A stretch of DNA of 64,000 nt from Carboxylicivirga caseinilyticus (GTDB taxonomy: Bacteria; Bacteroidota; Bacteroidia; Bacteroidales; Marinilabiliaceae): NCBI GenBank assembly GCA_025499705.1, contig JAFMVE010000004.1:1-64000 (forward strand), written 5' to 3'. Each line of letters begins with the position of its first letter. Position 1 is the first letter of the stretch. The translations under genes were made by a program, and so were the position numbers. The notes beneath the pieces are model-generated. The model did not search any database. It was not told where the DNA came from and worked only from the letters and a program-made list of their open reading frames with translations. Of the stretch, positions 1-64,000 are shown piece by piece.

Positions 1-105
1 ATGGCAAAAGTGCCTGTTTTCGGGGTTTTGTTACACTTTTAAGATAGTGATAATTACTTAATTATCAAAGAAATAAATCAACTTCTGAATATCCCAGACT
101 AAAAT

Positions 106-140
106 GAGGGTGTCCAAAATTGAGGCACCCTCTTTTTATT
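106..140. terminator. Rho-independent terminator, probably bidirectional
   Basis: A 7-bp stem (GAGGGTG at 106-112, CACCCTC at 126-132) with a 13-nt loop is followed by TTTTTATT on the plus strand; the minus-strand side reads ATTTTAG. It lies just past the stop of the minus-strand isoprenoid-synthase-like gene and would also stop any plus-strand gene entering from the left. Confidence 0.7.
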
Positions 141-148
141 GTATTGCC

Positions 149-1390
149 TTAATCGACCAATTCATTTACTATTGGATCAAACTGATGAATTGCTATTTCA
201 GCAATTTTTTCAATAATATTTTTGGGATATGAGCCTAATAAGTCTCTACGTTTAGTTAGGTATGATATGCGAACCGGTGAGAACCTCTTAAATGCTTTTA
301 CATACTTATTACTGAATAATGAACCTGCTGATATAACAGATTCGAGAATAAACAACTCAATGCTTTTTTCCATCAATGAAAAGAAGACAGATTTGTTAGC
401 ATAACTGAGCTGTTCAACACTCTTTAATATCATTTCTCCCAGCCAGAAAGTTCTGCTGGCATATTCATCAATTACATCTCTTCTTGCAGCCTCCGAAAAA
501 CAGGTCATTAAACCCTGTCTGCTATCGGTATAAACATCCTGAAGATCATCCAGAATCTGAAGGTAGGCACCATAACCATATAAGAACTTTTCCTGTTCTT
601 CATTAAGGTTACCCAAAATAAGATAACCATCGGCCATTACCGAACAACCACCCTTATTCACACAAATATCAAATACCTCTTCTTTAGGTAATGAATGGCT
701 TTCGGTTAACAATGCGGAACTCTTGGTCTGAGCTTCATGAATAGCTAATAAACTTGTATAAACATCCGGATATAAATCCCGTGGCCATTCCTCTTCTATC
801 TTAGCTACCAGTTGAAATATTTTAGTTTCTGTAGCGTTCGCTGCTTCTACAACCTGATTATCCAACCTTTTATAGAATCGTTCTGCAAAAGCCTGTTTTT
901 CTTCGGCCGAAACACTCACATCATCAATAAAATTATCGGTATACGGATATAACATGCTATATGCAAAAATGGATGGAGTAAGTCTTATTTGCTGACCAAA
1001 GAGATACTGAAGTCCATTCATAATCCATACATTCCGACATGCCTGAAAAATTTCTTCCAAACCCAATTCTTTATCAAAACTGCGTGCTTCGTTAATAAAA
1101 TGTAAGGTGTTAGCAATCATATCATTCGATAAGATAATGTCGAGCTGATCATCGGAATAATCCAGTCCTTCTTTTAAAAAGTTTCTTATTTGAGAAAATA
1201 CAGGGTTCTCAGACGATTGATTATTATCTGTTTTACTTTCATTTAAACTCTCGCGAAGGGAATGAAAGAAAGAATCAAACTTCTTTTCGTGCAAGATCTT
1301 TTGATGAAAGGAATATTCTTTGTTTAATCTGGGAAAATCTGTAGAACTGGTTTCCCAAAGTTCTCTGAAGTAGGTAAGGTGGTGCATCAA
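149..1390 (-). CDS. Class I isoprenoid-synthase-fold protein (413 aa)
   Basis: Predicted all-alpha cytosolic protein without signal peptide or membrane segment. It carries two aspartate-rich motifs in the order expected of trans-isoprenyl diphosphate synthases and class I terpene cyclases: DNFIDD at about residues 152-157 and DDLQD at 281-285, the latter followed by a basic/Gln stretch. These would bind Mg2+ and a prenyl diphosphate. At 413 aa it is longer than ordinary FPP/GGPP synthases (about 300 aa) and lacks their usual FARM/SARM context, so it may be a terpene-cyclase-like or a non-canonical member of the fold. It follows the GH2 gene by 78 bp on the same strand, but no functional link is evident; no other terpenoid gene is in the window. 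The substrate is unknown. The MM start leaves 149-1390 as the longest reading; the second Met is equally possible. Confidence 0.65.
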   Translation of the reverse strand: MMHHLTYFRELWETSSTDFPRLNKEYSFHQKILHEKKFDSFFHSLRESLNESKTDNNQSSENPVFSQIRNFLKEGLDYSDDQLDIILSNDMIANTLHFINEARSFDKELGLEEIFQACRNVWIMNGLQYLFGQQIRLTPSIFAYSMLYPYTDNFIDDVSVSAEEKQAFAERFYKRLDNQVVEAANATETKIFQLVAKIEEEWPRDLYPDVYTSLLAIHEAQTKSSALLTESHSLPKEEVFDICVNKGGCSVMADGYLILGNLNEEQEKFLYGYGAYLQILDDLQDVYTDSRQGLMTCFSEAARRDVIDEYASRTFWLGEMILKSVEQLSYANKSVFFSLMEKSIELFILESVISAGSLFSNKYVKAFKRFSPVRISYLTKRRDLLGSYPKNIIEKIAEIAIHQFDPIVNELVD

Positions 1391-1468
1391 TTGTTTTATA
1401 TTAAATCACTAAGATAGAATTTTATATAAACTGTTGAAATAGTATGTCTCAATCAACCTGCATTACAA

Positions 1469-4450
1469 TTAATTATTTACATACCTCAGAAATTCTACTT
1501 CCACAATACGAAGCTGACCATTAGCTTTTGCCCCATTCGGATCACGATAGAGGTCCAATTCAACATTGGCAGCATCCAGTTCAGTTATCTGCCCATAAGC
1601 ATCCTGCTCGGTATTGGCACCAATAAGCTTTATGGTTACCTCAGCCCCTTTCAAACCTTTAAGAGGCAAAATAACGTAACCAAGACTCCTGGATGTCTTT
1701 CCTGAAAAAGCCAACTGACCATCAACCAATATTTCAATGGGATACTCTCTCATGCGCCAACCCGACAATTTGATGATACACTCATCCAAAACAGATTCTT
1801 CTTCCAACTTATATTTTATCCAACCGGTTTCGATAGTTCCATCGTTTTTCCACTCTGTCAGTTCATTATCATCGAAACTATTGGTGACATTTTCAATATT
1901 ATGTCCGGCTACCGCACTCTTGATGGGAATATCCACTTTACTTACAAGATATGATGGTCCTTTGGGAGTCGGTCCTCTGTCCAAATAAACATCCAATCCG
2001 TCAGATGGCAGTTGTAACGACAATCCATCATTAACCTGAAATGGATGAGTAGAAAAAGTAATTTCATCTGACTCCAATCCATTGGCTGAAGCTTTTACAT
2101 AAATCTTTCCGTCTTTTGTTGTTGATCTGATTAAAGCCCTATTTACTCCGCATTCCACAGGTAATTCTTTTGATAAAATATAATTGTCCTTTCCCTGTGC
2201 AATACCTCCCAGCCATTGACCTTCGCCTGTTAATTGAAATTGTATTAAATCATTTGCCAACGGACACCTTCGACCTTTTGAATCAGTTACTTCAACCTGA
2301 AGGATTGCGATATCAGCACCATCGGCTTTTGTACCTGAAGGATTCTCAATCAAACTCAGTTTAATATTCGAAGGTTTACCAATGGTCTCAATGGAATCCT
2401 CACTTAATATATTACCATTTTTATCATACGAAACAGCCTTAATCACACCTTCTTCCCAATGAATATCTTTAAAGGTATTCAGGAATCGATACTCGTTAAG
2501 ACCTTTCCCTTTTGATTTTCCGTTAATAAAAAGCTCTACCTCATCACCTGTTGATACCACATAAATATCTTTTTGGATGGTATCGTTATAATTCCAGTGT
2601 CCAATAATATGAGTATGATGCTTCTCAGTATCTACCCAGCCATCCCACATAACCTGATGAGCGTAAAAATTATCTTTGGGTATACGCATTGCATCAACCT
2701 CTCCACTTCTGCGGTAGTTCTCAGCACCTCTGTAATGCGTATTTGTATCTGAAAAAATGATATTTGCACCTCCAGAACTAACCCTCTTACCTGTTCCGGG
2801 ACGCATCTCCCAATAATCGAACCAACGAATAATATTTTCAATGGCATGAGAATCCTGGTTGCGATTGTAATCACTTGCATCTTTATCGCGGTATAAAGGC
2901 CCATCGCCGTTTTTATGATACGGATAGGAAAACTCATCCCAATATTTCCTAAGGCCTTCATCACGCGAATATTCCATTGCCCACATTGGGATATCAGCAC
3001 TTTTATTAATATACAACATCTCGCCTCCGTATTCAGCTACTTTGCTATCCAGCATCTCACGCGACCCAACGGCTCTTCCTCCATAAGGATCATATAAATC
3101 TCTTATCTGTTTGAGCTCAGCCATATGTTCTTCACTAATAGACTCGTTCCCTCCTTCATAAAAGATTATACTCGGATTATTTCGATTATAGATAATTGCA
3201 TCTCTCATTAGCTCAACCCTTTGCTCCCATCTACGATCATTTACATCTCTTTCAGCATCACCGGCCGGCATAGCCTGAATCAATCCCACGCGATCGCAAC
3301 TTTCAACATCCTGCTTCCATGGAGTTACATGCATCCATCTTACCAGATTTCCATTGCTTTGAACCATCAGATTGTTGGTATAATCACTCATCCAGGGAGG
3401 ACACGACATTCCAATAGCCGGCCATTCGTTACTGGTGCGTTGAGCATATCCTTTAAGTTGCAACACACGGTCATTCAGATAAAACATTCCATCTTTAAAG
3501 GCCGTCTTACGAAAACCAGTGCACGTAATTACCTCATCAAGACTTTTACCATCAATCAAAACTGATGTTTTAACATTGTACAGATAACCATAGCCCCAGC
3601 TCCAGAATTCGATATTATTAACCTTACCTGAAGCTTTAAGAATGGCCTTTTCTCCTTTCGCCAGATAGCTTGTTTCACCTAAAAAAGAACTCAATAATTT
3701 TCCATCAAGTTCATACAGATCAACCTTTAGCAGCACAGATTGGTCATCATCAGACTCATTTTTAATTTCAGCTTCGGCGTTCAGATTTATTGATTGAGTA
3801 TCGATATTAATATCTGTGGCATAAATATATGTTCCAATTGTTTCAAGGTTTGAATACAAAGGCAATGTTTGATAAACATCAGACATTACATGTAAAAACA
3901 CATTTTTAGGAATTCCACCATAATTAGCATTGAAGTTATCGTTGTTCCACTGAAATCCACTTCCTGTATCTCTTTCTTTATATTTCCAGTCGTTATCAGT
4001 TTTAACTGCAATTACATTTTCATTAGTGCCATAATTCAGGTAATCGGTAATATCAAAACCAACTGCCATCACACCGTTCTCATGATAACCCAGATAATGA
4101 CCGTTGATATAAAAATCAGCACCCTGTCGCACTCCCTCGAACTCAACAAAAACCTTTTTACCTTTGGTTGTTTTGGGTATTCGAAAGTGTTTGCGATACC
4201 AGGCAATCCCTGTTGACAGATCGTGAATGGATTTTTTAAATGCTTCTTCCTGATTCCAGGCATAAGGCAAAGTCACTTCTTTCCAGGTTTTATCTAAAAG
4301 ACTGGTTGACTCTCCATTATCAAGATCACCAACATGGATGAGCCATTGAGAATTGAAATTATACTTAACCCGATTGGCTTTAGTATGATTGAGCGAAAAG
4401 ATATTGGATAAACAGAAAAACAATATGAAAGGTAATGCGATGTATTTCAT
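1469..4450 (-). CDS. Glycoside hydrolase family 2 (beta-galactosidase/beta-glucuronidase-like), secreted
   Basis: A 993-aa protein with an N-terminal signal peptide (about residues 1-25). It shows the GH2 order: N-terminal jelly roll sugar-binding domain, immunoglobulin-like domain, TIM barrel, then a DUF4982-like domain, a further Ig-like/bacterial-invasin-type domain and a C-terminal beta-sandwich resembling a carbohydrate-binding module. The acid/base glutamate is seen in GGNESI after a stretch of hydrophobic residues, and the likely nucleophile in MWAMEYS. It would remove a terminal beta-linked sugar (galactose, glucuronate or mannose) from oligosaccharides in the periplasm. It is downstream of GH92 and SusCD on the same strand but separated from GH92 by a terminator at 4613-4638, so it probably has its own promoter (a TAnnTTTG-like element at 4516-4523). 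Substrate specificity cannot be told from sequence alone. Confidence 0.88.
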   Translation of the reverse strand: MKYIALPFILFFCLSNIFSLNHTKANRVKYNFNSQWLIHVGDLDNGESTSLLDKTWKEVTLPYAWNQEEAFKKSIHDLSTGIAWYRKHFRIPKTTKGKKVFVEFEGVRQGADFYINGHYLGYHENGVMAVGFDITDYLNYGTNENVIAVKTDNDWKYKERDTGSGFQWNNDNFNANYGGIPKNVFLHVMSDVYQTLPLYSNLETIGTYIYATDINIDTQSINLNAEAEIKNESDDDQSVLLKVDLYELDGKLLSSFLGETSYLAKGEKAILKASGKVNNIEFWSWGYGYLYNVKTSVLIDGKSLDEVITCTGFRKTAFKDGMFYLNDRVLQLKGYAQRTSNEWPAIGMSCPPWMSDYTNNLMVQSNGNLVRWMHVTPWKQDVESCDRVGLIQAMPAGDAERDVNDRRWEQRVELMRDAIIYNRNNPSIIFYEGGNESISEEHMAELKQIRDLYDPYGGRAVGSREMLDSKVAEYGGEMLYINKSADIPMWAMEYSRDEGLRKYWDEFSYPYHKNGDGPLYRDKDASDYNRNQDSHAIENIIRWFDYWEMRPGTGKRVSSGGANIIFSDTNTHYRGAENYRRSGEVDAMRIPKDNFYAHQVMWDGWVDTEKHHTHIIGHWNYNDTIQKDIYVVSTGDEVELFINGKSKGKGLNEYRFLNTFKDIHWEEGVIKAVSYDKNGNILSEDSIETIGKPSNIKLSLIENPSGTKADGADIAILQVEVTDSKGRRCPLANDLIQFQLTGEGQWLGGIAQGKDNYILSKELPVECGVNRALIRSTTKDGKIYVKASANGLESDEITFSTHPFQVNDGLSLQLPSDGLDVYLDRGPTPKGPSYLVSKVDIPIKSAVAGHNIENVTNSFDDNELTEWKNDGTIETGWIKYKLEEESVLDECIIKLSGWRMREYPIEILVDGQLAFSGKTSRSLGYVILPLKGLKGAEVTIKLIGANTEQDAYGQITELDAANVELDLYRDPNGAKANGQLRIVEVEFLRYVNN

Positions 4451-4515
4451 TTGACAGATTTGATCAGATTAAAGGGATAAGGGATAGTATTGCGGTAAAA
4501 CACTCCCTGCACAAT

Positions 4516-4523
4516 CAAAAATA
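4516..4523 (-). promoter_or_regulatory. Candidate -7 element for the GH2 gene
   Basis: On the minus strand 4516-4523 reads TATTTTTG, a match to the Bacteroidota -7 consensus TAnnTTTG, 66 bp before the GH2 start. No clear TTTG -33 box lies 19-21 bp upstream, so support is weak; its position after the GH92 terminator makes it plausible. Confidence 0.3.
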
Positions 4524-4612
4524 AAATTAAAATATTTATCTCACCTCCTAATTCTTATAGAAATTAAGAATTTAGCCTAACAAGCCTATCTCTTTCAAGT
4601 TAATATATAGCT

Positions 4613-4638
4613 ACAAAAAAAAGGAGGCAAACGCCTCC
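4613..4638 (-). terminator. Rho-independent terminator after the GH92 gene
   Basis: A perfect 6-bp stem GGAGGC/GCCTCC (4623-4628 and 4633-4638) with a 4-nt loop is followed, in the minus-strand direction, by about eight U residues (A-run 4615-4622). It separates the GH92 transcript from the GH2 gene. Confidence 0.8.
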
Positions 4639-4701
4639 TCAACTATTCTCCAATAAACTAATCCAGTGCGAAACGGTATTAATTTATTTTATTTATTCAA
4701 C

Positions 4702-6984
4702 CTACTCTAACGTTTTTGCCGATGGATGGGCATCTTCAAGCTCGGTACCCCACTCTTTATTTGCTTTTGGCCCCATCACAAACTCCAATACTCCACCATT
4801 ATGAATTTCTTCGTGTGAGAACCATGGTTTATTTAAAGGTTTACCATTCAACATAGCTGATTGCACATATTTATTTTCGTCTGATGCATTATGCGCAACT
4901 ATCTCCAACACTTTATTATCACCTAACTGTATTTCAGCTTTTTCAAAAACAGGACTGCCGACATTATAAGCTCCTGAACCCGGTGTTACCGGATAGAATC
5001 CTAACTGACTAAAGGCCACAAAGGCTGACATGCCTCCTCCATCTTCATCTCCGGGAACTCCCATTAAATCGTTTCGAAACCACTCTTTTAGAAGTTTTCT
5101 GATACGTTTTTGTGTTTTCCATGGTTGTCCGGCATAATTATACAGATATGGAATGTGTAGAGAGGGTTCGTTAGCCATTGAGAATTGTCCCACATTACCC
5201 GTATGGTCAGGTAGTTGAGCATAGAAGGAATACTTACTCCTCCCAAGAGGTTCATTAAAAGTTGCATCCAGATTAGATATAAATTGCTCACGACCTCCCA
5301 TCAATGCAATCAGATCTGCAACACTATGGGGCACATCCCAACGATAAACCCAGGCATTGTTTTCTCCGTAATATTTTCTGGCTCCCATGCCTCCTGAAAA
5401 CTTATAATCAAAAGGTTCGATAAAATCGCCTTTATCATTTTTAGGATGAAAGAAATGTGTATCAGAATTGAAGATTGTTCTGTAATTAAATGAACGATTC
5501 AGAAAATACTCGTACTCATCCTGTTTATTTAACAACATAGCCAACTGCGACAAACACCACTCATCATAAACCGTTCCCAGTGTAACAGCAACTGGTTGCC
5601 TACTTTCAAAACCATGAACTTCAGGTACCGTTTCCTGCTCTCCTTCATTCAATGCCGGGAAATACCCATTTTGTTTGTAAAAAAGATCCAGTTCACCTGC
5701 AGGCATGCCTGACCAAGGCGCTAACGTTTTTTCCGTGATGGCACTTTTACAAGCCAGATAAGCCTTCTCCAAATCAAAATCAGTCAACCCTTTAGTATAG
5801 GCATCCAAAACGGTTGCAACCCCATGGTTAGAATTCATCCGACGACTATCACCCGTAATCTCAGGAAATGTTGGCATCCAGAAATGATCCATTTGCTCTG
5901 CCATCCTCAGGAAAGACTTAATGATATCTGTTTCCAGCTTTTTTTCAGTCAAGCAGCGTAATGGATGAGTAGCCCGATAGGTATCCCAAATCCAGTCATC
6001 TGTATAAAACGGGGTTCCTTCATCATCATGTATCTTACCATCGAAGGCACTGTAATATCTTCCATCTTCTGAAATACAGACAGGACGTTCGTAGGTACGA
6101 TAAACTGAAGTATAAAACACAACCTTGTCATCTTCAGTTCCACCTGCAACTTTGGTTTTCGATAAAGCATTATTCCATTCATATCGTCCCTCTTCTTTGA
6201 TTCTATCCAAATCAAAATCCTTTATCTCTCTGTACAAATTAGCCTTTGCCTGTTCAACACTTATGAAAGATATTCCATATTTCGCACAAACCTTATTGAC
6301 ACCTTTATCAAATGCAAGTGCAATACTTACATTTCTTCCATTACCGCTTTTCTCTTCTGATATCTCACCATCTTTCAACAAACCAGCTTTTATAGAAGGT
6401 TTGTCCATCTCCATGTATAGATAAACCTTTGTAGTTTTCTCTCTAACCGCATTAGAAACAACCTGAAACCCGGTGACAGCTCCATCTGAATAAGCTATTT
6501 CTCCAGATTGATTATTAATGACAATTGAGTTATTTTGTCCGGATGCAAATTCAAATGAATAGATTCCGGCCTGATGAGAAACCGCATATTTCACCTCAAT
6601 TTGCTCTTCATCAAGGTAAATATCCCAGGAATAAGGGGAGATTTTTTCCTGATCATAACTGTATTTGTAAACTGACTGCAACTTGTCATCAACTGATGAA
6701 ACCGGGTTTATATTAAAAGCTGAACTACCCCTGTGGCTAGTGGTTACAACCGGTAGTCCAAATAATTTATCGGTTGTATAATCATTTCTGCTTGGAATAA
6801 CCCTTAACATACTATTGGGGAGATGTATAGTAGGAAAAGTAGGTACCAATAAATGACTTATATTACCCATATAAGGATTAACAAAATCAATCGGTTGCCT
6901 TTGCTCATTGGATTTATTGCCTGAGGGGTTACAGGCATAAAATACTACAATGAGAACTGTAATAATACTGTTCTTTAATTTCAT
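4702..6984 (-). CDS. GH92 alpha-mannosidase-like lipoprotein
   Basis: A 760-aa protein with a lipoprotein signal (hydrophobic stretch ending FYAC, acylated Cys about residue 18), so probably surface- or periplasm-anchored. The N-terminal beta-sandwich begins with the family's FVNPYMG motif; the (alpha/alpha)6 barrel has DDWIWDTYRATHPL, the ENNAWVYRWDVPH segment with the presumed acid Glu, NEPSLHIPYLYNYAG, and the catalytic-base motif GDEDGGGMSAF followed by LGFYPVTPG. Known GH92 enzymes are Ca2+-dependent inverting exo-alpha-mannosidases. The length matches the family. The gene sits between SusD and GH2; terminators on both sides indicate that it is transcribed on its own from the 317-bp gap. 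With GH2 it suggests a mannose-bearing glycan (N-glycan or mannan type) as target; linkage specificity is not deducible. Confidence 0.92.
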   Translation of the reverse strand: MKLKNSIITVLIVVFYACNPSGNKSNEQRQPIDFVNPYMGNISHLLVPTFPTIHLPNSMLRVIPSRNDYTTDKLFGLPVVTTSHRGSSAFNINPVSSVDDKLQSVYKYSYDQEKISPYSWDIYLDEEQIEVKYAVSHQAGIYSFEFASGQNNSIVINNQSGEIAYSDGAVTGFQVVSNAVREKTTKVYLYMEMDKPSIKAGLLKDGEISEEKSGNGRNVSIALAFDKGVNKVCAKYGISFISVEQAKANLYREIKDFDLDRIKEEGRYEWNNALSKTKVAGGTEDDKVVFYTSVYRTYERPVCISEDGRYYSAFDGKIHDDEGTPFYTDDWIWDTYRATHPLRCLTEKKLETDIIKSFLRMAEQMDHFWMPTFPEITGDSRRMNSNHGVATVLDAYTKGLTDFDLEKAYLACKSAITEKTLAPWSGMPAGELDLFYKQNGYFPALNEGEQETVPEVHGFESRQPVAVTLGTVYDEWCLSQLAMLLNKQDEYEYFLNRSFNYRTIFNSDTHFFHPKNDKGDFIEPFDYKFSGGMGARKYYGENNAWVYRWDVPHSVADLIALMGGREQFISNLDATFNEPLGRSKYSFYAQLPDHTGNVGQFSMANEPSLHIPYLYNYAGQPWKTQKRIRKLLKEWFRNDLMGVPGDEDGGGMSAFVAFSQLGFYPVTPGSGAYNVGSPVFEKAEIQLGDNKVLEIVAHNASDENKYVQSAMLNGKPLNKPWFSHEEIHNGGVLEFVMGPKANKEWGTELEDAHPSAKTLE

Positions 6985-7301
6985 GATTAGGTTTAATTTT
7001 AATTGAATCTCAATAGAATAACAAGTATATCAACAATACAAAACACACTAGATATTTCTCTTATCTATCGTTCAAGATTCAATAGGTTATTTTTAAGTAT
7101 CCAAAATTAACTTTTTTATATAAAACATAAAGTTTAATGTTAATTCTTACTCATTCTTACAAACCACAATTTTATCTTGACAATATTACCTAGTCATTAT
7201 AATTAATGAATTCAAAATCCAGCATTCAAGTCAAATAGTTGCAAAAGGGCACAAAAAAAGGGGGCAACCACTCCCCCTTTTCCACGTTAACAAATATTAA
7301 A
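6985..7301. other. Intergenic region between GH92 and susD
   Basis: About 317 bp without a gene. It holds the susD terminator at its right end and, on the minus strand at 7102-7109, TAATTTTG, a TAnnTTTG-like -7 element 117 bp before the GH92 start, without a good -33 box. Nothing else is recognised. Confidence 0.5.
7253..7281 (-). terminator. Rho-independent terminator after susD
   Basis: A 9-bp stem AAAAGGGGG (7256-7264) / CCCCCTTTT (7273-7281) with an 8-nt loop; in the minus direction it ends in a run of seven U (7259-7253). It closes the susC-susD transcript. Confidence 0.85.
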
Positions 7302-8924
7302 CTAATAACCAGTGTTCTGAGTTATTAAACCACCAGTGTTATCGACTTCCGTTTGAGGAAGAGGGAAGAAGATATTTTTAGGCATTTGAAGGTTAGTAGC
7401 ATGAAATAATGGTTCTCCTGAATCATCAACGGTAACAGATCCGTCTTCTTCCATTGTTAATGCTGCTTTAACTTTATAGCCGTCAGTTTTTACAATTTGC
7501 TCCAATCTTCCGGTACGAACCAAATCATGGAAACGATGACCTTCACCACAAAGCTCCACACGTCGTTCATGATAAATCGCATCTAATAAAGCCGCACCAC
7601 TTGCTGTAATATCTGGTAATACTGTTTCATTTCCTTGGCGGGCACGTTCACGAACATAATTCAAATAGATTTTAGCTGTTGATTCATCATTAGTATGATA
7701 ACATGCTTCGGCATATAGAAGGTAAATATCAGCTAAACGGATAATACGCTCGTTTACAGGTGAGTTCCGGAAGTTTCCTAAATTATAATAATCTGCACGT
7801 TCAAGAAAATGTTTATAATTACTAAAGCCAGTCAAATCTTCATTTACTGTAGGAATTGTTCCATCATCTTCTGCCCATTTTACAGCATAAGTCAAAGAGT
7901 TAATCAAAGACTGCTCGCGGCGAGGATCACCATCTTCAAAGGCTAGATATAAATCATAAGTTGCCTGATAGCGACCATATGGATCGGCAGCTCCTAACCA
8001 AGGCATATTAAGGAAAGTAGTAAAATTACCGTTGTTGGTAAAAGCACCATCATCCAAAGGAGAATCATAAAACTGAACCTCAAAAATAGAACCTATCCCA
8101 TTCTCACCTGCTTCAGTAAAAATATCATGATAATTGCCCTGATACAGATCATAATTCAATTTAAATAACTCTTTTGCATAAGTCTTAGCATCTTCCCATT
8201 TTGATTCATCATAAAACGACTGTGATGAGTATCCTGCACTGGCCTGGGTTACACAAACTTTAACCAACATACCAAGAGCTGCTCCTTTTGTAGCCCTACC
8301 TAATTCACCTAAATCGGCTACCTCATCTTTTGTTGGCAGATCTTGCCAGGCTTCGTTTAAATCTTTCTCTATTTGTTCAAAAACCTTGTCAGCACTTTCA
8401 CGTGTCTGATCCAGATCATCCTGTAAAAGAGGTACCGTAATCAATGGAACATCACCATACATTTTTACTAAATCGTAGTAATAATATGCGCGCATAAATT
8501 TAGCTTCAGCCACAACTCTTGCTTGCAAATCTTTGTCTTTCACTCCCGAAATATCAACTCCTTCAACATTCTGTATTAGCTTATTAGCAATTAATATTCC
8601 TCGGTAGTTATAACGATAGTTATACAAAAACAAGAAATGAGACGCATCAAACGTAAATTCTCTTAAAGGCAAATCTTCACGATCGACGGCATCGTCAGTA
8701 CTAGAATTATTTATTGAGGTACGCCCCCAATTGTAATGGTATTCCCACATGGGAGCATAACAAGCATTAGCTGCTGTTATCAGCTCTGCATCATTAGAGT
8801 AAAAACTACCTTCGGTTTGCTCACCTATTTTATCTGTATCCAGGTAATCTTCGCTACAGGCCACTGCAGCAAACACCATCAATCCTGCTAAAAATATATT
8901 TTTGATCTTATTCATCTTCTTCAA
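7302..8924 (-). CDS. susD: SusD/RagB outer-membrane glycan-binding lipoprotein
   Basis: A 540-aa protein with a lipoprotein signal peptide ending FAAVACSED (acylated Cys about residue 23). It has the typical SusD N-terminal start EDYLDT, the YYYDLVKMYGDVPL segment of the TPR-bearing region, and the C-terminal motifs RLADIYLLYAEACY and ERRVELCGEGHRFHDLVRTG that are hallmarks of the family. SusD proteins sit as a lid on the SusC transporter and hold the oligosaccharide. The start follows the susC stop by 4 bp, so the two are co-transcribed and probably translationally coupled. The length is normal. The ligand is not predictable, but the downstream GH92 and GH2 genes suggest a mannose-containing glycan. 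Confidence 0.95.
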   Translation of the reverse strand: MKKMNKIKNIFLAGLMVFAAVACSEDYLDTDKIGEQTEGSFYSNDAELITAANACYAPMWEYHYNWGRTSINNSSTDDAVDREDLPLREFTFDASHFLFLYNYRYNYRGILIANKLIQNVEGVDISGVKDKDLQARVVAEAKFMRAYYYYDLVKMYGDVPLITVPLLQDDLDQTRESADKVFEQIEKDLNEAWQDLPTKDEVADLGELGRATKGAALGMLVKVCVTQASAGYSSQSFYDESKWEDAKTYAKELFKLNYDLYQGNYHDIFTEAGENGIGSIFEVQFYDSPLDDGAFTNNGNFTTFLNMPWLGAADPYGRYQATYDLYLAFEDGDPRREQSLINSLTYAVKWAEDDGTIPTVNEDLTGFSNYKHFLERADYYNLGNFRNSPVNERIIRLADIYLLYAEACYHTNDESTAKIYLNYVRERARQGNETVLPDITASGAALLDAIYHERRVELCGEGHRFHDLVRTGRLEQIVKTDGYKVKAALTMEEDGSVTVDDSGEPLFHATNLQMPKNIFFPLPQTEVDNTGGLITQNTGY

Positions 8925-8928
8925 TAAT

Positions 8929-11900
8929 TTAGAAAGTTACACTTGCTCCAAACGAATATGTTCTCGACTGAGGATAAGTACCATAATCGATACCTTGAGT
9001 AAGAGTTCCTCCTCCTATTTCAGGATCTAATCCTGAGTATTTGGTGAATGTTAACAGGTTCTGACCTGAGAAGTACAAACGAACATTGGATAACCATGGA
9101 GTTATGTTTCTGAATGTATAACCCAATTGGAAGTTCTTTAAACGCACATATGAACCATCCTCAATATAGAAATCAGACTGTTTAAGATTATATTCTGTTG
9201 TAGCTGCATTCAACCCAAACATAGAATTTGATCCGTTAGCTGCTGTCCAGTGGTTCTTGTAATCTTCAGTTAAAGCAAAACGCTTGTAATCAGCATAGTT
9301 ATAATACTTAAATCCATTAAATATTTCATTACCGGCAACACCCTGGAAGAACAGTGTCATATCCCAGTTTTTATATTCCAAATCAATATTTAAACCATAG
9401 TACCAATCCGGGATCGGACTTCCGATCATCACACGGTCGTTGGCATCCAATACACCATCTGGCTCTTCCAATACTCCGTCGTTATCTTTATCTGTCCATT
9501 GGTCTTTAAATCTGAAGTCTCCAGCTCCAATCGGATCACCAGCTTGTGGACTTGAGGCCACTTCACCATCAGTCTGGAAAACTCCTTCGACCTCATATCC
9601 ATAAAATGCTCCAATTGGTAACCCTTCAGCTGTGCGGGTAACCGAGCCAACCAAACTTACACTACCACTCACGATAGGTACTCCTCCACCTAAACTGGTA
9701 ACTTCGTTCTTTATATGAGAAGCATTCAGATTCACATTAAACTTTAGATCGTTACCTATTTTTCCACGATATCCTAAATCAAATTCAATCCCCTTATTCT
9801 CAACAGTTCCTGCATTAACATAAGGACTTCCGTCGTAACCTGCGTATTCTGCAATGGGTATCTGAACCAGCATATCCTTTGTTTGCTTCACAAAATAATC
9901 AGCTGATAAAGAAATTTTATCCTGCAAAAAGGCTAAGTCAATACCAAAGTTGGTTGACTCAACTGTTTCCCATTGCACTTCTGTGTTGGCCATTTTTACA
10001 GGGGCTGCACCGGCTTGTTCCTGATCGCCAAAAACATAACTATACTCAACTCTGGCATCACTACTCTGAACTGTAGATGTAAAAGAATAAGGATCAATTT
10101 TAGCATTACCAACACGTCCCCAACCTGCTCTAAGCATGATACGATTAACAAGATCTTCAGATAACCAATCCATAAAGGCTTCATCCCTCAATCTCCAACC
10201 AAAGGACATCGATGGGAAATTACCCATTCGTTTATCAGGACCAAAAACTGAAGAACCATCACGACGGAAAGAAGCAGTTAGGAAATATTTACCAGCAAAA
10301 TCATAATTTACACGAGCCAGATAAGAAAACATTCTGATATCTGTTCCCGAGTTCCATGCAGTTGTGCTCTCCAAATCAGTAGATGCCGAAATATATTGTA
10401 ATTCCTCACTATCATTTGGCACATTATTACGCGCTGCACCAAGATATTCATACTTGGTTTGCTCAGCCGTAAAACCTCCCAAAACAGTAAGGTTGTGTTT
10501 TTCTTTTGAGAAAATATATCTGATCGTATTTTCACTTAATACACCATCTGTATCACTTGTTTGTTTTGAAATACTGTTTACAGTTCTTAACTCATTTCCA
10601 TAATTATAAGTTGGATAATAAGTTTTGCTTTTAGTTCTTCTTAAATTCAGGCTTAAAGCACTCTTCAAAAACAGATTTTTTACCGGCTCAAATTGAACAT
10701 ATGAACGAGCAAGAATACTTAATACTTTAGCATTATAAACATCCCTGTTTAGTTGCGCCACGGGATTCGCCAAATCGGAATAAGGAGTAGATGCATACTC
10801 TCCACTTTCCTGATAAACCGGAGTAAGAGGATCCAAACGCTGCGCAAGCGTCAATACACCACTTATTGCATTGCTGGTAACCTGATCGCTGTTTTCATTG
10901 GCAATAGCCACATTAAATCCTGCTTCCCACTTATCTCCCATAAAGTAATTGTTGTTAATGCGGGCATTCAACCGTTCATAAGCTGAATTCAAAACAATTC
11001 CTTCATTCTTAAAATAACCAACACTAATAAGAGAATTCGATTTTTCACTACCTCTTGAGATGGTTGCATTGGCTTTGTAAATCTTACCTGTTTGGGTTAC
11101 TTCATCAAACCAGTTTGTTGTATTGTTTACATTATCAGAAGGCGACAATAGATTTAGAGATGTATATGCACTTGAACCGGTAAAAGCAGCTGCATTATTT
11201 TGCGACTGATTATATATTTCCAACCAATCTGAAGAATTCATCAGATTTGGTTTTTTCCAGGCCTGTTGCACCCCACTCATTAACTCCAATTGCACCTTTA
11301 CATCTTCAGATTTACCTGTTTTTGTTGTAATTAAAACAACTCCATTGGCACCTCTGGAACCATAAATAGCTGTAGCAGAAGCATCTTTTAATACTTCCAT
11401 ATTAGAAACATCACTCGAATTCAGGAATGATATATCATCAAGAAAAATACCATCTACAACGTATAATGGAGAAGAATTATTTACTGTTCCTGTTCCCCGC
11501 ACACGAACAGATAAACCTGAACCCGGTGCACCAGATGTTTGAGTTACCATAACACCAGATGCTCTACCCTGCAATAGAGTAGCTGCACTGGCCACCGGTT
11601 GATTCTCCAAAGCCTCAGCATTTACTGATGAAACAGAACCAGTAATATCACTCTTTTTTTGCACTCCATATCCAACAGCCACCACTTCATCAAGTCCAAA
11701 ATACTCAGGTTCCAACTTAACATTGATTTCAGTTTGATCTCCCACTTGCACTTCTTGTGAAACCATACCAATAAAACTAAAAACCAAAACTTCACCTGAA
11801 TTTACTTCGATGGTATAGGATCCATTTACACTGGTAATGGTTCCCTCTGATGGATTACTTTTTACTGTAACATTAACCCCGGGTAAGGGAATGTTTTGAT

Positions 11901-11994
11901 CATCTTTTACTATTCCGCTTATTGTTTTTGTTTGTGCCTGACCAAAGACTATGATCGAACACAATAAAAACAAGCTCAACAGACTTTTTTTCAT
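8929..11994 (-). CDS. susC: SusC/RagA TonB-linked outer-membrane receptor
   Basis: A 1021-aa protein with signal peptide (about 1-20), an N-terminal CarboxypepD_reg-like domain (residues about 23-100, starting ISGIVKDD), a TonB-box-like segment DEVVAVGYG before the plug domain (QKKSDITGSVSSV), the plug signature LYVVDGIFLDD and DASATAIYGSRGANGVVLITTK, and a C-terminal 22-strand barrel ending in an aromatic residue (ASVTF). It imports oligosaccharides through the outer membrane using TonB energy. The N-terminal extension is the standard DUF4480/carboxypeptidase-like domain; there is no STN domain, so it is not a FecR/anti-sigma-type transducer. No regulator or hybrid two-component system is adjacent. 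Confidence 0.95.
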   Translation of the reverse strand: MKKSLLSLFLLCSIIVFGQAQTKTISGIVKDDQNIPLPGVNVTVKSNPSEGTITSVNGSYTIEVNSGEVLVFSFIGMVSQEVQVGDQTEINVKLEPEYFGLDEVVAVGYGVQKKSDITGSVSSVNAEALENQPVASAATLLQGRASGVMVTQTSGAPGSGLSVRVRGTGTVNNSSPLYVVDGIFLDDISFLNSSDVSNMEVLKDASATAIYGSRGANGVVLITTKTGKSEDVKVQLELMSGVQQAWKKPNLMNSSDWLEIYNQSQNNAAAFTGSSAYTSLNLLSPSDNVNNTTNWFDEVTQTGKIYKANATISRGSEKSNSLISVGYFKNEGIVLNSAYERLNARINNNYFMGDKWEAGFNVAIANENSDQVTSNAISGVLTLAQRLDPLTPVYQESGEYASTPYSDLANPVAQLNRDVYNAKVLSILARSYVQFEPVKNLFLKSALSLNLRRTKSKTYYPTYNYGNELRTVNSISKQTSDTDGVLSENTIRYIFSKEKHNLTVLGGFTAEQTKYEYLGAARNNVPNDSEELQYISASTDLESTTAWNSGTDIRMFSYLARVNYDFAGKYFLTASFRRDGSSVFGPDKRMGNFPSMSFGWRLRDEAFMDWLSEDLVNRIMLRAGWGRVGNAKIDPYSFTSTVQSSDARVEYSYVFGDQEQAGAAPVKMANTEVQWETVESTNFGIDLAFLQDKISLSADYFVKQTKDMLVQIPIAEYAGYDGSPYVNAGTVENKGIEFDLGYRGKIGNDLKFNVNLNASHIKNEVTSLGGGVPIVSGSVSLVGSVTRTAEGLPIGAFYGYEVEGVFQTDGEVASSPQAGDPIGAGDFRFKDQWTDKDNDGVLEEPDGVLDANDRVMIGSPIPDWYYGLNIDLEYKNWDMTLFFQGVAGNEIFNGFKYYNYADYKRFALTEDYKNHWTAANGSNSMFGLNAATTEYNLKQSDFYIEDGSYVRLKNFQLGYTFRNITPWLSNVRLYFSGQNLLTFTKYSGLDPEIGGGTLTQGIDYGTYPQSRTYSFGASVTF

Positions 11995-12246
11995 AGATAA
12001 GTAATTAAAGTGTTAATACATGATTATCAATAATTATATAGTTCTTAATCAATCATTTTCATCCTTTCATACTCTTTAAAAAAGGCATGTAATATCCTAT
12101 CAAGCAAAGCATCTTAGAATGCTCAGCAGGCATTTGGCTATATATTTTTTGGATTTATTTCCCCAAGCGACAGATTATTCTGTCAACACACAAAAATCCG
12201 GATCTTAACTGACTTTAATCTGTTTATCGTTTTAACTTCTCAATTT
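11995..12246. other. Intergenic region upstream of susC
   Basis: About 250 bp that must hold the susC promoter. I find no good TTTG/TAnnTTTG pair on the minus strand. A short imperfect inverted repeat (AGCAT/ATGCT around 12107-12123) could be a weak terminator for the dipeptide epimerase gene. Confidence 0.35.
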
Positions 12247-13386
12247 CTATAATTTCCTCACTCCTATACCTGGCAACTCACTTAAAGTAACCTTCCCATC
12301 AATCACCTTCATTCCCTCAAATACATCATTTGATATTAGCAGATTACCATCTAAATCTGCCCAATCAACCAAAGGTGAAAGTTGTGATGCAGCTGATATC
12401 GCACAGGAAGTAGCTGTCATACAACCAATCATCACTTTCATATCCAATGCTCTGGCAATGGTCATCATCTTTTTAGCTGCCAGTAAACCACCACATTTCA
12501 TTAACTTCACATTGATACCTGAATAGACTCCTTTCAAAGGCATTACATCATGTATGGTCTGAAGTGCTTCATCGGCAATAATTGGCAACGGACTATTCTC
12601 CGATAACCAGGCAATCTCATCCATCTTTTCCTTTTCTTTCGACATAGGCTGCTCAACAAATACAACTCCCTGATCTTTTAGCCAATGAATCATATCCAAT
12701 GCTTCCTTTTTATCTGTCCATCCCTGGTTAACATCAACGCATAAAGGTTTATCTGTAACCGAGCGGATCGTACGAATCATCTCCTTATCATTATCCTTGC
12801 CCAGCTTAACTTTTAAAATTTTATATGGGGAAGCCTCCTCCACTTTTTCCTTTACAACATCCGGCTGATCAATTCCAATAGTAAAACTTGTGTTGGGCGT
12901 TTTGGAAGCATCCAATCCCCATATTTTATGTATCGGCTGACCAACAATCTTTCCTACGAGATCATGCAACGCAATATCGATTGAAGCTTTAGCGGCATAA
13001 TTACCAACATCAACTCCATCTACATATGTCAAAATTTCTTCAAGCAAAAAGGGGCTAGTGAATTGCTCCAATTTAATTTGCGACAAGAATTTTGCAGCTG
13101 TGTCGTGCGACTCACCCAGATATGGCGGCATAGCTGCTTCACCATATCCAACAAATCCATCGTATTCAATTTCAACCAACATAACAGGAGTGGTTGTACG
13201 CGAACTGGAAGCAATGGTAAAAGTATGCTTCAATTGAAGGTTATATGGCTTAAAACTTAATTTCATTTTTGATGTGGATCTAAGGTTCTTTTCTTGTTTA
13301 GCATTACACGACACAAAAGAGCTTGCTATCAGGCCAGATCCTGCCAGCACACCTGCATTTTTAATAAAATCTCTTCTATTGGTCAT
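12247..13386 (-). CDS. Dipeptide (L-Ala-D/L-Glu) epimerase, exported, enolase superfamily
   Basis: A 379-aa muconate-lactonizing-enzyme-type protein. Its N-terminus carries a twin-arginine signal (NRRDFIK then a hydrophobic stretch) and a possible lipobox ending SFVSC, so it is exported folded. The barrel has the full catalytic set of dipeptide epimerases: K192-x-K194 (KVK), metal ligands D218 (VDVN), E245 (VEQP) and D272 (ADEA), and the second base K294 (VKLMK). It would convert L-Ala-D-Glu from murein peptides to L-Ala-L-Glu for use as amino acids. It starts 9 bp after the stop of the NlpC/P60 endopeptidase gene, which releases exactly such dipeptides, so both belong to one peptidoglycan-peptide salvage transcript. 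Cytosolic in E. coli (YcjG), but exported forms are usual in Bacteroidota. Confidence 0.9.
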   Translation of the reverse strand: MTNRRDFIKNAGVLAGSGLIASSFVSCNAKQEKNLRSTSKMKLSFKPYNLQLKHTFTIASSSRTTTPVMLVEIEYDGFVGYGEAAMPPYLGESHDTAAKFLSQIKLEQFTSPFLLEEILTYVDGVDVGNYAAKASIDIALHDLVGKIVGQPIHKIWGLDASKTPNTSFTIGIDQPDVVKEKVEEASPYKILKVKLGKDNDKEMIRTIRSVTDKPLCVDVNQGWTDKKEALDMIHWLKDQGVVFVEQPMSKEKEKMDEIAWLSENSPLPIIADEALQTIHDVMPLKGVYSGINVKLMKCGGLLAAKKMMTIARALDMKVMIGCMTATSCAISAASQLSPLVDWADLDGNLLISNDVFEGMKVIDGKVTLSELPGIGVRKL

Positions 13387-13395
13387 ACTCCTCGA

Positions 13396-14553
13396 TTACT
13401 TTAGTAAAACATACCATGGATGACTTGCTACAGAAACCATTCCTTCACTTTCTTCCTGGCCAACATATCTTTGAGCTCCCAACCATGAAAGCAATCTATC
13501 TTTACTAAAATTAACTCTGGTTGAATCCAGACTATTTATCATCACAAAACCGGAAGCATGTATAAACTCATGATTACCAATATACATTCCAACATGCGTA
13601 ACCTTGTTAGCCTCTTTATTTCCAAAAAATAATAAATCGCCTTGTTTTAATTTATCCAAATCCAAGTCTATACCTTCGCCATAATGGATTTGCTGAGATG
13701 CATCTCTCATCAAAACATATCCATTCAAAAAATAAATTGTTTTAACAAAACCAGAACAGTCAAGTGCTTTAGAAGAAGTACCTCCCCATAAATATGGCAA
13801 TCCAAGTAGGTTTTTAGCATCCTCAACCAATGCTTTTGGATTTAAATCAATTTTATTCAGCCAGGTTTCAAAATCCAATATAGAATCTTCCGACACTTTA
13901 CCCTGCCGACCATCCGGAAGTGCCAACTTACATTCTGAGTTGTCTTTTTCAATCAATTCAACAATGCTTCCCTTCACCATATCACAAACAACCATTCCTT
14001 GTTCATCCCTTAACCATGCATCATTCAGAATAATAACTCTTTTACTTCCTTTCCAATTTTGAAATTCCTCATCACTCAAGTTAGTCAGAGATGAATTATT
14101 TGTCCAACCAATATATTTATCCGGACATTGAACTAAACTCCAGTCTCCATCCGTTTTTAATACTTTTACCGGAGTACCCAGAATTATTTGAGAAACCAAC
14201 TGAGAGGAATGGCGGGGAAATTCGCGCAAATTAGCCACACTTATAGTTACCAGCGCATAACATCCAAATTCATTTGAAACCGGCAATACAACCAGACTAT
14301 CAATAACTGTTTTATGTATCTTATTAAGATGATTCAATAAATCTGCCTTTGCATCATTAGAGGTTGTTTCGCCTTTTATTATTAAATCACCATTACGAAA
14401 TAACACCTCCACATCAAAAACAGCTACACGTGTATCCGGAACATACTTCTGCTTAACCTGCTCTAATTCCATAGCAACTTCGTGCATCGCATTATTACAA
14501 CTGCCGAACACAACAAGCAGAACCAATTGTAATATGTAGTAAAATCTTTTCAT
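13396..14553 (-). CDS. NlpC/P60 gamma-D-glutamyl-diamino acid endopeptidase lipoprotein
   Basis: With the start chosen here the protein is 385 aa and begins with a lipoprotein signal (MKRFYY... VFGSC, Cys19). The middle has one or two bacterial SH3-like segments (about residues 90-210), and the C-terminal NlpC/P60 domain carries Cys266 (LDCSGF), His320 (THVGMYIG) and His332 (FIHASG). It resembles dipeptidyl peptidase VI/YkfC-type enzymes that cut the gamma-D-Glu-(meso)DAP bond of muropeptides with a free N-terminal L-Ala. An upstream in-frame ATG at 14658 would add 35 residues before the signal peptide; that start is rejected because a promoter (14587-14617) lies inside the extension. The gene is followed at 9 bp by the dipeptide epimerase that uses its product, and is divergent from namZ. 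Confidence 0.9.
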   Translation of the reverse strand: MKRFYYILQLVLLVVFGSCNNAMHEVAMELEQVKQKYVPDTRVAVFDVEVLFRNGDLIIKGETTSNDAKADLLNHLNKIHKTVIDSLVVLPVSNEFGCYALVTISVANLREFPRHSSQLVSQIILGTPVKVLKTDGDWSLVQCPDKYIGWTNNSSLTNLSDEEFQNWKGSKRVIILNDAWLRDEQGMVVCDMVKGSIVELIEKDNSECKLALPDGRQGKVSEDSILDFETWLNKIDLNPKALVEDAKNLLGLPYLWGGTSSKALDCSGFVKTIYFLNGYVLMRDASQQIHYGEGIDLDLDKLKQGDLLFFGNKEANKVTHVGMYIGNHEFIHASGFVMINSLDSTRVNFSKDRLLSWLGAQRYVGQEESEGMVSVASHPWYVLLK

Positions 14554-14586
14554 ATTTCGGTATGTTGTATTACATCTTACATTTAT

Positions 14587-14617
14587 CAAATGTATAAATA
14601 GTTTTACTAATAACAAA
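14587..14617 (-). promoter_or_regulatory. Bacteroidota-type promoter of the NlpC/P60-epimerase operon
   Basis: On the minus strand: -33 box TTTG (14617-14614), 19-bp spacer, -7 box TACATTTG (14594-14587). Both boxes match the consensus exactly. The expected transcript start is near 14580, about 27 nt before the ATG at 14553, which decides the start codon of the downstream gene. Confidence 0.75.
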
Positions 14618-14710
14618 CAATCTTTCAAATTTTTCTTCCACACCCTTATAGACTTCATTTATTTCCGAAAAATTTTGAATTAAGAACGAGCTCAACCCCT
14701 GCTCAATTAA

Positions 14711-14742
14711 TTTTTTAGTAAATAAAAATGCTTATATATTTG
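14711..14742 (+). promoter_or_regulatory. Candidate promoter of namZ
   Basis: TATATTTG at 14735-14742 matches the -7 consensus TAnnTTTG, with a T-rich TTTT at 14711-14716 in place of the -33 TTTG (spacing about 19-20). The start site would be near 14750, 38 nt before the namZ ATG. Confidence 0.5.
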
Positions 14743-14787
14743 TATTACATATTTCATTTACCGATTTAAAGCAAATAATCATCCATT

Positions 14788-16032
14788 ATGAAACTTTCAT
14801 TACAACAGCTATTGATTTACCTAATACTATTATTGTGCATACAATTAGTTGATGCACAAAAAACCTTTACCGGAATTGAAGTATTACAGGCAACAAACTT
14901 TAAATCACTTCAAGGTAAACGTGTAGGACTTATTACTAATCCAACGGGGGTTAACAGTCAACTTATTTCTACCATCGATATTTTACACGAGACACCTCTT
15001 GTAAATCTTGTTGCTTTATATGGTCCTGAACATGGCGTAAGAGGGGATTATTCTGCAGGCGATCATGTTGAGTCTTTTACAGACCCTAAAACTCAATTAC
15101 CAGTTTACAGCCTGTACGGTAAAAACAGAAAACCAAACAGCGAGATGCTACAAAATGTAGATATTCTGGTTTATGACATACAGGATATTGGTTCACGTTC
15201 ATACACTTATATAAGTACTCTCGGACTCGCCATGGAAGCTGCTGCCGAGAATAATAAAAAGCTATTAGTACTGGATCGTCCTAACCCATTGGGTGGTGAA
15301 AAAATTGAAGGATTAATTACTGAACCTGAATTTACTTCATTTGTTAGTCAGTATCCAATACCCTACCTGCATAGTATGACAGTTGGGGAACTTGCCTTAT
15401 TCTTAAATGGTGAAAAACTTTTAAACAACGGTATTCAATGTGATTTAGAAGTAATTAAAATGGAAGACTGGAAAAGATCCATGACTTTCGATCAAACAGG
15501 ACTACCTTGGGTGCCATCATCACCTCATATACCAAATGCTCAATCATGCTTTTACTATCCGGTTAGTGGAATTCTGGGTGAATTAATGGTATTTAATATT
15601 GGCGTTGGCTATACACTTCCCTTCCATTTATTTGCAACCGAATGGATGAATGCAGACAGCATTGCCAACAATCTGAATAATCTTCATCTCAATGGCGTCA
15701 TCTTTCGCCCAATACACTTTAAACCTTATTATAGTGTTTCTAAAGGAAAGATGGTACACGGAATTCAGGTACATATCACAAATTACAAAGAAGCTAATTT
15801 ATCCTTAATACAATTTTATGTACTTCAGGAGGCGCATAAACTTTGGCCGGAATACAATGTATTTGAACTATGCTCAGGCGATCGCATCACAATGTTTGAT
15901 AAAGTATGTGGCAGTGATAAACTAAGAAAAGAATTCACAAAAAACTGGCTGGTAAGTGATATTATTCCCCTTTGGATGGATAGCATTGAAGAATTCAGAG
16001 CACAATCTAAAAAATACTATCTATATAACTAA
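14788..16032 (+). CDS. namZ: NamZ, exo-beta-N-acetylmuramidase (DUF1343, GH171)
   Basis: A 414-aa protein with a cleavable signal peptide (about 1-23, ending VDAQ). It is a full-length DUF1343 protein: KRVGLITNPTGVN near residue 44, the YGPEHG motif (78-83) with the conserved Glu/His, DVLVYDIQDIGSRSYTYIST-type segment, RPNPLGG, and SMTVGELA. Members from Bacillus and Tannerella release MurNAc from the non-reducing end of MurNAc-containing glycans. The product would be imported and used by MurK and MurQ encoded 10 kb away in the same cluster. It stands alone on the plus strand, divergent from the NlpC/P60 operon, and ends in a convergent hairpin at 16059-16097. Confidence 0.92.
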   Translation: MKLSLQQLLIYLILLLCIQLVDAQKTFTGIEVLQATNFKSLQGKRVGLITNPTGVNSQLISTIDILHETPLVNLVALYGPEHGVRGDYSAGDHVESFTDPKTQLPVYSLYGKNRKPNSEMLQNVDILVYDIQDIGSRSYTYISTLGLAMEAAAENNKKLLVLDRPNPLGGEKIEGLITEPEFTSFVSQYPIPYLHSMTVGELALFLNGEKLLNNGIQCDLEVIKMEDWKRSMTFDQTGLPWVPSSPHIPNAQSCFYYPVSGILGELMVFNIGVGYTLPFHLFATEWMNADSIANNLNNLHLNGVIFRPIHFKPYYSVSKGKMVHGIQVHITNYKEANLSLIQFYVLQEAHKLWPEYNVFELCSGDRITMFDKVCGSDKLRKEFTKNWLVSDIIPLWMDSIEEFRAQSKKYYLYN

Positions 16033-16058
16033 ACAACAACAAGTAATACTTAAATTAA

Positions 16059-16097
16059 AATCCGAATTGAAAAGTAAACTACCAGACAATTCGGATT
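16059..16097. terminator. Convergent hairpin between namZ and the NagX-like gene
   Basis: A perfect 11-bp stem AATCCGAATTG (16059-16069) / CAATTCGGATT (16087-16097) with a 17-nt loop. U-tracts are weak on both sides, but the place between two convergent genes supports a bidirectional terminator. Confidence 0.6.
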
Positions 16098-16119
16098 AAC
16101 TATATTCACTTTTATATAA

Positions 16120-17226
16120 TTAGACCTTGATAAATATCTTTCGTTTGTAAAGAATCCAACCGATAAACCAAAAGAAAATGATATGAGCAATACCAAACAA
16201 TAATGACCCATTCATATTTCCGGCCAACGGCACAAAAACCTTCTGATATAATGCCTGATAACCATTTAAAACATCTTCTCCGGAATTGATATGAATCATT
16301 TTATAAAGGATTCGAACCCAAATACCGGATAATGCATAAATAAATAAAGGATTCATTCCAAAGACCACAAAAAAAGATGTCCACTTTTTATATTCCTTGA
16401 TATCAATGATCCATATCAACACAGCCAGAAACATAGTACCTAATCCCGCTGTGTAAATCACATATGAACCTGTCCAAATTGGCTTATTGATTGGCCAAAC
16501 GAAATCCCACAACCAACCTGCAGCCGTTAAAATAGCACCAACAATCAGCAAATGCAATGGCAACTTAACTTTTTCTATGGTTTTTATAGAACGGCCAACC
16601 AGATAACCTATCAATGTTGTAACAACAGCAGGTAAAGTGCTTAATAAACCTTCAGGATCAAATGCAATGCCAAATCCATGATAAATATGCTGCTCTCCAA
16701 AAAGCCATTTATCAATACCAGTTACAACATTACCATCCAGACTGTATGGATCTGCCCCTCCAAAGAAATAAAGAATAGCCCAATAGGCTAACAAGATTCC
16801 ACCTCCAATATATTGTATGGTACGATACTTAAAAGACAGTACTAACAATGCACTTACGCCATACACTATGGCAATACGCTGTAATACGCCCAATATTCTT
16901 AGATGAGAAAAATCCTGACTCCACTGTGGGAAAGAGTTTAAGAATAAACCAATAGCAAAAATCAGAATTGTTCGTTTTACAATTTTAAAAACCGATTGTT
17001 TATTAAGTTCGCTTCCATATTTAGTAAAAGAAAAGAACATAGATACTCCCATTACAAACAGGAAGAAAGGAAATACCAAATCAGTGGGTGTACATCCATG
17101 CCACTCTGAATGCAGTAAGGGTGGATAAACATACGACCAACTTCCGGGTGTGTTAACCAGAATCATTCCTGCAATGGTAATCCCCCGAAGAACATCGAGA
17201 GCAAGGTAACGTTGTGATTTACTCAT
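16120..17226 (-). CDS. NagX/HGSNAT-like membrane acyltransferase (DUF5009 type)
   Basis: A 368-aa integral membrane protein with about ten predicted helices. The N-terminus RYLALDVLRGITIAGMILVN is the signature of heparan-alpha-glucosaminide acetyltransferase-like proteins, and HSEWHGCTPTDLVFPFFLF contains the His/Asp region expected at the active site. Family members transfer an acetyl group from cytosolic acetyl-CoA to a glucosamine on the other side of the membrane; bacterial NagX genes travel with GlcNAc or MurNAc catabolic genes. In Tannerella a membrane protein next to murK/murQ was proposed to be the MurNAc transporter; I cannot tell whether it is this family, so a transport role remains an alternative. 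Last gene of the minus-strand cluster, 123 bp after the AmpG-like gene. Confidence 0.8.
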   Translation of the reverse strand: MSKSQRYLALDVLRGITIAGMILVNTPGSWSYVYPPLLHSEWHGCTPTDLVFPFFLFVMGVSMFFSFTKYGSELNKQSVFKIVKRTILIFAIGLFLNSFPQWSQDFSHLRILGVLQRIAIVYGVSALLVLSFKYRTIQYIGGGILLAYWAILYFFGGADPYSLDGNVVTGIDKWLFGEQHIYHGFGIAFDPEGLLSTLPAVVTTLIGYLVGRSIKTIEKVKLPLHLLIVGAILTAAGWLWDFVWPINKPIWTGSYVIYTAGLGTMFLAVLIWIIDIKEYKKWTSFFVVFGMNPLFIYALSGIWVRILYKMIHINSGEDVLNGYQALYQKVFVPLAGNMNGSLLFGIAHIIFFWFIGWILYKRKIFIKV

Positions 17227-17349
17227 ACTTTTGGGATTAATTAATTAGCTTTTAGCTACTAGCTCATGGCATATAGCTTATTTATATTTTAATGAGAATA
17301 ACTTCAAATCTAAAACTTAAAAACAAGCACAACAATAACTCAATGATTT

Positions 17350-18654
17350 TTAGTTATCTGTTGGTTGCTTTTTAATACCAAATAAAGGATCTATTTTCAA
17401 GAAACGAATAATCACAAATGCCGGGATCGTACAAACCATTACCCAAATAAAAAAGTACTGATAACCTATCATATCCTGTATCCATCCCGAAATCATACCC
17501 GGCAACATCATACCCAAAGCCATAAACCCAGTACAGAATGCAAAATGTGCTGTTTTATGCTCTCCTTCTGAGACATAAATCTGATATAACATAAAAGCTG
17601 TAAATCCAAATCCATACCCAAATTGCTCAATTGCTACTGCAACACTCACCATTATAATCGATTCGGGCAAAGCATAAGATAAAAACACATATACCAGATT
17701 AGGAATATTAATAGCAATAACCATTGGCAACAACCAGTATTTCAGTCCTTTTTTTGAAGCTACAAGCCCCCCTAAAATTCCTCCTATCGTTAGAAAAATA
17801 ACCCCAATAGTTCCATAAACAATTCCCACATCACTGGTGCTCAAACCCAATCCTCCCACTTCCCGGGAATCCAAAAGGAAAGGTGATGCCATCTTCACAA
17901 GTTGAGATTCTCCCAGGCGATAAAAAAGCAAAACTCCTAATATGACCCAAATATCTTTTTTAGCAAAAAAAGTCTGAAATGTCTTACCGAAATCATTCAT
18001 TATCTCTCCAAAGCTTTTTACTTCCTTATCCATATCATCCTGAGGATGTGGCAGTACAAACTTATGAAACAAAGCAAGCAGCAAAAACAAACCGGTAACA
18101 ACATAAAAAGTTAACGACCATGCAAGGGGGATACTTGGACCCTCATTACCAAACAAAGTCATTTCTTCCAACTGACCAGCCAGAAAAACCAAAGCTCCCT
18201 GACCTGTAATCATTGCCAAACGATAAAAAGTACTACGAATACCTATAAAATATGCCTGTTGACTATCATTCAACCCAAACATATAAAAACCATCGGCAGC
18301 GATATCGTGTGTAGCCGAACTAAAGGCCAGTAACCAAAAGAATGCCAATGTTGATTGAAAGAAAAAGCCGGTTGGAATCGTAAAAGCAACTCCTGCCATT
18401 CCTGCTCCAATCAACAATTGCATAGCAATTATCCACCATCTCTTACTTTTTAGAGTATCCACTACAGGACTCCAGAAAGGCTTGATTACCCATGGTAAAT
18501 ATAACCAGGAAGTGTACAAAGCAATATCTGTATTAGAAATATCAAGCTTTTTATACATGATCACTGCCAGTGTCATAACTACCACATAAGGTATTCCTTC
18601 TGCAAAGTATAAGCTGGGCACCCATGCCCAGGGAGATGTAGATTTTTTGTTCAT
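17350..18654 (-). CDS. ampG: AmpG-like muropeptide permease (MFS)
   Basis: A 434-aa MFS transporter with about 12 membrane helices. The N-terminal PWAWVPSLYFAEGIPY segment and LYLPWVIKPFWSPVVD match AmpG-type permeases, which import anhydro-muropeptides or GlcNAc-anhMurNAc by proton symport. The length fits the single-MFS-domain form (E. coli AmpG has two additional helices). It is in a same-strand run with SpoIID, DUF4922, GT2 and the amidase, with a 150-bp gap upstream. Its place among NamZ, MurK and MurQ supports import of cell-wall saccharides; whether the cargo is a muropeptide or free MurNAc is not decided by sequence. Confidence 0.85.
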   Translation of the reverse strand: MNKKSTSPWAWVPSLYFAEGIPYVVVMTLAVIMYKKLDISNTDIALYTSWLYLPWVIKPFWSPVVDTLKSKRWWIIAMQLLIGAGMAGVAFTIPTGFFFQSTLAFFWLLAFSSATHDIAADGFYMFGLNDSQQAYFIGIRSTFYRLAMITGQGALVFLAGQLEEMTLFGNEGPSIPLAWSLTFYVVTGLFLLLALFHKFVLPHPQDDMDKEVKSFGEIMNDFGKTFQTFFAKKDIWVILGVLLFYRLGESQLVKMASPFLLDSREVGGLGLSTSDVGIVYGTIGVIFLTIGGILGGLVASKKGLKYWLLPMVIAINIPNLVYVFLSYALPESIIMVSVAVAIEQFGYGFGFTAFMLYQIYVSEGEHKTAHFAFCTGFMALGMMLPGMISGWIQDMIGYQYFFIWVMVCTIPAFVIIRFLKIDPLFGIKKQPTDN

Positions 18655-18804
18655 GTTTTCTAAGTCCGAAGCGTCAAGTCCAAAGTCTGTAACGCCTAAT
18701 TTATATTCAAGCTATCAGCCATTAGCTATAAGCTTTTCCCTCTTCTTCCTTCTGCCTCTAAACTACTGCCTATCTACTACTGACCACTGACTACTTTCTA
18801 CTGA

Positions 18805-20136
18805 CTAATATCTCTTCTCCAATCCTGCCCCTCTGAAATAGTGCATTAAGATAGCATTATAATCGTAACCTTTGGCGCCCATTACAGCTGCTCCAATCTG
18901 ACAAAGTCCAACTCCATGCCCCCATCCGGCTCCTTTAAGAGTAAATTTCATTTGCTGTTCTTTTTCTTCTTTTTCTACCACAAAAGCAGAACTATACAGA
19001 TGCGATTCTGACAAAGCCTTACGAATCTCTAACTCTTTGCCAATGATCAATGTCTTTTTATCTCCTACGATTTTCAGTTTTATCAATCGCCCGGAATCAC
19101 CACGTTCAACTGGAATTAAATCCAGAATCAGTCCAAAATCCATACCTGTGCGACGAGCAATCAAACTACTTAAATCCTGTTGTGAATACGTAACCTGCCA
19201 GCGATAAAAATCATTTGTTTCCTGATCATAATCATTTAACACCTGACTTAAAACCTCTTTATCATTGGTATTGCAGAAAGCATCGGGCTCTCCCAAAATC
19301 CACTTTTCGGCTGAGGGTTCATTGTCCAGATCAAGACTAAAGCCTGTTGGAATGGTATCGTTATCCACAAACTTTTGCAGGTAAGGATGATTAACCGGTT
19401 CCCAAACTTTCTCAAACACCTCAACCATACCTCCACAGCATTTTGAGAAACGCGCATCACATATAGCATTGTTATAAGTGAGTACTTCACCCCAGGTTTC
19501 TTTAACAGCCTGCACAACCATAGGTGTATTAGCCCTTGTAATCCCTTGGTAGCGCTGACAATGGTCATCGGCACAAACATCGAAATTAGCATGATCCTCA
19601 CGATCGTACCATCGGATCAACTCTGTTTCTGATTGATAAACCGAACTGTATTTCTCTGTCTCCTGAGCCAACGCTTTATTTTTTTCAATCTGAGCCAACA
19701 ACCAACTACGAGAAATTACTGCATGAGCTTTCAAAAGCTGAAGGGAAGAAGTGGCACTCATTTCTGAAGAGATTACACTCATCAGATAATCTTCTACTGA
19801 AAGAATATTGATAGCCGTGATCTTATCATCTTCAATCAATAGCTTCAGGCTCCCTTTAAACATTTGATCCTCGTCGCGCTCCCAATGAAAATTAATTCCT
19901 ATGGTCACCTTATGAAGCGTAAAAGTTCCTTCTTCATTCTGAGGTTTAAGAGTGGCCCCATTTGTCAGCTGAAAAGTTTGACTACCGTTAGACAGAACTA
20001 TTGAACCATCCTTTAGCTCAGCAACCCACTTATCAGACAGAATCTTACCCTCTTTTGTAACAAAAGGCGAATGTAAAGTAAATTCAAAGCGGGGTTTAAA
20101 TAATATACCCACATTTATTACCGGTATGTGATTCAT
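18805..20136 (-). CDS. SpoIID/LytB-type lytic transglycosylase without signal peptide
   Basis: A 443-aa protein with the SpoIID domain: VEDYLMSVISSEMS with the catalytic Glu (about E125), LKAHAVISRSWLLAQ, and the C-terminal GAGWGHGVGLCQIGA(A)VMGAKGYDYNAIL motif. SpoIID enzymes cleave glycan strands that have lost their stem peptides, giving anhydro-MurNAc ends. A long insert (about 170-330) with several Cys and His (CADDHC, KCCGGMVEV) follows the first motif; that Cys-rich GGM segment is usual for the family. There is no signal peptide or membrane anchor at the N-terminus (MNHIPVINVGIL), which is unexpected for an enzyme of the periplasmic wall. The start overlaps the DUF4922 stop (ATGA), so translation is coupled. 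Confidence 0.88.
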   Translation of the reverse strand: MNHIPVINVGILFKPRFEFTLHSPFVTKEGKILSDKWVAELKDGSIVLSNGSQTFQLTNGATLKPQNEEGTFTLHKVTIGINFHWERDEDQMFKGSLKLLIEDDKITAINILSVEDYLMSVISSEMSATSSLQLLKAHAVISRSWLLAQIEKNKALAQETEKYSSVYQSETELIRWYDREDHANFDVCADDHCQRYQGITRANTPMVVQAVKETWGEVLTYNNAICDARFSKCCGGMVEVFEKVWEPVNHPYLQKFVDNDTIPTGFSLDLDNEPSAEKWILGEPDAFCNTNDKEVLSQVLNDYDQETNDFYRWQVTYSQQDLSSLIARRTGMDFGLILDLIPVERGDSGRLIKLKIVGDKKTLIIGKELEIRKALSESHLYSSAFVVEKEEKEQQMKFTLKGAGWGHGVGLCQIGAAVMGAKGYDYNAILMHYFRGAGLEKRY

Positions 20137-21086
20137 TTTTGAATTGATTTTTCGATTAAAGTTTGAATTAACTCTTCACATTTCTGAGAATCCAGGCAAA
20201 CCTGATTCAGTATTTCTTCCACATCATTTGCTGTTAATTTCTCGTAATCCTCCTGTCGCGGAGTAATAAATACGCCGCCCATATCTACAGATGCAGGACT
20301 AATTAAAATTTGTTCTGTTCCTTCTTTAAAATAACTGGCAGGTCGGTGTAATATTCGAGGAAAAACATGAACCACATATTCACCTTCTTCAAAGTATGAT
20401 AGAACGTTCAACATGGGTTCAACTTCATCTTTTTGACTCTGAACCAACAAGTCATATAATTCATTAAACAAAGAAACGATTGCAGCAGACTCCGAACTCA
20501 TTAGTGTAATCACGCCTCTGTTATAGTTTTTCCATGTATATATAGCCACATCATTGCTTAGACCTGATAACTTTGCAAACCTGCCACTTTTAAAATCCTC
20601 TTCAATAGGCATAAAACCCTTATTACCTGCCTGAAAATGAAAATGATCAGGTGCAGATGCTCCGCATTTGGGTCCATTATAGAACAAGGTATATTCAGGA
20701 AGTTCGTAAGCCAGATCCAACATTGATTTAAAATAAGGCTGAATCAACTGAAGCGTATGTTTTTTGTGTGGAATAGTCAGGTGCTTATTGAAAATTGGAA
20801 AAGGATTAACAAGGATAGTATAGTCCTCAAAATCAACACCACGTTGCTGTTCAGGCCTGTTTTGTTCACATAAAAAACAGGGCCGTTCTTGAATCGATCG
20901 GGCATCCACCTTAGCAGCCGACGATCTGATTCGCTCAGGATTAAACTGAATTTTCACTTCACTTCCTCCTGATAAAATCAAACTCCGGGTCTTCACTAAA
21001 TTCAGACCTTTAAAATTAATTGCTGCCAGATCCCAATTGGTAAGTTGAGATTCTATCAGTTCATTAACCTTATATAATATATCCAT
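20133..21086 (-). CDS. DUF4922 protein, HIT/GalT/Ap4A-phosphorylase-like nucleotidyltransferase
   Basis: About 317 aa, no signal peptide, predicted cytosolic. It has a Cys-pair RPCFLCEQNRP near residue 77, then NPFPIFNKHLTIP, and the segment NGPKCGASAPDHFHFQAGN with H156-x-H158-x-Q160 (numbered from the longer start). The order Cys pair, NPFP, GAS, HxHxQ is that of galactose-1-phosphate uridylyltransferase, Ap4A phosphorylase and GDP-galactose phosphorylase, in which the central His forms a covalent nucleotidyl intermediate. The substrate is unknown; in this cluster a sugar-1-phosphate of GlcNAc or MurNAc is an attractive guess. The start is set to the second Met (MDILYK) because family members begin there; the upstream ATG at 21110 is possible. 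It overlaps SpoIID by 4 bp. Confidence 0.8.
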   Translation of the reverse strand: MDILYKVNELIESQLTNWDLAAINFKGLNLVKTRSLILSGGSEVKIQFNPERIRSSAAKVDARSIQERPCFLCEQNRPEQQRGVDFEDYTILVNPFPIFNKHLTIPHKKHTLQLIQPYFKSMLDLAYELPEYTLFYNGPKCGASAPDHFHFQAGNKGFMPIEEDFKSGRFAKLSGLSNDVAIYTWKNYNRGVITLMSSESAAIVSLFNELYDLLVQSQKDEVEPMLNVLSYFEEGEYVVHVFPRILHRPASYFKEGTEQILISPASVDMGGVFITPRQEDYEKLTANDVEEILNQVCLDSQKCEELIQTLIEKSIQK

Positions 21087-21140
21087 AGTAATCCTTACGA
21101 TTTTAGTCAATATTTAGAAGTTTTATTCCCTGACTTCTAA

Positions 21141-22598
21141 TTACCGCATGGCTATCATTTGCTGACGAGCCTTAAACTCCATGGTTCTGATCTTATCTTT
21201 ATAGAAGTTATGAGCATTCATTTTAACTATATCCAAAGATGCATCGGAATTGTCATCCCAGCGACGACACAAGTACAAAGGATCATATATTCGACCAATC
21301 TGGTAATGACGACTGATATTTAAGCCTAAGGCATAATCCTCACCATAACTTGTATTAGGCACCTTAACCTGGCGCAAAACAGGAGTATAAAAAGCACGTG
21401 GAGCACCCAAACCATTAATTCGCAATGCATTATTACGTCCGTTATCTGGGGTCCATTCTTTATGATCAATTAATCCGGGAGGTATCTCTTCCAATTTAAA
21501 ATTCACCATCTGATAACTTCCTACCACCATGGCACAATTTTGCTCATAAAAGGCTTTTACGATTCGATCCAAAACTGTTTCATCGATATACAAATCATCA
21601 CTATCTAACTGAACAGCAAACTTACCACATCGATCATCTTCAACAGCGCGATTCCAGCATCCACCAATACCCAAATCGTCACGTTCAGGTATTATATGAA
21701 CGATTCTATCATCCTTAAATGACTGGATTATCTCAGTGGTTTTATCCGTTGAATGATTATCCACAATAATGAGGTTAAAAAGAAAATCTGTTTTTTGCTT
21801 TAACACCGATTCAATGGCATCAGCTACTGTTTTCTCGCGGTTTCGGACCGGAATAATAACAGATGCTTCAACAAGAAATTCTTCTTCTGAAAACTCAATT
21901 TGTTTAAATTCAGGCTTCAGATATGCACCAACTTTTTTAAGATGAGCCGTGCAGGCTACTTCCATTTCAATCTGGCGATCACGATTACGAGGATCAACAT
22001 AGTCAAACATTTTCTCGCCCGATTTACGGGTATCCAATTCCACTTCGGTGTACAATAACTCAGGCAAATGGAATAACTCATAGGATTGCGATACTCGCAG
22101 GCGAAGATCGTACATTGCCGCATGGATATAATCAGCATCCATATCTTTAACAGCACTCAGTAAAGCCTCTTTTTTATATAGAATCAGCGAACCAAAATCA
22201 AAATCATCCCTTAAGCTTCCTTGTTGATAATCAACCACCGGATGAGCAGATAATTTCCCTTCCTTTCTTTCATAAAAATCAGCATATACCAACCCAGCTC
22301 CTGTATCATCACATGCTTTACACATTCTCTCCAGGGCATTCATTCCTACCTCAAGGGCCATGGTTTTGGAATACACCACCACATAATCTCCAAGTGATTC
22401 CTCAATTATTTTTTTCCAGGTTGCTGAGGCGAATAAGCCTACTTTTGACACGATTACCGCTACACCCTCCAGATTAACATCTTCAGGTGCCACCACTACA
22501 ATTTTATCCACTAAAGCCGAAGCCTTTAATGCCTTAATGGTTACTTCCAACTCATTGGTTGGAGCAAATGGAAGAATACATGATATTTTTCCGCTCAT
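21141..22598 (-). CDS. Family 2 glycosyltransferase with N-terminal GT-like half
   Basis: A 485-aa cytosolic protein. The C-terminal half (about 243-485) is a GT-A/GT2 domain: ASVIIPVRNREKTVADAI, VDNHSTDKT, and the DXD-type motif LDSDD (332-335) for the nucleotide-sugar metal. The N-terminal half (1-230) looks like a second, degenerate nucleotide-sugar-binding fold starting CILPFAP. No membrane segment. It lies between the amidase and DUF4922 genes with gaps of 11 and 30-54 bp, so all are in one operon. A glycosyltransferase in a wall-degrading operon is unexpected: it could build a glycan from recycled sugars, or its donor could be made by DUF4922. The acceptor is unknown. Confidence 0.85.
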   Translation of the reverse strand: MSGKISCILPFAPTNELEVTIKALKASALVDKIVVVAPEDVNLEGVAVIVSKVGLFASATWKKIIEESLGDYVVVYSKTMALEVGMNALERMCKACDDTGAGLVYADFYERKEGKLSAHPVVDYQQGSLRDDFDFGSLILYKKEALLSAVKDMDADYIHAAMYDLRLRVSQSYELFHLPELLYTEVELDTRKSGEKMFDYVDPRNRDRQIEMEVACTAHLKKVGAYLKPEFKQIEFSEEEFLVEASVIIPVRNREKTVADAIESVLKQKTDFLFNLIIVDNHSTDKTTEIIQSFKDDRIVHIIPERDDLGIGGCWNRAVEDDRCGKFAVQLDSDDLYIDETVLDRIVKAFYEQNCAMVVGSYQMVNFKLEEIPPGLIDHKEWTPDNGRNNALRINGLGAPRAFYTPVLRQVKVPNTSYGEDYALGLNISRHYQIGRIYDPLYLCRRWDDNSDASLDIVKMNAHNFYKDKIRTMEFKARQQMIAMR

Positions 22599-22609
22599 CT
22601 CTATATGTA

Positions 22610-25600
22610 TTATTTATTGTTCTTCATTAAAAAATTCAGAATAGCTTTCATCAGGCTATCTCTTTCCTGCTCTGAAATAATCGTTTCAAACGGGAAGCCG
22701 AAAATAACCGTTTTATAATCACCTTGATATAAGACTGCAGCACTGGCATTGTTTTCATCATATCGAAAAGCAGTTAATGCCTTATCTCCAACAGCTTCTA
22801 TCGCATCAGGCGCTTCAACCGTGTAAATATCCGGACGATAAACCGTATTAAAACATAACTCTCCTTTAAAAACTGATGTTGCATAATCCGTTGCATATAC
22901 ATTTCCACTCTTTACCGCATGGTTCGTTCTCCATTTAAAACCCAAAACATCAGCCGCAAATTTAGCTACAATTGTGTCACCTGTCATATAAATATCAGAT
23001 CCAACATAGGCCCCATTCATAAATATATTTTGATTATTCTTTGTAAGATCAACTACCTTATTCATAAATTCTTTGGTGTAAATCTGATATTGAACTGCAC
23101 TGTCCTGATATGAATAACTCGTCTTTTCTTCGCCTAGAATAATATCAACAGCTTTATATTTTGATGCATCATAATCAGGCTGGCTAAACTCCTCATCACT
23201 AACCGAAACAAAAGAATAACCTGCTTTTAATATTGATTGACCGTGAACAAACACATTATCAAAAGTATTTCCTTTAATTATCTTACCCTCGTAATCAGCA
23301 TAGCTTGCCCCCCAACCTGGACTATCATCATCCAGCCATTGAGATTTTCTGTTATAATCGTACTGAAACCCGGTAAAGGCCAAATCAAATTTATCAGGCA
23401 CACCCTGATCTTCCCACCAGGCCACACCTGCAAAGTCACCTTCATCGATAAAAGCCGGAGCACTAACCCTGTCAAAAGCATTTACTACCAAAACTTTTTC
23501 TGAATCATCACCTAAAATTCCTAATGACAATATCTCACTTGCAAAACTTTCACCACCATCATTTATTGCTGTTACCTTGTAACTATAAATACATCCAACT
23601 TCAGGCTGAGGCAATTGATAATATGTACCTTCAACGATAGTACCATTATCAAATCCATTATCATTGATTCGTTGATAAACTTTATATTTTGTTGGTGTGG
23701 CAGATGGTTCCAATGAATCAATAACCGGTTGCCAGCTTAATTCATATGTCCCATTCTTTTGCCGAATGGCTAAATGATCAACCATCAATGGTTGAACAAC
23801 ATATTCACGGCCTTCCTGAAAAGCAAGAAATTTCAGCATACCTTTATAAACAGCCCGGCATACATCAAACCTGAATTCAGGGTCAAGTCCATAGCGCATA
23901 TCTGCCACATTCTGATGCGACAACAACTCCAGTAACATGGTTGGCACATTTGGACGCCAGGCTTCGGAATATTGTTTATCCCATAAACCACGACGTGTCC
24001 AGTCCGTTTTATACAAGGCCCTGATATCATCTACGATTTGCGTTTGGATAATATCAGCCAAATCACGACTCGCCAATTTAGATTGACCATTTGGAAATTT
24101 ACCATCATCCCGTTTAGTACTGAAAATTCCCAATGTTCCAATAACGGAATCATTGGGTGTAATACCTGCATCAGTATGAAATGCAAAAGCCAGATCTATG
24201 GGAAGATTCAACCCTTCAGCATTCCGATTCCTGGTAGGTCCGTTTGGCGCTCCCATCAGGTAATCCACCCATTCGCCACGACTCTGATAATCGTCGTTAT
24301 AATCATTTTTCTCATCATTCAAACTGAACACAAGCGTATCGGGCATGCCTGCATACTGAAGCCAATACCGGGCAGCTTCCATATAACGCGGACGACCAGA
24401 TAATTTGGCCGAGAATATTTCTGTATCAACTTTAACAGCTTCCACATCAGTATTGCCCGAATTATTTAACGACCATTGATTAGGAATCACCTCATCCGAA
24501 GGCTTGCGTGCTACATTACCCATACCTCCACCCAACCTCACAGCGTCAAGTGATATATTTCCATTGCCTGAAACTTCTATTAAAGCCTCCTCAGCACTCT
24601 TAAAATGAAAGGTTCCAAGATAAATCCATGTTCCACCTCCCATTGTTTGATTTACCCAATAACTGGTTTCTCCACCACTATGAAAAACTTTGTAAGTAAC
24701 CTCCTTTGAATTATCCTGATTTTGCTGATAAGAAACATAAACAGCATAATCACCCGTTTCGGGCACTTTTGCTTTGTACTCTGCCACTTTACCACTTGCC
24801 GCTACAACCTCTAAAGATGTTCCAGTTTGAAAAGGATTATCTCCCACAAACAAAGTGTCTTTGTAGGCAAAACCTTTCTGATGCTTTATTTCTAAATTCT
24901 TTTCAAGAGAGAATTGCGCTTTAGATGATGAAAAATCATTGTCAATAATTACTTCGTTGGATTGCAAACACCTTTCACGAGGCAAGAACACATTGGCACC
25001 TGCATTTTCCAACATCGGAACCAGATAAGGCAACACATAAGCCATGGGTGAAATATCTTCGACCGATCCATACAGCCTAGCTCGCTGCCACTCCCATCTA
25101 TCCAGTTTCGATTCGTAACACCAACCATGACTATGCCATAAAGCAATCAGCTTATCAGATAAACCCTGAGAATATTCCAACTGACCTTGCATGTGTATAA
25201 ATCCAACTTTTTCTTTTCCCTGAGCTATTCGATTCTCATCAACCTCCTGACTTGTACGATAAATATTTGGAACCAGCTGAGACAATTCATAGCCATTAGT
25301 AAAAACCTGAACTTCGTAATCTTTAACTCTTCTATTATGGTGCTTTGATAGATTATTTTTAAATTCTGAAACCATTTCTGATCGCCATGGCAAATAAGAA
25401 AGCACTGTATTAAAAAAATAGTTTACCTGATTAGCTCTTTCATCAATCTGTAAAGAATCAAGTCTAATAATTCCCAACCCATCCCATTGAATCAAAGGAT
25501 TATGCCAATCAATCATGGATTTATTCAATCGCTTCTCTATTCTATCAGAATGAGTATTTTGAGCATCTATAGAATGCACTACTATAATCAGGATTAACAT

Positions 25601-25645
25601 TATTCCTGTTATTATTCGCAAGTCGGGAGAAATTACTTTTTTCAT
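22610..25645 (-). CDS. N-acetylmuramoyl-L-alanine amidase split by a golvesin/xanthan-lyase-like domain
   Basis: A 1011-aa secreted protein with signal peptide (about 1-28). An amidase_3-like fold is divided: the first part has ALWHSHGW (H171/H173) and the later YGSVEDIS (E196), then an inserted beta-sandwich (about 255-375, VGDNPFQTGTSLEVV to SLDAVRLGGG) of the golvesin C-terminal/xanthan-lyase type, after which the fold resumes with AFAFHTDAG and MLLELLSHQN, the expected second Zn ligand His and catalytic Glu. A fibronectin-III-like domain (about 610-705) and a C-terminal alpha/beta GATase-like segment follow. It would cut the amide bond between MurNAc and the stem peptide, making the naked glycan that SpoIID-type enzymes need. 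First gene of the minus-strand operon, with a consensus promoter at 25673-25703. Confidence 0.8.
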   Translation of the reverse strand: MKKVISPDLRIITGIMLILIIVVHSIDAQNTHSDRIEKRLNKSMIDWHNPLIQWDGLGIIRLDSLQIDERANQVNYFFNTVLSYLPWRSEMVSEFKNNLSKHHNRRVKDYEVQVFTNGYELSQLVPNIYRTSQEVDENRIAQGKEKVGFIHMQGQLEYSQGLSDKLIALWHSHGWCYESKLDRWEWQRARLYGSVEDISPMAYVLPYLVPMLENAGANVFLPRERCLQSNEVIIDNDFSSSKAQFSLEKNLEIKHQKGFAYKDTLFVGDNPFQTGTSLEVVAASGKVAEYKAKVPETGDYAVYVSYQQNQDNSKEVTYKVFHSGGETSYWVNQTMGGGTWIYLGTFHFKSAEEALIEVSGNGNISLDAVRLGGGMGNVARKPSDEVIPNQWSLNNSGNTDVEAVKVDTEIFSAKLSGRPRYMEAARYWLQYAGMPDTLVFSLNDEKNDYNDDYQSRGEWVDYLMGAPNGPTRNRNAEGLNLPIDLAFAFHTDAGITPNDSVIGTLGIFSTKRDDGKFPNGQSKLASRDLADIIQTQIVDDIRALYKTDWTRRGLWDKQYSEAWRPNVPTMLLELLSHQNVADMRYGLDPEFRFDVCRAVYKGMLKFLAFQEGREYVVQPLMVDHLAIRQKNGTYELSWQPVIDSLEPSATPTKYKVYQRINDNGFDNGTIVEGTYYQLPQPEVGCIYSYKVTAINDGGESFASEILSLGILGDDSEKVLVVNAFDRVSAPAFIDEGDFAGVAWWEDQGVPDKFDLAFTGFQYDYNRKSQWLDDDSPGWGASYADYEGKIIKGNTFDNVFVHGQSILKAGYSFVSVSDEEFSQPDYDASKYKAVDIILGEEKTSYSYQDSAVQYQIYTKEFMNKVVDLTKNNQNIFMNGAYVGSDIYMTGDTIVAKFAADVLGFKWRTNHAVKSGNVYATDYATSVFKGELCFNTVYRPDIYTVEAPDAIEAVGDKALTAFRYDENNASAAVLYQGDYKTVIFGFPFETIISEQERDSLMKAILNFLMKNNK

Positions 25646-25672
25646 TAATCAAACTTATTCAATTCGACATTT

Positions 25673-25703
25673 CAAAAATAGAAAGATTTTAATAGGATTC
25701 AAA
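25673..25703 (-). promoter_or_regulatory. Bacteroidota-type promoter of the amidase-GT-DUF4922-SpoIID operon
   Basis: Minus strand: -33 TTTG (25703-25700), 19-bp spacer, -7 TATTTTTG (25680-25673); both boxes fit the consensus. Predicted start near 25666, about 21 nt before the ATG at 25645. Confidence 0.7.
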
Positions 25704-25730
25704 TTTCTGTCATACATCTTACGTATTATT

Positions 25731-25762
25731 CTTGATTTCTATAAAATTTATTCATATTTTTG
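25731..25762 (+). promoter_or_regulatory. Promoter of murK-murQ
   Basis: Plus strand: -33-like CTTG (25731-25734), 20-bp spacer, -7 box TATTTTTG (25755-25762). The start would be near 25769, giving a 95-nt leader before murK. It is back to back with the amidase promoter. Confidence 0.6.
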
Positions 25763-25863
25763 CCCAATAACCTTTATAAATGACATCTTTCAGCCTCTTA
25801 AAAAATTTAGAATTAATCATTAAGCTGATTGAATCATAAATTTACAATACATATCATACAAAT

Positions 25864-26718
25864 ATGATACTAATAGCAGATAGCGGATCTACCAAGACAG
25901 AATGGCGACTTGTTTCAAATGATAATAACAGTAACGAAACATGCATCACTAAAGGGATTAATCCATTTTATCAAGACACTGCTGAAATCCTGCAAAGTTT
26001 ACAAGAGGAATATACATTAAATAATAGAAAGCCCCAATTCATTTTCTTTTATGGTGCTGGCTGCGCCAATCAAGAAAAAAACAAAGTTGTTGAAAATGCC
26101 TTATCTGCATTTTTCACCTCAGAACACATATCTATCAACAGCGACCTGGTTGGTGCTGCCCGATCTCTTTGTCAAACAGAAGAAGGCATTGCCTGCATCC
26201 TGGGCACAGGCTCCAACTCATGCCATTTCGACGGAGAAGTTATTACTAAAAATGTTTCACCATTGGGTTTTATTATTGGTGATGAAGGCAGTGGAGCTGT
26301 TTTAGGGAAAAGATTAATGGGCGATATTCTAAAGAATCAGCTTTCTTCACCATTAGTTGATTTGTTTTTTAATACTTACAAAACAGATCGAGCAGAAATT
26401 CTGGATCACATTTACAAAAAACCTTTTCCGAATCGTTATCTGGCTCAATACACAAAATTTATTTCAGCCAACGTTCACAATAAAGAATTAGAAGATTTAG
26501 TGATTTCATCCTTCAAGGATTTCATTCAACGAAACCTTCTTCAATATAACAACTTACCCCAACTACCTATTCATTTTACCGGAAGCATTGCCTTTTATTT
26601 CAAAGTTCAACTCGAGAAGGCTTTGGCAACTTTTAAACTAACCGCAGGTAAAATAAGCCAATCACCTATGGAGGGATTAATTCATTACCACCTACAGCAA
26701 AACATGAACCATGAATAA
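25864..26718 (+). CDS. murK: MurNAc/GlcNAc kinase (MurK, BadF/BadG family)
   Basis: A 284-aa cytosolic ASKHA-fold kinase. The phosphate-1 loop is DSGSTKTEW (6-14), with NPFYQD near 33, GTGSNSC near 114 (phosphate-2/adenosine region) and IIGDEGSGAVLGKR near 137, all typical of BadF/BadG/BcrA-type amino-sugar kinases. It would phosphorylate imported MurNAc (and perhaps GlcNAc) at C6. The 3' end overlaps the start of murQ by 8 bp, so kinase and etherase are coupled, which favours MurNAc as substrate over GlcNAc. Length is normal for the family. Confidence 0.88.
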   Translation: MILIADSGSTKTEWRLVSNDNNSNETCITKGINPFYQDTAEILQSLQEEYTLNNRKPQFIFFYGAGCANQEKNKVVENALSAFFTSEHISINSDLVGAARSLCQTEEGIACILGTGSNSCHFDGEVITKNVSPLGFIIGDEGSGAVLGKRLMGDILKNQLSSPLVDLFFNTYKTDRAEILDHIYKKPFPNRYLAQYTKFISANVHNKELEDLVISSFKDFIQRNLLQYNNLPQLPIHFTGSIAFYFKVQLEKALATFKLTAGKISQSPMEGLIHYHLQQNMNHE

Positions 26719-27544
26719 CAAAACAAAAAAAGAAACCAGCGTCACCGAATCATCATCTCATTACGATAATCTGGATAAAATGAATGTTGAGGAATTACTT
26801 ACCAGTATCAACAAAGAAGACGCTACGGTTCATCTTGCTGTTGAAAAAGCCTTACCACAAATAACCGCATTGACTGAAAGAATAGTTAAACGGATGAAAA
26901 AAGGTGGAAGGATATTTTACCTGGGAGCAGGAACCAGTGGACGTTTAGGCGTTTTGGATGCATCCGAACTACCTCCAACATTCGGAGTTCCCAATAATAT
27001 GGTTATAGGATTAATAGCCGGAGGAGATACTGCATTACGACAAGCTGTTGAATCAGCTGAAGATGATCCGGAGATGGCCTGGAAAGAATTAAACGAATAT
27101 AAAGTAGATGAACTGGATACGGTTATAGGGATTGCAGCTTCAGGGACAACCCCCTATGTTATTGGAGGCATTGAACTTGCCCGTAAAAACGGATTGCTTA
27201 CAGGCTGTATCACCTGCAATCCAAATAGTAAGGTAGCTGAAGTAACCGAATTCCCCGTAGAAGCCATTGTTGGTCCTGAATTCGTTACCGGAAGTACCCG
27301 AATGAAAGCCGGAACAGCTCAAAAGATGATTTTAAATATGATCACCACAACCACAATGATTAAACTCGGCAGGGTAAAAGGTAACAAAATGGTGAACATG
27401 CAATTAACCAACAAAAAACTAATAGACAGAGGTTCGCGAATGATAATGGACGAAATCAAACTGGATTATTCCGAATCAAAGGATCTACTATTAAAATATG
27501 GTTCAGTTAAAAAAGCTATTGACGCCTACAAAGATAAACCTTAA
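26711..27544 (+). CDS. murQ: MurNAc-6-phosphate etherase
   Basis: A 277-aa SIS-domain lyase that removes the lactyl ether from MurNAc-6-P, yielding GlcNAc-6-P and D-lactate. Diagnostic segments are FYLGAGTSGRLGVLDASELPPTFGV (from about residue 73, containing one of the catalytic Glu), ESAEDDPE, GIAASGTTPYVIGG and GSTRMKAGTAQKMILN. Length and motifs match E. coli MurQ closely, apart from a slightly shorter C-terminus. It overlaps murK by 8 bp and is followed by a strong hairpin terminator. Confidence 0.96.
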   Translation: MNNKTKKETSVTESSSHYDNLDKMNVEELLTSINKEDATVHLAVEKALPQITALTERIVKRMKKGGRIFYLGAGTSGRLGVLDASELPPTFGVPNNMVIGLIAGGDTALRQAVESAEDDPEMAWKELNEYKVDELDTVIGIAASGTTPYVIGGIELARKNGLLTGCITCNPNSKVAEVTEFPVEAIVGPEFVTGSTRMKAGTAQKMILNMITTTTMIKLGRVKGNKMVNMQLTNKKLIDRGSRMIMDEIKLDYSESKDLLLKYGSVKKAIDAYKDKP

Positions 27545-27553
27545 TAAATGCGA

Positions 27554-27593
27554 CAAAAAAAGAGGCGACTTCACTAAAGCAGTCGCCTCTTTT
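27554..27593. terminator. Bidirectional rho-independent terminator after murQ
   Basis: A perfect 10-bp stem AGAGGCGACT (27561-27570) / AGTCGCCTCT (27581-27590), 10-nt loop, flanked by an A-run (27554-27561) and a T-run (27590-27593). It serves murQ on the plus strand and the converging surface-protein gene on the minus strand. Confidence 0.88.
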
Positions 27594-27613
27594 ATCAATC
27601 CAAACTAACTATG

Positions 27614-30600
27614 TTATTTTTTAATAACTTTAAATGTTGCTGATTCCACATCTGAATCAACCTTAACGATATACATACCTTTTTGATCCAGAGCAATTAT
27701 TTCTTTCTTAGCATTTGTTTCAATCTGTTTTACTAATCCTCCGGCTAAGTCATACACTGAAATTACTGAAGATTTACCATTCATTTCAACATTGAATTCT
27801 CCTGAAGAAACTGTTGGGTAAACCTTAATGGCACTTTCTTTTCCATTTCCTATTCCGGTTGCAACTTCAAATTGTATTGTATAAGTAACAGTTGTTGCCA
27901 AATCTGTTGCTGTAACAACTACTGTTCCAACACCTGGAAGTGACTCTGGCGCATTTACCTGATAGGTTGCACCTGCAACTTTTACTGTACCGTCAATAGC
28001 AGGTGTTGATCCTGCATCAACCGAAACTACGTAATTTAAATTAGCTGAATGGAAACCTTCAACAGTTACACCATTAACTGTCAGATCACTTAAAGTTGCA
28101 TCATTTGAAGCACTCTCTACAGGAAATGAAGTAATAAGACCTCTCGCTTTAATGGTGGCTTCATCCATCTCGCCTGAATAGATGTTAAATTCATACACAT
28201 CACCCAACCAGATCGGATCGTTATATCCACCATAACAAATCCAAGCATTTTCGTTACTTAAGTCAGCAACATAATAATCCTCATGAAGTAATGTCTTCTG
28301 AACCTTTGTACCATTAATGTATAATGAAATAGAATCATTTGTCATAGTAGTAACATAATGATACATATCACCTTCAGACGCTTCACCAACAGTCTCAGCC
28401 CTGTATGCTCCCTGCCACTCATCAACTACTGCTCTTGTAAAGTCATCATTATTCTGAACAGATAACCAATATGATTTATATCCCCACAGTCCGCCAAAAT
28501 ATGCCAACATAGACCAACCTGGATTATAACCAGCTTTTACATATGTTTCAAGAGTAATTGAAGGATAGGTATTGATTCCAATTTCAGCAGCAGGCAATGT
28601 TACATAACCACCAGTACCATCACTAACAAAAACACCTTCTGCAACATGACCACCAGTAACGACTCCATCTGCACTACCTTCCATATCTCTGGCTGTTCCA
28701 TCTTCAAATGTATATGAGTGCATTAATGTTAAGTCGGTATCTTTTCTATAATGAATCACATAATCTGTTGTATTTGATGGATCGGGAGCAGTAACAGTTA
28801 TCACAATATCACCAGAGGCATCATTAACAGTAACACCAGCACCTGCCCCGGTAATATTTGATGATAAATCTGTAGGTATAGCCGTAATATCAATAGCATC
28901 AACACCAACCGGAACAGTCATGTAATACTCTGTAACAAAAGGTTCAAATGCAGGTTTAATACTTGCCTGATCACATGCCAAAGATGAAAGATGAGAATCG
29001 TAAGGATCTACTAAATCACTAGGTTCTCTTAACATCCATGTTATCCTGTCAGCACCTGATGGTTTATCAGAATAGATACTGGTACCTACATTATTATCAT
29101 TAGTTCCCAAGTAATATTTTCCTTCAACATTATCTTTTCGAACAACTGTAATAATCCTGTACTTACCTTGTTCAAATTCTTCAAATTCAAATCTACAACT
29201 ATCCAGATTTTGAGTTAATTGATCGGTCATCAACATATCCCAAGACGAAACATTAATTTTTGTGAGTGTAATATATTCACTATTTCCGTTTTGCAAATAA
29301 TATTGACCTTCAACACCACTATCTACCAGTTTGAATAATTGAGGAGTACTATTCAATAATGGTTGCTGTAACTTGATATAACTTGAAGGTTTTCCTTCAA
29401 TAACAAACTGCGAAGCCTCGTGTTGAATGTAAAAGTCTTTACCTACCTGTAAGGTTGACTCATATACATTTACTATATAATCATTTGTATTCTGTCCGTC
29501 CTGCGAAGTAACTGTTATAGTAACAGCACCCGCTCCATCAACTAATGTTAATTCTCCGTCACCCTGAACATCTGCACCAGACCACATTGGCACACCTGTA
29601 ATAGTAACAACTGTGGTACCATTAGGCACAATTGCTGTATATTCATTAACTAATGCATCAAAATCGGTTGTTAAATGACCAGCAGATAGAGTAATATCAC
29701 TTAAATTAGCATTTTCTGCTGCAGGATCAAGATATATAGACACATAGTAAGTTTGTGTTGAGGTACCATCCAATGCCGTTACAACAATTTCAATATCAAT
29801 ACCATCACCCACCCATGTAATAACACCATCAGCTGAGAGCTCATTACCAATAGCATCAAAAAATTCAACAGTAGCACCTTCTGCTGTCGTAACCCAGTCA
29901 AGGTCAACAGAAGTTGTACCATATGGTACCATCAATTCATAAGTATCAATTGCAGAATCAAATGTAGGATTCAAAGTTCCAAGACTTGAAGATAAACTTG
30001 ATAAAGTTGCATCGGATTCTTTTGTAAACTGAATATAATAAGATAATGAATAGCTCTGGTCAGCAGATGTCAGAACAATCTCTGTTCTACCTGTTAATGA
30101 AGTAGCAGGGATTATTTCTACGGTAACACCATCACCAGCAGTTGCTGTTATTTCAGGTAATTCTGATACACCTGCTGGAATATCAACAGAATAAAGAGCA
30201 ACATCCGTTGGATCAAAATCAGTAACAGCCTCTCCTCCTATTGTTAAAGTCTGAATTAGAAGATCTGATACCTCAGTTAAGGTAAAAGCATCAATTTTAA
30301 AAAATCCCCTATCGGTATTGCCACCCTGAAAATCAAACGCATACTGACTAGCATCACCATTGGTTCTTGCTCCAATAGTTAAGTTACCGTCAGTTACTTC
30401 TATAATTAATGAAATTGGATAAAAAGGTCCATTTTCTGCAGCTGCAGTTTGAATCCCAGCAAAAGAATATGATTCAGTCTCAGCAATTATAGCAATGTTC
30501 TGATCTGAATAATTCTTTTTAAAGCCATAAAGCATACTTTTATTATTGGCATACAGGCGCTGTGTAGATATTCGTTTAGTTACACCGTCAGTTCATGAAG

Positions 30601-30934
30601 TGACATCAGTAACTGTCATTAAACAACCCACTTTGTAAAAACCATTTGGAAGTCCGGTAACAGATTGAGACCACTCAACATCTCCAATTGGTCTATTCCA
30701 AACCCCTGCATTATAGGTTTCATCCTGAGTCCCATCTCCGTCATTACCAGTTGTATTCCATGCATAACCATCGGCTCCAGTAAGAGTCCATCCTGTTAAA
30801 TCGCCAGTTTCAAAACTAGGATTCGTCAGATAGGTAGCAGTGACATCCTGTGCATGGATAGAAATTCCACTTATCAATCCTATCAAGAAAAACAAGCCCC
30901 ATTTTAATAGTAGATTTTTTTGTCTCATACTCAA
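27614..30934 (-). pseudogene. T9SS-sorted multi-domain surface protein interrupted by one in-frame TGA
   Basis: One reading frame of about 1106 codons broken by a single TGA at 30593-30595. The first part (30596-30934) has a signal peptide (to about residue 28, SIHAQ) and the start of a CBM-like domain (NPSFETGDLTGW, LPNGFYKVGC). After the TGA the same frame continues through TDGVTKRISTQRLYANNKS without a further stop into the long part. That part has several cadherin-like beta-sandwich repeats (pattern LSSLSSSLG... TVEYTVxVPxGTT-like, about four copies), a LamG/concanavalin-like domain (SYTFEDGTA to YSGEMDEATI) and a C-terminal type IX sorting domain (VYPTVSSGEFNV to FKVIKK). The function is presumably glycan binding at the cell surface. 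Either a recent nonsense mutation or a sequencing error (GGA to TGA would suffice). The ATG at 30535 is not considered a real start. Confidence 0.8.
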
Positions 30935-31275
30935 TTGTATTTAATTGCTAATTGTTAAAAAGTGTGATAAAATTATATTAAAATCTAAATCTTCACCATC
31001 CTTTTTTCGTCATAAAGCAACATTTTTTCGTCAACTGTCATATTTACTTAATCACTTAACAAAAAAACACTTAATTACATGATAATAAGCACCTAACAAA
31101 TAAAGAAACTTACCTAAAAATTAGTCAATTATAAGTCAGAATTTATAATAAACAATTCACTATACAATCTTTTATCATATCTTATAAACAACCACACGAT
31201 CAATAATATCTTCATCAATAAAAAAAGCAGCACAACTAATTGCACTGCTTTTGTATCATTGAAAATTACTAAACC
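30935..31275. other. Intergenic region between the T9SS protein and the FadR-type regulator
   Basis: About 340 bp. It contains the regulator's terminator (31221-31252); the rest is A/T-rich (about 30965-31200) and must hold the promoter of the surface-protein gene, but no convincing TAnnTTTG/TTTG pair was found. Confidence 0.4.
31221..31252 (-). terminator. Rho-independent terminator after the FadR-type regulator
   Basis: An 8-bp stem AAAAGCAG (31223-31230) / CTGCTTTT (31245-31252) with a 14-nt loop; the minus strand then reads into a U-run (31226-31221). Confidence 0.7.
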
Positions 31276-32001
31276 TTATTTAAAATATCTATCGTAAATT
31301 TGCATGTTTCGCTCAAGCAATTCAACCGAAGATTTATATGCCTTATCTCCATCATTCTTTATTACCGCTTCGTAAATTTCCTTCTGCAAACGTAAAGTAT
31401 ATTCCTTTTCACCTTCAACATTTGCATAAATCATATTTCGCATTCGGGGCAATAGCGAATAAATTGGTTCCAAAGAAATAATTACAATGGGATTACTGGT
31501 TGCCTTTGCAAGATTCATATGAAAGCGATTAATTAAATCAACTTCCAGCTGAGTATTATCCGGATCACATTTTTCAAGCTCATCAATATTGGATTTCAAC
31601 AACAACAAATCTTCATCTGAACGATTTACAGCTGCCAGCTTGCATATTTCCGGTTCAAAAATTCGCCGTACTTCAATGATCTGACGGATTAAATTAGAAT
31701 CAAACTTAAGGTCGTAGTATAAGTTGAGTGATTTAATTGCATCTTCAATTTTTATTTCGGATACGTACATGCCACTTCCCTTCTTAATCTCAATCAATCC
31801 ACGGGCACTCAATCTTCTGAGCGCTTCACGAAGTGCTGTTCTGCTAACAGCAAAACTTTCACAAAGCTCTTTTTCCGACGGAAGTTTAGCTCCAGGTATC
31901 AAACGCTTATTTCGAATGGCTTCCTCAATCTTTCTTTCAATCTTTTGACTTAAGGTTTGACTGGTACCAACTTTTCCAAAAATATCATCCATATTATTCA
32001 T
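31276..32001 (-). CDS. GntR-family transcriptional regulator, FadR/FCD subfamily
   Basis: A 241-aa regulator. The N-terminal winged helix (about 14-80) has LIPGAKLPSEKELCESFAVSRTALREALRRL and GLIEIKKGSGMYV, the GntR signature. The C-terminal all-helical FCD domain (about 95-230) has the metal/ligand-binding pattern with Asp/His residues (RRIFEPEICKLAA, NRFHMNLAKATSNP). FCD regulators usually sense sugar acids or other carboxylates and repress their own region. A 19-bp palindrome at 32046-32064 upstream of its start is a candidate operator. The same-strand genes upstream (transaldolase, ADH, SDR, PHP) are plausible targets. The start could also be the Met at residue 4. Confidence 0.9.
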   Translation of the reverse strand: MNNMDDIFGKVGTSQTLSQKIERKIEEAIRNKRLIPGAKLPSEKELCESFAVSRTALREALRRLSARGLIEIKKGSGMYVSEIKIEDAIKSLNLYYDLKFDSNLIRQIIEVRRIFEPEICKLAAVNRSDEDLLLLKSNIDELEKCDPDNTQLEVDLINRFHMNLAKATSNPIVIISLEPIYSLLPRMRNMIYANVEGEKEYTLRLQKEIYEAVIKNDGDKAYKSSVELLERNMQIYDRYFK

Positions 32002-32018
32002 TTGGCTAACATATCATA

Positions 32019-32026
32019 CAAAAGTA
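32019..32026 (-). promoter_or_regulatory. -7 element of the FadR-type regulator gene
   Basis: Minus strand TACTTTTG, exact match to TAnnTTTG, 18 bp upstream of the ATG at 32001. The -33 region would overlap the palindrome at 32046-32064, which would allow autorepression. Confidence 0.45.
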
Positions 32027-32045
32027 CTTTTTTTTATCAATAAAC

Positions 32046-32064
32046 ATTTGATTTATAATCAAAT
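32046..32064. promoter_or_regulatory. Palindromic operator candidate for the FadR-type regulator
   Basis: ATTTGATT-TAT-AATCAAAT, 8-bp arms with a 3-bp centre, the geometry typical of FadR-subfamily operators. It covers the expected -33 position. AAAGTACTTT-like motifs flank it at 32021-32030 and 32066-32075. Confidence 0.5.
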
Positions 32065-32166
32065 TAAAGTACTTCATTAAAATCAACAACTTATCTTAAT
32101 TCCAATGTTTCAATCTAATCATTGATAAGATACGAAATTCAAATTAAAATCCATCCTGTATTATCA

Positions 32167-32203
32167 AAATAAAAGCATTCTCAGCCAGGCCAAGAATGCT
32201 TTT
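32167..32203 (-). terminator. Rho-independent terminator after the transaldolase gene
   Basis: A 10-bp stem AAAAGCATTC (32171-32180) / GAATGCTTTT (32194-32203), 13-nt loop, followed on the minus strand by U-rich sequence. It lies 35 bp past the stop of the transaldolase-like gene. Confidence 0.75.
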
Positions 32204-32237
32204 ACGGTTTAAATACAAAGTCTACTGTTTATAATAG

Positions 32238-32903
32238 TCAAAAATCTATATCATATAATCCTTCTACATCTTTCTCAAACCAATCAACACTCATATCTGT
32301 CATTGGATGGCTTCTCAAACGTTCCAATATCTCAAAGTTGACTGTTGCAGCATGACTTCCCATCATACTAACGCGATGCACCTGGTCGACTGTTTTAAAG
32401 CTGGCCGCCAAAACTTTTGTATCCAGGCCAAAACATTCAATGTTTTCAACGATATTACCAACTACCTCAATACCATGAGATGAAATATTATCCAAGCGGT
32501 TTACATAAGGCGCAACCCAATCAGCTCCAGCCCTGGCTGCAACCAATGCCTGTTGCTGTGTAAAGATTGCTGTAGCTGTAACTTTTATACCAGCATCTTT
32601 AATCATAGGCATTGCCTTATAGCCTTCTACGGTTACAGGAATTTTAGCAAAGTAGTTATCGCCCAAACCATATTTTGCTTTATAAGTCTTTGCCTCTCTC
32701 AACATATCCTCGGCCTTATTGCTGATCATTTGTACATGGAGCATTTTATCTCCTACAATCTCAATCAGCTCAGGCAATATTACCGACATTGGTTTCTGAG
32801 CCTGCGCAATGATAGTTGGGTTTGTTGTAACACCTTCCAACGGAAAATAATAAAACAATTGTTTCAGCTCATCTATATTGGCCGTATCAGCTAAATAAAT
32901 CAT
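32238..32903 (-). CDS. fsa: Fructose-6-phosphate aldolase-like transaldolase
   Basis: A 221-aa class I aldolase of the short transaldolase/FSA group. It begins MIYLADTAN, then GVTTNPTII, the Schiff-base Lys87 in FAKIPVT, TATAIFTQQQALVAARAGA and DWVAPYVNRLDNISSHG. The last motif and the length agree with E. coli FSA, which cleaves fructose-6-P to dihydroxyacetone and glyceraldehyde-3-P, rather than with true transaldolase; the natural substrate may be another ketose phosphate or dihydroxyacetone-type donor. It starts 9 bp after the stop of the Zn-alcohol dehydrogenase gene, so both act in the same pathway. Confidence 0.85.
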   Translation of the reverse strand: MIYLADTANIDELKQLFYYFPLEGVTTNPTIIAQAQKPMSVILPELIEIVGDKMLHVQMISNKAEDMLREAKTYKAKYGLGDNYFAKIPVTVEGYKAMPMIKDAGIKVTATAIFTQQQALVAARAGADWVAPYVNRLDNISSHGIEVVGNIVENIECFGLDTKVLAASFKTVDQVHRVSMMGSHAATVNFEILERLRSHPMTDMSVDWFEKDVEGLYDIDF

Positions 32904-32912
32904 GATTTTAAC

Positions 32913-34190
32913 TTATTGGTTTAAGGCCTCAAAGTTAGCCAATAAATATGCTTCTGCTTCAATATTCCACAAACCATTATGCTTTTTGCAAAGATTTGCC
33001 AGTTGAGCAAAGAACGGACTTGTTTTTCCTTTTTCTGCAAAATCAGCAATTGGAGTCAATGGCATTTCAATATGATTATATATCAACTTTTTACCACCCG
33101 GAATATGTGGCAGATTAAGGGTAGTATCAATTACTGCATCAATTCCACCAATATGCGTAACCAAACCTGCAGGATCCAGCCCATTACTCATAACCTCCAG
33201 AGCTTCTTTCATATCATCGGTATTTCCACCTGATGTACCAACAATATGCGTGTAAGCATAGTGAACATTATAGAAATTCATCTGCGCTTTCAACTGCGGA
33301 TTGGATGGCCCAGCAAAAAAGTTAAGACAACCATCAAAACCCAGAATATCATCTGCTTGCTCAATCACTGCAGGAACAGGAGCAAACACAAACACGTCAT
33401 CATAACCAGTTCCTCCGGAAAGTTCCTTAAGCTTTGCAACAGCATCGCCTTCACCTGTATTCAAGTAAATCAACTCAATACCATTTGCTTTCGCTGACTC
33501 CACTGTATAAATCTCGGCAGCCCTGTCTAATCTTCCCTGATCAATATCTGTTACCACACAAATAGACGGTTTACGATCGGATCGATGAATAACATAGTTG
33601 ATTGCCGCCAATCCCATTGGTCCAACACCAGCCAGAATTGCCATTTTACCTCCCTGAACTATCTCCATCTTATGAACATACGATCCTGGTGTTGTGTGAT
33701 AATTGGCATGCATTGCACCAATCACACATGACAATGGTTCAGCCAGAGAAGCAGGATAAAATCCGGGTCCTTCGTAAGACAATAAACAATCCTGCTCCAA
33801 CACATCTTTAGGAATAATTACATAGGTTGCATCTCCTCCGATGTATTTGTATGAATATCCGGGCGCACTCAAAACACCTACCGGACCATCTTCATAATAA
33901 ATAGCTGGTTGAATAGAGTATTTTTGTCCGGGCTTGAATTTATTTTGCCACTTGGCACCCACTTCTATAATCTCGCCGGCAAACTCATGTCCGATAATGA
34001 TTGGTTCTTCAGCCACGTTATCCGGAATACGCTTGTGAGCTGTTCCCTGGCTGGCTGCTTTATATGACGACATACAGATACTATCGCAAATTACTTTTGC
34101 TAATATTTCGTCTTCTTTGATGGCAGGTAATTCAAACTCTTCCAGTCGAAGATCTTTTTCACCGTATAATCGTACCGCTTTTGTTTTCAT
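32913..34190 (-). CDS. Zn-binding alcohol dehydrogenase (MDR), sorbose-1-P reductase-like
   Basis: About 425 aa with the chosen start (MKTKAVRLYGEKDLRLEEFELP); the ATG at 34217 adds nine residues of no obvious role. MDR family with the GroES-like domain containing IIGHEFAGEIIEVG, then a catalytic domain with LAGVGPMGLAAINYVIHRS for NAD(P)H. The usual structural four-Cys zinc cluster is absent; the catalytic zinc site would be Cys (ICDSICMSS) and His/Glu of GHEFAGE. Its length (>400 aa) resembles L-sorbose-1-phosphate reductase-type dehydrogenases. The substrate is unknown. It is paired with the FSA-like aldolase and preceded by the double GAACNGTTC element at 34261-34310, which ties it to the rhamnose genes. 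Confidence 0.8.
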   Translation of the reverse strand: MKTKAVRLYGEKDLRLEEFELPAIKEDEILAKVICDSICMSSYKAASQGTAHKRIPDNVAEEPIIIGHEFAGEIIEVGAKWQNKFKPGQKYSIQPAIYYEDGPVGVLSAPGYSYKYIGGDATYVIIPKDVLEQDCLLSYEGPGFYPASLAEPLSCVIGAMHANYHTTPGSYVHKMEIVQGGKMAILAGVGPMGLAAINYVIHRSDRKPSICVVTDIDQGRLDRAAEIYTVESAKANGIELIYLNTGEGDAVAKLKELSGGTGYDDVFVFAPVPAVIEQADDILGFDGCLNFFAGPSNPQLKAQMNFYNVHYAYTHIVGTSGGNTDDMKEALEVMSNGLDPAGLVTHIGGIDAVIDTTLNLPHIPGGKKLIYNHIEMPLTPIADFAEKGKTSPFFAQLANLCKKHNGLWNIEAEAYLLANFEALNQ

Positions 34191-34260
34191 ATTTCTAATT
34201 TGTTTGTTCTGTTTCAATGAATTCCGTTTAGCTTGTTCATTGTGTGAAATTCATTATTTC

Positions 34261-34310
34261 TTAAGGAACGGTTCTCTTTGACATTATGCTCATAAAGAAC
34301 CGTTCCTTAA
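34261..34310. promoter_or_regulatory. Paired GAACNGTTC operator (copy 1), inverted repeat
   Basis: Perfect 15-bp inverted arms at 34261-34275 and 34296-34310 (core AAGGAACGGTTCT) separated by 20 bp. Each arm itself is a near-palindrome centred on GAAC-N-GTTC; the two centres are 31 bp apart. It lies 71-120 bp upstream of the ADH start, in the gap after the SDR gene. No U-tract follows on either strand, so it is not a standard terminator. The same element occurs at 36685-36735 and 48984-49034. Confidence 0.65.
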
Positions 34311-34326
34311 GACTTAAAAAACAACT

Positions 34327-35427
34327 TTATTTCAGCATCTCCTGACCACCTGTCACTGGTATTGCCTGCCCTGTTTCATACTCCTGATCAATTACATAAA
34401 CTATTGCTTTTGTAACATCAGCTACCCGACAACCTCTTCCGGCAGGAACCTGCTTCTCGTAATAAGCCTGAACATCTTCAATAGTTTTAGCTCCGGGAAC
34501 CTTGCCTGCATTCAGATACTGAACAAACAATCCTTTTTCGGGATCACTCCAGAGTGGACCATCAAAGAAATTACCCGGACAGATAGAATTGACTTTAATG
34601 TGATTAGGCATTAACTCCAAGGCAAAAGACTGCGTTAACCCAATACCACCAAACTTACCACCAGCATATGCAAAGTTGCGATTGCTTCCTTTCAAACCTG
34701 ATTTGGAATTAATCTGGATGATATCCATATAATGATTAACATCAACCTGAGATTGTAATTTCATTATTTTGGATGCATGTTTGGCACAATAGAAATATCC
34801 GGTATAGTTTACCTTAGTCATTAAATCAAAAGTCTCCGGATCCATTTCGTCCAGACCACCTGCACGAAGAATTCCCGCATTACTGATAATGGCATCCAAA
34901 CCACCCAGCTCCAGCACTGTTTTTTCAACCATGCCTTTCACCGAATCGGAATCACCCACATTAACCGGAACAAACACGGCCTTATTGCTTTTACTTTTAG
35001 CTTTTAACTTTTGAATTAACTCAAGCCCAACCTTTTCATTTAAATCGGCTACAACAATATGAGCCCCTTTTTCATAAAGTTCTTCAGCAATACCGCCGCC
35101 AAAGCCCTGAGCACCACCTGTAACAATAATAATGCGTCCTTCAACTGAATTAACAGGTTTACTAATGCCTCCACCATTATTGACAATCGCACCTATTCCT
35201 TTTAAAACAACAGCTTTTGTGTTGGGAGTAACCTGATTTTGCAAAGCAGAAATAAAAGCAGTCTTATCATCCCCTGGAAGAATAGTAACACATTCATCTT
35301 CAGGAAAATCATATCCGCTTACTTTTAACCTTTCGTAACTATCTATATTTTCAAATGCACTGGTAGTAACCAGACCCTCTTTTGATAAGGCCATACGCAC
35401 AACCGGCACCAGTTCTATAAAATTCAT
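34327..35427 (-). CDS. Short-chain dehydrogenase with 95-residue N-terminal extension (RhaW/sorbitol-6-P dehydrogenase-like)
   Basis: A 366-aa protein. Residues about 97-366 are a classical SDR: cofactor motif TGGAQGFG (103-110), VVADLN, SNAGILRAGG, INSKSG with the catalytic Ser, and YAGGK (Tyr/Lys). The last strand IPVTGG is normal. Residues 1-95 are an extra alpha/beta segment (YERLKVSGYDFPEDE, TKAVVLKGIGAI) resembling the tail of the class II aldolase half in bifunctional rhamnulose-1-P aldolase/lactaldehyde dehydrogenase (RhaEW) proteins, while a stand-alone RhaE-like aldolase is encoded at 46297-47400. It may therefore oxidise or reduce lactaldehyde. It starts 3 bp after the stop of the PHP gene, a tight operon. 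Confidence 0.8.
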   Translation of the reverse strand: MNFIELVPVVRMALSKEGLVTTSAFENIDSYERLKVSGYDFPEDECVTILPGDDKTAFISALQNQVTPNTKAVVLKGIGAIVNNGGGISKPVNSVEGRIIIVTGGAQGFGGGIAEELYEKGAHIVVADLNEKVGLELIQKLKAKSKSNKAVFVPVNVGDSDSVKGMVEKTVLELGGLDAIISNAGILRAGGLDEMDPETFDLMTKVNYTGYFYCAKHASKIMKLQSQVDVNHYMDIIQINSKSGLKGSNRNFAYAGGKFGGIGLTQSFALELMPNHIKVNSICPGNFFDGPLWSDPEKGLFVQYLNAGKVPGAKTIEDVQAYYEKQVPAGRGCRVADVTKAIVYVIDQEYETGQAIPVTGGQEMLK

Positions 35428-35430
35428 TTT

Positions 35431-36648
35431 TTAGTTTTTATTCGTTACAAACTCAATGAGAGAATGACCCAATTTAGCAAACTCTTCCCGTTTTTCTGAA
35501 ATAAAAATACCATCGGCATCCAGCACCCCTTGTCCTTCTTTGGCAAACAAATACTGGTGAGCCGCCAGAATACAGGCTCCTTCATAATTAATTTTCATCA
35601 GATCCATATCCAACAATGCGTTGCCTTTGGCCTTAACTTCTATTGGCTGCTTACCCGGGCTGTTATGTTCGGTTCCGAAAGAAACCACAAAACCCTCTTT
35701 TAGCAGGAACTGCGAATACTCTTTTAAAACCGTATGATTATTTCGGGTTGGTATAAACTCTACTGACCATACACCCAGTTTCTTTAATTCAGCCGAAACC
35801 TTTTTTAAATCCCGCTCAAAATCTGTGTATCCTTTTACTGCATCAGCCAAAAACGGATAAGTTGGAATTCCTCCTGCTTCTAAAATAATGGAACGGATCT
35901 CTGCGACACTTAAAAATCCATTGGGATCTTCGGCCACATAAGCAGGTTTTCCAGCCTTCAGTAAAGCATTTCTGATTTCGTTTTCAACACAAGCCTCATC
36001 CGTTAAATTGCAAGTCATACCCTTGTCATCCATCAATTCATTATAAAAAGCAAGCAAACGGTTTTTATCTTTATAATGCTTTTCTGCCAACTGACGAATT
36101 GCTCTGGCCAAATGACGTTCACGAACCTGCCCCATAGCAAGATCAGATTTTATCGATTCATAATTCAATCGAAAACCAAAATGTTTATTTGCTAAAAGAT
36201 CATTGACCTTTTCTGTCATTTTTCTAACATAGTCGTTGGCATTCGAAACTAAATCCTGAATCTTACTTTGTGTTTCAGCGGACAATGTGATTGGGTAAGC
36301 CAGACTCTTTCCGCTAAAGTAGGTCCGACCCGGATTACCCGGATCATTCACTTTTAATCCCTCTTTCTGATAAGCCTCATTCAAACCAATGAATTCAACA
36401 TTAAAAAGCGGAAATAAATTTCTTTTAAAAGCCCCTTCACACCATTCTGCGTAAGCATCAAAGCTGAAGAAATCGTTAACTCCAACTACTTTTACACCTT
36501 CTTCAGCTGATTGATTCAGAGCCTCATCAACCGATTGAAATGCACTAAACGAATGAGGTGTATGCAGGTGATTATTCACCTTAAGCGGCTTTAGTTCGCC
36601 GCTTGTATTTTGTGGTGAAAAATCTTTCAGATTATCTATAAAACTCAT
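35431..36648 (-). CDS. PHP-domain metal-dependent hydrolase of unknown substrate
   Basis: A 405-aa cytosolic protein. The N-terminus has the PHP signature NNHLHTPHSFSAF (H27, H29, H32) for a trinuclear metal site, VVGVNDFFSFDAY further on, and a late GTEHNSPGKQ motif that supplies another His ligand. Between them is an unusually long helical insert (about 100-240). PHP proteins are phosphoesterases such as histidinol phosphatase; here it could remove a phosphate from, or hydrolyse, a sugar intermediate. It precedes the SDR by 3 bp and is itself preceded by the second copy of the paired GAACNGTTC element, so it is probably the first gene of a transcript PHP-SDR and perhaps ADH-FSA. Confidence 0.75.
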   Translation of the reverse strand: MSFIDNLKDFSPQNTSGELKPLKVNNHLHTPHSFSAFQSVDEALNQSAEEGVKVVGVNDFFSFDAYAEWCEGAFKRNLFPLFNVEFIGLNEAYQKEGLKVNDPGNPGRTYFSGKSLAYPITLSAETQSKIQDLVSNANDYVRKMTEKVNDLLANKHFGFRLNYESIKSDLAMGQVRERHLARAIRQLAEKHYKDKNRLLAFYNELMDDKGMTCNLTDEACVENEIRNALLKAGKPAYVAEDPNGFLSVAEIRSIILEAGGIPTYPFLADAVKGYTDFERDLKKVSAELKKLGVWSVEFIPTRNNHTVLKEYSQFLLKEGFVVSFGTEHNSPGKQPIEVKAKGNALLDMDLMKINYEGACILAAHQYLFAKEGQGVLDADGIFISEKREEFAKLGHSLIEFVTNKN

Positions 36649-36684
36649 AAAAACCAGATTTAGAGATTCAATAGTTTATTCGTT

Positions 36685-36735
36685 TTAGGGAACGATTCAT
36701 TTTTTTAACAAAACTTTTAAAGAGAACCGTTCCTC
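36685..36735. promoter_or_regulatory. Paired GAACNGTTC operator (copy 2), imperfect inverted repeat
   Basis: GAACGATTC at 36690-36698 and GAACCGTTC at 36724-36732 (centres 34 bp apart), with flanks TTAGG and CCTCAA. It lies 37-87 bp upstream of the PHP start. The left arm has two changes relative to copies 1 and 3. Confidence 0.6.
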
Positions 36736-36867
36736 AACAACATCGATGATTGTGTATTATCTCTAACCACAAATTCCACTAATTACCATAAATTATTCCG
36801 CAAGTCGGAACAAAAAATCTGTGTAATTTGAGTAATCTGTGGTTTTAAAGAAATTCATTTTCTTTTA

Positions 36868-39336
36868 TTAGATTCCTAATTTTGATCTGCGGATATTTTC
36901 TGCATTCGTAAAATTGTTGCTGACAGTGTGACCTTTCAACGGCACAATTTTTTCATGAATAGCATCCAACAACCAATCCTTCGTTGGGAAGAAATAGTCT
37001 TCCAACTCATAAGCAGGAGTAATCCAGTTACGCGAACCAACCACAACAGGAGGTGCATCCAACTCGTCAAATGCCAATTCAGTTAATCGCTGAGCCATAT
37101 CCTTCAGGAAGGAACCACGTTCGTTGGCATCACTTGTGAGGATAATTCTACCGGTCTTTTTCAAACTCTCAATAACCGGCTCGTAGTTAAACGGTACAAT
37201 CGAACGGGCATCAATCACCTCAGCTGACATTCCATATTTCGCTTCCAGTTCTTCGGCAGCTTCCAAGGAACGATACAAGGTAGCTCCAATACTTAAAATG
37301 GTAATATCCTTACCTTGTTTCTTCACATCAGGTTCACCAAAAGGAATTTCATAATATCCTTCAGGTACACCGCCTTCATGAAATTGCTCACCTATATCGT
37401 AAATACGCTGACTTTCAAAGAAAATTACCGGGTCTGTTCCCTGAAGAGCCGAATTCATCAATCCTTTTGCATCATATGGAGTTACAGGGAAGCACACTTT
37501 CAAACCAGGAATATGAGAAACCAATGAAGTCCAGTCCTGCGAATGCTGAGCACCATATTTCGAACCAACAGAAACACGCACAATCACCGGCATCTTAATT
37601 ACATTACCCGACATTGCCTGCCACTTTGGTAACTGATTAAATACCTCATCGCCTGATCTGCCCAGGAAGTCGCAATACATAATTTCAGGAATAACTCGTC
37701 CTCCGCACATTGCATAACCAATGGCAGTACCTACTATTGAAGCCTCGGAAATAGGTGAGTTAAACAAACGATTATAAGGTAGCGCTTCTGTTAGACCACG
37801 GTATACGGCAAATGCTCCACCCCAGTCACGGTTCTCTTCACCGTAAGCTACCAAAGTTGGATCTTTATAGAAACGATCCACAATTGCTTCGAACAACCCA
37901 TCGCGCAACTGATATTGCTTAATTTTTGAGAATGGTTTACCATTGGCATCAAAGGCAAATCGTTCTTTTTTGGCAATTTGCTGAACTCGTGGGTTTTCTT
38001 CCATCGGATGATTTACTTCCACCGGACGATCTTCCATTTTATCAAGGCTCTCATTAGAGAACATCATATCACCAATTATCTCAGGATGCTTCACCAAATC
38101 CATACGAGGTGAAACTTCTTCATCAATTGCCAACTTCATGGCATATTTCATCAACTCTTTTATATCAGCACCAATTGCTTCCAACTCTTTTGATGAAGCT
38201 ACACCTGCTTTTTCCAGCTCAGCAGCATAACTCGCAATACAATCCTGAGCTTCCCATGCTTCAATCTCCTCTTTGCTACGGTAAGAAGAAGCATCGGAAG
38301 GAGAGTGACCACTGTAACGATAGGTAAGAACATCCAACAAAACAGGACCTTTTTTATCCTTGATCAGTTCCATCTTACGCTTATAGGCATCAATAACCGC
38401 CAATGGATTATAACCATCCACACGTTCAGCATGCATATTATCACGATTTACTCCAGCACCAATACGTGCAGCGATATCATATCCCATGGTTTCACCTGAG
38501 GTCTGACCACCCATTCCGTACTGGTTATTCATTATATTAAAGATGATTGGTAAACCACCTTTATAGGCACCTTCCCATAATTGATCAAACTGATCCATGG
38601 TTGCAAAAGACAAACCTTCCCACACCGGACCACAAGCCATGGAAGCATCTCCAATATTGGCAACCACAATACCTTCTTTCTGATTTACTTTTTTAAATAA
38701 AGCTGCACCCACAGCAATATCACCAGAACCACCCACTATGGCATTATTCGGATAAACACCAAATGGAGTAAAGAATGCATGCATTGATCCACCAAGACCT
38801 TTGTTAAAACCAGTCTCACGGGCAAAAATCTCCGCTAAAGTTCCGTAAATAAGGAAACGGCGAGCCAATGATTTCAAATCACCCTGATGGTTCTCTGAAA
38901 CAATTTTTAGGATGGTTCCATCAAAGAAGTTCTTCATTACTTCCGTCAAGGCTTCATCGTCCATTTTATGAATGGCAGACATTCCTTTGGCCAGAATCTC
39001 ACCATGCGAACGGTGCGAACCAAAAATAAAATCTTCAACACCCAGGTTATAAGCCATACCCACAGCAGCCGACTCTTGTCCAATTGACAAGTGAGCCGGA
39101 CCAGGATGGTTATAAGCTATACCTTCGTATTCTCCTTTAATTTTAATCAGATTCAACATAGTTTCGAACTCACGGATCAAAACCATATCGTGATATATAT
39201 CTATAAACTGCTCTTTAGAGAAGTTTACTTTTTCTTCTTCAATTGATTTGTCATATTGATTTACAGGAATATCATTAATTTTTAAAACTCCTGATTTTCT
39301 AACTTTTGCGGGATCTATAAATTGTGACTTAGGCAT
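36868..39336 (-). CDS. Fused E1 alpha-beta subunit of a 2-oxoacid dehydrogenase complex
   Basis: An 822-aa thiamine-diphosphate-dependent E1 in which alpha (about 30-430) and beta (about 475-822) parts are fused. Alpha: GSHRSHGEILAKG, GFNKGLGGSMHAF, and the ThDP motif GDASMACGPVWEG...NNQYGMGGQ, then RYSGHSPSDASSYR. Beta: GEENRDWGGAFAVYRGL, NSPISEASIVGTAIGYAMCGGRVIPEIMYCDF, GAQHSQDW and the C-terminal DLRSIVPF-like IDARSIVPFNYEPV. It decarboxylates a 2-oxoacid (pyruvate, acetoin or branched chain; not distinguishable here) and acylates E2. Third gene after E2 and E3, 32 bp behind E3. The complex is under a dedicated GntR repressor rather than being the housekeeping enzyme. Confidence 0.92.
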   Translation of the reverse strand: MPKSQFIDPAKVRKSGVLKINDIPVNQYDKSIEEEKVNFSKEQFIDIYHDMVLIREFETMLNLIKIKGEYEGIAYNHPGPAHLSIGQESAAVGMAYNLGVEDFIFGSHRSHGEILAKGMSAIHKMDDEALTEVMKNFFDGTILKIVSENHQGDLKSLARRFLIYGTLAEIFARETGFNKGLGGSMHAFFTPFGVYPNNAIVGGSGDIAVGAALFKKVNQKEGIVVANIGDASMACGPVWEGLSFATMDQFDQLWEGAYKGGLPIIFNIMNNQYGMGGQTSGETMGYDIAARIGAGVNRDNMHAERVDGYNPLAVIDAYKRKMELIKDKKGPVLLDVLTYRYSGHSPSDASSYRSKEEIEAWEAQDCIASYAAELEKAGVASSKELEAIGADIKELMKYAMKLAIDEEVSPRMDLVKHPEIIGDMMFSNESLDKMEDRPVEVNHPMEENPRVQQIAKKERFAFDANGKPFSKIKQYQLRDGLFEAIVDRFYKDPTLVAYGEENRDWGGAFAVYRGLTEALPYNRLFNSPISEASIVGTAIGYAMCGGRVIPEIMYCDFLGRSGDEVFNQLPKWQAMSGNVIKMPVIVRVSVGSKYGAQHSQDWTSLVSHIPGLKVCFPVTPYDAKGLMNSALQGTDPVIFFESQRIYDIGEQFHEGGVPEGYYEIPFGEPDVKKQGKDITILSIGATLYRSLEAAEELEAKYGMSAEVIDARSIVPFNYEPVIESLKKTGRIILTSDANERGSFLKDMAQRLTELAFDELDAPPVVVGSRNWITPAYELEDYFFPTKDWLLDAIHEKIVPLKGHTVSNNFTNAENIRRSKLGI

Positions 39337-39368
39337 TTTTTTAATTATTAATTGTTAATGAATAAAGG

Positions 39369-40727
39369 TTAATGGGCGAAACTAAAAACGGTTTCTTTAA
39401 ATATTTCTGATACAGTAGGATGTGGGAACACGACTTGTTCCAACTCCTTGAGGGTCATCTCTGCTTCAATAGCCATACAGGCTCCGTAGATCATTTCACT
39501 TGACGGATTGCCCAGCATATGCACGCCTAAAACCTCGCCATATTTTGCTCCTACCAGAACTTTACAAAGTCCGCTACCGCCTTCATTCTCGGCAATAAAT
39601 CTTCCGGCATATGCCATGGGTAGTTGAGCTACTTTATATTCGATACCTTTTGCTTTGGCTGCTTCTTCTGTCAAACCCACTCCTGCAATTTCAGGATTGG
39701 TATAAACAACACCCGGTATGGCATTGTATCGCATCTGATCCTTCCCTCCTGCCAGATTATTCACCACCACTTCACCTTCACGACTGGCAGTATGAGCAAG
39801 AAGAGAAAATCCTGTTACATCACCTGCAGCATAAACATTGGGTATGTTGGTTCGCATCTTTTCATCAACCTTGATACCACCACGAAAAAGTTCCACTCCC
39901 AGATTCTCCAAACCAAATCCGGTAACCACAGGCTTACGACCGACACTCACCAATATTTTATCGCCTTTTATTTCGGTTGATTTACCATCTTTTTCAAAAG
40001 TCACAGTTTGTCCGTCAACCTTGGTTACTTTGGATGATAAATGATATTCAATTCCTTTTTTAGCATACATCTGACGAAGCATGGCGCTCATTTCAACATC
40101 CATACCGGTCAAAATCTCATCCAGCATTTCGATAATTGTAACTTTGGTTCCCAGACTATTAAAGAAACTGGCAAACTCCATCCCAATCACACCACCACCA
40201 ATAATCACCAATGACTCGGGTTGTTCTTTTAAATCCAGTATTTCACGATTCGTAAGAATGGCATCGTTGTTATCCAGACCCGGGATAGGAGGAATAAAAG
40301 CTTCGGATCCGGTACAGATCAACAGATTCGAAGCCACTATTTCTCCTTCTTGAATTGAAATTTCTATACCCCGTTGAGTACGTCCCTTTATTAACGCAGA
40401 TTCCTTTATCACATCTACTTTATGCTGTTTCATCTTCATACCAACGCCGCCAACCAGTTTTTTTACCACTTTCTGTTTGCGGGCCATCATCTTATCAAAA
40501 CTGAAAGACAAATCGTTGGCTTCCACTCCGTATTTTTCTCCTCCTTTGGCATTATCGTACAGCTTGGCACTGTACAACAAGGTTTTTGTTGGAATACAAC
40601 CTTCATTCAGACAGACTCCACCCAAATCCTTTTTCTCGAACAGAACCACCTTTAATCCTTTGGCACCTGCTCGTTCAGCTGCCACATATCCTGCAGGACC
40701 TCCTCCTATAATTGCTAAATCGTACAT
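39369..40727 (-). CDS. lpdA: Dihydrolipoyl dehydrogenase (E3)
   Basis: A 452-aa flavoprotein. It has the N-terminal FAD motif IIGGGPAGYVAAERA, the redox disulfide GGVCLNEGCIPTK (about 37-49), the NAD-binding segment VIIGGGVIGMEFASFFNSLG, the second FAD site VYAAGDVTG, and the C-terminal HPHPTVSE-type dimer motif (VVFPHPTVSEIF) with the catalytic His. It regenerates lipoamide of the E2 encoded 10 bp upstream. Length and motifs are normal. Confidence 0.96.
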   Translation of the reverse strand: MYDLAIIGGGPAGYVAAERAGAKGLKVVLFEKKDLGGVCLNEGCIPTKTLLYSAKLYDNAKGGEKYGVEANDLSFSFDKMMARKQKVVKKLVGGVGMKMKQHKVDVIKESALIKGRTQRGIEISIQEGEIVASNLLICTGSEAFIPPIPGLDNNDAILTNREILDLKEQPESLVIIGGGVIGMEFASFFNSLGTKVTIIEMLDEILTGMDVEMSAMLRQMYAKKGIEYHLSSKVTKVDGQTVTFEKDGKSTEIKGDKILVSVGRKPVVTGFGLENLGVELFRGGIKVDEKMRTNIPNVYAAGDVTGFSLLAHTASREGEVVVNNLAGGKDQMRYNAIPGVVYTNPEIAGVGLTEEAAKAKGIEYKVAQLPMAYAGRFIAENEGGSGLCKVLVGAKYGEVLGVHMLGNPSSEMIYGACMAIEAEMTLKELEQVVFPHPTVSEIFKETVFSFAH

Positions 40728-40737
40728 GTAATTATTT

Positions 40738-42054
40738 TTAGAAGTCGATAGTTAAATTTTCAATTTCAATGGCAATTTGTTTCAGGAACCGGGTTGCCAA
40801 ACCTCCATCAATAGCCTGATGATCGTAGGTAAGACTCAAGCCCATATAAGGCACAAAGCCATAAACACCTCCGCCCAGATCAGCTGGTCGCGGCACAATG
40901 GTATTGACACCCAGAATTGCCACCTGCGGCAGATTAATTACCGGAGTAAACATCTCAACTCCATAATTTCCAAGATTAGAAACCGTAAACGATGCTGCCT
41001 CTGATGACAATAATTCAGGAGCGACACTACCCTTACGGCAAGCTTCTGCTACTTCTTTAAACTGATTGGATAATCCTGTGATGGACAGATCATCCGCATT
41101 TTTGATCACCGGAACCATCAAGCCACGATCGGTATCAACAGCCAGTCCAAGATGAACCTTATTGAAATATTTTACACTATCTCCCAGGAAGTGAGCATTC
41201 GCATCAGGAAATTGCTTCAATGCCTTGATTACGGCGAAGCAAACCATATCATTAATAGTAATATTTGGCGCACCTTCTTTTGCTTTTACCTGCTTACGTA
41301 ATGCCTGCAAGCGACGGGCATCTGCACCTAAATGGTGAGTCAGCTGAGCTGAATTTTGCAAAGAAGCATGCATTGCCTTTGCAATCAGTTTACGAATATT
41401 TGGAAGTTTCTTAATTTCGAAATCGCCACTGTAAACAGGATTAGTTGCAGTAAGATCAGCTGCCTTAACAGTTCCATCCAAACCAGTACCAGTTGCAGCA
41501 GGCTGAAGTCCTTCCTGTCTGATCACTTCTTTAGCCAAAGGAGTTGTTTTAGGCGTTGAAGCCAGATAAGCTTCCACATCCCTTACAATAATTCGTCCTT
41601 CCGGTCCCGAACCTTCCAGGCTTGCATAAGGAACAGCTTTTTCTTCGGCCATTTTTTTTGCCCGGGGTGAAATTTTCACCTTCTCGCCTTCAGCTCTTTC
41701 CTTTAAAACAACTTCAGCAACAGGTTCAGCTGCCGCTTCAACAGCTACTTCCTTTACAGCTTCTGTTCTGGGAGCTTCTTCTGCTCCACCGGATTTAAAT
41801 TCATCAATATTTTCGCCTGCCTGCCCAATAACACCAATATTTTGCAAAACCGGAATTTCATCTCCTTCTTCACAAAATACAGCCAACAGAATACCATCGG
41901 CTTCTGCTTCCTGTTCAAATGATGCTTTGTCGGTTTCGTAGGCAAAAAGAATATCACCTGATTTTACTTCGTCGCCCACACTCTTATACCATTGGGTAAA
42001 AATGCAGGATTCGACTGATTGCCCCTGGCGAGGCATTATAATTGCGTTAGCCAT
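40738..42054 (-). CDS. Dihydrolipoamide acyltransferase (E2) with two subunit-binding domains
   Basis: A 438-aa protein: one lipoyl domain (1-78) with Lys43 in ETDKASF; an Ala/Pro/Glu-rich linker (80-125); a peripheral subunit-binding domain (about 127-163, ISPRAKKMAEEK); a second similar domain (about 171-202, TPLAKEVIRQEGL with GLDGTV); and the catalytic acyltransferase domain (about 215-438) ending in LTYDHQAIDGG, with the His and Asp of HxxxDG. A single lipoyl domain with two binding domains is unusual. First gene of the operon E2-E3-E1; promoter and GntR operator are at 42075-42108. Confidence 0.92.
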   Translation of the reverse strand: MANAIIMPRQGQSVESCIFTQWYKSVGDEVKSGDILFAYETDKASFEQEAEADGILLAVFCEEGDEIPVLQNIGVIGQAGENIDEFKSGGAEEAPRTEAVKEVAVEAAAEPVAEVVLKERAEGEKVKISPRAKKMAEEKAVPYASLEGSGPEGRIIVRDVEAYLASTPKTTPLAKEVIRQEGLQPAATGTGLDGTVKAADLTATNPVYSGDFEIKKLPNIRKLIAKAMHASLQNSAQLTHHLGADARRLQALRKQVKAKEGAPNITINDMVCFAVIKALKQFPDANAHFLGDSVKYFNKVHLGLAVDTDRGLMVPVIKNADDLSITGLSNQFKEVAEACRKGSVAPELLSSEAASFTVSNLGNYGVEMFTPVINLPQVAILGVNTIVPRPADLGGGVYGFVPYMGLSLTYDHQAIDGGLATRFLKQIAIEIENLTIDF

Positions 42055-42074
42055 GATTTAGTTTAGTTTTTTTA

Positions 42075-42106
42075 CAAATCTATTTATCACAACTTGTATA
42101 TACAAG
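42075..42106 (-). promoter_or_regulatory. Promoter of the E2-E3-E1 operon
   Basis: Minus strand: -33-like CTTG (42106-42103), 20-bp spacer, -7 TAGATTTG (42082-42075), exact TAnnTTTG. The -33 box lies inside the 18-bp palindrome 42091-42108, so a bound repressor would block it. Confidence 0.65.
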
Positions 42107-42108
42107 TT
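42091..42108. promoter_or_regulatory. GntR-type operator 1 (perfect palindrome)
   Basis: AACTTGTATATACAAGTT, an 18-bp perfect palindrome of the CTTGTATATACAAG type known for GntR/HutC-family repressors such as TreR. It overlaps the -33 box and spacer of the E2 promoter. Confidence 0.75.
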
Positions 42109-42166
42109 AATATAGCATTTTTATTTAATTCATTGTTTTATTGCTATTTATAACCTTTTACAAGTT

Positions 42167-42182
42167 ACTTGTATATACATTT
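42167..42182. promoter_or_regulatory. GntR-type operator 2 (imperfect palindrome)
   Basis: ACTTGTATATACATTT, the same motif with one degenerate half, 58 bp from the end of operator 1 and overlapping the -33 region of the regulator's own promoter. Suggests weaker autoregulation. Confidence 0.6.
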
Positions 42183-42199
42183 AAAACAACTTATCTTTA
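42168..42199 (+). promoter_or_regulatory. Promoter of the GntR/UTRA regulator gene
   Basis: Plus strand: CTTG (42168-42171), 20-bp spacer, TATCTTTA (42192-42199; last base deviates from TAnnTTTG). Transcript start near 42206, just before the ATG at 42215. Confidence 0.45.
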
Positions 42200-42214
42200 C
42201 AAAAAATTCACAAG

Positions 42215-42931
42215 ATGACGAATAAGAAAAGTCTGCCTCCATATAAAATTTTATACGAACAATTAAGAAGACACATTACTGATGGTTTATACGAAAAGGG
42301 AGATATTCTGCCTTCTGAGAACGAACTATGTACCACACACAATGTAACCCGCCCCACTGTAAGAAAGGCATTGGACAGATTAGTACACGAAGGTTATATT
42401 CGAAAAAAACAAGGTAAAGGAAGCATCGTGCAAGGTCAGCCACAGGGCGTTGGCATTCTTTCTCTTTCAGGAACAACATCGGCTATCGGTAAAGAAAATC
42501 TGGAAACAAAAATCATTATCAAGCCTTATCTTACCACCTGGGAAGATGCATTTGGATTTCCCTTGTTGAGCTATGAGAAAGAGGTGGGATGCTACCGCAT
42601 TGAAAGACTTCGAATCATTAATAAACAGCCGGTATTTTACGACATAACAATGGTGCCCAATATTAATCTTCCACGATTTAGCACCAGAAATTTCGAAAAC
42701 CGTTCATTGTTTGAGATTATGCGAACCAATTATCAAATAGAAGTAATAGGTGGCGAGCAGAAACTAATGGCCATTACAGCCAATGAAGCGATGCAACAGT
42801 ATTTCAATGTAAAACCCGGCCACCCAATCTTACGTTTAGACAGAAAGATGGAGACCACTAAAGAAGGTTTTTTCTTTTACAGTCAGGTATTTTGCAACAC
42901 CACTGATTATGGATTGTATGGAACTTTCTAA
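42215..42931 (+). CDS. GntR-family regulator, HutC/UTRA subfamily
   Basis: A 238-aa repressor-type protein. The winged helix (about 8-75) includes ILPSENELCTTHNVTRPTVRKALDRLVHEGYIRKKQGKGSIV; the UTRA effector domain (about 90-235) shows YEKEVGCYRIERLRIINKQPVFYD and HPILRLDRKMETTKEGFFFYSQVF. UTRA domains usually sense sugar phosphates or other small metabolites. It is divergent from the E2-E3-E1 operon; two palindromes over the shared 160-bp region are its likely sites, so the complex should be induced by a metabolite of the neighbouring pathway. Confidence 0.93.
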   Translation: MTNKKSLPPYKILYEQLRRHITDGLYEKGDILPSENELCTTHNVTRPTVRKALDRLVHEGYIRKKQGKGSIVQGQPQGVGILSLSGTTSAIGKENLETKIIIKPYLTTWEDAFGFPLLSYEKEVGCYRIERLRIINKQPVFYDITMVPNINLPRFSTRNFENRSLFEIMRTNYQIEVIGGEQKLMAITANEAMQQYFNVKPGHPILRLDRKMETTKEGFFFYSQVFCNTTDYGLYGTF

Positions 42932-43249
42932 TCCTTTCGAATCGCATCTTTCTATCAATCATATCAATTAAAGATGCAATCCGAACAACATGAAGTTAAA
43001 AGTATAAAGGTTAATTGTTGAATCGGGGAGTTGCTGAATTGATTAAAAAAGAAATTAGAGAATAGTAGATAGAACTTTCAAGACAAAAGGTCGTTATTAG
43101 TTTTTCCCCAACAAGCACGAATAAAGATAAAAAGTGAAAAAATCCCCGCAATCCATTGACAGCGGGGATTCAAATCTATGCAAGTTATACCGAATCAATA
43201 AATAGGTTTACCCCATATTACTCACCTCGGCTTTTTCTTAGTTGCTTCA
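42932..43249. other. Intergenic region between the GntR/UTRA gene and the rhamnose operon end
   Basis: 318 bp between convergent genes. Apart from the terminator at 43129-43170 it contains no gene or recognisable site. Confidence 0.5.
43129..43170 (-). terminator. Rho-independent terminator of the rhamnose operon
   Basis: A 9-bp GC-rich stem AATCCCCGC (43141-43149) / GCGGGGATT (43162-43170) with a 12-nt loop, followed on the minus strand by a U-rich tract (TTTTTTCACTTTTT, 43142-43129). Confidence 0.82.
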
Positions 43250-44548
43250 TTAAGATAAAAACTTCTTTCTTAAAGCTTCTACCTGCTCTTCGTTAATTGG
43301 CACCAGTTTACCCATCGGAGCCGCCATCACCAGCGATTTAGCGCTAAACTCAGCTACCTCCAAGCGGTCGAATGTTTGTAGCAACTTATCTCCGGTTACG
43401 ATAAATGAGTCGTTTGCCACTAATACAGCAGGAACATTAGCGCTTAACAACTTAGGAATGGTATCATCACCCTGAAAATGTACACCAAATGGCAAACATG
43501 GAACATCCTGTAAGAAGATCCAGCTTTCAGGAATGGTGCGCACATCAAACTTAACTCCGGTTGTACCGTAAGCCATCAGGTTAGGAGGCTGAGTTAAAAT
43601 AATTGAATTGATATGTGGATTTTCCTGGTAGATTTTTTGATGCAGGAAAGTAGAGCGACTTGGTGTTTTACCCGGTTCTGCTTTACCTCCTTTAATCTGT
43701 ACAATATCTTCAGGTGAGATATCCCAACGAGCCACATCAGGTGGTGTAATTAAGAAATCATTGTTTTTCCAACGTACCGAAACAGTTCCGTAAGTACTGA
43801 TCATCAACCCCTGATCACAGGCACGACGAACAATATCACAAATATGCTGTCTTATCTCTCTTTCTTCCGGTGGATAGGTTACATCTGTATTGCGAGGCAC
43901 ATTATGTGGCACCTGCTTTTCAAACTCGTTAATCTGGTCATCAGTCAGAAACTTAGGTTCACCAATAGCTTTTGCATTGATAATTGTACGGCAGCAAAAT
44001 TCTAAAGTCTCAAATCGTGCATAAGCATCCAACATATCGCTTCCTCCCAATACAGTTCCATGATTCTCCATGATAACGGCCATGCTCTCGCCTTTCTTAA
44101 ACTCAGCAGCAATCAAGTCACCCAACTCATCACTACCCGGCAATCCATAAGGTGCATATCCAATAGGACCGCAAATATTTTTTGCCTGAGGAATGATGTT
44201 GGTGTTCGGAATTTGGCGTACGATACTAAACGAAACCAACGCTGGTGGATGCGCATGAATCACCGCCTTGATATCAGGGCGACAATCATAAATAGCCTTA
44301 TGAAACGGAAACTCTGATGATGGCTTATGAGGTCCAACAATGGTTCCATCACGCTTCACGCAGATAATATCCTTCTCGGTTAAAGTCCCTTTATCGATGG
44401 CCGATGGTGTTACCCAAATATCACCGTTTTCATCACAAATGGAAATGTTTCCACCCGAAGTAGTCGTCATTCCACTTTTGTAGATACGACTAATAATCTT
44501 AACAATCTGCACCTTTGGGTGCATCAACTTTGTGTCAATTTGTTTCAT
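43250..44548 (-). CDS. Tandem class II aldolase/adducin-family protein
   Basis: A 432-aa protein made of two class II aldolase domains. The first (about 8-205) keeps GGNISICDE, SSEFPFHKAIY with the catalytic Glu79, HAHPP (zinc H98, H100) and ENHGTVLGG with the third His. The second (about 232-425) has the same order but its equivalents are degenerate: RSTFLHQKIYQ in place of the Glu motif and LTQPPN in place of HAHPP, so it is probably structural. The enzyme would cleave a 1-phospho-ketose such as rhamnulose-1-P or fuculose-1-P into DHAP and lactaldehyde. Last gene of the rhamnose operon, 77 bp after the kinase, which makes it one of two candidate rhamnulose-1-P aldolases in the locus. Confidence 0.85.
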   Translation of the reverse strand: MKQIDTKLMHPKVQIVKIISRIYKSGMTTTSGGNISICDENGDIWVTPSAIDKGTLTEKDIICVKRDGTIVGPHKPSSEFPFHKAIYDCRPDIKAVIHAHPPALVSFSIVRQIPNTNIIPQAKNICGPIGYAPYGLPGSDELGDLIAAEFKKGESMAVIMENHGTVLGGSDMLDAYARFETLEFCCRTIINAKAIGEPKFLTDDQINEFEKQVPHNVPRNTDVTYPPEEREIRQHICDIVRRACDQGLMISTYGTVSVRWKNNDFLITPPDVARWDISPEDIVQIKGGKAEPGKTPSRSTFLHQKIYQENPHINSIILTQPPNLMAYGTTGVKFDVRTIPESWIFLQDVPCLPFGVHFQGDDTIPKLLSANVPAVLVANDSFIVTGDKLLQTFDRLEVAEFSAKSLVMAAPMGKLVPINEEQVEALRKKFLS

Positions 44549-44625
44549 TATCCTTAAATCAAAAAATCCTTTTTTTAATCTTTATCAACTATTCTATGAA
44601 TCTAAGTTAAGAGTATTAACTCTTT

Positions 44626-45993
44626 TTATCCAAATGCTTTCCACTCTTTTAAACCTAAATCAACAGAAGGTTTTTCTTTTGAATCCAACTGATCGTAAAC
44701 CAATAAAGCAGCTCCCAACGCACTGGCATTATCCACTTCCGATGTAAACACTTTACAATGAGGATATAGATTAGCCATTAGCCTTATAAACATCTCATTA
44801 CGAGCAAATCCTCCGGAGATATAAATTGTTTTAACATCCTCACTCATTACAAGATCTAGCGACTCAGCATTTAACAATGTTAAATCGTACATTAATCGGT
44901 GATAGGCCTCATCAAATGATGCAAATTGAGACAAATCCACAGAAAGATCAATATAATCAATCGTCATTTCATCCTTAAAAAACAGTCTTCCTGTATCTTC
45001 TGAAAGATATTGACTCATTAATGCCGAATCAGCTTTAACCTTTTTGTATTGATTGCTTTCAACCTTGAAAAATTCTGTCAATCGCTGCGTATTCACATCA
45101 TGAATATGCCCCATAAACAGACGGGACGACTTGACCGGTTTTTGCTCACTACTGATGTAGCATAAGCAGTCGCGTTTCAGTTGATCGGCTGTCAATGGAC
45201 TATAATTAAATGGATTCATATTGATACACCAGGTACCTGTTGAAACCAATACAAATTTTTCATCACTTCCTTTGAAATATGGCACCAGCGAAGATGAACT
45301 ATCATGCACTCCAATTCCGGTTTGGATAGCAACACCATCCAATTTACTATCGAAGCACAATTGGTTCGAAACTGGTTCTGGAAGCTGAATTCCGGCATCA
45401 CTTAACCATTGATGATAGCCTCCCATATCAAAATTCCACATAAAGGTATGACAACCAATGGAAGTACTTTCTGAAGTAATCTTCCCTGTCAGCAGATACG
45501 ATAAATACTGTGGAAAATGCAAGATATCCTTCACTTTGGAGAACAACTCAGGTTGCTCTTTTTGCAACCACAATATTTGAATACCTGAATTGAGCATTAC
45601 TCCCAAAGCAGGACTGGCTGTCTGACGACAAAACTCAGCTTCTCCCCCATATTTATTGTATAAATCCTGATGAATGCTTTCATCAATTGGCTTCAGATAG
45701 TTATAAATGGGGGTAAGACGTTTTCCTTGTTCATCCAAAAAAGCCAGACTGGCTCCATATGTTGAGAAGTTAACCGCCTTAACATCATACTCATTTTCAT
45801 CAACCAGTTGCCTGAGGGTTGATTTCATCCAGTTCTCAATTAAATCAATATCATCGCATTCAAATCCATCTTCATCAACAATGGTTGGCATTTTTTGCTC
45901 TTTCTGAAAAACCATTTGAAGCTTTTCATCAAAGAGTAATATTTTTTTATTTGTCTTACCTATATCAAAAACAGCAATAACAGGTACACTCAT
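44626..45993 (-). CDS. FGGY-family sugar kinase, probable rhamnulokinase
   Basis: About 455 aa with the start at MSVPVIAVFDIG; the ATG at 46035 adds 14 polar residues of no apparent role. FGGY/ASKHA fold: VFDIGKTNKKILLFD (phosphate-1), VNFSTYGASLAFLD, VLVSTGTWCINMNPF in the second domain and IYISGGFARNEMFIRLM (adenosine loop). It differs from the E. coli RhaB type but resembles sugar kinases found in Bacteroidota rhamnose/fucose operons. It would phosphorylate L-rhamnulose at O1. Placed after the isomerase and RhaE-like aldolase in the same operon, separated from the aldolase gene by an odd 300-bp insertion-like spacer. Confidence 0.82.
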   Translation of the reverse strand: MSVPVIAVFDIGKTNKKILLFDEKLQMVFQKEQKMPTIVDEDGFECDDIDLIENWMKSTLRQLVDENEYDVKAVNFSTYGASLAFLDEQGKRLTPIYNYLKPIDESIHQDLYNKYGGEAEFCRQTASPALGVMLNSGIQILWLQKEQPELFSKVKDILHFPQYLSYLLTGKITSESTSIGCHTFMWNFDMGGYHQWLSDAGIQLPEPVSNQLCFDSKLDGVAIQTGIGVHDSSSSLVPYFKGSDEKFVLVSTGTWCINMNPFNYSPLTADQLKRDCLCYISSEQKPVKSSRLFMGHIHDVNTQRLTEFFKVESNQYKKVKADSALMSQYLSEDTGRLFFKDEMTIDYIDLSVDLSQFASFDEAYHRLMYDLTLLNAESLDLVMSEDVKTIYISGGFARNEMFIRLMANLYPHCKVFTSEVDNASALGAALLVYDQLDSKEKPSVDLGLKEWKAFG

Positions 45994-46296
45994 TCTTTTT
46001 TTATTTAATGAATCTTCGTTTTTATACTGTGACAAGCTTTTTCCTAATTTTCACCGCTCAAGCCGCGAAGGCTTTTGGCTTCGCCGATTTTCAATTCATT
46101 TCTTGTCTTGATACAAGAAACGAAACAAAGAAAATCAAGGCTGCATTAAAAGATAATTGCTTCTTATTCGCAGAGCTTAAGTGCGGCCGGGTGATCTTCG
46201 AACAAGTTCTCAGCTTCCCGGTCTTTCTAAAGCTCTTCTTCATCGATTCAATCATCTTTAATGAGGCCAACCTGAATAACTTTACTCAATCCTATT
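45994..46296. other. Intergenic insertion-like spacer with two hairpins inside the rhamnose operon
   Basis: About 300 bp between the RhaE-like aldolase and the kinase where neighbours are otherwise closely packed. It contains hairpin GCGAAG/CTTCGC (46065-46070, 46079-46084) and hairpin TTTCTTGT/ACAAGAAA (46099-46106, 46113-46120), with local base composition (GC-rich pieces around 46050-46085 and 46180-46220) unlike the flanks. A 99-codon plus-strand frame crosses it but has no recognisable protein. Possibly a dispersed repeat or a MITE-like remnant. Confidence 0.45.
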
Positions 46297-47400
46297 TTAT
46301 TTTTTAGCCATCTTTCGACGGTAATTTTCAACTTCCCAATTATCAATAAATGCGATTTGCTCTTCCGTCATTGATTTGGGACCACCAAAGCTTGCTGCAT
46401 AAAAACCAATCTTCAGCATATCAGTAAAAACCTCCAACACCGTTGCAATTGCTTTTTCGCTCTCTTCGGCAATTACAATCCCTTTACCTTTAATGGCAAT
46501 TACCTTAGGTGTATATCCTTTTTGAGCAATAAACTCTTTTAACTGAACAGCATCCTTCTCTGCATCTAAAAACGGATAGTAAGCTTTAGCATAAACTATA
46601 TTGTCGGGAGTATAAGCAGCTGCTACCTCCTCAAAAGCTTTTTCATCAGTAATAAAATAATGAATCAAATCACTGTTGTATGCTTTTAATTTCAACTGAT
46701 CGTCCTTATCAATAGCAACCTTAATACTATTCATATCAATGTCGGTTAATTCCGAAGCTGCACTATCCGGCAATTCGCTCTGAAGCTGAGCTTTCAGTAC
46801 TGCAAATACTTCATCATAAATCTCTCTTACCTCCTGTGTGGTATTGGCAGCCACAAAAATTCCATGATTTTCGAGGAAGATAACCTTGGGAGATACACCT
46901 TTATCTGCTTTATATGTATTGATTCGGTCGTACACTTTCTTGAAAAGCACATAACCCGGATCAGTATACTCGATAAACAAAGCATCGCCAAATAACTCAC
47001 TGCACATTGATTTTGCATTCTTCGAACACATCAAAGCATTTACCAATGTTGGATGTGTATGAATCACATAAGCATAATCGATTACTTCGTGCATTGATGT
47101 TTCCACACTGGGACGTTTATCTGCAGGATAAAGTATCGCAGCATGCAGATCATTTTTAACTTCTTCTTCTCGCTTTGAGCTATCATCGCTATACGATTTT
47201 TCAGCAATGGTCTTCAGCTTACTTCGCGAAAGACATACAAAACCGTCTTCTTCGATCACTGCAAGTGATGTTCCACTTGCCTTGATCCATAATTTTTCTT
47301 CGTCCTTAAAAGAGGTATTACCACCCCCGGCAATCACATACAGCGGATTTTTTCCGTAGTGTTGCGAAATTTCAATTAAATCATTCAGACTTGGATTCAT
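46297..47400 (-). CDS. RhaE-like class II aldolase (rhamnulose-1-phosphate aldolase), without dehydrogenase half
   Basis: 367 aa with the start at MNPSLNDLIEIS; the ATG at 47445 is rejected because the extra 15 codons run through the hairpin 47420-47455. It has VIAGGGNTSFKD, KASGTSLAVI, SVETSMHEVI with the catalytic Glu, VIHTHPTLVNAL (zinc His pair), GYVLFKKVYD and FLENHGIFVAA (third His). The C-terminus ends with FGGPKSMTEEQIAFIDNWEVENYR, which corresponds to the linker before the SDR domain in bifunctional RhaEW proteins; here the protein stops. The matching SDR could be the one at 34327-35427. It would split rhamnulose-1-P into DHAP and L-lactaldehyde. Confidence 0.87.
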   Translation of the reverse strand: MNPSLNDLIEISQHYGKNPLYVIAGGGNTSFKDEEKLWIKASGTSLAVIEEDGFVCLSRSKLKTIAEKSYSDDSSKREEEVKNDLHAAILYPADKRPSVETSMHEVIDYAYVIHTHPTLVNALMCSKNAKSMCSELFGDALFIEYTDPGYVLFKKVYDRINTYKADKGVSPKVIFLENHGIFVAANTTQEVREIYDEVFAVLKAQLQSELPDSAASELTDIDMNSIKVAIDKDDQLKLKAYNSDLIHYFITDEKAFEEVAAAYTPDNIVYAKAYYPFLDAEKDAVQLKEFIAQKGYTPKVIAIKGKGIVIAEESEKAIATVLEVFTDMLKIGFYAASFGGPKSMTEEQIAFIDNWEVENYRRKMAKK

Positions 47401-47419
47401 AATTACTGATTTAAGGGAA

Positions 47420-47455
47420 AGCATTCCGGAAACACAATATGTCACCCGGAATGCT
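47420..47455. other. Stable hairpin between rhaA and the RhaE-like gene
   Basis: Perfect 10-bp stem AGCATTCCGG (47420-47429) / CCGGAATGCT (47446-47455), 16-nt loop. No U-tract follows on the minus strand, so it is more likely an mRNA-stabilising or processing hairpin inside the operon than a terminator. Confidence 0.55.
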
Positions 47456-47477
47456 CAAATATTCAGAACAAAGTCAA

Positions 47478-48743
47478 TTATCTTTTGCTTAACACATCTT
47501 TTTCGTACTGCTGGATTTCTGCAATATAAGCTTCACTCACAGGCACACCTTCTTTCAAACAGTAATAATCCCATACTGCACCAAATGGCTTGGTCTTTAA
47601 TTCTTCCAATAAAGCCAGACGTTCGAAGTTTTTACCTTCTTCTTCGTACTCCTTAAGTGTTTCGGTTGGCTCCAGCAAAGCAATCATAAAGGCTTTTTGA
47701 GCGGCACGTGTACCTGTTACATAGGCACCAATACGGTTGATTGATGCATCGAAGAAATCAAGACCAATATTTACACGATCCAGGTAATTGCTACGGATAA
47801 TTTCAGAAGCAATCAGCTGTACATCTTCATTCAAGGTAACAACATGATCTGAATCCCAACGTATTGGACGAGTAACATGTAACAACACCTCATCAACAAA
47901 CTGAAGACAAGCTGAAATTTTATCACCAACCTGTTCTGTTGGATGGAAATGTCCGTTATCCAAACAAATCAACTTATTGTTTTTAATAGCATAACCTAAA
48001 TAAAAATCATGCGAACCAACAGTCATACTTTCAGCTCCGATACCAAACAGCTTACTTTCCACAGCATCCTTCATTTGACTTTTTGGATAATCGGTTGCCA
48101 TGGCCTCGTCAAGTGATTTTTTTAATTGTACGCGATGTCCATTGCGGTCAACAGGAGTATCTTTTGCTCCATCAGGAATCCAGGTATTGTGCACACATGG
48201 TGTACCTAATTGTTTTCCAATCTCAGCCGAAATCTCGCGACAACGCTTTAGATGTTCCACCCAGAATGAACGTATTTCCTCATTTTTTGATGACAGCGTA
48301 AAGCCTGAATCTGCCATTGGATGAGAAAAACAAGACGCATTGAAATCCATACCAATACCCTGCTTTTTACACCAGTCAATCCAGCTTTGATAGTGTTTAA
48401 TTTCAATCTGATCACGATCTACTTTCTCTCCCTGAAAATCACCGTAGATCGCATGTAAATTAAGGCGCTGCTTACCCGGAAGTAACGACAACACTTTCTC
48501 CAAATCAGCTCTCATCTGCTCCATGGTATGGGCTTTACCCGGATAATTACCAGTCGTCTGAATGCCCCCTCCTGAAAGTTCAGCATCAGGAGTTTCAAAG
48601 CCTCCAACATCATCAGTTTGCCAGCAATGCAAACTAATAACTACCTCTTTCATTTTTTCGATAGCTTTGTCGGTATCAATTCCCAATGCAGCATATTGTT
48701 CTTTTGCTACTTCGTAAGCTCTTTCTATGATTTCGTTAGCCAT
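47478..48743 (-). CDS. rhaA: L-rhamnose isomerase
   Basis: A 421-aa TIM-barrel isomerase converting L-rhamnose to L-rhamnulose. Typical segments: SLHCWQTDDVGGFE near the N-terminus, NLHAIYGDF, GMDFNASCFSHPMADSGFTLSS, CVHNTWIPDG, LFGIGAESMTVGSHDFYLGYA, CLDNGHFHPTE and RWDSDHVVTLNED, which contain the Mn2+/substrate ligands (Glu, Asp, His). Length matches E. coli RhaA (419 aa). It follows rhaM after 346 bp that hold the tandem repeat and the third paired operator, so it probably has its own promoter as well. Confidence 0.97.
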   Translation of the reverse strand: MANEIIERAYEVAKEQYAALGIDTDKAIEKMKEVVISLHCWQTDDVGGFETPDAELSGGGIQTTGNYPGKAHTMEQMRADLEKVLSLLPGKQRLNLHAIYGDFQGEKVDRDQIEIKHYQSWIDWCKKQGIGMDFNASCFSHPMADSGFTLSSKNEEIRSFWVEHLKRCREISAEIGKQLGTPCVHNTWIPDGAKDTPVDRNGHRVQLKKSLDEAMATDYPKSQMKDAVESKLFGIGAESMTVGSHDFYLGYAIKNNKLICLDNGHFHPTEQVGDKISACLQFVDEVLLHVTRPIRWDSDHVVTLNEDVQLIASEIIRSNYLDRVNIGLDFFDASINRIGAYVTGTRAAQKAFMIALLEPTETLKEYEEEGKNFERLALLEELKTKPFGAVWDYYCLKEGVPVSEAYIAEIQQYEKDVLSKR

Positions 48744-48790
48744 TTTATTATTCTTTTGATTGTTGTTACTTTTTTATTATTTCTATCTAT

Positions 48791-48970
48791 CATAGCACTC
48801 ACGTACTATGCTAATACAAACGTCCCTCCGGGACTTGATTTTCAGCTTCTTTATTCCCATAGCACTTACGTACTATGCTGTTACAATCGTCCCTCCGGGA
48901 CTCTTATATTCATTTTCTACGAAACATTGCATTTAGAATGCTATTCAAATACAATCTTCCCTGCGGGACT
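48791..48970. repeat. Three tandem 67-bp units with double palindromes
   Basis: Units of 45-46 bp start at 48791, 48858 and 48925, separated by 22 bp, giving an exact 67-bp period. Each has an imperfect palindrome (CATAGCACTCACGTACTATG in unit 1) and a GTCCCTCCGGGAC hairpin; unit 3 is diverged in the first palindrome but keeps TCCCTGCGGGA. The structure recalls REP/BIME elements mobilised by RAYT transposases. No cas genes and too few copies for CRISPR. Confidence 0.8.
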
Positions 48971-48983
48971 ACCAGAACTTTAT

Positions 48984-49034
48984 ATAAGGAACGGTTCTTT
49001 ATTTACATTTCTTTAATAGAGAACCGTTCCTTAT
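48984..49034. promoter_or_regulatory. Paired GAACNGTTC operator (copy 3), inverted repeat
   Basis: Perfect 15-bp inverted arms ATAAGGAACGGTTCT (48984-48998) and its complement (49020-49034), 21-bp spacer, centres 32 bp apart. Same element as at 34261-34310 and 36685-36735. It lies 241-291 bp upstream of rhaA. Confidence 0.65.
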
Positions 49035-49089
49035 GCGAGCTTCGAACTTCTGCCTCCAATCATCCGTCCGATAACTTTTAACTTGTTTT

Positions 49090-49404
49090 TTACTCCATAT
49101 AAAACACTTCTTCCAAAGGCACAGAAACCGGTGAATTATCTGGATTTACAACCATTATATCGGCCATAAATTTCCACCACTTCTTAACAATTTCTGTTTT
49201 ACCCAGATCCTGTGAACCTCCATCTCCACTTACTTTCTGAAAAGCAAACAAAGTATTGGTTTCTTCATCCAGAAAGATGGAATATTCAGACACACCCGCA
49301 TCTTTCAATAGCCTCTTCAACTCAGGCCATATCTCATTATGGCGCTTTATATATTCCTGTTTTTGCCCCTCGTTGAGGTGCATCTTAAATGCTAATCTAG
49401 TCAT
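49090..49404 (-). CDS. rhaM: L-rhamnose mutarotase
   Basis: A 104-aa dimeric alpha/beta-barrel protein that interconverts alpha- and beta-L-rhamnose. Typical MHLNEGQKQEYIKRHNEIWPEL (catalytic His near residue 22), YSIFLDEETNTLFAF and the WWKFMADIM segment at the C-terminus. Length equals E. coli RhaM. It starts 10 bp after the rhaT stop, so both are co-transcribed. Confidence 0.96.
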   Translation of the reverse strand: MTRLAFKMHLNEGQKQEYIKRHNEIWPELKRLLKDAGVSEYSIFLDEETNTLFAFQKVSGDGGSQDLGKTEIVKKWWKFMADIMVVNPDNSPVSVPLEEVFYME

Positions 49405-49414
49405 GACAAAAGGT

Positions 49415-50515
49415 TTAATTTACAAAATCACTTTTGGCAATACCCATAATGATTACGGATAAGAGAATTAAACCAATTCCAAGAAAAATTGTGGTTCTTG
49501 TTTTACTGGAAACACCAGCCCATTCTTTTCGGTAGAAACCCCAAAAGTTAGCCGTAAGTATAATAGTAGACATATGTAAAATCCAGGAGCTGGCACCATT
49601 TCCAATTTTGGTTTCTCCCATTCCATAGAAAAAGAATTGTAAAAACCAGGTAGTACCGGCCAAGGCACAGAACAAGTAATTTTTAAGAAGTGGAGATTTG
49701 GTATCAACAAAATCCTTACCTGTTTTATTTTTGATAATAAGAGCCAAACTCCAAATCAGGTTAGTTGTTAAACCTCCCCAAAGTATCACCAGAAAAATGA
49801 TGTTATTCTCGAACAGATATACTCCATCAGTCACAAAAGAAAAGTTATTATCTACCGCGATAGTTCGAACAGCTTCCCCCATTTCCTTTCCGGCATCAAT
49901 GCCAAAACTAAAGAAAGCACTAAGCACACCTGAAATGACAGCGATAATTAAACCTTTCGTAAGTTTAAACTCACTATTCACACCTTCTTTGACATCTGCC
50001 AGTTCTTTATCTTTCATTAATCCGGCCTTTCCACTTAAGACGATTCCAATCATCATAACCAGAATACCAAACAGAATTATCCTACCACTTGTACTACCCA
50101 ACATATCGATAAAAGAATCTCCGGCAGGTAATACTTCACCTAAGTTGCCAACATTTCGTAAAATTGGTAAACCCAACGATCCAACCAACGATGTAATTCC
50201 GAGTAAAACTGAATTTCCAAGTGACATACCCAGGTAACGAATTCCCAAACCGTAAGTAAGTCCTCCTACTCCCCACAGAACACCTAAGATATAAGTAAGA
50301 CGAACGATTGAAGAATCTGTACTACCAATGATATCATTCCAACCAGGTGTGGTTAATAAAACGGCAATGAAGGGCATTATCAACCATGAAAACAATCCGC
50401 CTACAATCCAGTAAACTTCCCAGTTCCATTTTTTAACCAGATTATAAGGCATGTACCAACTTCCGGAAGCGGCACCTCCCAGAGAGTGAAAAATAATTCC
50501 TAAAATAACTTGCAT
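49415..50515 (-). CDS. rhaT: L-rhamnose-proton symporter
   Basis: A 366-aa inner-membrane transporter with about ten helices. The N-terminus (LGIIFHSLGGAASGSWYMPY), the VLWGVGGLTYGLGIRYLGMSLG segment and LFCALAGTTWFLQFFFYGMGETKIG are characteristic of the DMT-superfamily RhaT group. It brings in L-rhamnose released from rhamnogalacturonan. First gene of the rhamnose operon, driven by a promoter at 50587-50618 with AraC-type direct repeats just upstream. Confidence 0.95.
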   Translation of the reverse strand: MQVILGIIFHSLGGAASGSWYMPYNLVKKWNWEVYWIVGGLFSWLIMPFIAVLLTTPGWNDIIGSTDSSIVRLTYILGVLWGVGGLTYGLGIRYLGMSLGNSVLLGITSLVGSLGLPILRNVGNLGEVLPAGDSFIDMLGSTSGRIILFGILVMMIGIVLSGKAGLMKDKELADVKEGVNSEFKLTKGLIIAVISGVLSAFFSFGIDAGKEMGEAVRTIAVDNNFSFVTDGVYLFENNIIFLVILWGGLTTNLIWSLALIIKNKTGKDFVDTKSPLLKNYLFCALAGTTWFLQFFFYGMGETKIGNGASSWILHMSTIILTANFWGFYRKEWAGVSSKTRTTIFLGIGLILLSVIIMGIAKSDFVN

Positions 50516-50586
50516 AATAGTATAACTAATTTGATTTAAGGGAAAAATGAATAATTTTATTCAATAAATTTAGTTGCTTATAGAAC

Positions 50587-50618
50587 CAAAAGTAAACTTC
50601 ATAATCAAATTAATCAAT
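50587..50618 (-). promoter_or_regulatory. Promoter of rhaT and the rhamnose operon
   Basis: Minus strand: -33-like ATTG (50618-50615), 20-bp spacer, -7 TACTTTTG (50594-50587), exact TAnnTTTG. Start near 50580, 65-nt leader. Confidence 0.6.
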
Positions 50619-50619
50619 A

Positions 50620-50650
50620 CACTTTTTGGCACTTGATTTGCACTTTTTGG
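50620..50650. promoter_or_regulatory. AraC-type direct-repeat activator site
   Basis: Two identical copies of CACTTTTTGG at 50620-50629 and 50641-50650, exactly 21 bp (two helical turns) apart. They sit directly upstream of the rhaT -33 box and end 7 bp before the AraC ATG, so they can activate rhaT and feed back on the regulator. Confidence 0.7.
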
Positions 50651-50657
50651 ACCAATT

Positions 50658-51542
50658 ATGAAAGATTTTTTCAAATACCTTACAGCTGGAGCGGAAGACA
50701 AAGCCTGGGGCCTTTATTTAAATGTTGCCGGACAATCGAAAATAAAACCCGGTGTTAACTATCCTCCCGTTGAACATCCTAGCGGATATTACTTTACATG
50801 GGAAAACGGTCGTATTCTAAACGAGTATCAGATTAATTACATAACAGAAGGAAGAGGAACTCTTGAAAATAATCGTGGAAAGTTTACTGTAAAACCTGGT
50901 TCTTTAATGATAATCCGAAAAGGTGAATGGCATCGCTATCGTCCGGCCAGAAATTCGGGCTGGCAAGAACATTATATTGGATTTGATGGCACACTGGCAA
51001 AACATTTCCTCCACGACAACCATGTTTTACAAGAACAGTCAGTAATTGAATGTGGAGATCATGAAGATATCATTGATACTTATTACAGGATTTTTGAATT
51101 AGCCCAAAACGAGGCCCCTGGAAACCAACATATTGCTTCAGGTTTCATAATAAAGCTTTTAGGATATATTGCTGCACAACAGAAACATCGCAATTTTGCA
51201 GGAACCCAAATTGAGAGAGTAATACAGGATGCCCGTTTTCATATGCGCCGCAACATAGAAGGAGAGGTAGATTTGGAGAAACTGGCACACGATAATTGCA
51301 TTGGATATTCCTATTTCCGAAAAATGTTCAAAAAGTACACTGGTATCTCCCCTCATCAATATTATCTCGATCTGAAACTAATGCGTGCGAAAGAATTAAT
51401 CCTCACATCCGACAAGAGCATTAAAGAAATCAGCTATCATTTGGGTTTTCAATCCATCCATTATTTCAGTAGACTCTTCAAGAAGAAAGTTGGTCAGAAT
51501 CCATCTGAGTTGAGAAATGTGATTAAAAGTAAATTTAATTGA
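50658..51542 (+). CDS. AraC-family regulator of the rhamnose operon
   Basis: A 294-aa activator. The N-terminal cupin sugar-binding domain (about 30-165) has LNEYQINYITEGRGTLENN, KPGSLMIIRKGEWHRYRP and WQEHYIGFDG; the C-terminal double helix-turn-helix (about 190-290) has CIGYSYFRKMFKKYTGISPHQYYLDLKLMRAKELI and IKEISYHLGFQSIHYFSRLFKKKVGQNPSE. It is divergent from rhaT across 142 bp that hold a consensus promoter and 21-bp-spaced direct repeats. Rhamnose is the expected effector, by position. Confidence 0.93.
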   Translation: MKDFFKYLTAGAEDKAWGLYLNVAGQSKIKPGVNYPPVEHPSGYYFTWENGRILNEYQINYITEGRGTLENNRGKFTVKPGSLMIIRKGEWHRYRPARNSGWQEHYIGFDGTLAKHFLHDNHVLQEQSVIECGDHEDIIDTYYRIFELAQNEAPGNQHIASGFIIKLLGYIAAQQKHRNFAGTQIERVIQDARFHMRRNIEGEVDLEKLAHDNCIGYSYFRKMFKKYTGISPHQYYLDLKLMRAKELILTSDKSIKEISYHLGFQSIHYFSRLFKKKVGQNPSELRNVIKSKFN

Positions 51543-51673
51543 TTATCAACAACTACCACATGAATATAAATATTTCACAACGATAACCATTGAAAGAGAA
51601 AACCAATATCAGTTAAAAGGGTATCGATAAGAAAGAAGATATTTCTATCTTTAATCAACTTAATCTGTAATCT

Positions 51674-52168
51674 ATGACGACTCTTTATAACTGGAGGAAA
51701 GGCACTTTCTCATCAACCTATGAAATTTATACGAGCAACCAACTCATTGGCAACTTAAAAGATAACTCCTTTAAGCGTATGGCCTATGGGATTATTGACA
51801 ATCGTAATATCCATTTTCAAACCACAGGTTTCTGGAAGCAACAAACCATTATCATTGATGCTGATAACAATACTATAATTGGGAATATCTCTTACGGAAC
51901 GTGGATGACAAAGGCAACCATTAGTTTATCAGATAAAACTTACCTCTGGCAGTACGACAATATTTGGAATACTAAATGGTCGATGTTAGGCCCAGATGGA
52001 ACCATCATACGAAATTCGGGAAGAACAAACAGCGGGATAATTGAATCTAACAGTAATAATGACATGCTAATGCTATGTGGTCTATTTATTACTAATTACC
52101 TGCTTCAGATAACCGTTGCAACTAGTATTGCTGCAATGTTGCCACTTTGGGTAACAGTTTTTAATTAG
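51674..52168 (+). CDS. Hypothetical protein, possible tubby/LURP-like fold
   Basis: 164 aa, not recognised with confidence. No signal peptide. Most of it (about 1-130) is a succession of short beta strands with Trp and aromatic residues (YEIYTSNQLIGNLK, FWKQQTIIID, TYLWQYDN, WSMLGPDGTIIRNSG), a pattern seen in LURP-one/scramblase-like beta barrels; the C-terminus (about 132-160) is one hydrophobic helix that could be a membrane anchor. It ends 14 bp before the methyltransferase gene, and the two probably form a pair unrelated to the glycan loci on both sides. Confidence 0.55.
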   Translation: MTTLYNWRKGTFSSTYEIYTSNQLIGNLKDNSFKRMAYGIIDNRNIHFQTTGFWKQQTIIIDADNNTIIGNISYGTWMTKATISLSDKTYLWQYDNIWNTKWSMLGPDGTIIRNSGRTNSGIIESNSNNDMLMLCGLFITNYLLQITVATSIAAMLPLWVTVFN

Positions 52169-52182
52169 CAAAGCCTTATTAA

Positions 52183-53019
52183 ATGACAAATTATTTAAAA
52201 ACCAACTGGAACTTTGATTCAGACGAGTTGATTGATGTATTTGATGAAGTACCTGTTTGGTCTGCTCCATTTGGATTAAAACTGCTTGACAGAATCAAAT
52301 ATAAAAAAGGAATAAAAGCTTTAGACATTGGATTCGGAAGTGGATTTCCGCTTACTGAACTGGCAATGAGACTGGGTAATTCATCTAACGTATTTGGTAT
52401 TGATCCATGGGAAGCTGCCATCAGAAGAACGAAGAAAAAGTTATCGGTTTATGGGATAAGTAATGTTGAATTAATAAATGGAACTATTGAGAACAACCCT
52501 TTTTCTGATCAATCATTTGACTTAATAGTCAGTAATAATGGATTAAATAATGTTTCTGACCTCGACAAAGCCATAACTGAATGTGCAAGAATTTGTAAAA
52601 CAGGTGCACAGTTTATACAGACCGTTAATCTCAATGAAACGATGATAGAATTTTATTCTGCTTTGGAGATTATTCTGCAACAATTCCAACTGCAAGAATC
52701 TATTGAATTAATGCAGCAGCACATTTATAAAAAACGAAAACCTGTGGCTGAATATCTTGAGATGATTCATTCAAAAGAATTTAAAGTTATTTCAACTGTT
52801 TATGATCAATTTGAATATCATTTTACAGATGCAACTTCAATGTTTAATCATTTCTTTATTCGTTTAGCTTTTATCGACTCCTGGAAAGAACTAATTCCTG
52901 TTCATATGCAAAAAACAGTATTTAAAGCTGTTGAAGAACTATTAAACGAAAAAGCAGAAAAAGAAGGCACCTTAAAACTTAGTGTTCCTTTTGTGGTTAT
53001 CGATTCTCGTAAAATATAA
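52183..53019 (+). CDS. Class I SAM-dependent methyltransferase
   Basis: A 278-aa cytosolic protein. Rossmann-fold methyltransferase with motif I ALDIGFGSGFPLTELA (about 45-60), the acidic residue in FGIDPWEAA, motif IV SFDLIVSNNGLNNV and later ARICKTGAQFIQT. The C-terminal half (about 150-278) is helical and specific, perhaps substrate binding. The substrate (small molecule, lipid or protein) cannot be told. It follows the 164-aa hypothetical gene closely on the plus strand and converges on the GH28 operon. Confidence 0.85.
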   Translation: MTNYLKTNWNFDSDELIDVFDEVPVWSAPFGLKLLDRIKYKKGIKALDIGFGSGFPLTELAMRLGNSSNVFGIDPWEAAIRRTKKKLSVYGISNVELINGTIENNPFSDQSFDLIVSNNGLNNVSDLDKAITECARICKTGAQFIQTVNLNETMIEFYSALEIILQQFQLQESIELMQQHIYKKRKPVAEYLEMIHSKEFKVISTVYDQFEYHFTDATSMFNHFFIRLAFIDSWKELIPVHMQKTVFKAVEELLNEKAEKEGTLKLSVPFVVIDSRKI

Positions 53020-53126
53020 TCAAACAAACCAGAGACGAAGTAGTTTCAAATTATGAACTCATTCAGTTACGAAATCAGCTTTTGTTTACAATGCCTCTGA
53101 ATTTATTATTTAAGAATACATTATAA

Positions 53127-54461
53127 TTACTCTATTTTCTTACCATTTACCACAACATTCGAGAAGGTAACATTATCGATAAGTTCTTTATTGTAATCAT
53201 CATTCACTGCTGTAATGGTCAGATTTTCAAATGTAAAATTCGACAACTTATCGTACTCTGTTGTATTTATATCGAAGAATATTTCGCAATCCAACTCGAT
53301 GTCTCTCATTGTTATATGATCAGAGTATGAAAGTGGTACATCTTCTCTGCCTTTCAAATCAAAGAACTGACGCCAAGGCTTTACAAATATCATACTGTGC
53401 ACCTGGCCTTTAATGTTTTCAACCGTAATATATTCATATTTCTGTGGAGTATCAGGACGCATTTTTAACCACAACAAGCGAGTAGCTTCAGAGACTTTAC
53501 AGTTACGCATCACAATGTTTTTATTATGGATGGATTCGCTGCCACAGGTCAATGTTGAATGACAAAAACCAAACTCACAATCTTCTATGATAATATTGGT
53601 ATTTTCTCCATTGGTCGAATCTCTATCTGCCCATGGACCTTTACCACCTTTCAAAGCAATGGCATCATCATTCACCGACATATAACACCTTTTGATTAAA
53701 ACATTTGAACATACATCCAGATCAATCGCATCGGTACTTGGGGCTTTAACCGGTTGATGCGGTGAGAAAATATGCAGATCTAATATTTTAACATAGTTAC
53801 ACTGATAATAATGACTCGACCAGAAACCTGCATTAATCAGCTTTACATCCTGCACCTGAACACTGTCACAATCCTGAATGAATACCAAACGAGGTCGTGA
53901 AACTTCCAGATTTGTACATTTTGGGTTTTCTTTTCTTCGATCCCAGAATGCCTCCCAATATTTTAATCCATTACCATTGATGGTTCCTTTTCCGGAGATG
54001 GTGAATCCATCAACACCGTAAGCATTAACCAGGGCAGCAAAATAATCTATACTCTGTCCTTCCATACGGGACTTCATAAACGGATAGTTTTCAATTTCAT
54101 CAGAACCTTTGAGTGTTGCTCCATCAGCCAGATGCAAATGAGTAAGAGGTTTAAAAAACAAGGCTCCACTTAAAAAAGTACCATTCGGTATCACTATCAC
54201 TCCACCACCATTTGCTGACGCTTCATCAATTGTTTTCTGTATTATTTCGGTTTGCAAGACAGTGCTGTCATTGACTGCTCCAAAATCAACAATGTTATAC
54301 TGCTTCCCCAGATCTTCAAGTTTTATTTTCGAATTATCCGAAAACCATGCTGAAACTTTGGTTCCGTCAGGAAACAAATCCTCTGTTTGCTTTTTTTCAA
54401 TCTTACATGCAGTAAATGTAAATACCCCTGCCAATAATATTCCTAAATAAATCCCTCTCAT
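53127..54461 (-). CDS. GH28 polygalacturonase-family lipoprotein
   Basis: A 444-aa protein with a lipoprotein signal (FTFTACK, Cys about 19). A right-handed parallel beta-helix with the GH28 set: STDAIDLD and VNDDAIALKGG (catalytic Asp residues), the FCHSTLTCGSES turn that takes the place of the usual GHG motif and keeps the His, and LLWLKMRPDTPQ in place of RIK. This variant set is found in an exo-acting, rhamnogalacturonan-associated subgroup. It would remove galacturonate from RG oligosaccharides in the periplasm. Last gene of the six-gene RG operon, 12 bp after PL11. Confidence 0.88.
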   Translation of the reverse strand: MRGIYLGILLAGVFTFTACKIEKKQTEDLFPDGTKVSAWFSDNSKIKLEDLGKQYNIVDFGAVNDSTVLQTEIIQKTIDEASANGGGVIVIPNGTFLSGALFFKPLTHLHLADGATLKGSDEIENYPFMKSRMEGQSIDYFAALVNAYGVDGFTISGKGTINGNGLKYWEAFWDRRKENPKCTNLEVSRPRLVFIQDCDSVQVQDVKLINAGFWSSHYYQCNYVKILDLHIFSPHQPVKAPSTDAIDLDVCSNVLIKRCYMSVNDDAIALKGGKGPWADRDSTNGENTNIIIEDCEFGFCHSTLTCGSESIHNKNIVMRNCKVSEATRLLWLKMRPDTPQKYEYITVENIKGQVHSMIFVKPWRQFFDLKGREDVPLSYSDHITMRDIELDCEIFFDINTTEYDKLSNFTFENLTITAVNDDYNKELIDNVTFSNVVVNGKKIE

Positions 54462-54473
54462 TGTTCCCCCTGT

Positions 54474-56705
54474 TTATTCTTTATAAAATTTTAATGTCGC
54501 ACTATCCGAAAATACACATCCCTTAATCACAGTTTCTAGTTCCAGTTTTAATGTTTCCCCCTTAGGATAGTCCCCTGCATTCAGTTTCAAAACTCTTTGT
54601 TTACTTACTTCTTTTCCATTTATTTTCCAGCTGTAAGTATCGTATTTATATCTTGCATCGAGTTCAAAAATATCTTCTTCACATACGAACTCTTTAATAA
54701 CTTTTCGTTCTGCACCCTGCAAACGCATATGCATGCCATTAGGTCGCCCACCTTCACCCTGACCAGATTTGGAATGTACACTACTTCTATTTGTGTAATA
54801 CTCCGGCCAGAAACGACCAAGGTCTGAGCCCAGGTAAAAACCTGTTTGTGTCGGTTGATTGTAAGCTATATTCTGGGTAATGACACTATTTCGATATATA
54901 ACATCGTTCAACAATGTATAGAAACGATAGTCAGTCTTGAATGGCGTCATATAAATTCGTACCTCTCTGTTATTTTTGGTTCTCACAACCACTTCTTCGC
55001 GCCAGTCGCCAAAAAGATCAGCACTGATGCATGGATTTCCTTTGGTCCAGTTATTAGCTATCAGATCTTCCTCATCCGCAAGTGAAAAACGATCAACTCC
55101 ATCTCCATTCCATTTTTCAATTCGTACAAACGGACGTCGATATACTCCTGATCCGTTCAATAATTCACGGTTTAAATCGCCATCCCACCAGATAGCCATG
55201 TTAATTGATGGAGTACGTTCGGTGATCAGTCGACCATCAGCTGTATAAACACCACTTGAATGAGTTGTCCAGACTTCACAACCTCTGAACCGTGGATCGA
55301 TATCCGCAGCCAGAGCCCGACCAACGTCTTCGTATGAAGGAATACCCCAAAGCAATTCGCTTGTTGCAGCATCGCGCAATTCGCTTCCCGCTCGGGTAGG
55401 TACATGCTCGTGACAATCCCACACTTCCAATCCTGGTCGGTCAATATCAATATCTGTCAGGTGCATTGCATCACCATGACCTAATTTAGTATTATAAGCA
55501 CCTGTTCCATCATCATTGATGAGACAGGCACCATAAGTCACCTCATCTTTTCCATCACCATCCACATCTCCGATGCTCAGGTTATGATTTCCCTGACCCG
55601 CATATTCTCTGTCCTTATCATTTCCGCTATGCGAATCAAAACGCCAACGTTTCATCAGCTGTCCATTACGATAATCCCAGGCTTCCAAAACCGTTCTTTC
55701 ATAATAACCTCTGCAAATTAATATGCTTGGGTGCTCACCATCGAAATAACCAACTCCTCCAAGAAATCGATCCACCCTGTTGCCAGTTCTGTCTCCAAAG
55801 CTATCTGGAGCACCACGCTCAATATATTCGGTTCTTGCCAATTCTTTCCCTGTAGCTCCTTCTATAACAGAAAGAAACTCGGGTCCCTCCATAATCTTAC
55901 CATATGTTCTGGATCTTTCATTTCTATCTACATAATCCGAAATTCCATCCCCGTTAACATCTCCTATTGTTGCACCATCACCAAACACAGTTCCCTCTGC
56001 TGTTTTAACAGCTAATTCAGCTTTTCCGTCTCCATCAAAATCATAAACCATCATCTGTGTATAATGCGCACCTTGCCGAATATTAATACCCAAATCAACG
56101 CGCCAAAGAAAAGTACCATCCAGTTTGTATGCTTCTATGATTGGACCACCATTACACACTCCCCGATGCGAATTATCCTTTCCACTATTCTCCCGTTTCA
56201 GGATTAATTCCATCTCTCCATCACCCGTTAAATCAGCAATAGAGGCATCGTTTGGTGAGTATCGAAAATCAGGATCTCCGGGTATTTCTTTAACAGGTAT
56301 TGTCAAGTACGGCTTCTCTGACTCATCCAGTAAAACATACTTTGCCAATATTTTATCAGAGCCTGTTTCTTTTAGGGTATAAATCAGTCCTTTTGATTTG
56401 GGGGCCGATGTATCAATGAAGTAAGTGCTGTTTTGAAGTCCTTCATTATTTATCTTCTGAGGCTTTGAATTTCCTTCCTTCCGATAAATATCAAAACTCA
56501 TTCGAACATCATCCTCAGGCAAAAATCGCCAGCTAACAGCAATACTATCTTTATTCAGACGCATTGCTATTAATCCTCTTCCCAACTTCTCCTTTTGAAG
56601 ACTAGATGAATATGCCGGGCCCTTCTTCAGCATATGAGTTTGCGAAAATGATGTTACCCAACCAATGGTCAGAATAAGAACTACAAAAAGCTTTATCTTC
56701 TGCAT
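54474..56705 (-). CDS. Rhamnogalacturonan lyase, family PL11
   Basis: About 743 aa from the Met that opens a clean signal peptide (MQKIKLFVVLILTIGWVTSFSQ); the ATG at 56744, overlapping the GH28 stop, would add 13 polar residues. The sequence shows the PL11 fibronectin-like N-terminal domain (RGLIAMRLNKDSIAVSWRFL), then an eight-bladed propeller with Ca2+ loops (DLTGDGEMELI, DFDGDGKAELAVK, DVNGDGISDYVD, DVDGDGKDEV), and conserved NGGPIIEAYKLDG and GQGNHNLSIGDV. It cleaves the Rha-GalA backbone of RG-I by beta-elimination, giving unsaturated products for GH105. Confidence 0.93.
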   Translation of the reverse strand: MQKIKLFVVLILTIGWVTSFSQTHMLKKGPAYSSSLQKEKLGRGLIAMRLNKDSIAVSWRFLPEDDVRMSFDIYRKEGNSKPQKINNEGLQNSTYFIDTSAPKSKGLIYTLKETGSDKILAKYVLLDESEKPYLTIPVKEIPGDPDFRYSPNDASIADLTGDGEMELILKRENSGKDNSHRGVCNGGPIIEAYKLDGTFLWRVDLGINIRQGAHYTQMMVYDFDGDGKAELAVKTAEGTVFGDGATIGDVNGDGISDYVDRNERSRTYGKIMEGPEFLSVIEGATGKELARTEYIERGAPDSFGDRTGNRVDRFLGGVGYFDGEHPSILICRGYYERTVLEAWDYRNGQLMKRWRFDSHSGNDKDREYAGQGNHNLSIGDVDGDGKDEVTYGACLINDDGTGAYNTKLGHGDAMHLTDIDIDRPGLEVWDCHEHVPTRAGSELRDAATSELLWGIPSYEDVGRALAADIDPRFRGCEVWTTHSSGVYTADGRLITERTPSINMAIWWDGDLNRELLNGSGVYRRPFVRIEKWNGDGVDRFSLADEEDLIANNWTKGNPCISADLFGDWREEVVVRTKNNREVRIYMTPFKTDYRFYTLLNDVIYRNSVITQNIAYNQPTQTGFYLGSDLGRFWPEYYTNRSSVHSKSGQGEGGRPNGMHMRLQGAERKVIKEFVCEEDIFELDARYKYDTYSWKINGKEVSKQRVLKLNAGDYPKGETLKLELETVIKGCVFSDSATLKFYKE

Positions 56706-56740
56706 ACTTAAAATTCCCGAATCATTTTCACTTTGTTGTT

Positions 56741-58216
56741 TCATTCTCTCAGTTCTTTTCTTTTATCTAATCCTGAAAACGGATCAGCAACAAGGTCACC
56801 ATTTACATAGATTCGATCAATATAAATCTTTTCAGCATCATCCAGTTTAAACAATGGACGACCATCCGGATGTTCAAAATAGAATCTTACATTATCAAAT
56901 ATTACATCCTTTGCATGGCGAATATAAAAACCTGATACTGGTATAGTACCAAACATCCATGGCTCAGGATAAGTCCGTTCGTTTTTAGGTGGCGTAATCA
57001 AACCATCTTCGACAGGATGACCACCTTTAAACCATATATTGATATTACTAAATGTAAGCGACTGAATAGAATGTCCCGGAACACCACTAATAATATTGGA
57101 GAATTGCGAATCAGCATCGTAAACATTTACATTTTGCACCAATATACGCTGCATTTTTCCAATCGGTGTTCCTTTGGGGCTTCGCTGGCGAGCTCCCAAA
57201 CGGAAGAAAAAAGGAGAGTTACCAACATTGCGCATCGTAATATTGGAAATAACAACATCTTCCAGATGACCACCATCAACTGCTTCAATGGCTAATCCTC
57301 TGCTACGTTCAAAAATACAGTTGGTAATGGCAATATTTTTAAAACCACCACTACTCTCGGTCCCTAATTTGATTCGACCGGTATTGGTTCCATGGTCGGG
57401 TGCAACATCTTCATACGTTTCCCATGTTGCAGCCAAGGCCGATCCCTTATCATAACCAGAAACAAAACACCCGCTAATGGTTACGTTTTCGGTATCCTTA
57501 AAATAACCCAATCCATAACTTGATTTTAACACAATAGCATCATCCCAGGGACAATTTACCGAACAGTCGGTGATACGTACATTACGACAACAATCAATAT
57601 CAAAACCATCACGATTGGTATCCACCTTCACATTTTGCACGTGTAAATTATCAACTCCGGTTGCTAATAATGCAAAATGCCCGCAATGAAGCATTGAAAT
57701 ATCTTTTAAAGTAATATTATGACATTCTTTAAAAGCAATTGCCTTGTTTCCCACGCCAGTCAGGCGACTTTCTTCGCGGGTTAAACCTTCTCCATGAATC
57801 AGTCCATGACCTTCTATTACAATATCATGCTCACCAATAGCCCATATCAGAGAGTTTTTCCAATGGCTATGCCCAAAATCCTGAAATGGATTATCAGGGT
57901 TTGGTTCAGCAGCATCGTAACCATCTATCTGTGTTGGAAAGGCTGCCAGAATGGTAGTACCAGATTCGAGATAAAGAGTAATGTTACTCTTTAATCTTAT
58001 AGAATAACAGGCATACGTTCCGGTTGGGACATAAATTGTACCTCCTCCATTTTTCGATGCTTCATCAATAGCAGCATTGATGGCCGGAGAGTCAATTGCT
58101 TTTCCGTCACCAACCGCTCCATAATCACGAATATTGTATGTTGCAGCAAGTAACCCCTGAAAACTCAAAAGACAAATCAGTGAAAAAAGTATGATGTATT
58201 CGTTGCTTTTAACCAT
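56741..58216 (-). CDS. GH28 polygalacturonase/RG galacturonidase, secreted
   Basis: A 491-aa protein with a signal peptide (about 1-24, LLAATYN). Pectate-lyase_3 N-terminus (YNIRDYGAVGDGKAIDSPAINAAI), then the GH28 helix with NRDGFDID (first Asp), CPWDDAIVLKSS (Asp pair) and RIKLGTESSGG (RIK). The GHG motif is not obvious. The sequence resembles exo-acting members of RG degradation loci. It begins 11 bp after the preceding gene stop and its end abuts PL11, so it is co-transcribed. Confidence 0.9.
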   Translation of the reverse strand: MVKSNEYIILFSLICLLSFQGLLAATYNIRDYGAVGDGKAIDSPAINAAIDEASKNGGGTIYVPTGTYACYSIRLKSNITLYLESGTTILAAFPTQIDGYDAAEPNPDNPFQDFGHSHWKNSLIWAIGEHDIVIEGHGLIHGEGLTREESRLTGVGNKAIAFKECHNITLKDISMLHCGHFALLATGVDNLHVQNVKVDTNRDGFDIDCCRNVRITDCSVNCPWDDAIVLKSSYGLGYFKDTENVTISGCFVSGYDKGSALAATWETYEDVAPDHGTNTGRIKLGTESSGGFKNIAITNCIFERSRGLAIEAVDGGHLEDVVISNITMRNVGNSPFFFRLGARQRSPKGTPIGKMQRILVQNVNVYDADSQFSNIISGVPGHSIQSLTFSNINIWFKGGHPVEDGLITPPKNERTYPEPWMFGTIPVSGFYIRHAKDVIFDNVRFYFEHPDGRPLFKLDDAEKIYIDRIYVNGDLVADPFSGLDKRKELRE

Positions 58217-58227
58217 GTGCGTTTTAC

Positions 58228-58977
58228 TTAATCAGGCGTTGATTTCATCCACTCGGTTTCCTCATTAACCCTGAAGTAACCTTCCTCAAATAACTGAGGA
58301 AGCATAAAATAATTATAATCAGCTTTAGGGCTTAGATAATAGACACAGAAGTACAGTTCATCGTTTGACTGCAAGGGCACGCTTGATCCAAGTGCATGAG
58401 ATTTGTTGTTTTTACCAGAATTCAAAAACTGCAGAGGATACTTCTGCTGATTAGCATCACATAATCTCAGCTTATCACCCGGAGGTGTTTCCACTTCGAG
58501 AATTCTTAACGATCGACTGGTTCCATAATAGAGTGTGAATGAATGTCCTTCAATACTAAAAACATTCTGATCACAATATTCAGGCAACAACATGTTTTTT
58601 TCAGGTGTATGCTGAACTACCCCATTTGAAGCACCTCCATAAGCCCAAATCAACTTTGCTCCATCAGGCATGTTATCAGATGACCACTTCATAACAGCCC
58701 CTTCACTATCGGTTAACTCTTTTATTATCCAGGAGATCTTTCCTTTACCAATAAAAGCATCTTTTAATGTATATTCTGTTTGATTTGCCTTTTCTTTCTT
58801 ATTGACAGATGAAAAATCGGATAGCCACTTACTTTCTCCATTTACTTCAACACCCAATCGCAAGGTCCCGGCTAATCGGGGAGTTAAAAAAGTAACATCC
58901 GGTTGGAGAGCCAGGGCATTTATTGTACCCCAGCAAAGAATCAATCCTAAAGAAAGGTTTATCAATTTAGTTACCAT
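58228..58977 (-). CDS. Secreted protein of unknown function in the RG operon
   Basis: 249 aa, not recognised. It has a signal peptide (about 1-24, INALALQ) and then a predicted beta-rich domain (PRLAGTLRLGVEVNGESKWL, TEYTLKDAFIGKGKISW, HSFTLYYGTSRSLRILEVETPPGDKL). It may be the N-terminal sandwich of a larger glycan-active protein standing alone, or a binding protein. It overlaps the acetylesterase gene by 11 bp and precedes GH28 by 11 bp, so it is certainly expressed with the pectin enzymes. No catalytic residues can be proposed. Confidence 0.7.
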   Translation of the reverse strand: MVTKLINLSLGLILCWGTINALALQPDVTFLTPRLAGTLRLGVEVNGESKWLSDFSSVNKKEKANQTEYTLKDAFIGKGKISWIIKELTDSEGAVMKWSSDNMPDGAKLIWAYGGASNGVVQHTPEKNMLLPEYCDQNVFSIEGHSFTLYYGTSRSLRILEVETPPGDKLRLCDANQQKYPLQFLNSGKNNKSHALGSSVPLQSNDELYFCVYYLSPKADYNYFMLPQLFEEGYFRVNEETEWMKSTPD

Positions 58978-60178
58978 CGGGTTTTTCTATTTCAACATAA
59001 GGAGTCGGGTACCATTTAAATGATCCAAAATTGTCTGGCTTATCTGGTGAGAAGTTTGGGACATCCTCTCTTAAATACTGAACCAGTGGTAAATTGATTT
59101 CTTTCATACCATATACCACACACTGCACTATCTGCGAACCACCGTAAGGATTAAAATGAGTATTATCAGCTAATGCTTTAGGTTGATTAGGAAAAGTATT
59201 TGCCGGATAATGCACAAAAGCATTCTTCGATTCATCCACTCCCATGGCTTCATATAAGTTACGTGTATAACTATGTAAGTCAATTAAAGGTACATTTGCT
59301 GCTTCAGCCACTTTCTTCATTGCATCAGGATAATCACCATGTGTATCCATGATCTTTCCTTCTTCATTAAAGCTTCTTCTTTGAGTGGGTGTAACAAATA
59401 CAAGATTCATTTCCTTTTCTTTTGCCTTCTCAACAAACTCATTCAATCGATCGGTGAAATTTAGGTAGGCTCCTCTGCCCTCTCCTTTTTCTTTCTGATC
59501 ATTATGACCAAATTCCACAAAGATGTAATCACCTTTTTTGGCCTGTGTCATTATTTTCGCCAACCTGCCACGGGCAATAAACCCGGTTGCGGTTTCGCCT
59601 GATTCGGCATAATTGGCAACAGCCACCTTATCATTGAAAAATCGAGGAAACATTTGTCCCCAGCCAATCCAGGGCTCATAGTCCTGATCTACAACGGTTG
59701 AGTTAGCACATAAAAAAACAGTGATCGCATCAGGTGCAGGATCCATCTCAATAAATTCAACCTGAGGTGATTCCCCGTTAAACTCAAAAGTGATATCATC
59801 ATCCCAGTTACGCTTACCCAATTCGCGCTCTTTGATATTTACTTTTCGAGTAGAATCAATCTGAAGATCACGTTTGTTTATCACAAATGTAATATCCTTA
59901 AATTCTCCGGCAGCTGTTTCAATACCGTCGTAAAATAAACGTCGTGATTCACCCCTAATTACAGTATGACCTTTTTCGGTTTTGGAACCAACTCTTACAT
60001 GAACCCTATAATTGCCGTCTGGTATATTTTTAAAGGTAACGAACCCATTATCGGCAACCGACAATGGATCATCAATACGGTATTTGGCTTCTTTGATTGA
60101 AGTACAATTGATAGTACCCAAAACTAAAAAACCAATAAGTGTAATATTTTTTAAGTATCTGTATATTTTAGATGTCAT
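58967..60178 (-). CDS. Rhamnogalacturonan acetylesterase-like SGNH hydrolase (CE12 type)
   Basis: A 403-aa lipoprotein (signal ending LGTINC, Cys25). Residues about 30-140 form a beta domain (YRVHVRVGSKT, FKDITFVINKRD); about 150-390 is an SGNH hydrolase: FLCANSTVVDQDYEPWIGWG with nucleophile S160, VEFGHNDQ (block III, N226), and DNTHFNPYG (block V Asp/His). Block I reads ANS rather than GDS, a deviation, but the Ser is kept. It removes acetyl groups from galacturonate of RG-I, clearing the way for PL11 and GH28. Second gene of the operon, 3 bp after GH105. Confidence 0.88.
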   Translation of the reverse strand: MTSKIYRYLKNITLIGFLVLGTINCTSIKEAKYRIDDPLSVADNGFVTFKNIPDGNYRVHVRVGSKTEKGHTVIRGESRRLFYDGIETAAGEFKDITFVINKRDLQIDSTRKVNIKERELGKRNWDDDITFEFNGESPQVEFIEMDPAPDAITVFLCANSTVVDQDYEPWIGWGQMFPRFFNDKVAVANYAESGETATGFIARGRLAKIMTQAKKGDYIFVEFGHNDQKEKGEGRGAYLNFTDRLNEFVEKAKEKEMNLVFVTPTQRRSFNEEGKIMDTHGDYPDAMKKVAEAANVPLIDLHSYTRNLYEAMGVDESKNAFVHYPANTFPNQPKALADNTHFNPYGGSQIVQCVVYGMKEINLPLVQYLREDVPNFSPDKPDNFGSFKWYPTPYVEIEKPDGN

Positions 60179-60181
60179 GAT

Positions 60182-61330
60182 TTATTCCTCCAATTTGTAT
60201 ACTTCAGAACCTGCCAATAAAAAACAGCCTACCCCGTAATCTTCAAAATCAGGAACGCTATCGTATTTCACGGGCTGACCATCTTTTGGTTCTTTACCAG
60301 TTCCCTGCACGTATCCTAAATATCCATTCTCGTGCACAGCATGTTTAACCATTGCTTCCCACGATTTAGCTATTATTGGCAAATAAGTTTCTTTATCAAG
60401 AATACCATTATTAACACCCCAGGCCATTCCGTATATAAATAATGATGTTCCGGTTACTTCTTTACCACCATAATTTTTGGGATCGTGCAGACTCACATTC
60501 CAGAATCCATCTTTTCGCTGACACTTCACCAGAGCATCAGTCATTGCTAAAAAGTCTTTTAAATAATCCTGGTAGTGTTTTTCATCAGCTGGTATCTCAT
60601 CCATTACACGAACCAGGGCAGCATATACCCAACCATTCCCGCGTGACCAGTAACAATCTTCGCCATTTGGTTCTTTATAAGGAGGAATAAAATCGCCATC
60701 GCGCCACCATAAATTGTCCTCTGAATTAAACAATCCACCCGCAATATGATTACGACTATATTCATACATGTTCCACATCTTATCGTAGTATTTTGTTTCA
60801 TTGAGTGTGGTTCCCAACTTCGCAAAAACAGGCATCCCCATTTGAATAGCATCAATCCAATCCCAGTCTCCGTTCTGAGGTGTATTCACCAACATATCTA
60901 AATTGGCAATTACCTTTCTTAGTTTATGAGGCTCCGGGCATAACCTGTATAAATCAATATATGTTTGTCCTGCACAATAGTCATCAGCATTGCGTGTTGA
61001 TGGCCCATTCCGATAATCCCATTTATGAAAATCTGCCCAATCATTGGCATAGGCGTAATATTTTTCTTCTGGTAAGATGGAGTATAATGCCATTAATCCT
61101 TCATAATATACTCCTCGAGTCCATATATTACTTGGTCGAACCCGACCTACATTGGAAGGTGCTTTGTAATCTTCAAACTTGGTCATGAAATACTTATTCA
61201 CTGACACTATAGTTTTTAAAGTCGCTTCCCTGTCAGGTACTGTTTGTGCTAACAAATTACTACCGGTTAACCCTAATACAACTATCAAAATCAAACTACT
61301 AAGGGTAGTTTTTAATACTGATCTGAACAT
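60182..61330 (-). CDS. GH105 unsaturated rhamnogalacturonyl hydrolase
   Basis: A 382-aa protein with a signal peptide (about 1-28, NLLAQ). (alpha/alpha)6-barrel of GH88/GH105: WTRGVYYEGLMALY, DDYCAGQTYIDLYRL (with the catalytic Asp), WDWIDAIQMGMPVFAKLG, LWWRDGDF, CYWSRGNGWVYAALVRVMDEIP and EVTGTSLFIYGMAWGV. It removes the unsaturated galacturonyl residue from products of PL11. First gene of the RG-I operon, preceded by a 700-bp intergenic region. Confidence 0.95.
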   Translation of the reverse strand: MFRSVLKTTLSSLILIVVLGLTGSNLLAQTVPDREATLKTIVSVNKYFMTKFEDYKAPSNVGRVRPSNIWTRGVYYEGLMALYSILPEEKYYAYANDWADFHKWDYRNGPSTRNADDYCAGQTYIDLYRLCPEPHKLRKVIANLDMLVNTPQNGDWDWIDAIQMGMPVFAKLGTTLNETKYYDKMWNMYEYSRNHIAGGLFNSEDNLWWRDGDFIPPYKEPNGEDCYWSRGNGWVYAALVRVMDEIPADEKHYQDYLKDFLAMTDALVKCQRKDGFWNVSLHDPKNYGGKEVTGTSLFIYGMAWGVNNGILDKETYLPIIAKSWEAMVKHAVHENGYLGYVQGTGKEPKDGQPVKYDSVPDFEDYGVGCFLLAGSEVYKLEE

Positions 61331-62034
61331 ATAACTTGGTTTAATCTATTCTAATATTGCGAATATAATGCAGTAATTGCATAGATGCCCTGTAAATTAA
61401 TCCATGTATATAGAAGATAGTACAAGTGGTAGTTTACACTACTTTACTTACGAATTATCGAAATCATCCATTGATTTTTTTTTCGAAAGCCATATTAACT
61501 AACAAATTTAAATCGAATCATTCCTCCCACTTAAATTATTTAACGGTTTCAAATATCACCCCTTTTAAGAATATCGAGTACTGAATTCCATTTTATCCAC
61601 AAAAACCAACCTGAAGTCAAAAAATACATTTATAAATTCCAGAAAAAGAATATTCATTTTAACAAAAAGGCGTTCATTTATATCTGAATTTGATTTCAGA
61701 TGATACCCAAAAATCCACCTGTAAATTCGTCCGTTTCACTCCATATTATTAAAGCTATTTATTAATAAATTAAGCTTTTTTATAGATCACAAATCGTAAC
61801 AAAATATCCACCCTAGTTTTTTTTACATTTACAAATACACACCTATAACACTGTATATCTTGATACTAAAACCCGCAAGAACGATATTACAGGTCTTTGT
61901 ATTTTTCTCCATTTCCAATGAAAAAGCTTCTCGTACTTTTACATTCGATTAATCTTATTAACACCTATTAACTTTTAATCAAAACACAAGTTACAGGATG
62001 AAGATTAACAAAATCGCTAAAGAAACCTTTTGTT
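61331..62034. other. Large intergenic region between the RG operon and the fasciclin gene
   Basis: 704 bp, strongly A/T-rich, between divergent genes. A -7-like element TAAATTTG lies on the minus strand at 61503-61510 (no -33 box, 170-nt leader). On the plus strand a 15-codon frame starts at 61998 (MKINKIAKETFCYEN) and stops just after the fasciclin ATG; it could be a leader peptide or chance. No RNA gene or regulator site is recognised, but the length suggests regulatory content. Confidence 0.4.
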
Positions 62035-64000
62035 ATGAAAATTAGATCTATCTTATCTTTCATCTTTACACTTCTCATCGTTTGGAGTTGTAAAAATGAA
62101 AAAGACAGTTACTACGACCGGCCAGAATGGCTAGAGCCGGCCATTTATCAACAACTTCAAGATAAAGGAAATTTTAACTCATTCCTGGCATGCGTTGATA
62201 AAGCAGGTTTAAAATCTACTTTAAGTGGTGCTGGTTTTTACACCGTATTTGCACCTACAGATGAAGCATTTAAGACTTTCCTTGAAGAACAAAGCCTTAG
62301 TTCGATTTCAGCCATTGATGAAGACTTAGCCAAAGATATAGTGTCATATGCAATGATTCAGAACCGCTATTCTTTAGCTGAACTTGACGATTATCAATCA
62401 GTTTCGCAAGAATTAATCGAACCAGATATTGCATTCAAACGCAAAACAACTTATTACAAATGGACATACGAGGAAGATGTACCTGAATATGGTGTTAATA
62501 AAGTAATCGATGTAAATGCTGTTTCGGCAAAAGAATATACCGGATCTAATATCTTTTACGATGATAACAATTTTAAAAACATCCCATATTTCACACCTAC
62601 ATTCCTGGGTTCGCTTGGATTAACCAGCTACGATTACAATTATTTCTACCCTTCTGTTGAATTAGGTGAAATGAATGTTGTTGATGCAAAGGTGACTGAA
62701 GCAGATCTATATGCCGAGAATGGTGTTATTCATATTGTAGATAAAGTTATTCTTCCTTTACCTAACATTGAAGAGAAATTGGCTGAGAATGACAACTACA
62801 GTACATTCAAAACTATTCTTGATGAATACATTCGTGAGTATGACATTGCTTCAGACTATTTCCTAATCAGAAACGAACAGGTTACCGGAACTTACGAAGA
62901 TATTTTTGTTAAAGGATACCCAAGTGCTTACTTCTCGCCAAACGTGGAAAATTACCTTCGTTACGGAGGTGGCGAATGGTACGATGACCAAACAGAAGGT
63001 TTTACCATGTTCGCTCCAAACAATGCCGCTATCGAAGCCTTCTTTAACGAGAAGTTTCTTAAATATTACGAATCCATTGAACAAATGACCACTGATCAGA
63101 TCGCTGATTTTATCAATGCTCATTTATGGAAAAACAATATGTGGCCAAGTAAATTCGCCCGTTACAACAATCTTCATGGTGAAGATGCACGTTTCGATCC
63201 TGAATCTAACATTGAAGACAAAGCCCTTTGCAGTAACGGTATCTTTTACGGAACTAATATTGTTCAGGGATCTGATTTATATTATACAGTATTTGGTGAT
63301 GTATCTCTTAATCCTGAGTATTCAAATATGTTGAATGCCATCAACACCTTCCCTATTATTAAAACTCTTCTTAAAAACAGTAGTGAAGACATTAATATTC
63401 AGTTGATCCTTTTAACCAACGATCAAATGGATGCAACAGGTATCACTTATGATTACGGAAGAAGTGAGTGGACCATTACAGACAATAATCCACTGGGAAA
63501 TAATGCACTGGTAGCATTAGAGAGACTACTGAATTTACATTTATTCTTAAATAAAGATGTAAACTTCGAGGTTCCCGGAATCTACAAATCAGGTATGTTT
63601 GAAAACGGTGAATATGTTAAAGTAGCTTATTATCGTCGTAGATTTTTTATCACCTCATCAGGTAATGCAAGTTCATATGCCGGACCACAATATCTGGGAC
63701 CTATTGAAGAAAACGCAACAAACGGTCAGTCATACAGTGTTGCTGAACCTGTATTGTTTACAACCGATAATGTGGGTGTTCAGATTGAGAAGAACGTTGC
63801 CAATTTCGGTTTGTATTATCAATACTTATATAAATCAGCCACCAGTTTAAATCCTGACAATGGTGAGTCGATGGAAGGCTATCTGTATAACACCCTTACA
63901 AAAGCAATTAGCGATGTTAAGATTTCTCAGAATAATACCATCTTAATTCCAAATGATGCAGCAATTCAACAAGCTGTGGCTGACGGATATCTTCCTCCAA
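62035..64000 (+). CDS. Fasciclin-domain lipoprotein, incomplete at the window end
   Basis: At least 655 residues, open at the right edge. The start MKIRSILSFIFTLLIVWSC gives a lipoprotein signal with Cys19. Two or more fasciclin domains are visible: first at about 36-245 (GLKSTLSGAGFYTVFAPTDEAF, IHIVDKVILPLP) and second at about 250-420 (FKTILDEYI, FTMFAPNNAAIEAFF, NGIFYGTNIVQG). Fasciclin repeats mediate adhesion or glycan/protein contact; large fasciclin lipoproteins in Bacteroidota often accompany SusC/D pairs, so a second PUL may follow to the right. It is divergent from the RG operon. Confidence 0.85.
   Translation, partial: MKIRSILSFIFTLLIVWSCKNEKDSYYDRPEWLEPAIYQQLQDKGNFNSFLACVDKAGLKSTLSGAGFYTVFAPTDEAFKTFLEEQSLSSISAIDEDLAKDIVSYAMIQNRYSLAELDDYQSVSQELIEPDIAFKRKTTYYKWTYEEDVPEYGVNKVIDVNAVSAKEYTGSNIFYDDNNFKNIPYFTPTFLGSLGLTSYDYNYFYPSVELGEMNVVDAKVTEADLYAENGVIHIVDKVILPLPNIEEKLAENDNYSTFKTILDEYIREYDIASDYFLIRNEQVTGTYEDIFVKGYPSAYFSPNVENYLRYGGGEWYDDQTEGFTMFAPNNAAIEAFFNEKFLKYYESIEQMTTDQIADFINAHLWKNNMWPSKFARYNNLHGEDARFDPESNIEDKALCSNGIFYGTNIVQGSDLYYTVFGDVSLNPEYSNMLNAINTFPIIKTLLKNSSEDINIQLILLTNDQMDATGITYDYGRSEWTITDNNPLGNNALVALERLLNLHLFLNKDVNFEVPGIYKSGMFENGEYVKVAYYRRRFFITSSGNASSYAGPQYLGPIEENATNGQSYSVAEPVLFTTDNVGVQIEKNVANFGLYYQYLYKSATSLNPDNGESMEGYLYNTLTKAISDVKISQNNTILIPNDAAIQQAVADGYLPP

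Follow-up and report, generated by a model that had tools for sequence, protein, structure and literature searches.

The window, a 64,000-nucleotide stretch of DNA from Carboxylicivirga caseinilyticus, contains a run of genes predicted to encode an exported amidase-like protein, a GT2 glycosyltransferase, a DUF4922 protein, and a SpoIID/LytB-family protein (Table 1). As the earlier note described, these four minus-strand genes are tightly packed, with gaps of 11 and 54 bp and one ATGA overlap. The coding sequence for DUF4922 is taken to begin with the ATG at 21086; a TTG at 21110 is also a possible start. Genes with predicted roles in muropeptide salvage lie on both sides.

Table 1. Predicted genes of the salvage locus in the window, in order of position.
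Product	Position	Strand	Features
NamZ exo-N-acetylmuramidase (YbbC), exported	14788-16032	plus	
MurT-like membrane protein, NagX-type	16120-17226	minus	NF046061 163.7 bits, below the cut-off of 480
AmpG-family muropeptide importer	17350-18654	minus	TIGR00901 174.5 bits (curated cut-off 350); orthologous by position to AmpG of T. forsythia
SpoIID/LytB-family protein	18805-20136	minus	No export signal; predicted catalytic Glu125; putative zinc-type motif H182/C188/H192/C193
DUF4922 protein	20133-21086	minus	HxHxQ (H148, H150, Q152); predicted phosphorylase/GalT-type HIT fold; predicted cytosolic
GT2 glycosyltransferase	21141-22598	minus	N-terminal GT-A-like domain, apparently degenerate, plus GT-A domain with intact motifs
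Amidase-like protein, exported	22610-25645	minus	Amidase_3 sub-threshold, Golvesin_C inside; orthologue of T. forsythia Tanf_08345
BadF-family sugar kinase, MurK-like by position	25864-26718	plus	PF01869 31.9 bits (cut-off 31.5)
MurQ N-acetylmuramate-6-phosphate etherase	26711-27544	plus	TIGR00274 315.7 bits (cut-off 302)

The content and order of these genes match the ampG-murTKQ operon of Tannerella forsythia (Tanf_08345 to Tanf_08385; locus L168), which encodes amidase-like, GT2, DUF4922, SpoIID, AmpG, NamZ, MurT, MurK, and MurQ proteins. The two loci differ in that NamZ, the kinase, and MurQ are on the opposite strand in the window; in T. forsythia the MurT-like orthologue directly precedes the kinase and MurQ orthologues. 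The T. forsythia operon has been reported to be a single transcript under GppX control, with Tanf_08345 printed as 'xanthan lyase', Tanf_08350 and 08355 as 'glycosyltransferase', and 08360 as 'lytB, amidase enhancer precursor' (PMC5388701). Since this operon is already in print, the earlier note's description of the route as undescribed is true of its function only. Searches of the literature, mostly of papers available without subscription, for DUF4922, cytosolic lytic transglycosylases or SpoIID, and the Tanf/BFO locus tags yielded no function for SpoIID, DUF4922, and GT2 (hereafter the trio). The accessible text of PMC5790795 names none of the three, and the recycling of muramic acid described for mycobacteria is a different route (PMC13041923).

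A survey of 80 loci found by DUF4922 showed that the four-gene neighborhood is conserved. Same-strand pairs less than 400 bp apart were formed by GT2 and DUF4922 at 69 of these loci and by DUF4922 and SpoIID at 62, showing that the packing is not due to chance. SpoIID was not nearby at 13 loci, comprising six operons and seven cases in which the contig was short or the genes were scattered. DUF4922 is fused to SpoIID at two loci (L092, L162) and GT2 to DUF4922 at one (L064). A GT4 glycosyltransferase is among the neighbors of SpoIID in 15 genomes, an arrangement that is not accounted for by breakdown alone.

We then compared the distribution of the trio with that of AmpG and AnmK in 247 genomes of the phylum and in 99 genomes of the window's order representing more than 90 families; the two samples share a few genomes (G000, G230). 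SpoIID was present in 36 of the 247 genomes (counting matches of at least 400 bits, from 69 genomes with any match), DUF4922 in 37 (after dropping the weak genomes G027, G136, and G160 from 40), and GT2 in 36. All three occurred in 35 of the 37 genomes with any member, as raw counts that ignore kinship, and SpoIID was present in 49 of 50 DUF4922 genomes tested. An AmpG-family match was found in all 37 trio genomes with orthologues and paralogues pooled; none of the 247 genomes reached the TIGR00901 cut-off. In the order sample, AmpG orthologues with at least 50% identity and SpoIID were found in the same 27 of 99 genomes, a set that omits G315, where the sole AmpG match is 37% identical. Thus the neighborhood, the co-occurrence, and the fusions support a shared role for the trio beside muropeptide salvage.

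AnmK tended to be missing where the trio was present, more markedly in the order than across the phylum. With kinship again ignored, AnmK was found in 17 of 37 trio genomes versus 47 of 48 genomes with AmpG and without the trio across the phylum, and in 4 of 27 order genomes with SpoIID versus 64 of 72 without it; one of these four (G278) has pieces of AnmK only. AnmK was also present in 17 of the 50 genomes of our named set and was not found in the T. forsythia genome. The window's own genome does encode AnmK (G000:C90:141786-142820). Strict replacement of AnmK by the trio is too strong a description, given the 17 trio genomes that retain it. The six operons lacking SpoIID had suggested that AnmK is gained when SpoIID is lost. 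Both halves of this idea were wrong, as AnmK was not found in any of the six genomes and SpoIID was encoded elsewhere in them. The co-occurrence of the trio, its tie to AmpG, its inverse tie to AnmK, and the fusions are what is new here, together with the similarity of the DUF4922 model to Ap4A phosphorylase described below.

Export was assessed with a crude test of N-terminal hydrophobicity rather than SignalP, omitting genes that were truncated by a locus end or had no start codon close to the expected position, and including a few genomes twice. A signal-like N-terminus was observed in none of 99 SpoIID, none of 116 DUF4922, and 1 of 106 GT2 orthologues, and the test flagged 40 of 43 NamZ proteins and 28 of 46 amidases used as controls. 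Allowing any in-frame upstream start raised the flagged proteins to one SpoIID, one DUF4922, and two GT2. Of 12 other SpoIID paralogues fetched from the phylum, 11 were readable and by eye all 11 start with a signal-like or lipoprotein-like sequence. By this proxy, the signal peptide is confined to the amidase-like protein within the four-gene set, both in the window and in relatives, and SpoIID, DUF4922, and GT2 are all predicted to be cytosolic, in agreement with the earlier note.

The label given to the amidase is weaker than the earlier note claimed, and its prediction as exported stands. Its Amidase_3 score is 17.0 bits versus a cut-off of 27; the match was below threshold in five of six scanned orthologues and unlisted in the sixth, from T. 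forsythia. Four residues (H173, E224, H490, and E573), which we tentatively take to be the Amidase_3 metal and catalytic set, are invariant in 46 of 46 orthologues.

The window SpoIID belongs to its family by both PF08486 (85.5 bits, cut-off 23) and TIGR02669 (173.9, cut-off 83.3), and falls short of the model for stage II sporulation protein D itself (TIGR02870, 123.9 bits versus 234.75). Conservation was counted in full-length members (98 of 99 SpoIID, 105 of 106 GT2, and 114 of 116 DUF4922). The predicted catalytic residue E125, in a stretch aligned to 4rwr and 5i1t, is kept in 98 of 98 SpoIID orthologues, as are the four residues of the putative zinc motif, which resembles H134/C140/H145/C146 of C. 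difficile SpoIID (PMC6221140). The window protein thus has family, catalytic glutamate, and C. difficile-like zinc motif in common with the SpoIID lytic transglycosylases of B. subtilis, C. difficile, and Waddlia. Unlike those proteins it has no export signal, and export to the wall compartment, a trait of characterized members, is not predicted for any of the 99 orthologues by our proxy or suggested by the fusions to DUF4922. It also has extra residues ahead of and inside the domain relative to 4rwr. In a tree built from alternate cytosolic sequences (50 of the 99) together with the 11 exported paralogues, the cytosolic branch was separate.

The DUF4922 protein scored 205.5 bits with its family model (cut-off 23.6), and of its HxHxQ motif H148 and H150 are kept in 114 of 114 orthologues and Q152 in 113. 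A structure model (pLDDT 94.1) best matched the Ap4A phosphorylase Apa2 (Foldseek E 3.3e-11, TM 0.54-0.60) at 15-17% identity, followed by ADP-glucose phosphorylase (E 2.7e-6, TM 0.37) and GalT (E 1.1e-4, TM 0.31-0.40). By TM-score ADP-glucose phosphorylase is no nearer than GalT, and Apa2 alone stands out. The modeled fold and the motif suggest that DUF4922 belongs to the phosphorylase branch of the HIT/GalT superfamily, sharing its fold with Apa2, ADP-glucose phosphorylase, and GDP-L-galactose phosphorylase and differing from them in its peptidoglycan operon context. Some plant GGP-type proteins have been placed in the DUF4922 superfamily (PMC9871823, PMC11047344). A sequence search of the PDB gave nothing useful. 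NCBIfam GalT models gave 14.9-18.6 bits versus cut-offs of 628 to 1021, and hhalign against a single target, E. coli GalT, aligned HxHxQ with H164/H166/Q168 locally (P 0.008) and not globally. The fold search weakens an assignment as GalT; activation of a sugar-1-phosphate, the role that had been proposed, is not the nearest precedent.

The GT2 protein (PF00535 83.2 bits, cut-off 23.3) has intact motifs in its GT-A domain (DSDD 332-335, ED 420-421, and RRW 445-447), with D332, D334, and D335 kept in 105 of 105 orthologues. Its model (pLDDT 92.0) matched tandem GT-A polymerases and UDP-GlcNAc-bound TarS/TarP, consistent with a GT-A fold with a DXD-type motif. It shares this fold with heparosan synthase, TarS/TarP, and the chondroitin polymerase K4CP, which has two GT-A domains; it differs in its seemingly degenerate first domain and its salvage-operon context. 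These results are neutral on the direction in which GT2 works and do not support, as worded, the proposal that it builds a new glycan. Alignments for the structure models comprised 55 GT2 and 57 DUF4922 sequences drawn from 72 and 79 (named loci plus the window).

The lack of export signals, the retention of active-site residues, the co-occurrence of the three with each other and with AmpG, and the frequent absence of AnmK together argue that the trio is very probably a single cytosolic module coupled to AmpG. There is an even chance that the module is able to substitute for AnmK. The explanation that we favor as a whole, a cytosolic module that processes wall sugars imported by AmpG, is drawn from sequence and is held tentatively, a little short of evenly balanced. 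It would begin with import of GlcNAc-anhydroMurNAc and GlcNAc-MurNAc by AmpG. SpoIID would act at C1 of MurNAc with water as the acceptor, opening the 1,6-anhydro ring to yield GlcNAc-MurNAc without ATP. The muramidase activity of Waddlia SpoIID on denuded glycan indicates that water can serve as an acceptor for that protein (PMC6635528). GT2 would run in reverse, moving GlcNAc onto a nucleoside diphosphate and freeing MurNAc, and DUF4922 would phosphorolyze the NDP-GlcNAc to GlcNAc-1-phosphate, returning the NDP. The net reaction would convert disaccharide and phosphate to GlcNAc-1-phosphate and MurNAc, the latter leaving by MurK/MurQ or an AmgK/MurU-type route. An exit through MurQ is not obligatory, since seven trio genomes in the phylum sample have neither AnmK nor MurQ. 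We regard these exact reactions as doubtful. Recycling of the E. coli type (AmpG, NagZ, AnmK, MurQ), in which AnmK and NagZ have roles, has the same importer family, MurQ, and inferred substrates; the window-type system differs in its cytosolic SpoIID, GT2, and phosphorylase-like protein and in the absence of AnmK from 20 of 37 trio or SpoIID genomes in the phylum sample, 33 of 50 in the named set, and 23 of 27 in the order sample.

Published work on T. forsythia bears on this scheme. Its AmpG is functional, and the bacterium uses GlcNAc-anhydroMurNAc with AnmK not predicted (PMC7670621). Growth was weaker on anhydro digests (OD about 0.8) than on muramidase digests (1.3) and was restricted on free anhydroMurNAc (PMC7670621), which argues against a very active ring opener. 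The main AmpG substrates there are disaccharides, which have no MurNAc-GlcNAc bond to cleave, so the earlier idea that SpoIID cuts imported muroglycans fits poorly; the authors leave room for substrates of greater size (PMC7670621).

An anabolic scheme along the lines of the earlier note would also act on imported sugars in the cytosol: DUF4922 would make an NDP-sugar, GT2 would assemble a glycan or primer de novo, and SpoIID would trim it. The resemblance of GT2 to synthetic tandem GT-A enzymes, the reversibility in principle of a phosphorylase towards an NDP-sugar, and the GT4 gene beside SpoIID are consistent with it, whereas the phosphorylase nature of the nearest DUF4922 fold and the ties to AmpG and, inversely, AnmK point to the processing of imports. 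No flippase or exporter was noticed beside the trio, where most recurrent neighbor families are unannotated. We consider this scheme unlikely. Less likely still, the trio could produce or clear a glycan signal or glycoconjugate inside the cell, with co-regulation as its only link to AmpG. GT2 and DUF4922 are distant from AmpG in many genomes and the T. forsythia operon is said also to encode protein glycosylation enzymes (PMC5388701), but this reading is countered by the AmpG match in every trio genome, the identical AmpG-orthologue and SpoIID sets, and the invariant SpoIID catalytic residues. Export of SpoIID by an unrecognized route to act on the sacculus, leaving GT2 and DUF4922 alone in the cytosol, seems highly improbable: published SpoIID proteins have the wall, beyond the cytoplasm, as their target and sequence cannot exclude non-classical export, but signal-like starts in 0 of 99 orthologues (1 of 99 at any start), versus all 11 readable paralogues, and single-chain fusions with DUF4922 argue against it. 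A last reading, in which the genes co-occur through common descent and operon hitch-hiking and have no joint pathway, has equally little to recommend it. The co-occurrence counts ignore phylogeny, and pairwise distances of the three proteins correlate at 0.88-0.91 (71 loci), as common descent alone would yield. Against this, SpoIID and DUF4922 lie apart in 21 of 36 genomes (on separate contigs in 17, on the same contig at a distance of over 20 kb in 4) and are nonetheless both retained, more than 90 families are represented in the order sample, and two kinds of fusion occur.

Under our preferred reading, in which the trio processes AmpG-imported sugars, water-driven opening of anhydroMurNAc and a nucleotide relay between reverse GT2 and the phosphorylase could be an ATP-sparing alternative to NagZ and AnmK across Bacteroidota, although we think it rather unlikely that this holds in full. 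The further metabolism of anhydroMurNAc in T. forsythia was left by the authors for future exploration (PMC7670621), and the trio provides concrete candidates, within one operon, to fill this gap. The same role is predicted for Bacteroides, Ignavibacteria, and the other relatives encountered, and a reaction type can be proposed for bacterial DUF4922 proteins. If correct, a family of wall-cutting enzymes would have a metabolic role inside cells, and low-energy bacteria would recover a glycosidic bond rather than spend ATP. The trio may represent an unrecognized way to use imported wall sugars in bacteria without AnmK.

The amidase-like, GT2, DUF4922 and SpoIID genes in the window are tightly packed, as an earlier note had described, and lie in a longer cluster (see table). 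The amidase is the least secure assignment of the cluster, with an Amidase_3 match under its cut-off and a Golvesin_C domain inside; its H173, E224, H490 and E573 are unchanged in 46/46 orthologs. The closest named relative we met is Carboxylicivirga linearis (SpoIID 81%, GT2 82%, DUF4922 73-74%). Orthologs of the nearby epimerase-like protein that lie close to SpoIID, DUF4922 or GT2 genes (three relatives' loci: L123, L167 and L077) also start with RRxFI/RRxFL-type stretches; this may be a case of an exported stem-peptide epimerase.

Features of the cluster and its surroundings in the window
Feature	Position	Strand	Remark
amidase-like - GT2 - DUF4922 - SpoIID - AmpG - MurT-like	25645 to 16120	minus	
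NamZ	14788-16032	plus	adjoins minus-strand cluster
BadF-type kinase + MurQ	25864-27544	plus	adjoin minus-strand cluster
L-Ala-D/L-Glu epimerase-like protein	12247-13386	minus	Tat-type signal
likely polysaccharide-use cluster	1469-11994		by eye from translations; also holds two large glycosidase-like genes
SusC-like	8929-11994		within likely polysaccharide-use cluster, by eye
SusD-like	7302-8924		within likely polysaccharide-use cluster, by eye

This operon is not new and was known before from Tannerella forsythia. Contig082 of strain ATCC 43037 (L168) carries these genes too, arranged as amidase-like, GT2, DUF4922, SpoIID, AmpG, NamZ, MurT, kinase and MurQ. Tanf_08345 to Tanf_08385 are reported to form one transcript by RT-PCR, under GppX, and the first six genes are labelled xanthan lyase, gtf, gtf, lytB, ampG and ybbC (PMC5388701). 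Literature searches on DUF4922, on cytosolic lytic transglycosylases or SpoIID, and on the Tanf/BFO locus tags and related topics turned up no tested function for gtf, gtf and lytB.

The earlier note had proposed looking for conservation in other genomes. Among 247 genomes drawn evenly from the Bacteroidota, SpoIID (strong matches), DUF4922 and GT2 occur in 36, 37 and 36 respectively; all three are found in 35 genomes and two members in two more (G156 without GT2, G223 without SpoIID). The distance between SpoIID and DUF4922 is at most 20 kb in 15/36 genomes; 17 have them on separate contigs and four have them farther apart on one contig, the distance reaching 3.15 Mb and 0.6 Mb in the single-contig genomes G124 and G188, respectively. 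Since the two genes are often unlinked, their association is not only that of an operon inherited whole. SpoIID was also present in 49 of 50 genomes chosen through DUF4922 loci, the sole exception being a 1.7 Mb assembly, and six operons without SpoIID have it elsewhere in the same genome.

The cytosolic location suggested earlier for the trio agrees with the N-termini of its orthologs. With a simple hydrophobicity test, a proxy rather than SignalP, signal-like N-termini were found in 0/99 SpoIID, 0/116 DUF4922 and 1/106 GT2 orthologs, compared with 40/43 NamZ and 28/46 amidase controls. Permitting any in-frame start flagged one SpoIID, one DUF4922 and two GT2. Other SpoIID proteins of the phylum, judged by eye, have a signal-like or lipoprotein-like start in 11/11 readable cases (12 fetched), and the cytosolic group is monophyletic (support 0.887; tree of 50 + 11 sequences). 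DUF4922 and SpoIID form a single open frame at two loci (L092, a possible indel error, and L162, from a MAG), as do GT2 and DUF4922 at another (L064, 825 residues), each fusion being known from one assembly.

An AmpG-family match (TIGR00901, E 1e-20 or better) occurs in 37/37 trio genomes and in 85/247 overall. AnmK is present in 47/48 genomes with AmpG and no trio versus 17/37 with the trio (Fisher p 1.8e-8, phylogeny ignored); the genome without AnmK among the 48, G004, has a single AmpG-family match, at E 1e-32. Within the window's order (99 genomes), SpoIID and AmpG orthologs of at least 50% identity pick the identical 27, and AnmK occurs in 4/27 of these versus 64/72 others (p 4.7e-12, phylogeny ignored). 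Several AmpG orthologs (L050:6382-8283, L065:7169-9067, and 11 AmpG frames of 545-646 codons in the order sample) have an insert of about 200 residues past residue ~166, in which no Pfam domain was found for L050. Among the 50 genomes chosen through DUF4922, AnmK was found in 17 and not in T. forsythia, for which none is predicted according to PMC7670621. Strict replacement of AnmK by the trio was rejected, as almost half of the phylum sample's trio genomes retain AnmK and the window's own genome carries it. Seven trio genomes lack both MurQ and AnmK, so the product needs another exit as well. The location of the trio and its coupling to AmpG are supported by these counts.

The catalytic residue E125 and an H/C/H/C motif are kept in 98/98 SpoIID, and by spacing and alignment, which included solved SpoIID structures, correspond to E101 and H134/C140/H145/C146 reported for C. 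difficile SpoIID (PMC6221140). Waddlia SpoIID is described as a lytic transglycosylase on sacculi and a muramidase on denuded glycan, so water can attack MurNAc C1; that study reports no muramidase product with B. subtilis SpoIID (PMC6635528). DUF4922 keeps HxHxQ, which a local profile alignment places against GalT H164/H166/Q168. Arabidopsis ADP-glucose phosphorylase gives a better E-value than GalT (2.7e-6 vs 1.1e-4) but no better TM (0.37 vs 0.31-0.40), and two DUF4922 fusion proteins weakly match the Pfam Ap4A phosphorylase model. For GT2 (model pLDDT 92.0), the first half resembles a GT-A domain in degenerate form (hhalign P 0.003, probability 11%), DSDD, ED and RRW are kept in 105/105 second halves, and the predicted fold matches chondroitin polymerase, heparosan synthase, TarS and TarP.

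The main rival is the anabolic scheme of the earlier note, in which SpoIID cuts imported muroglycans, DUF4922 activates a sugar-1-P and the GT builds a new glycan. This chemistry is probably not the right one: the DUF4922 AlphaFold model (pLDDT 94.1, pTM 0.92) is nearest to yeast Ap4A phosphorylase (TM 0.54-0.60), and the disaccharides that are the main substrates of T. forsythia AmpG have no internal MurNAc-GlcNAc bond to cut. For the latter reason we propose that SpoIID would open the anhydro ring of the AmpG-imported disaccharide. GT2 in reverse, with DUF4922, would then release GlcNAc as GlcNAc-1-P by way of an NDP relay. A precedent for a glycosyltransferase working in breakdown is sucrose synthase. 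The major substrates of T. forsythia AmpG are reported to be GlcNAc-anhydroMurNAc and GlcNAc-MurNAc, and the strain can live on both (PMC7670621). Free anhydroMurNAc gave only limited growth (PMC7670621), so the disaccharide fits better than the monosaccharide as substrate.

Among the points that do not yet fit is the lower growth of T. forsythia on anhydro than on muramidase digests (PMC7670621). Another is a GT4 glycosyltransferase gene adjoining SpoIID in 15 genomes (L075:10397-11503 and 14 other loci, some in SpoIID-GT4-GT2-DUF4922 order), with best NCBIfam scores, BshA included, under cut-offs. A third is a GNAT acetyltransferase gene that separates GT2 from DUF4922 at three loci (L046, L059, L060); at L052 one lies beside DUF4922, close to a contig end. 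AmpG is followed by a BadF kinase and a GH3/beta-lactamase fusion at L059 and L063, and by a GH3 fusion at L061. Co-occurrence gives good support to a joint cytosolic role of the trio linked to AmpG. We regard this system as a new variation on peptidoglycan recycling, with putative reactions.
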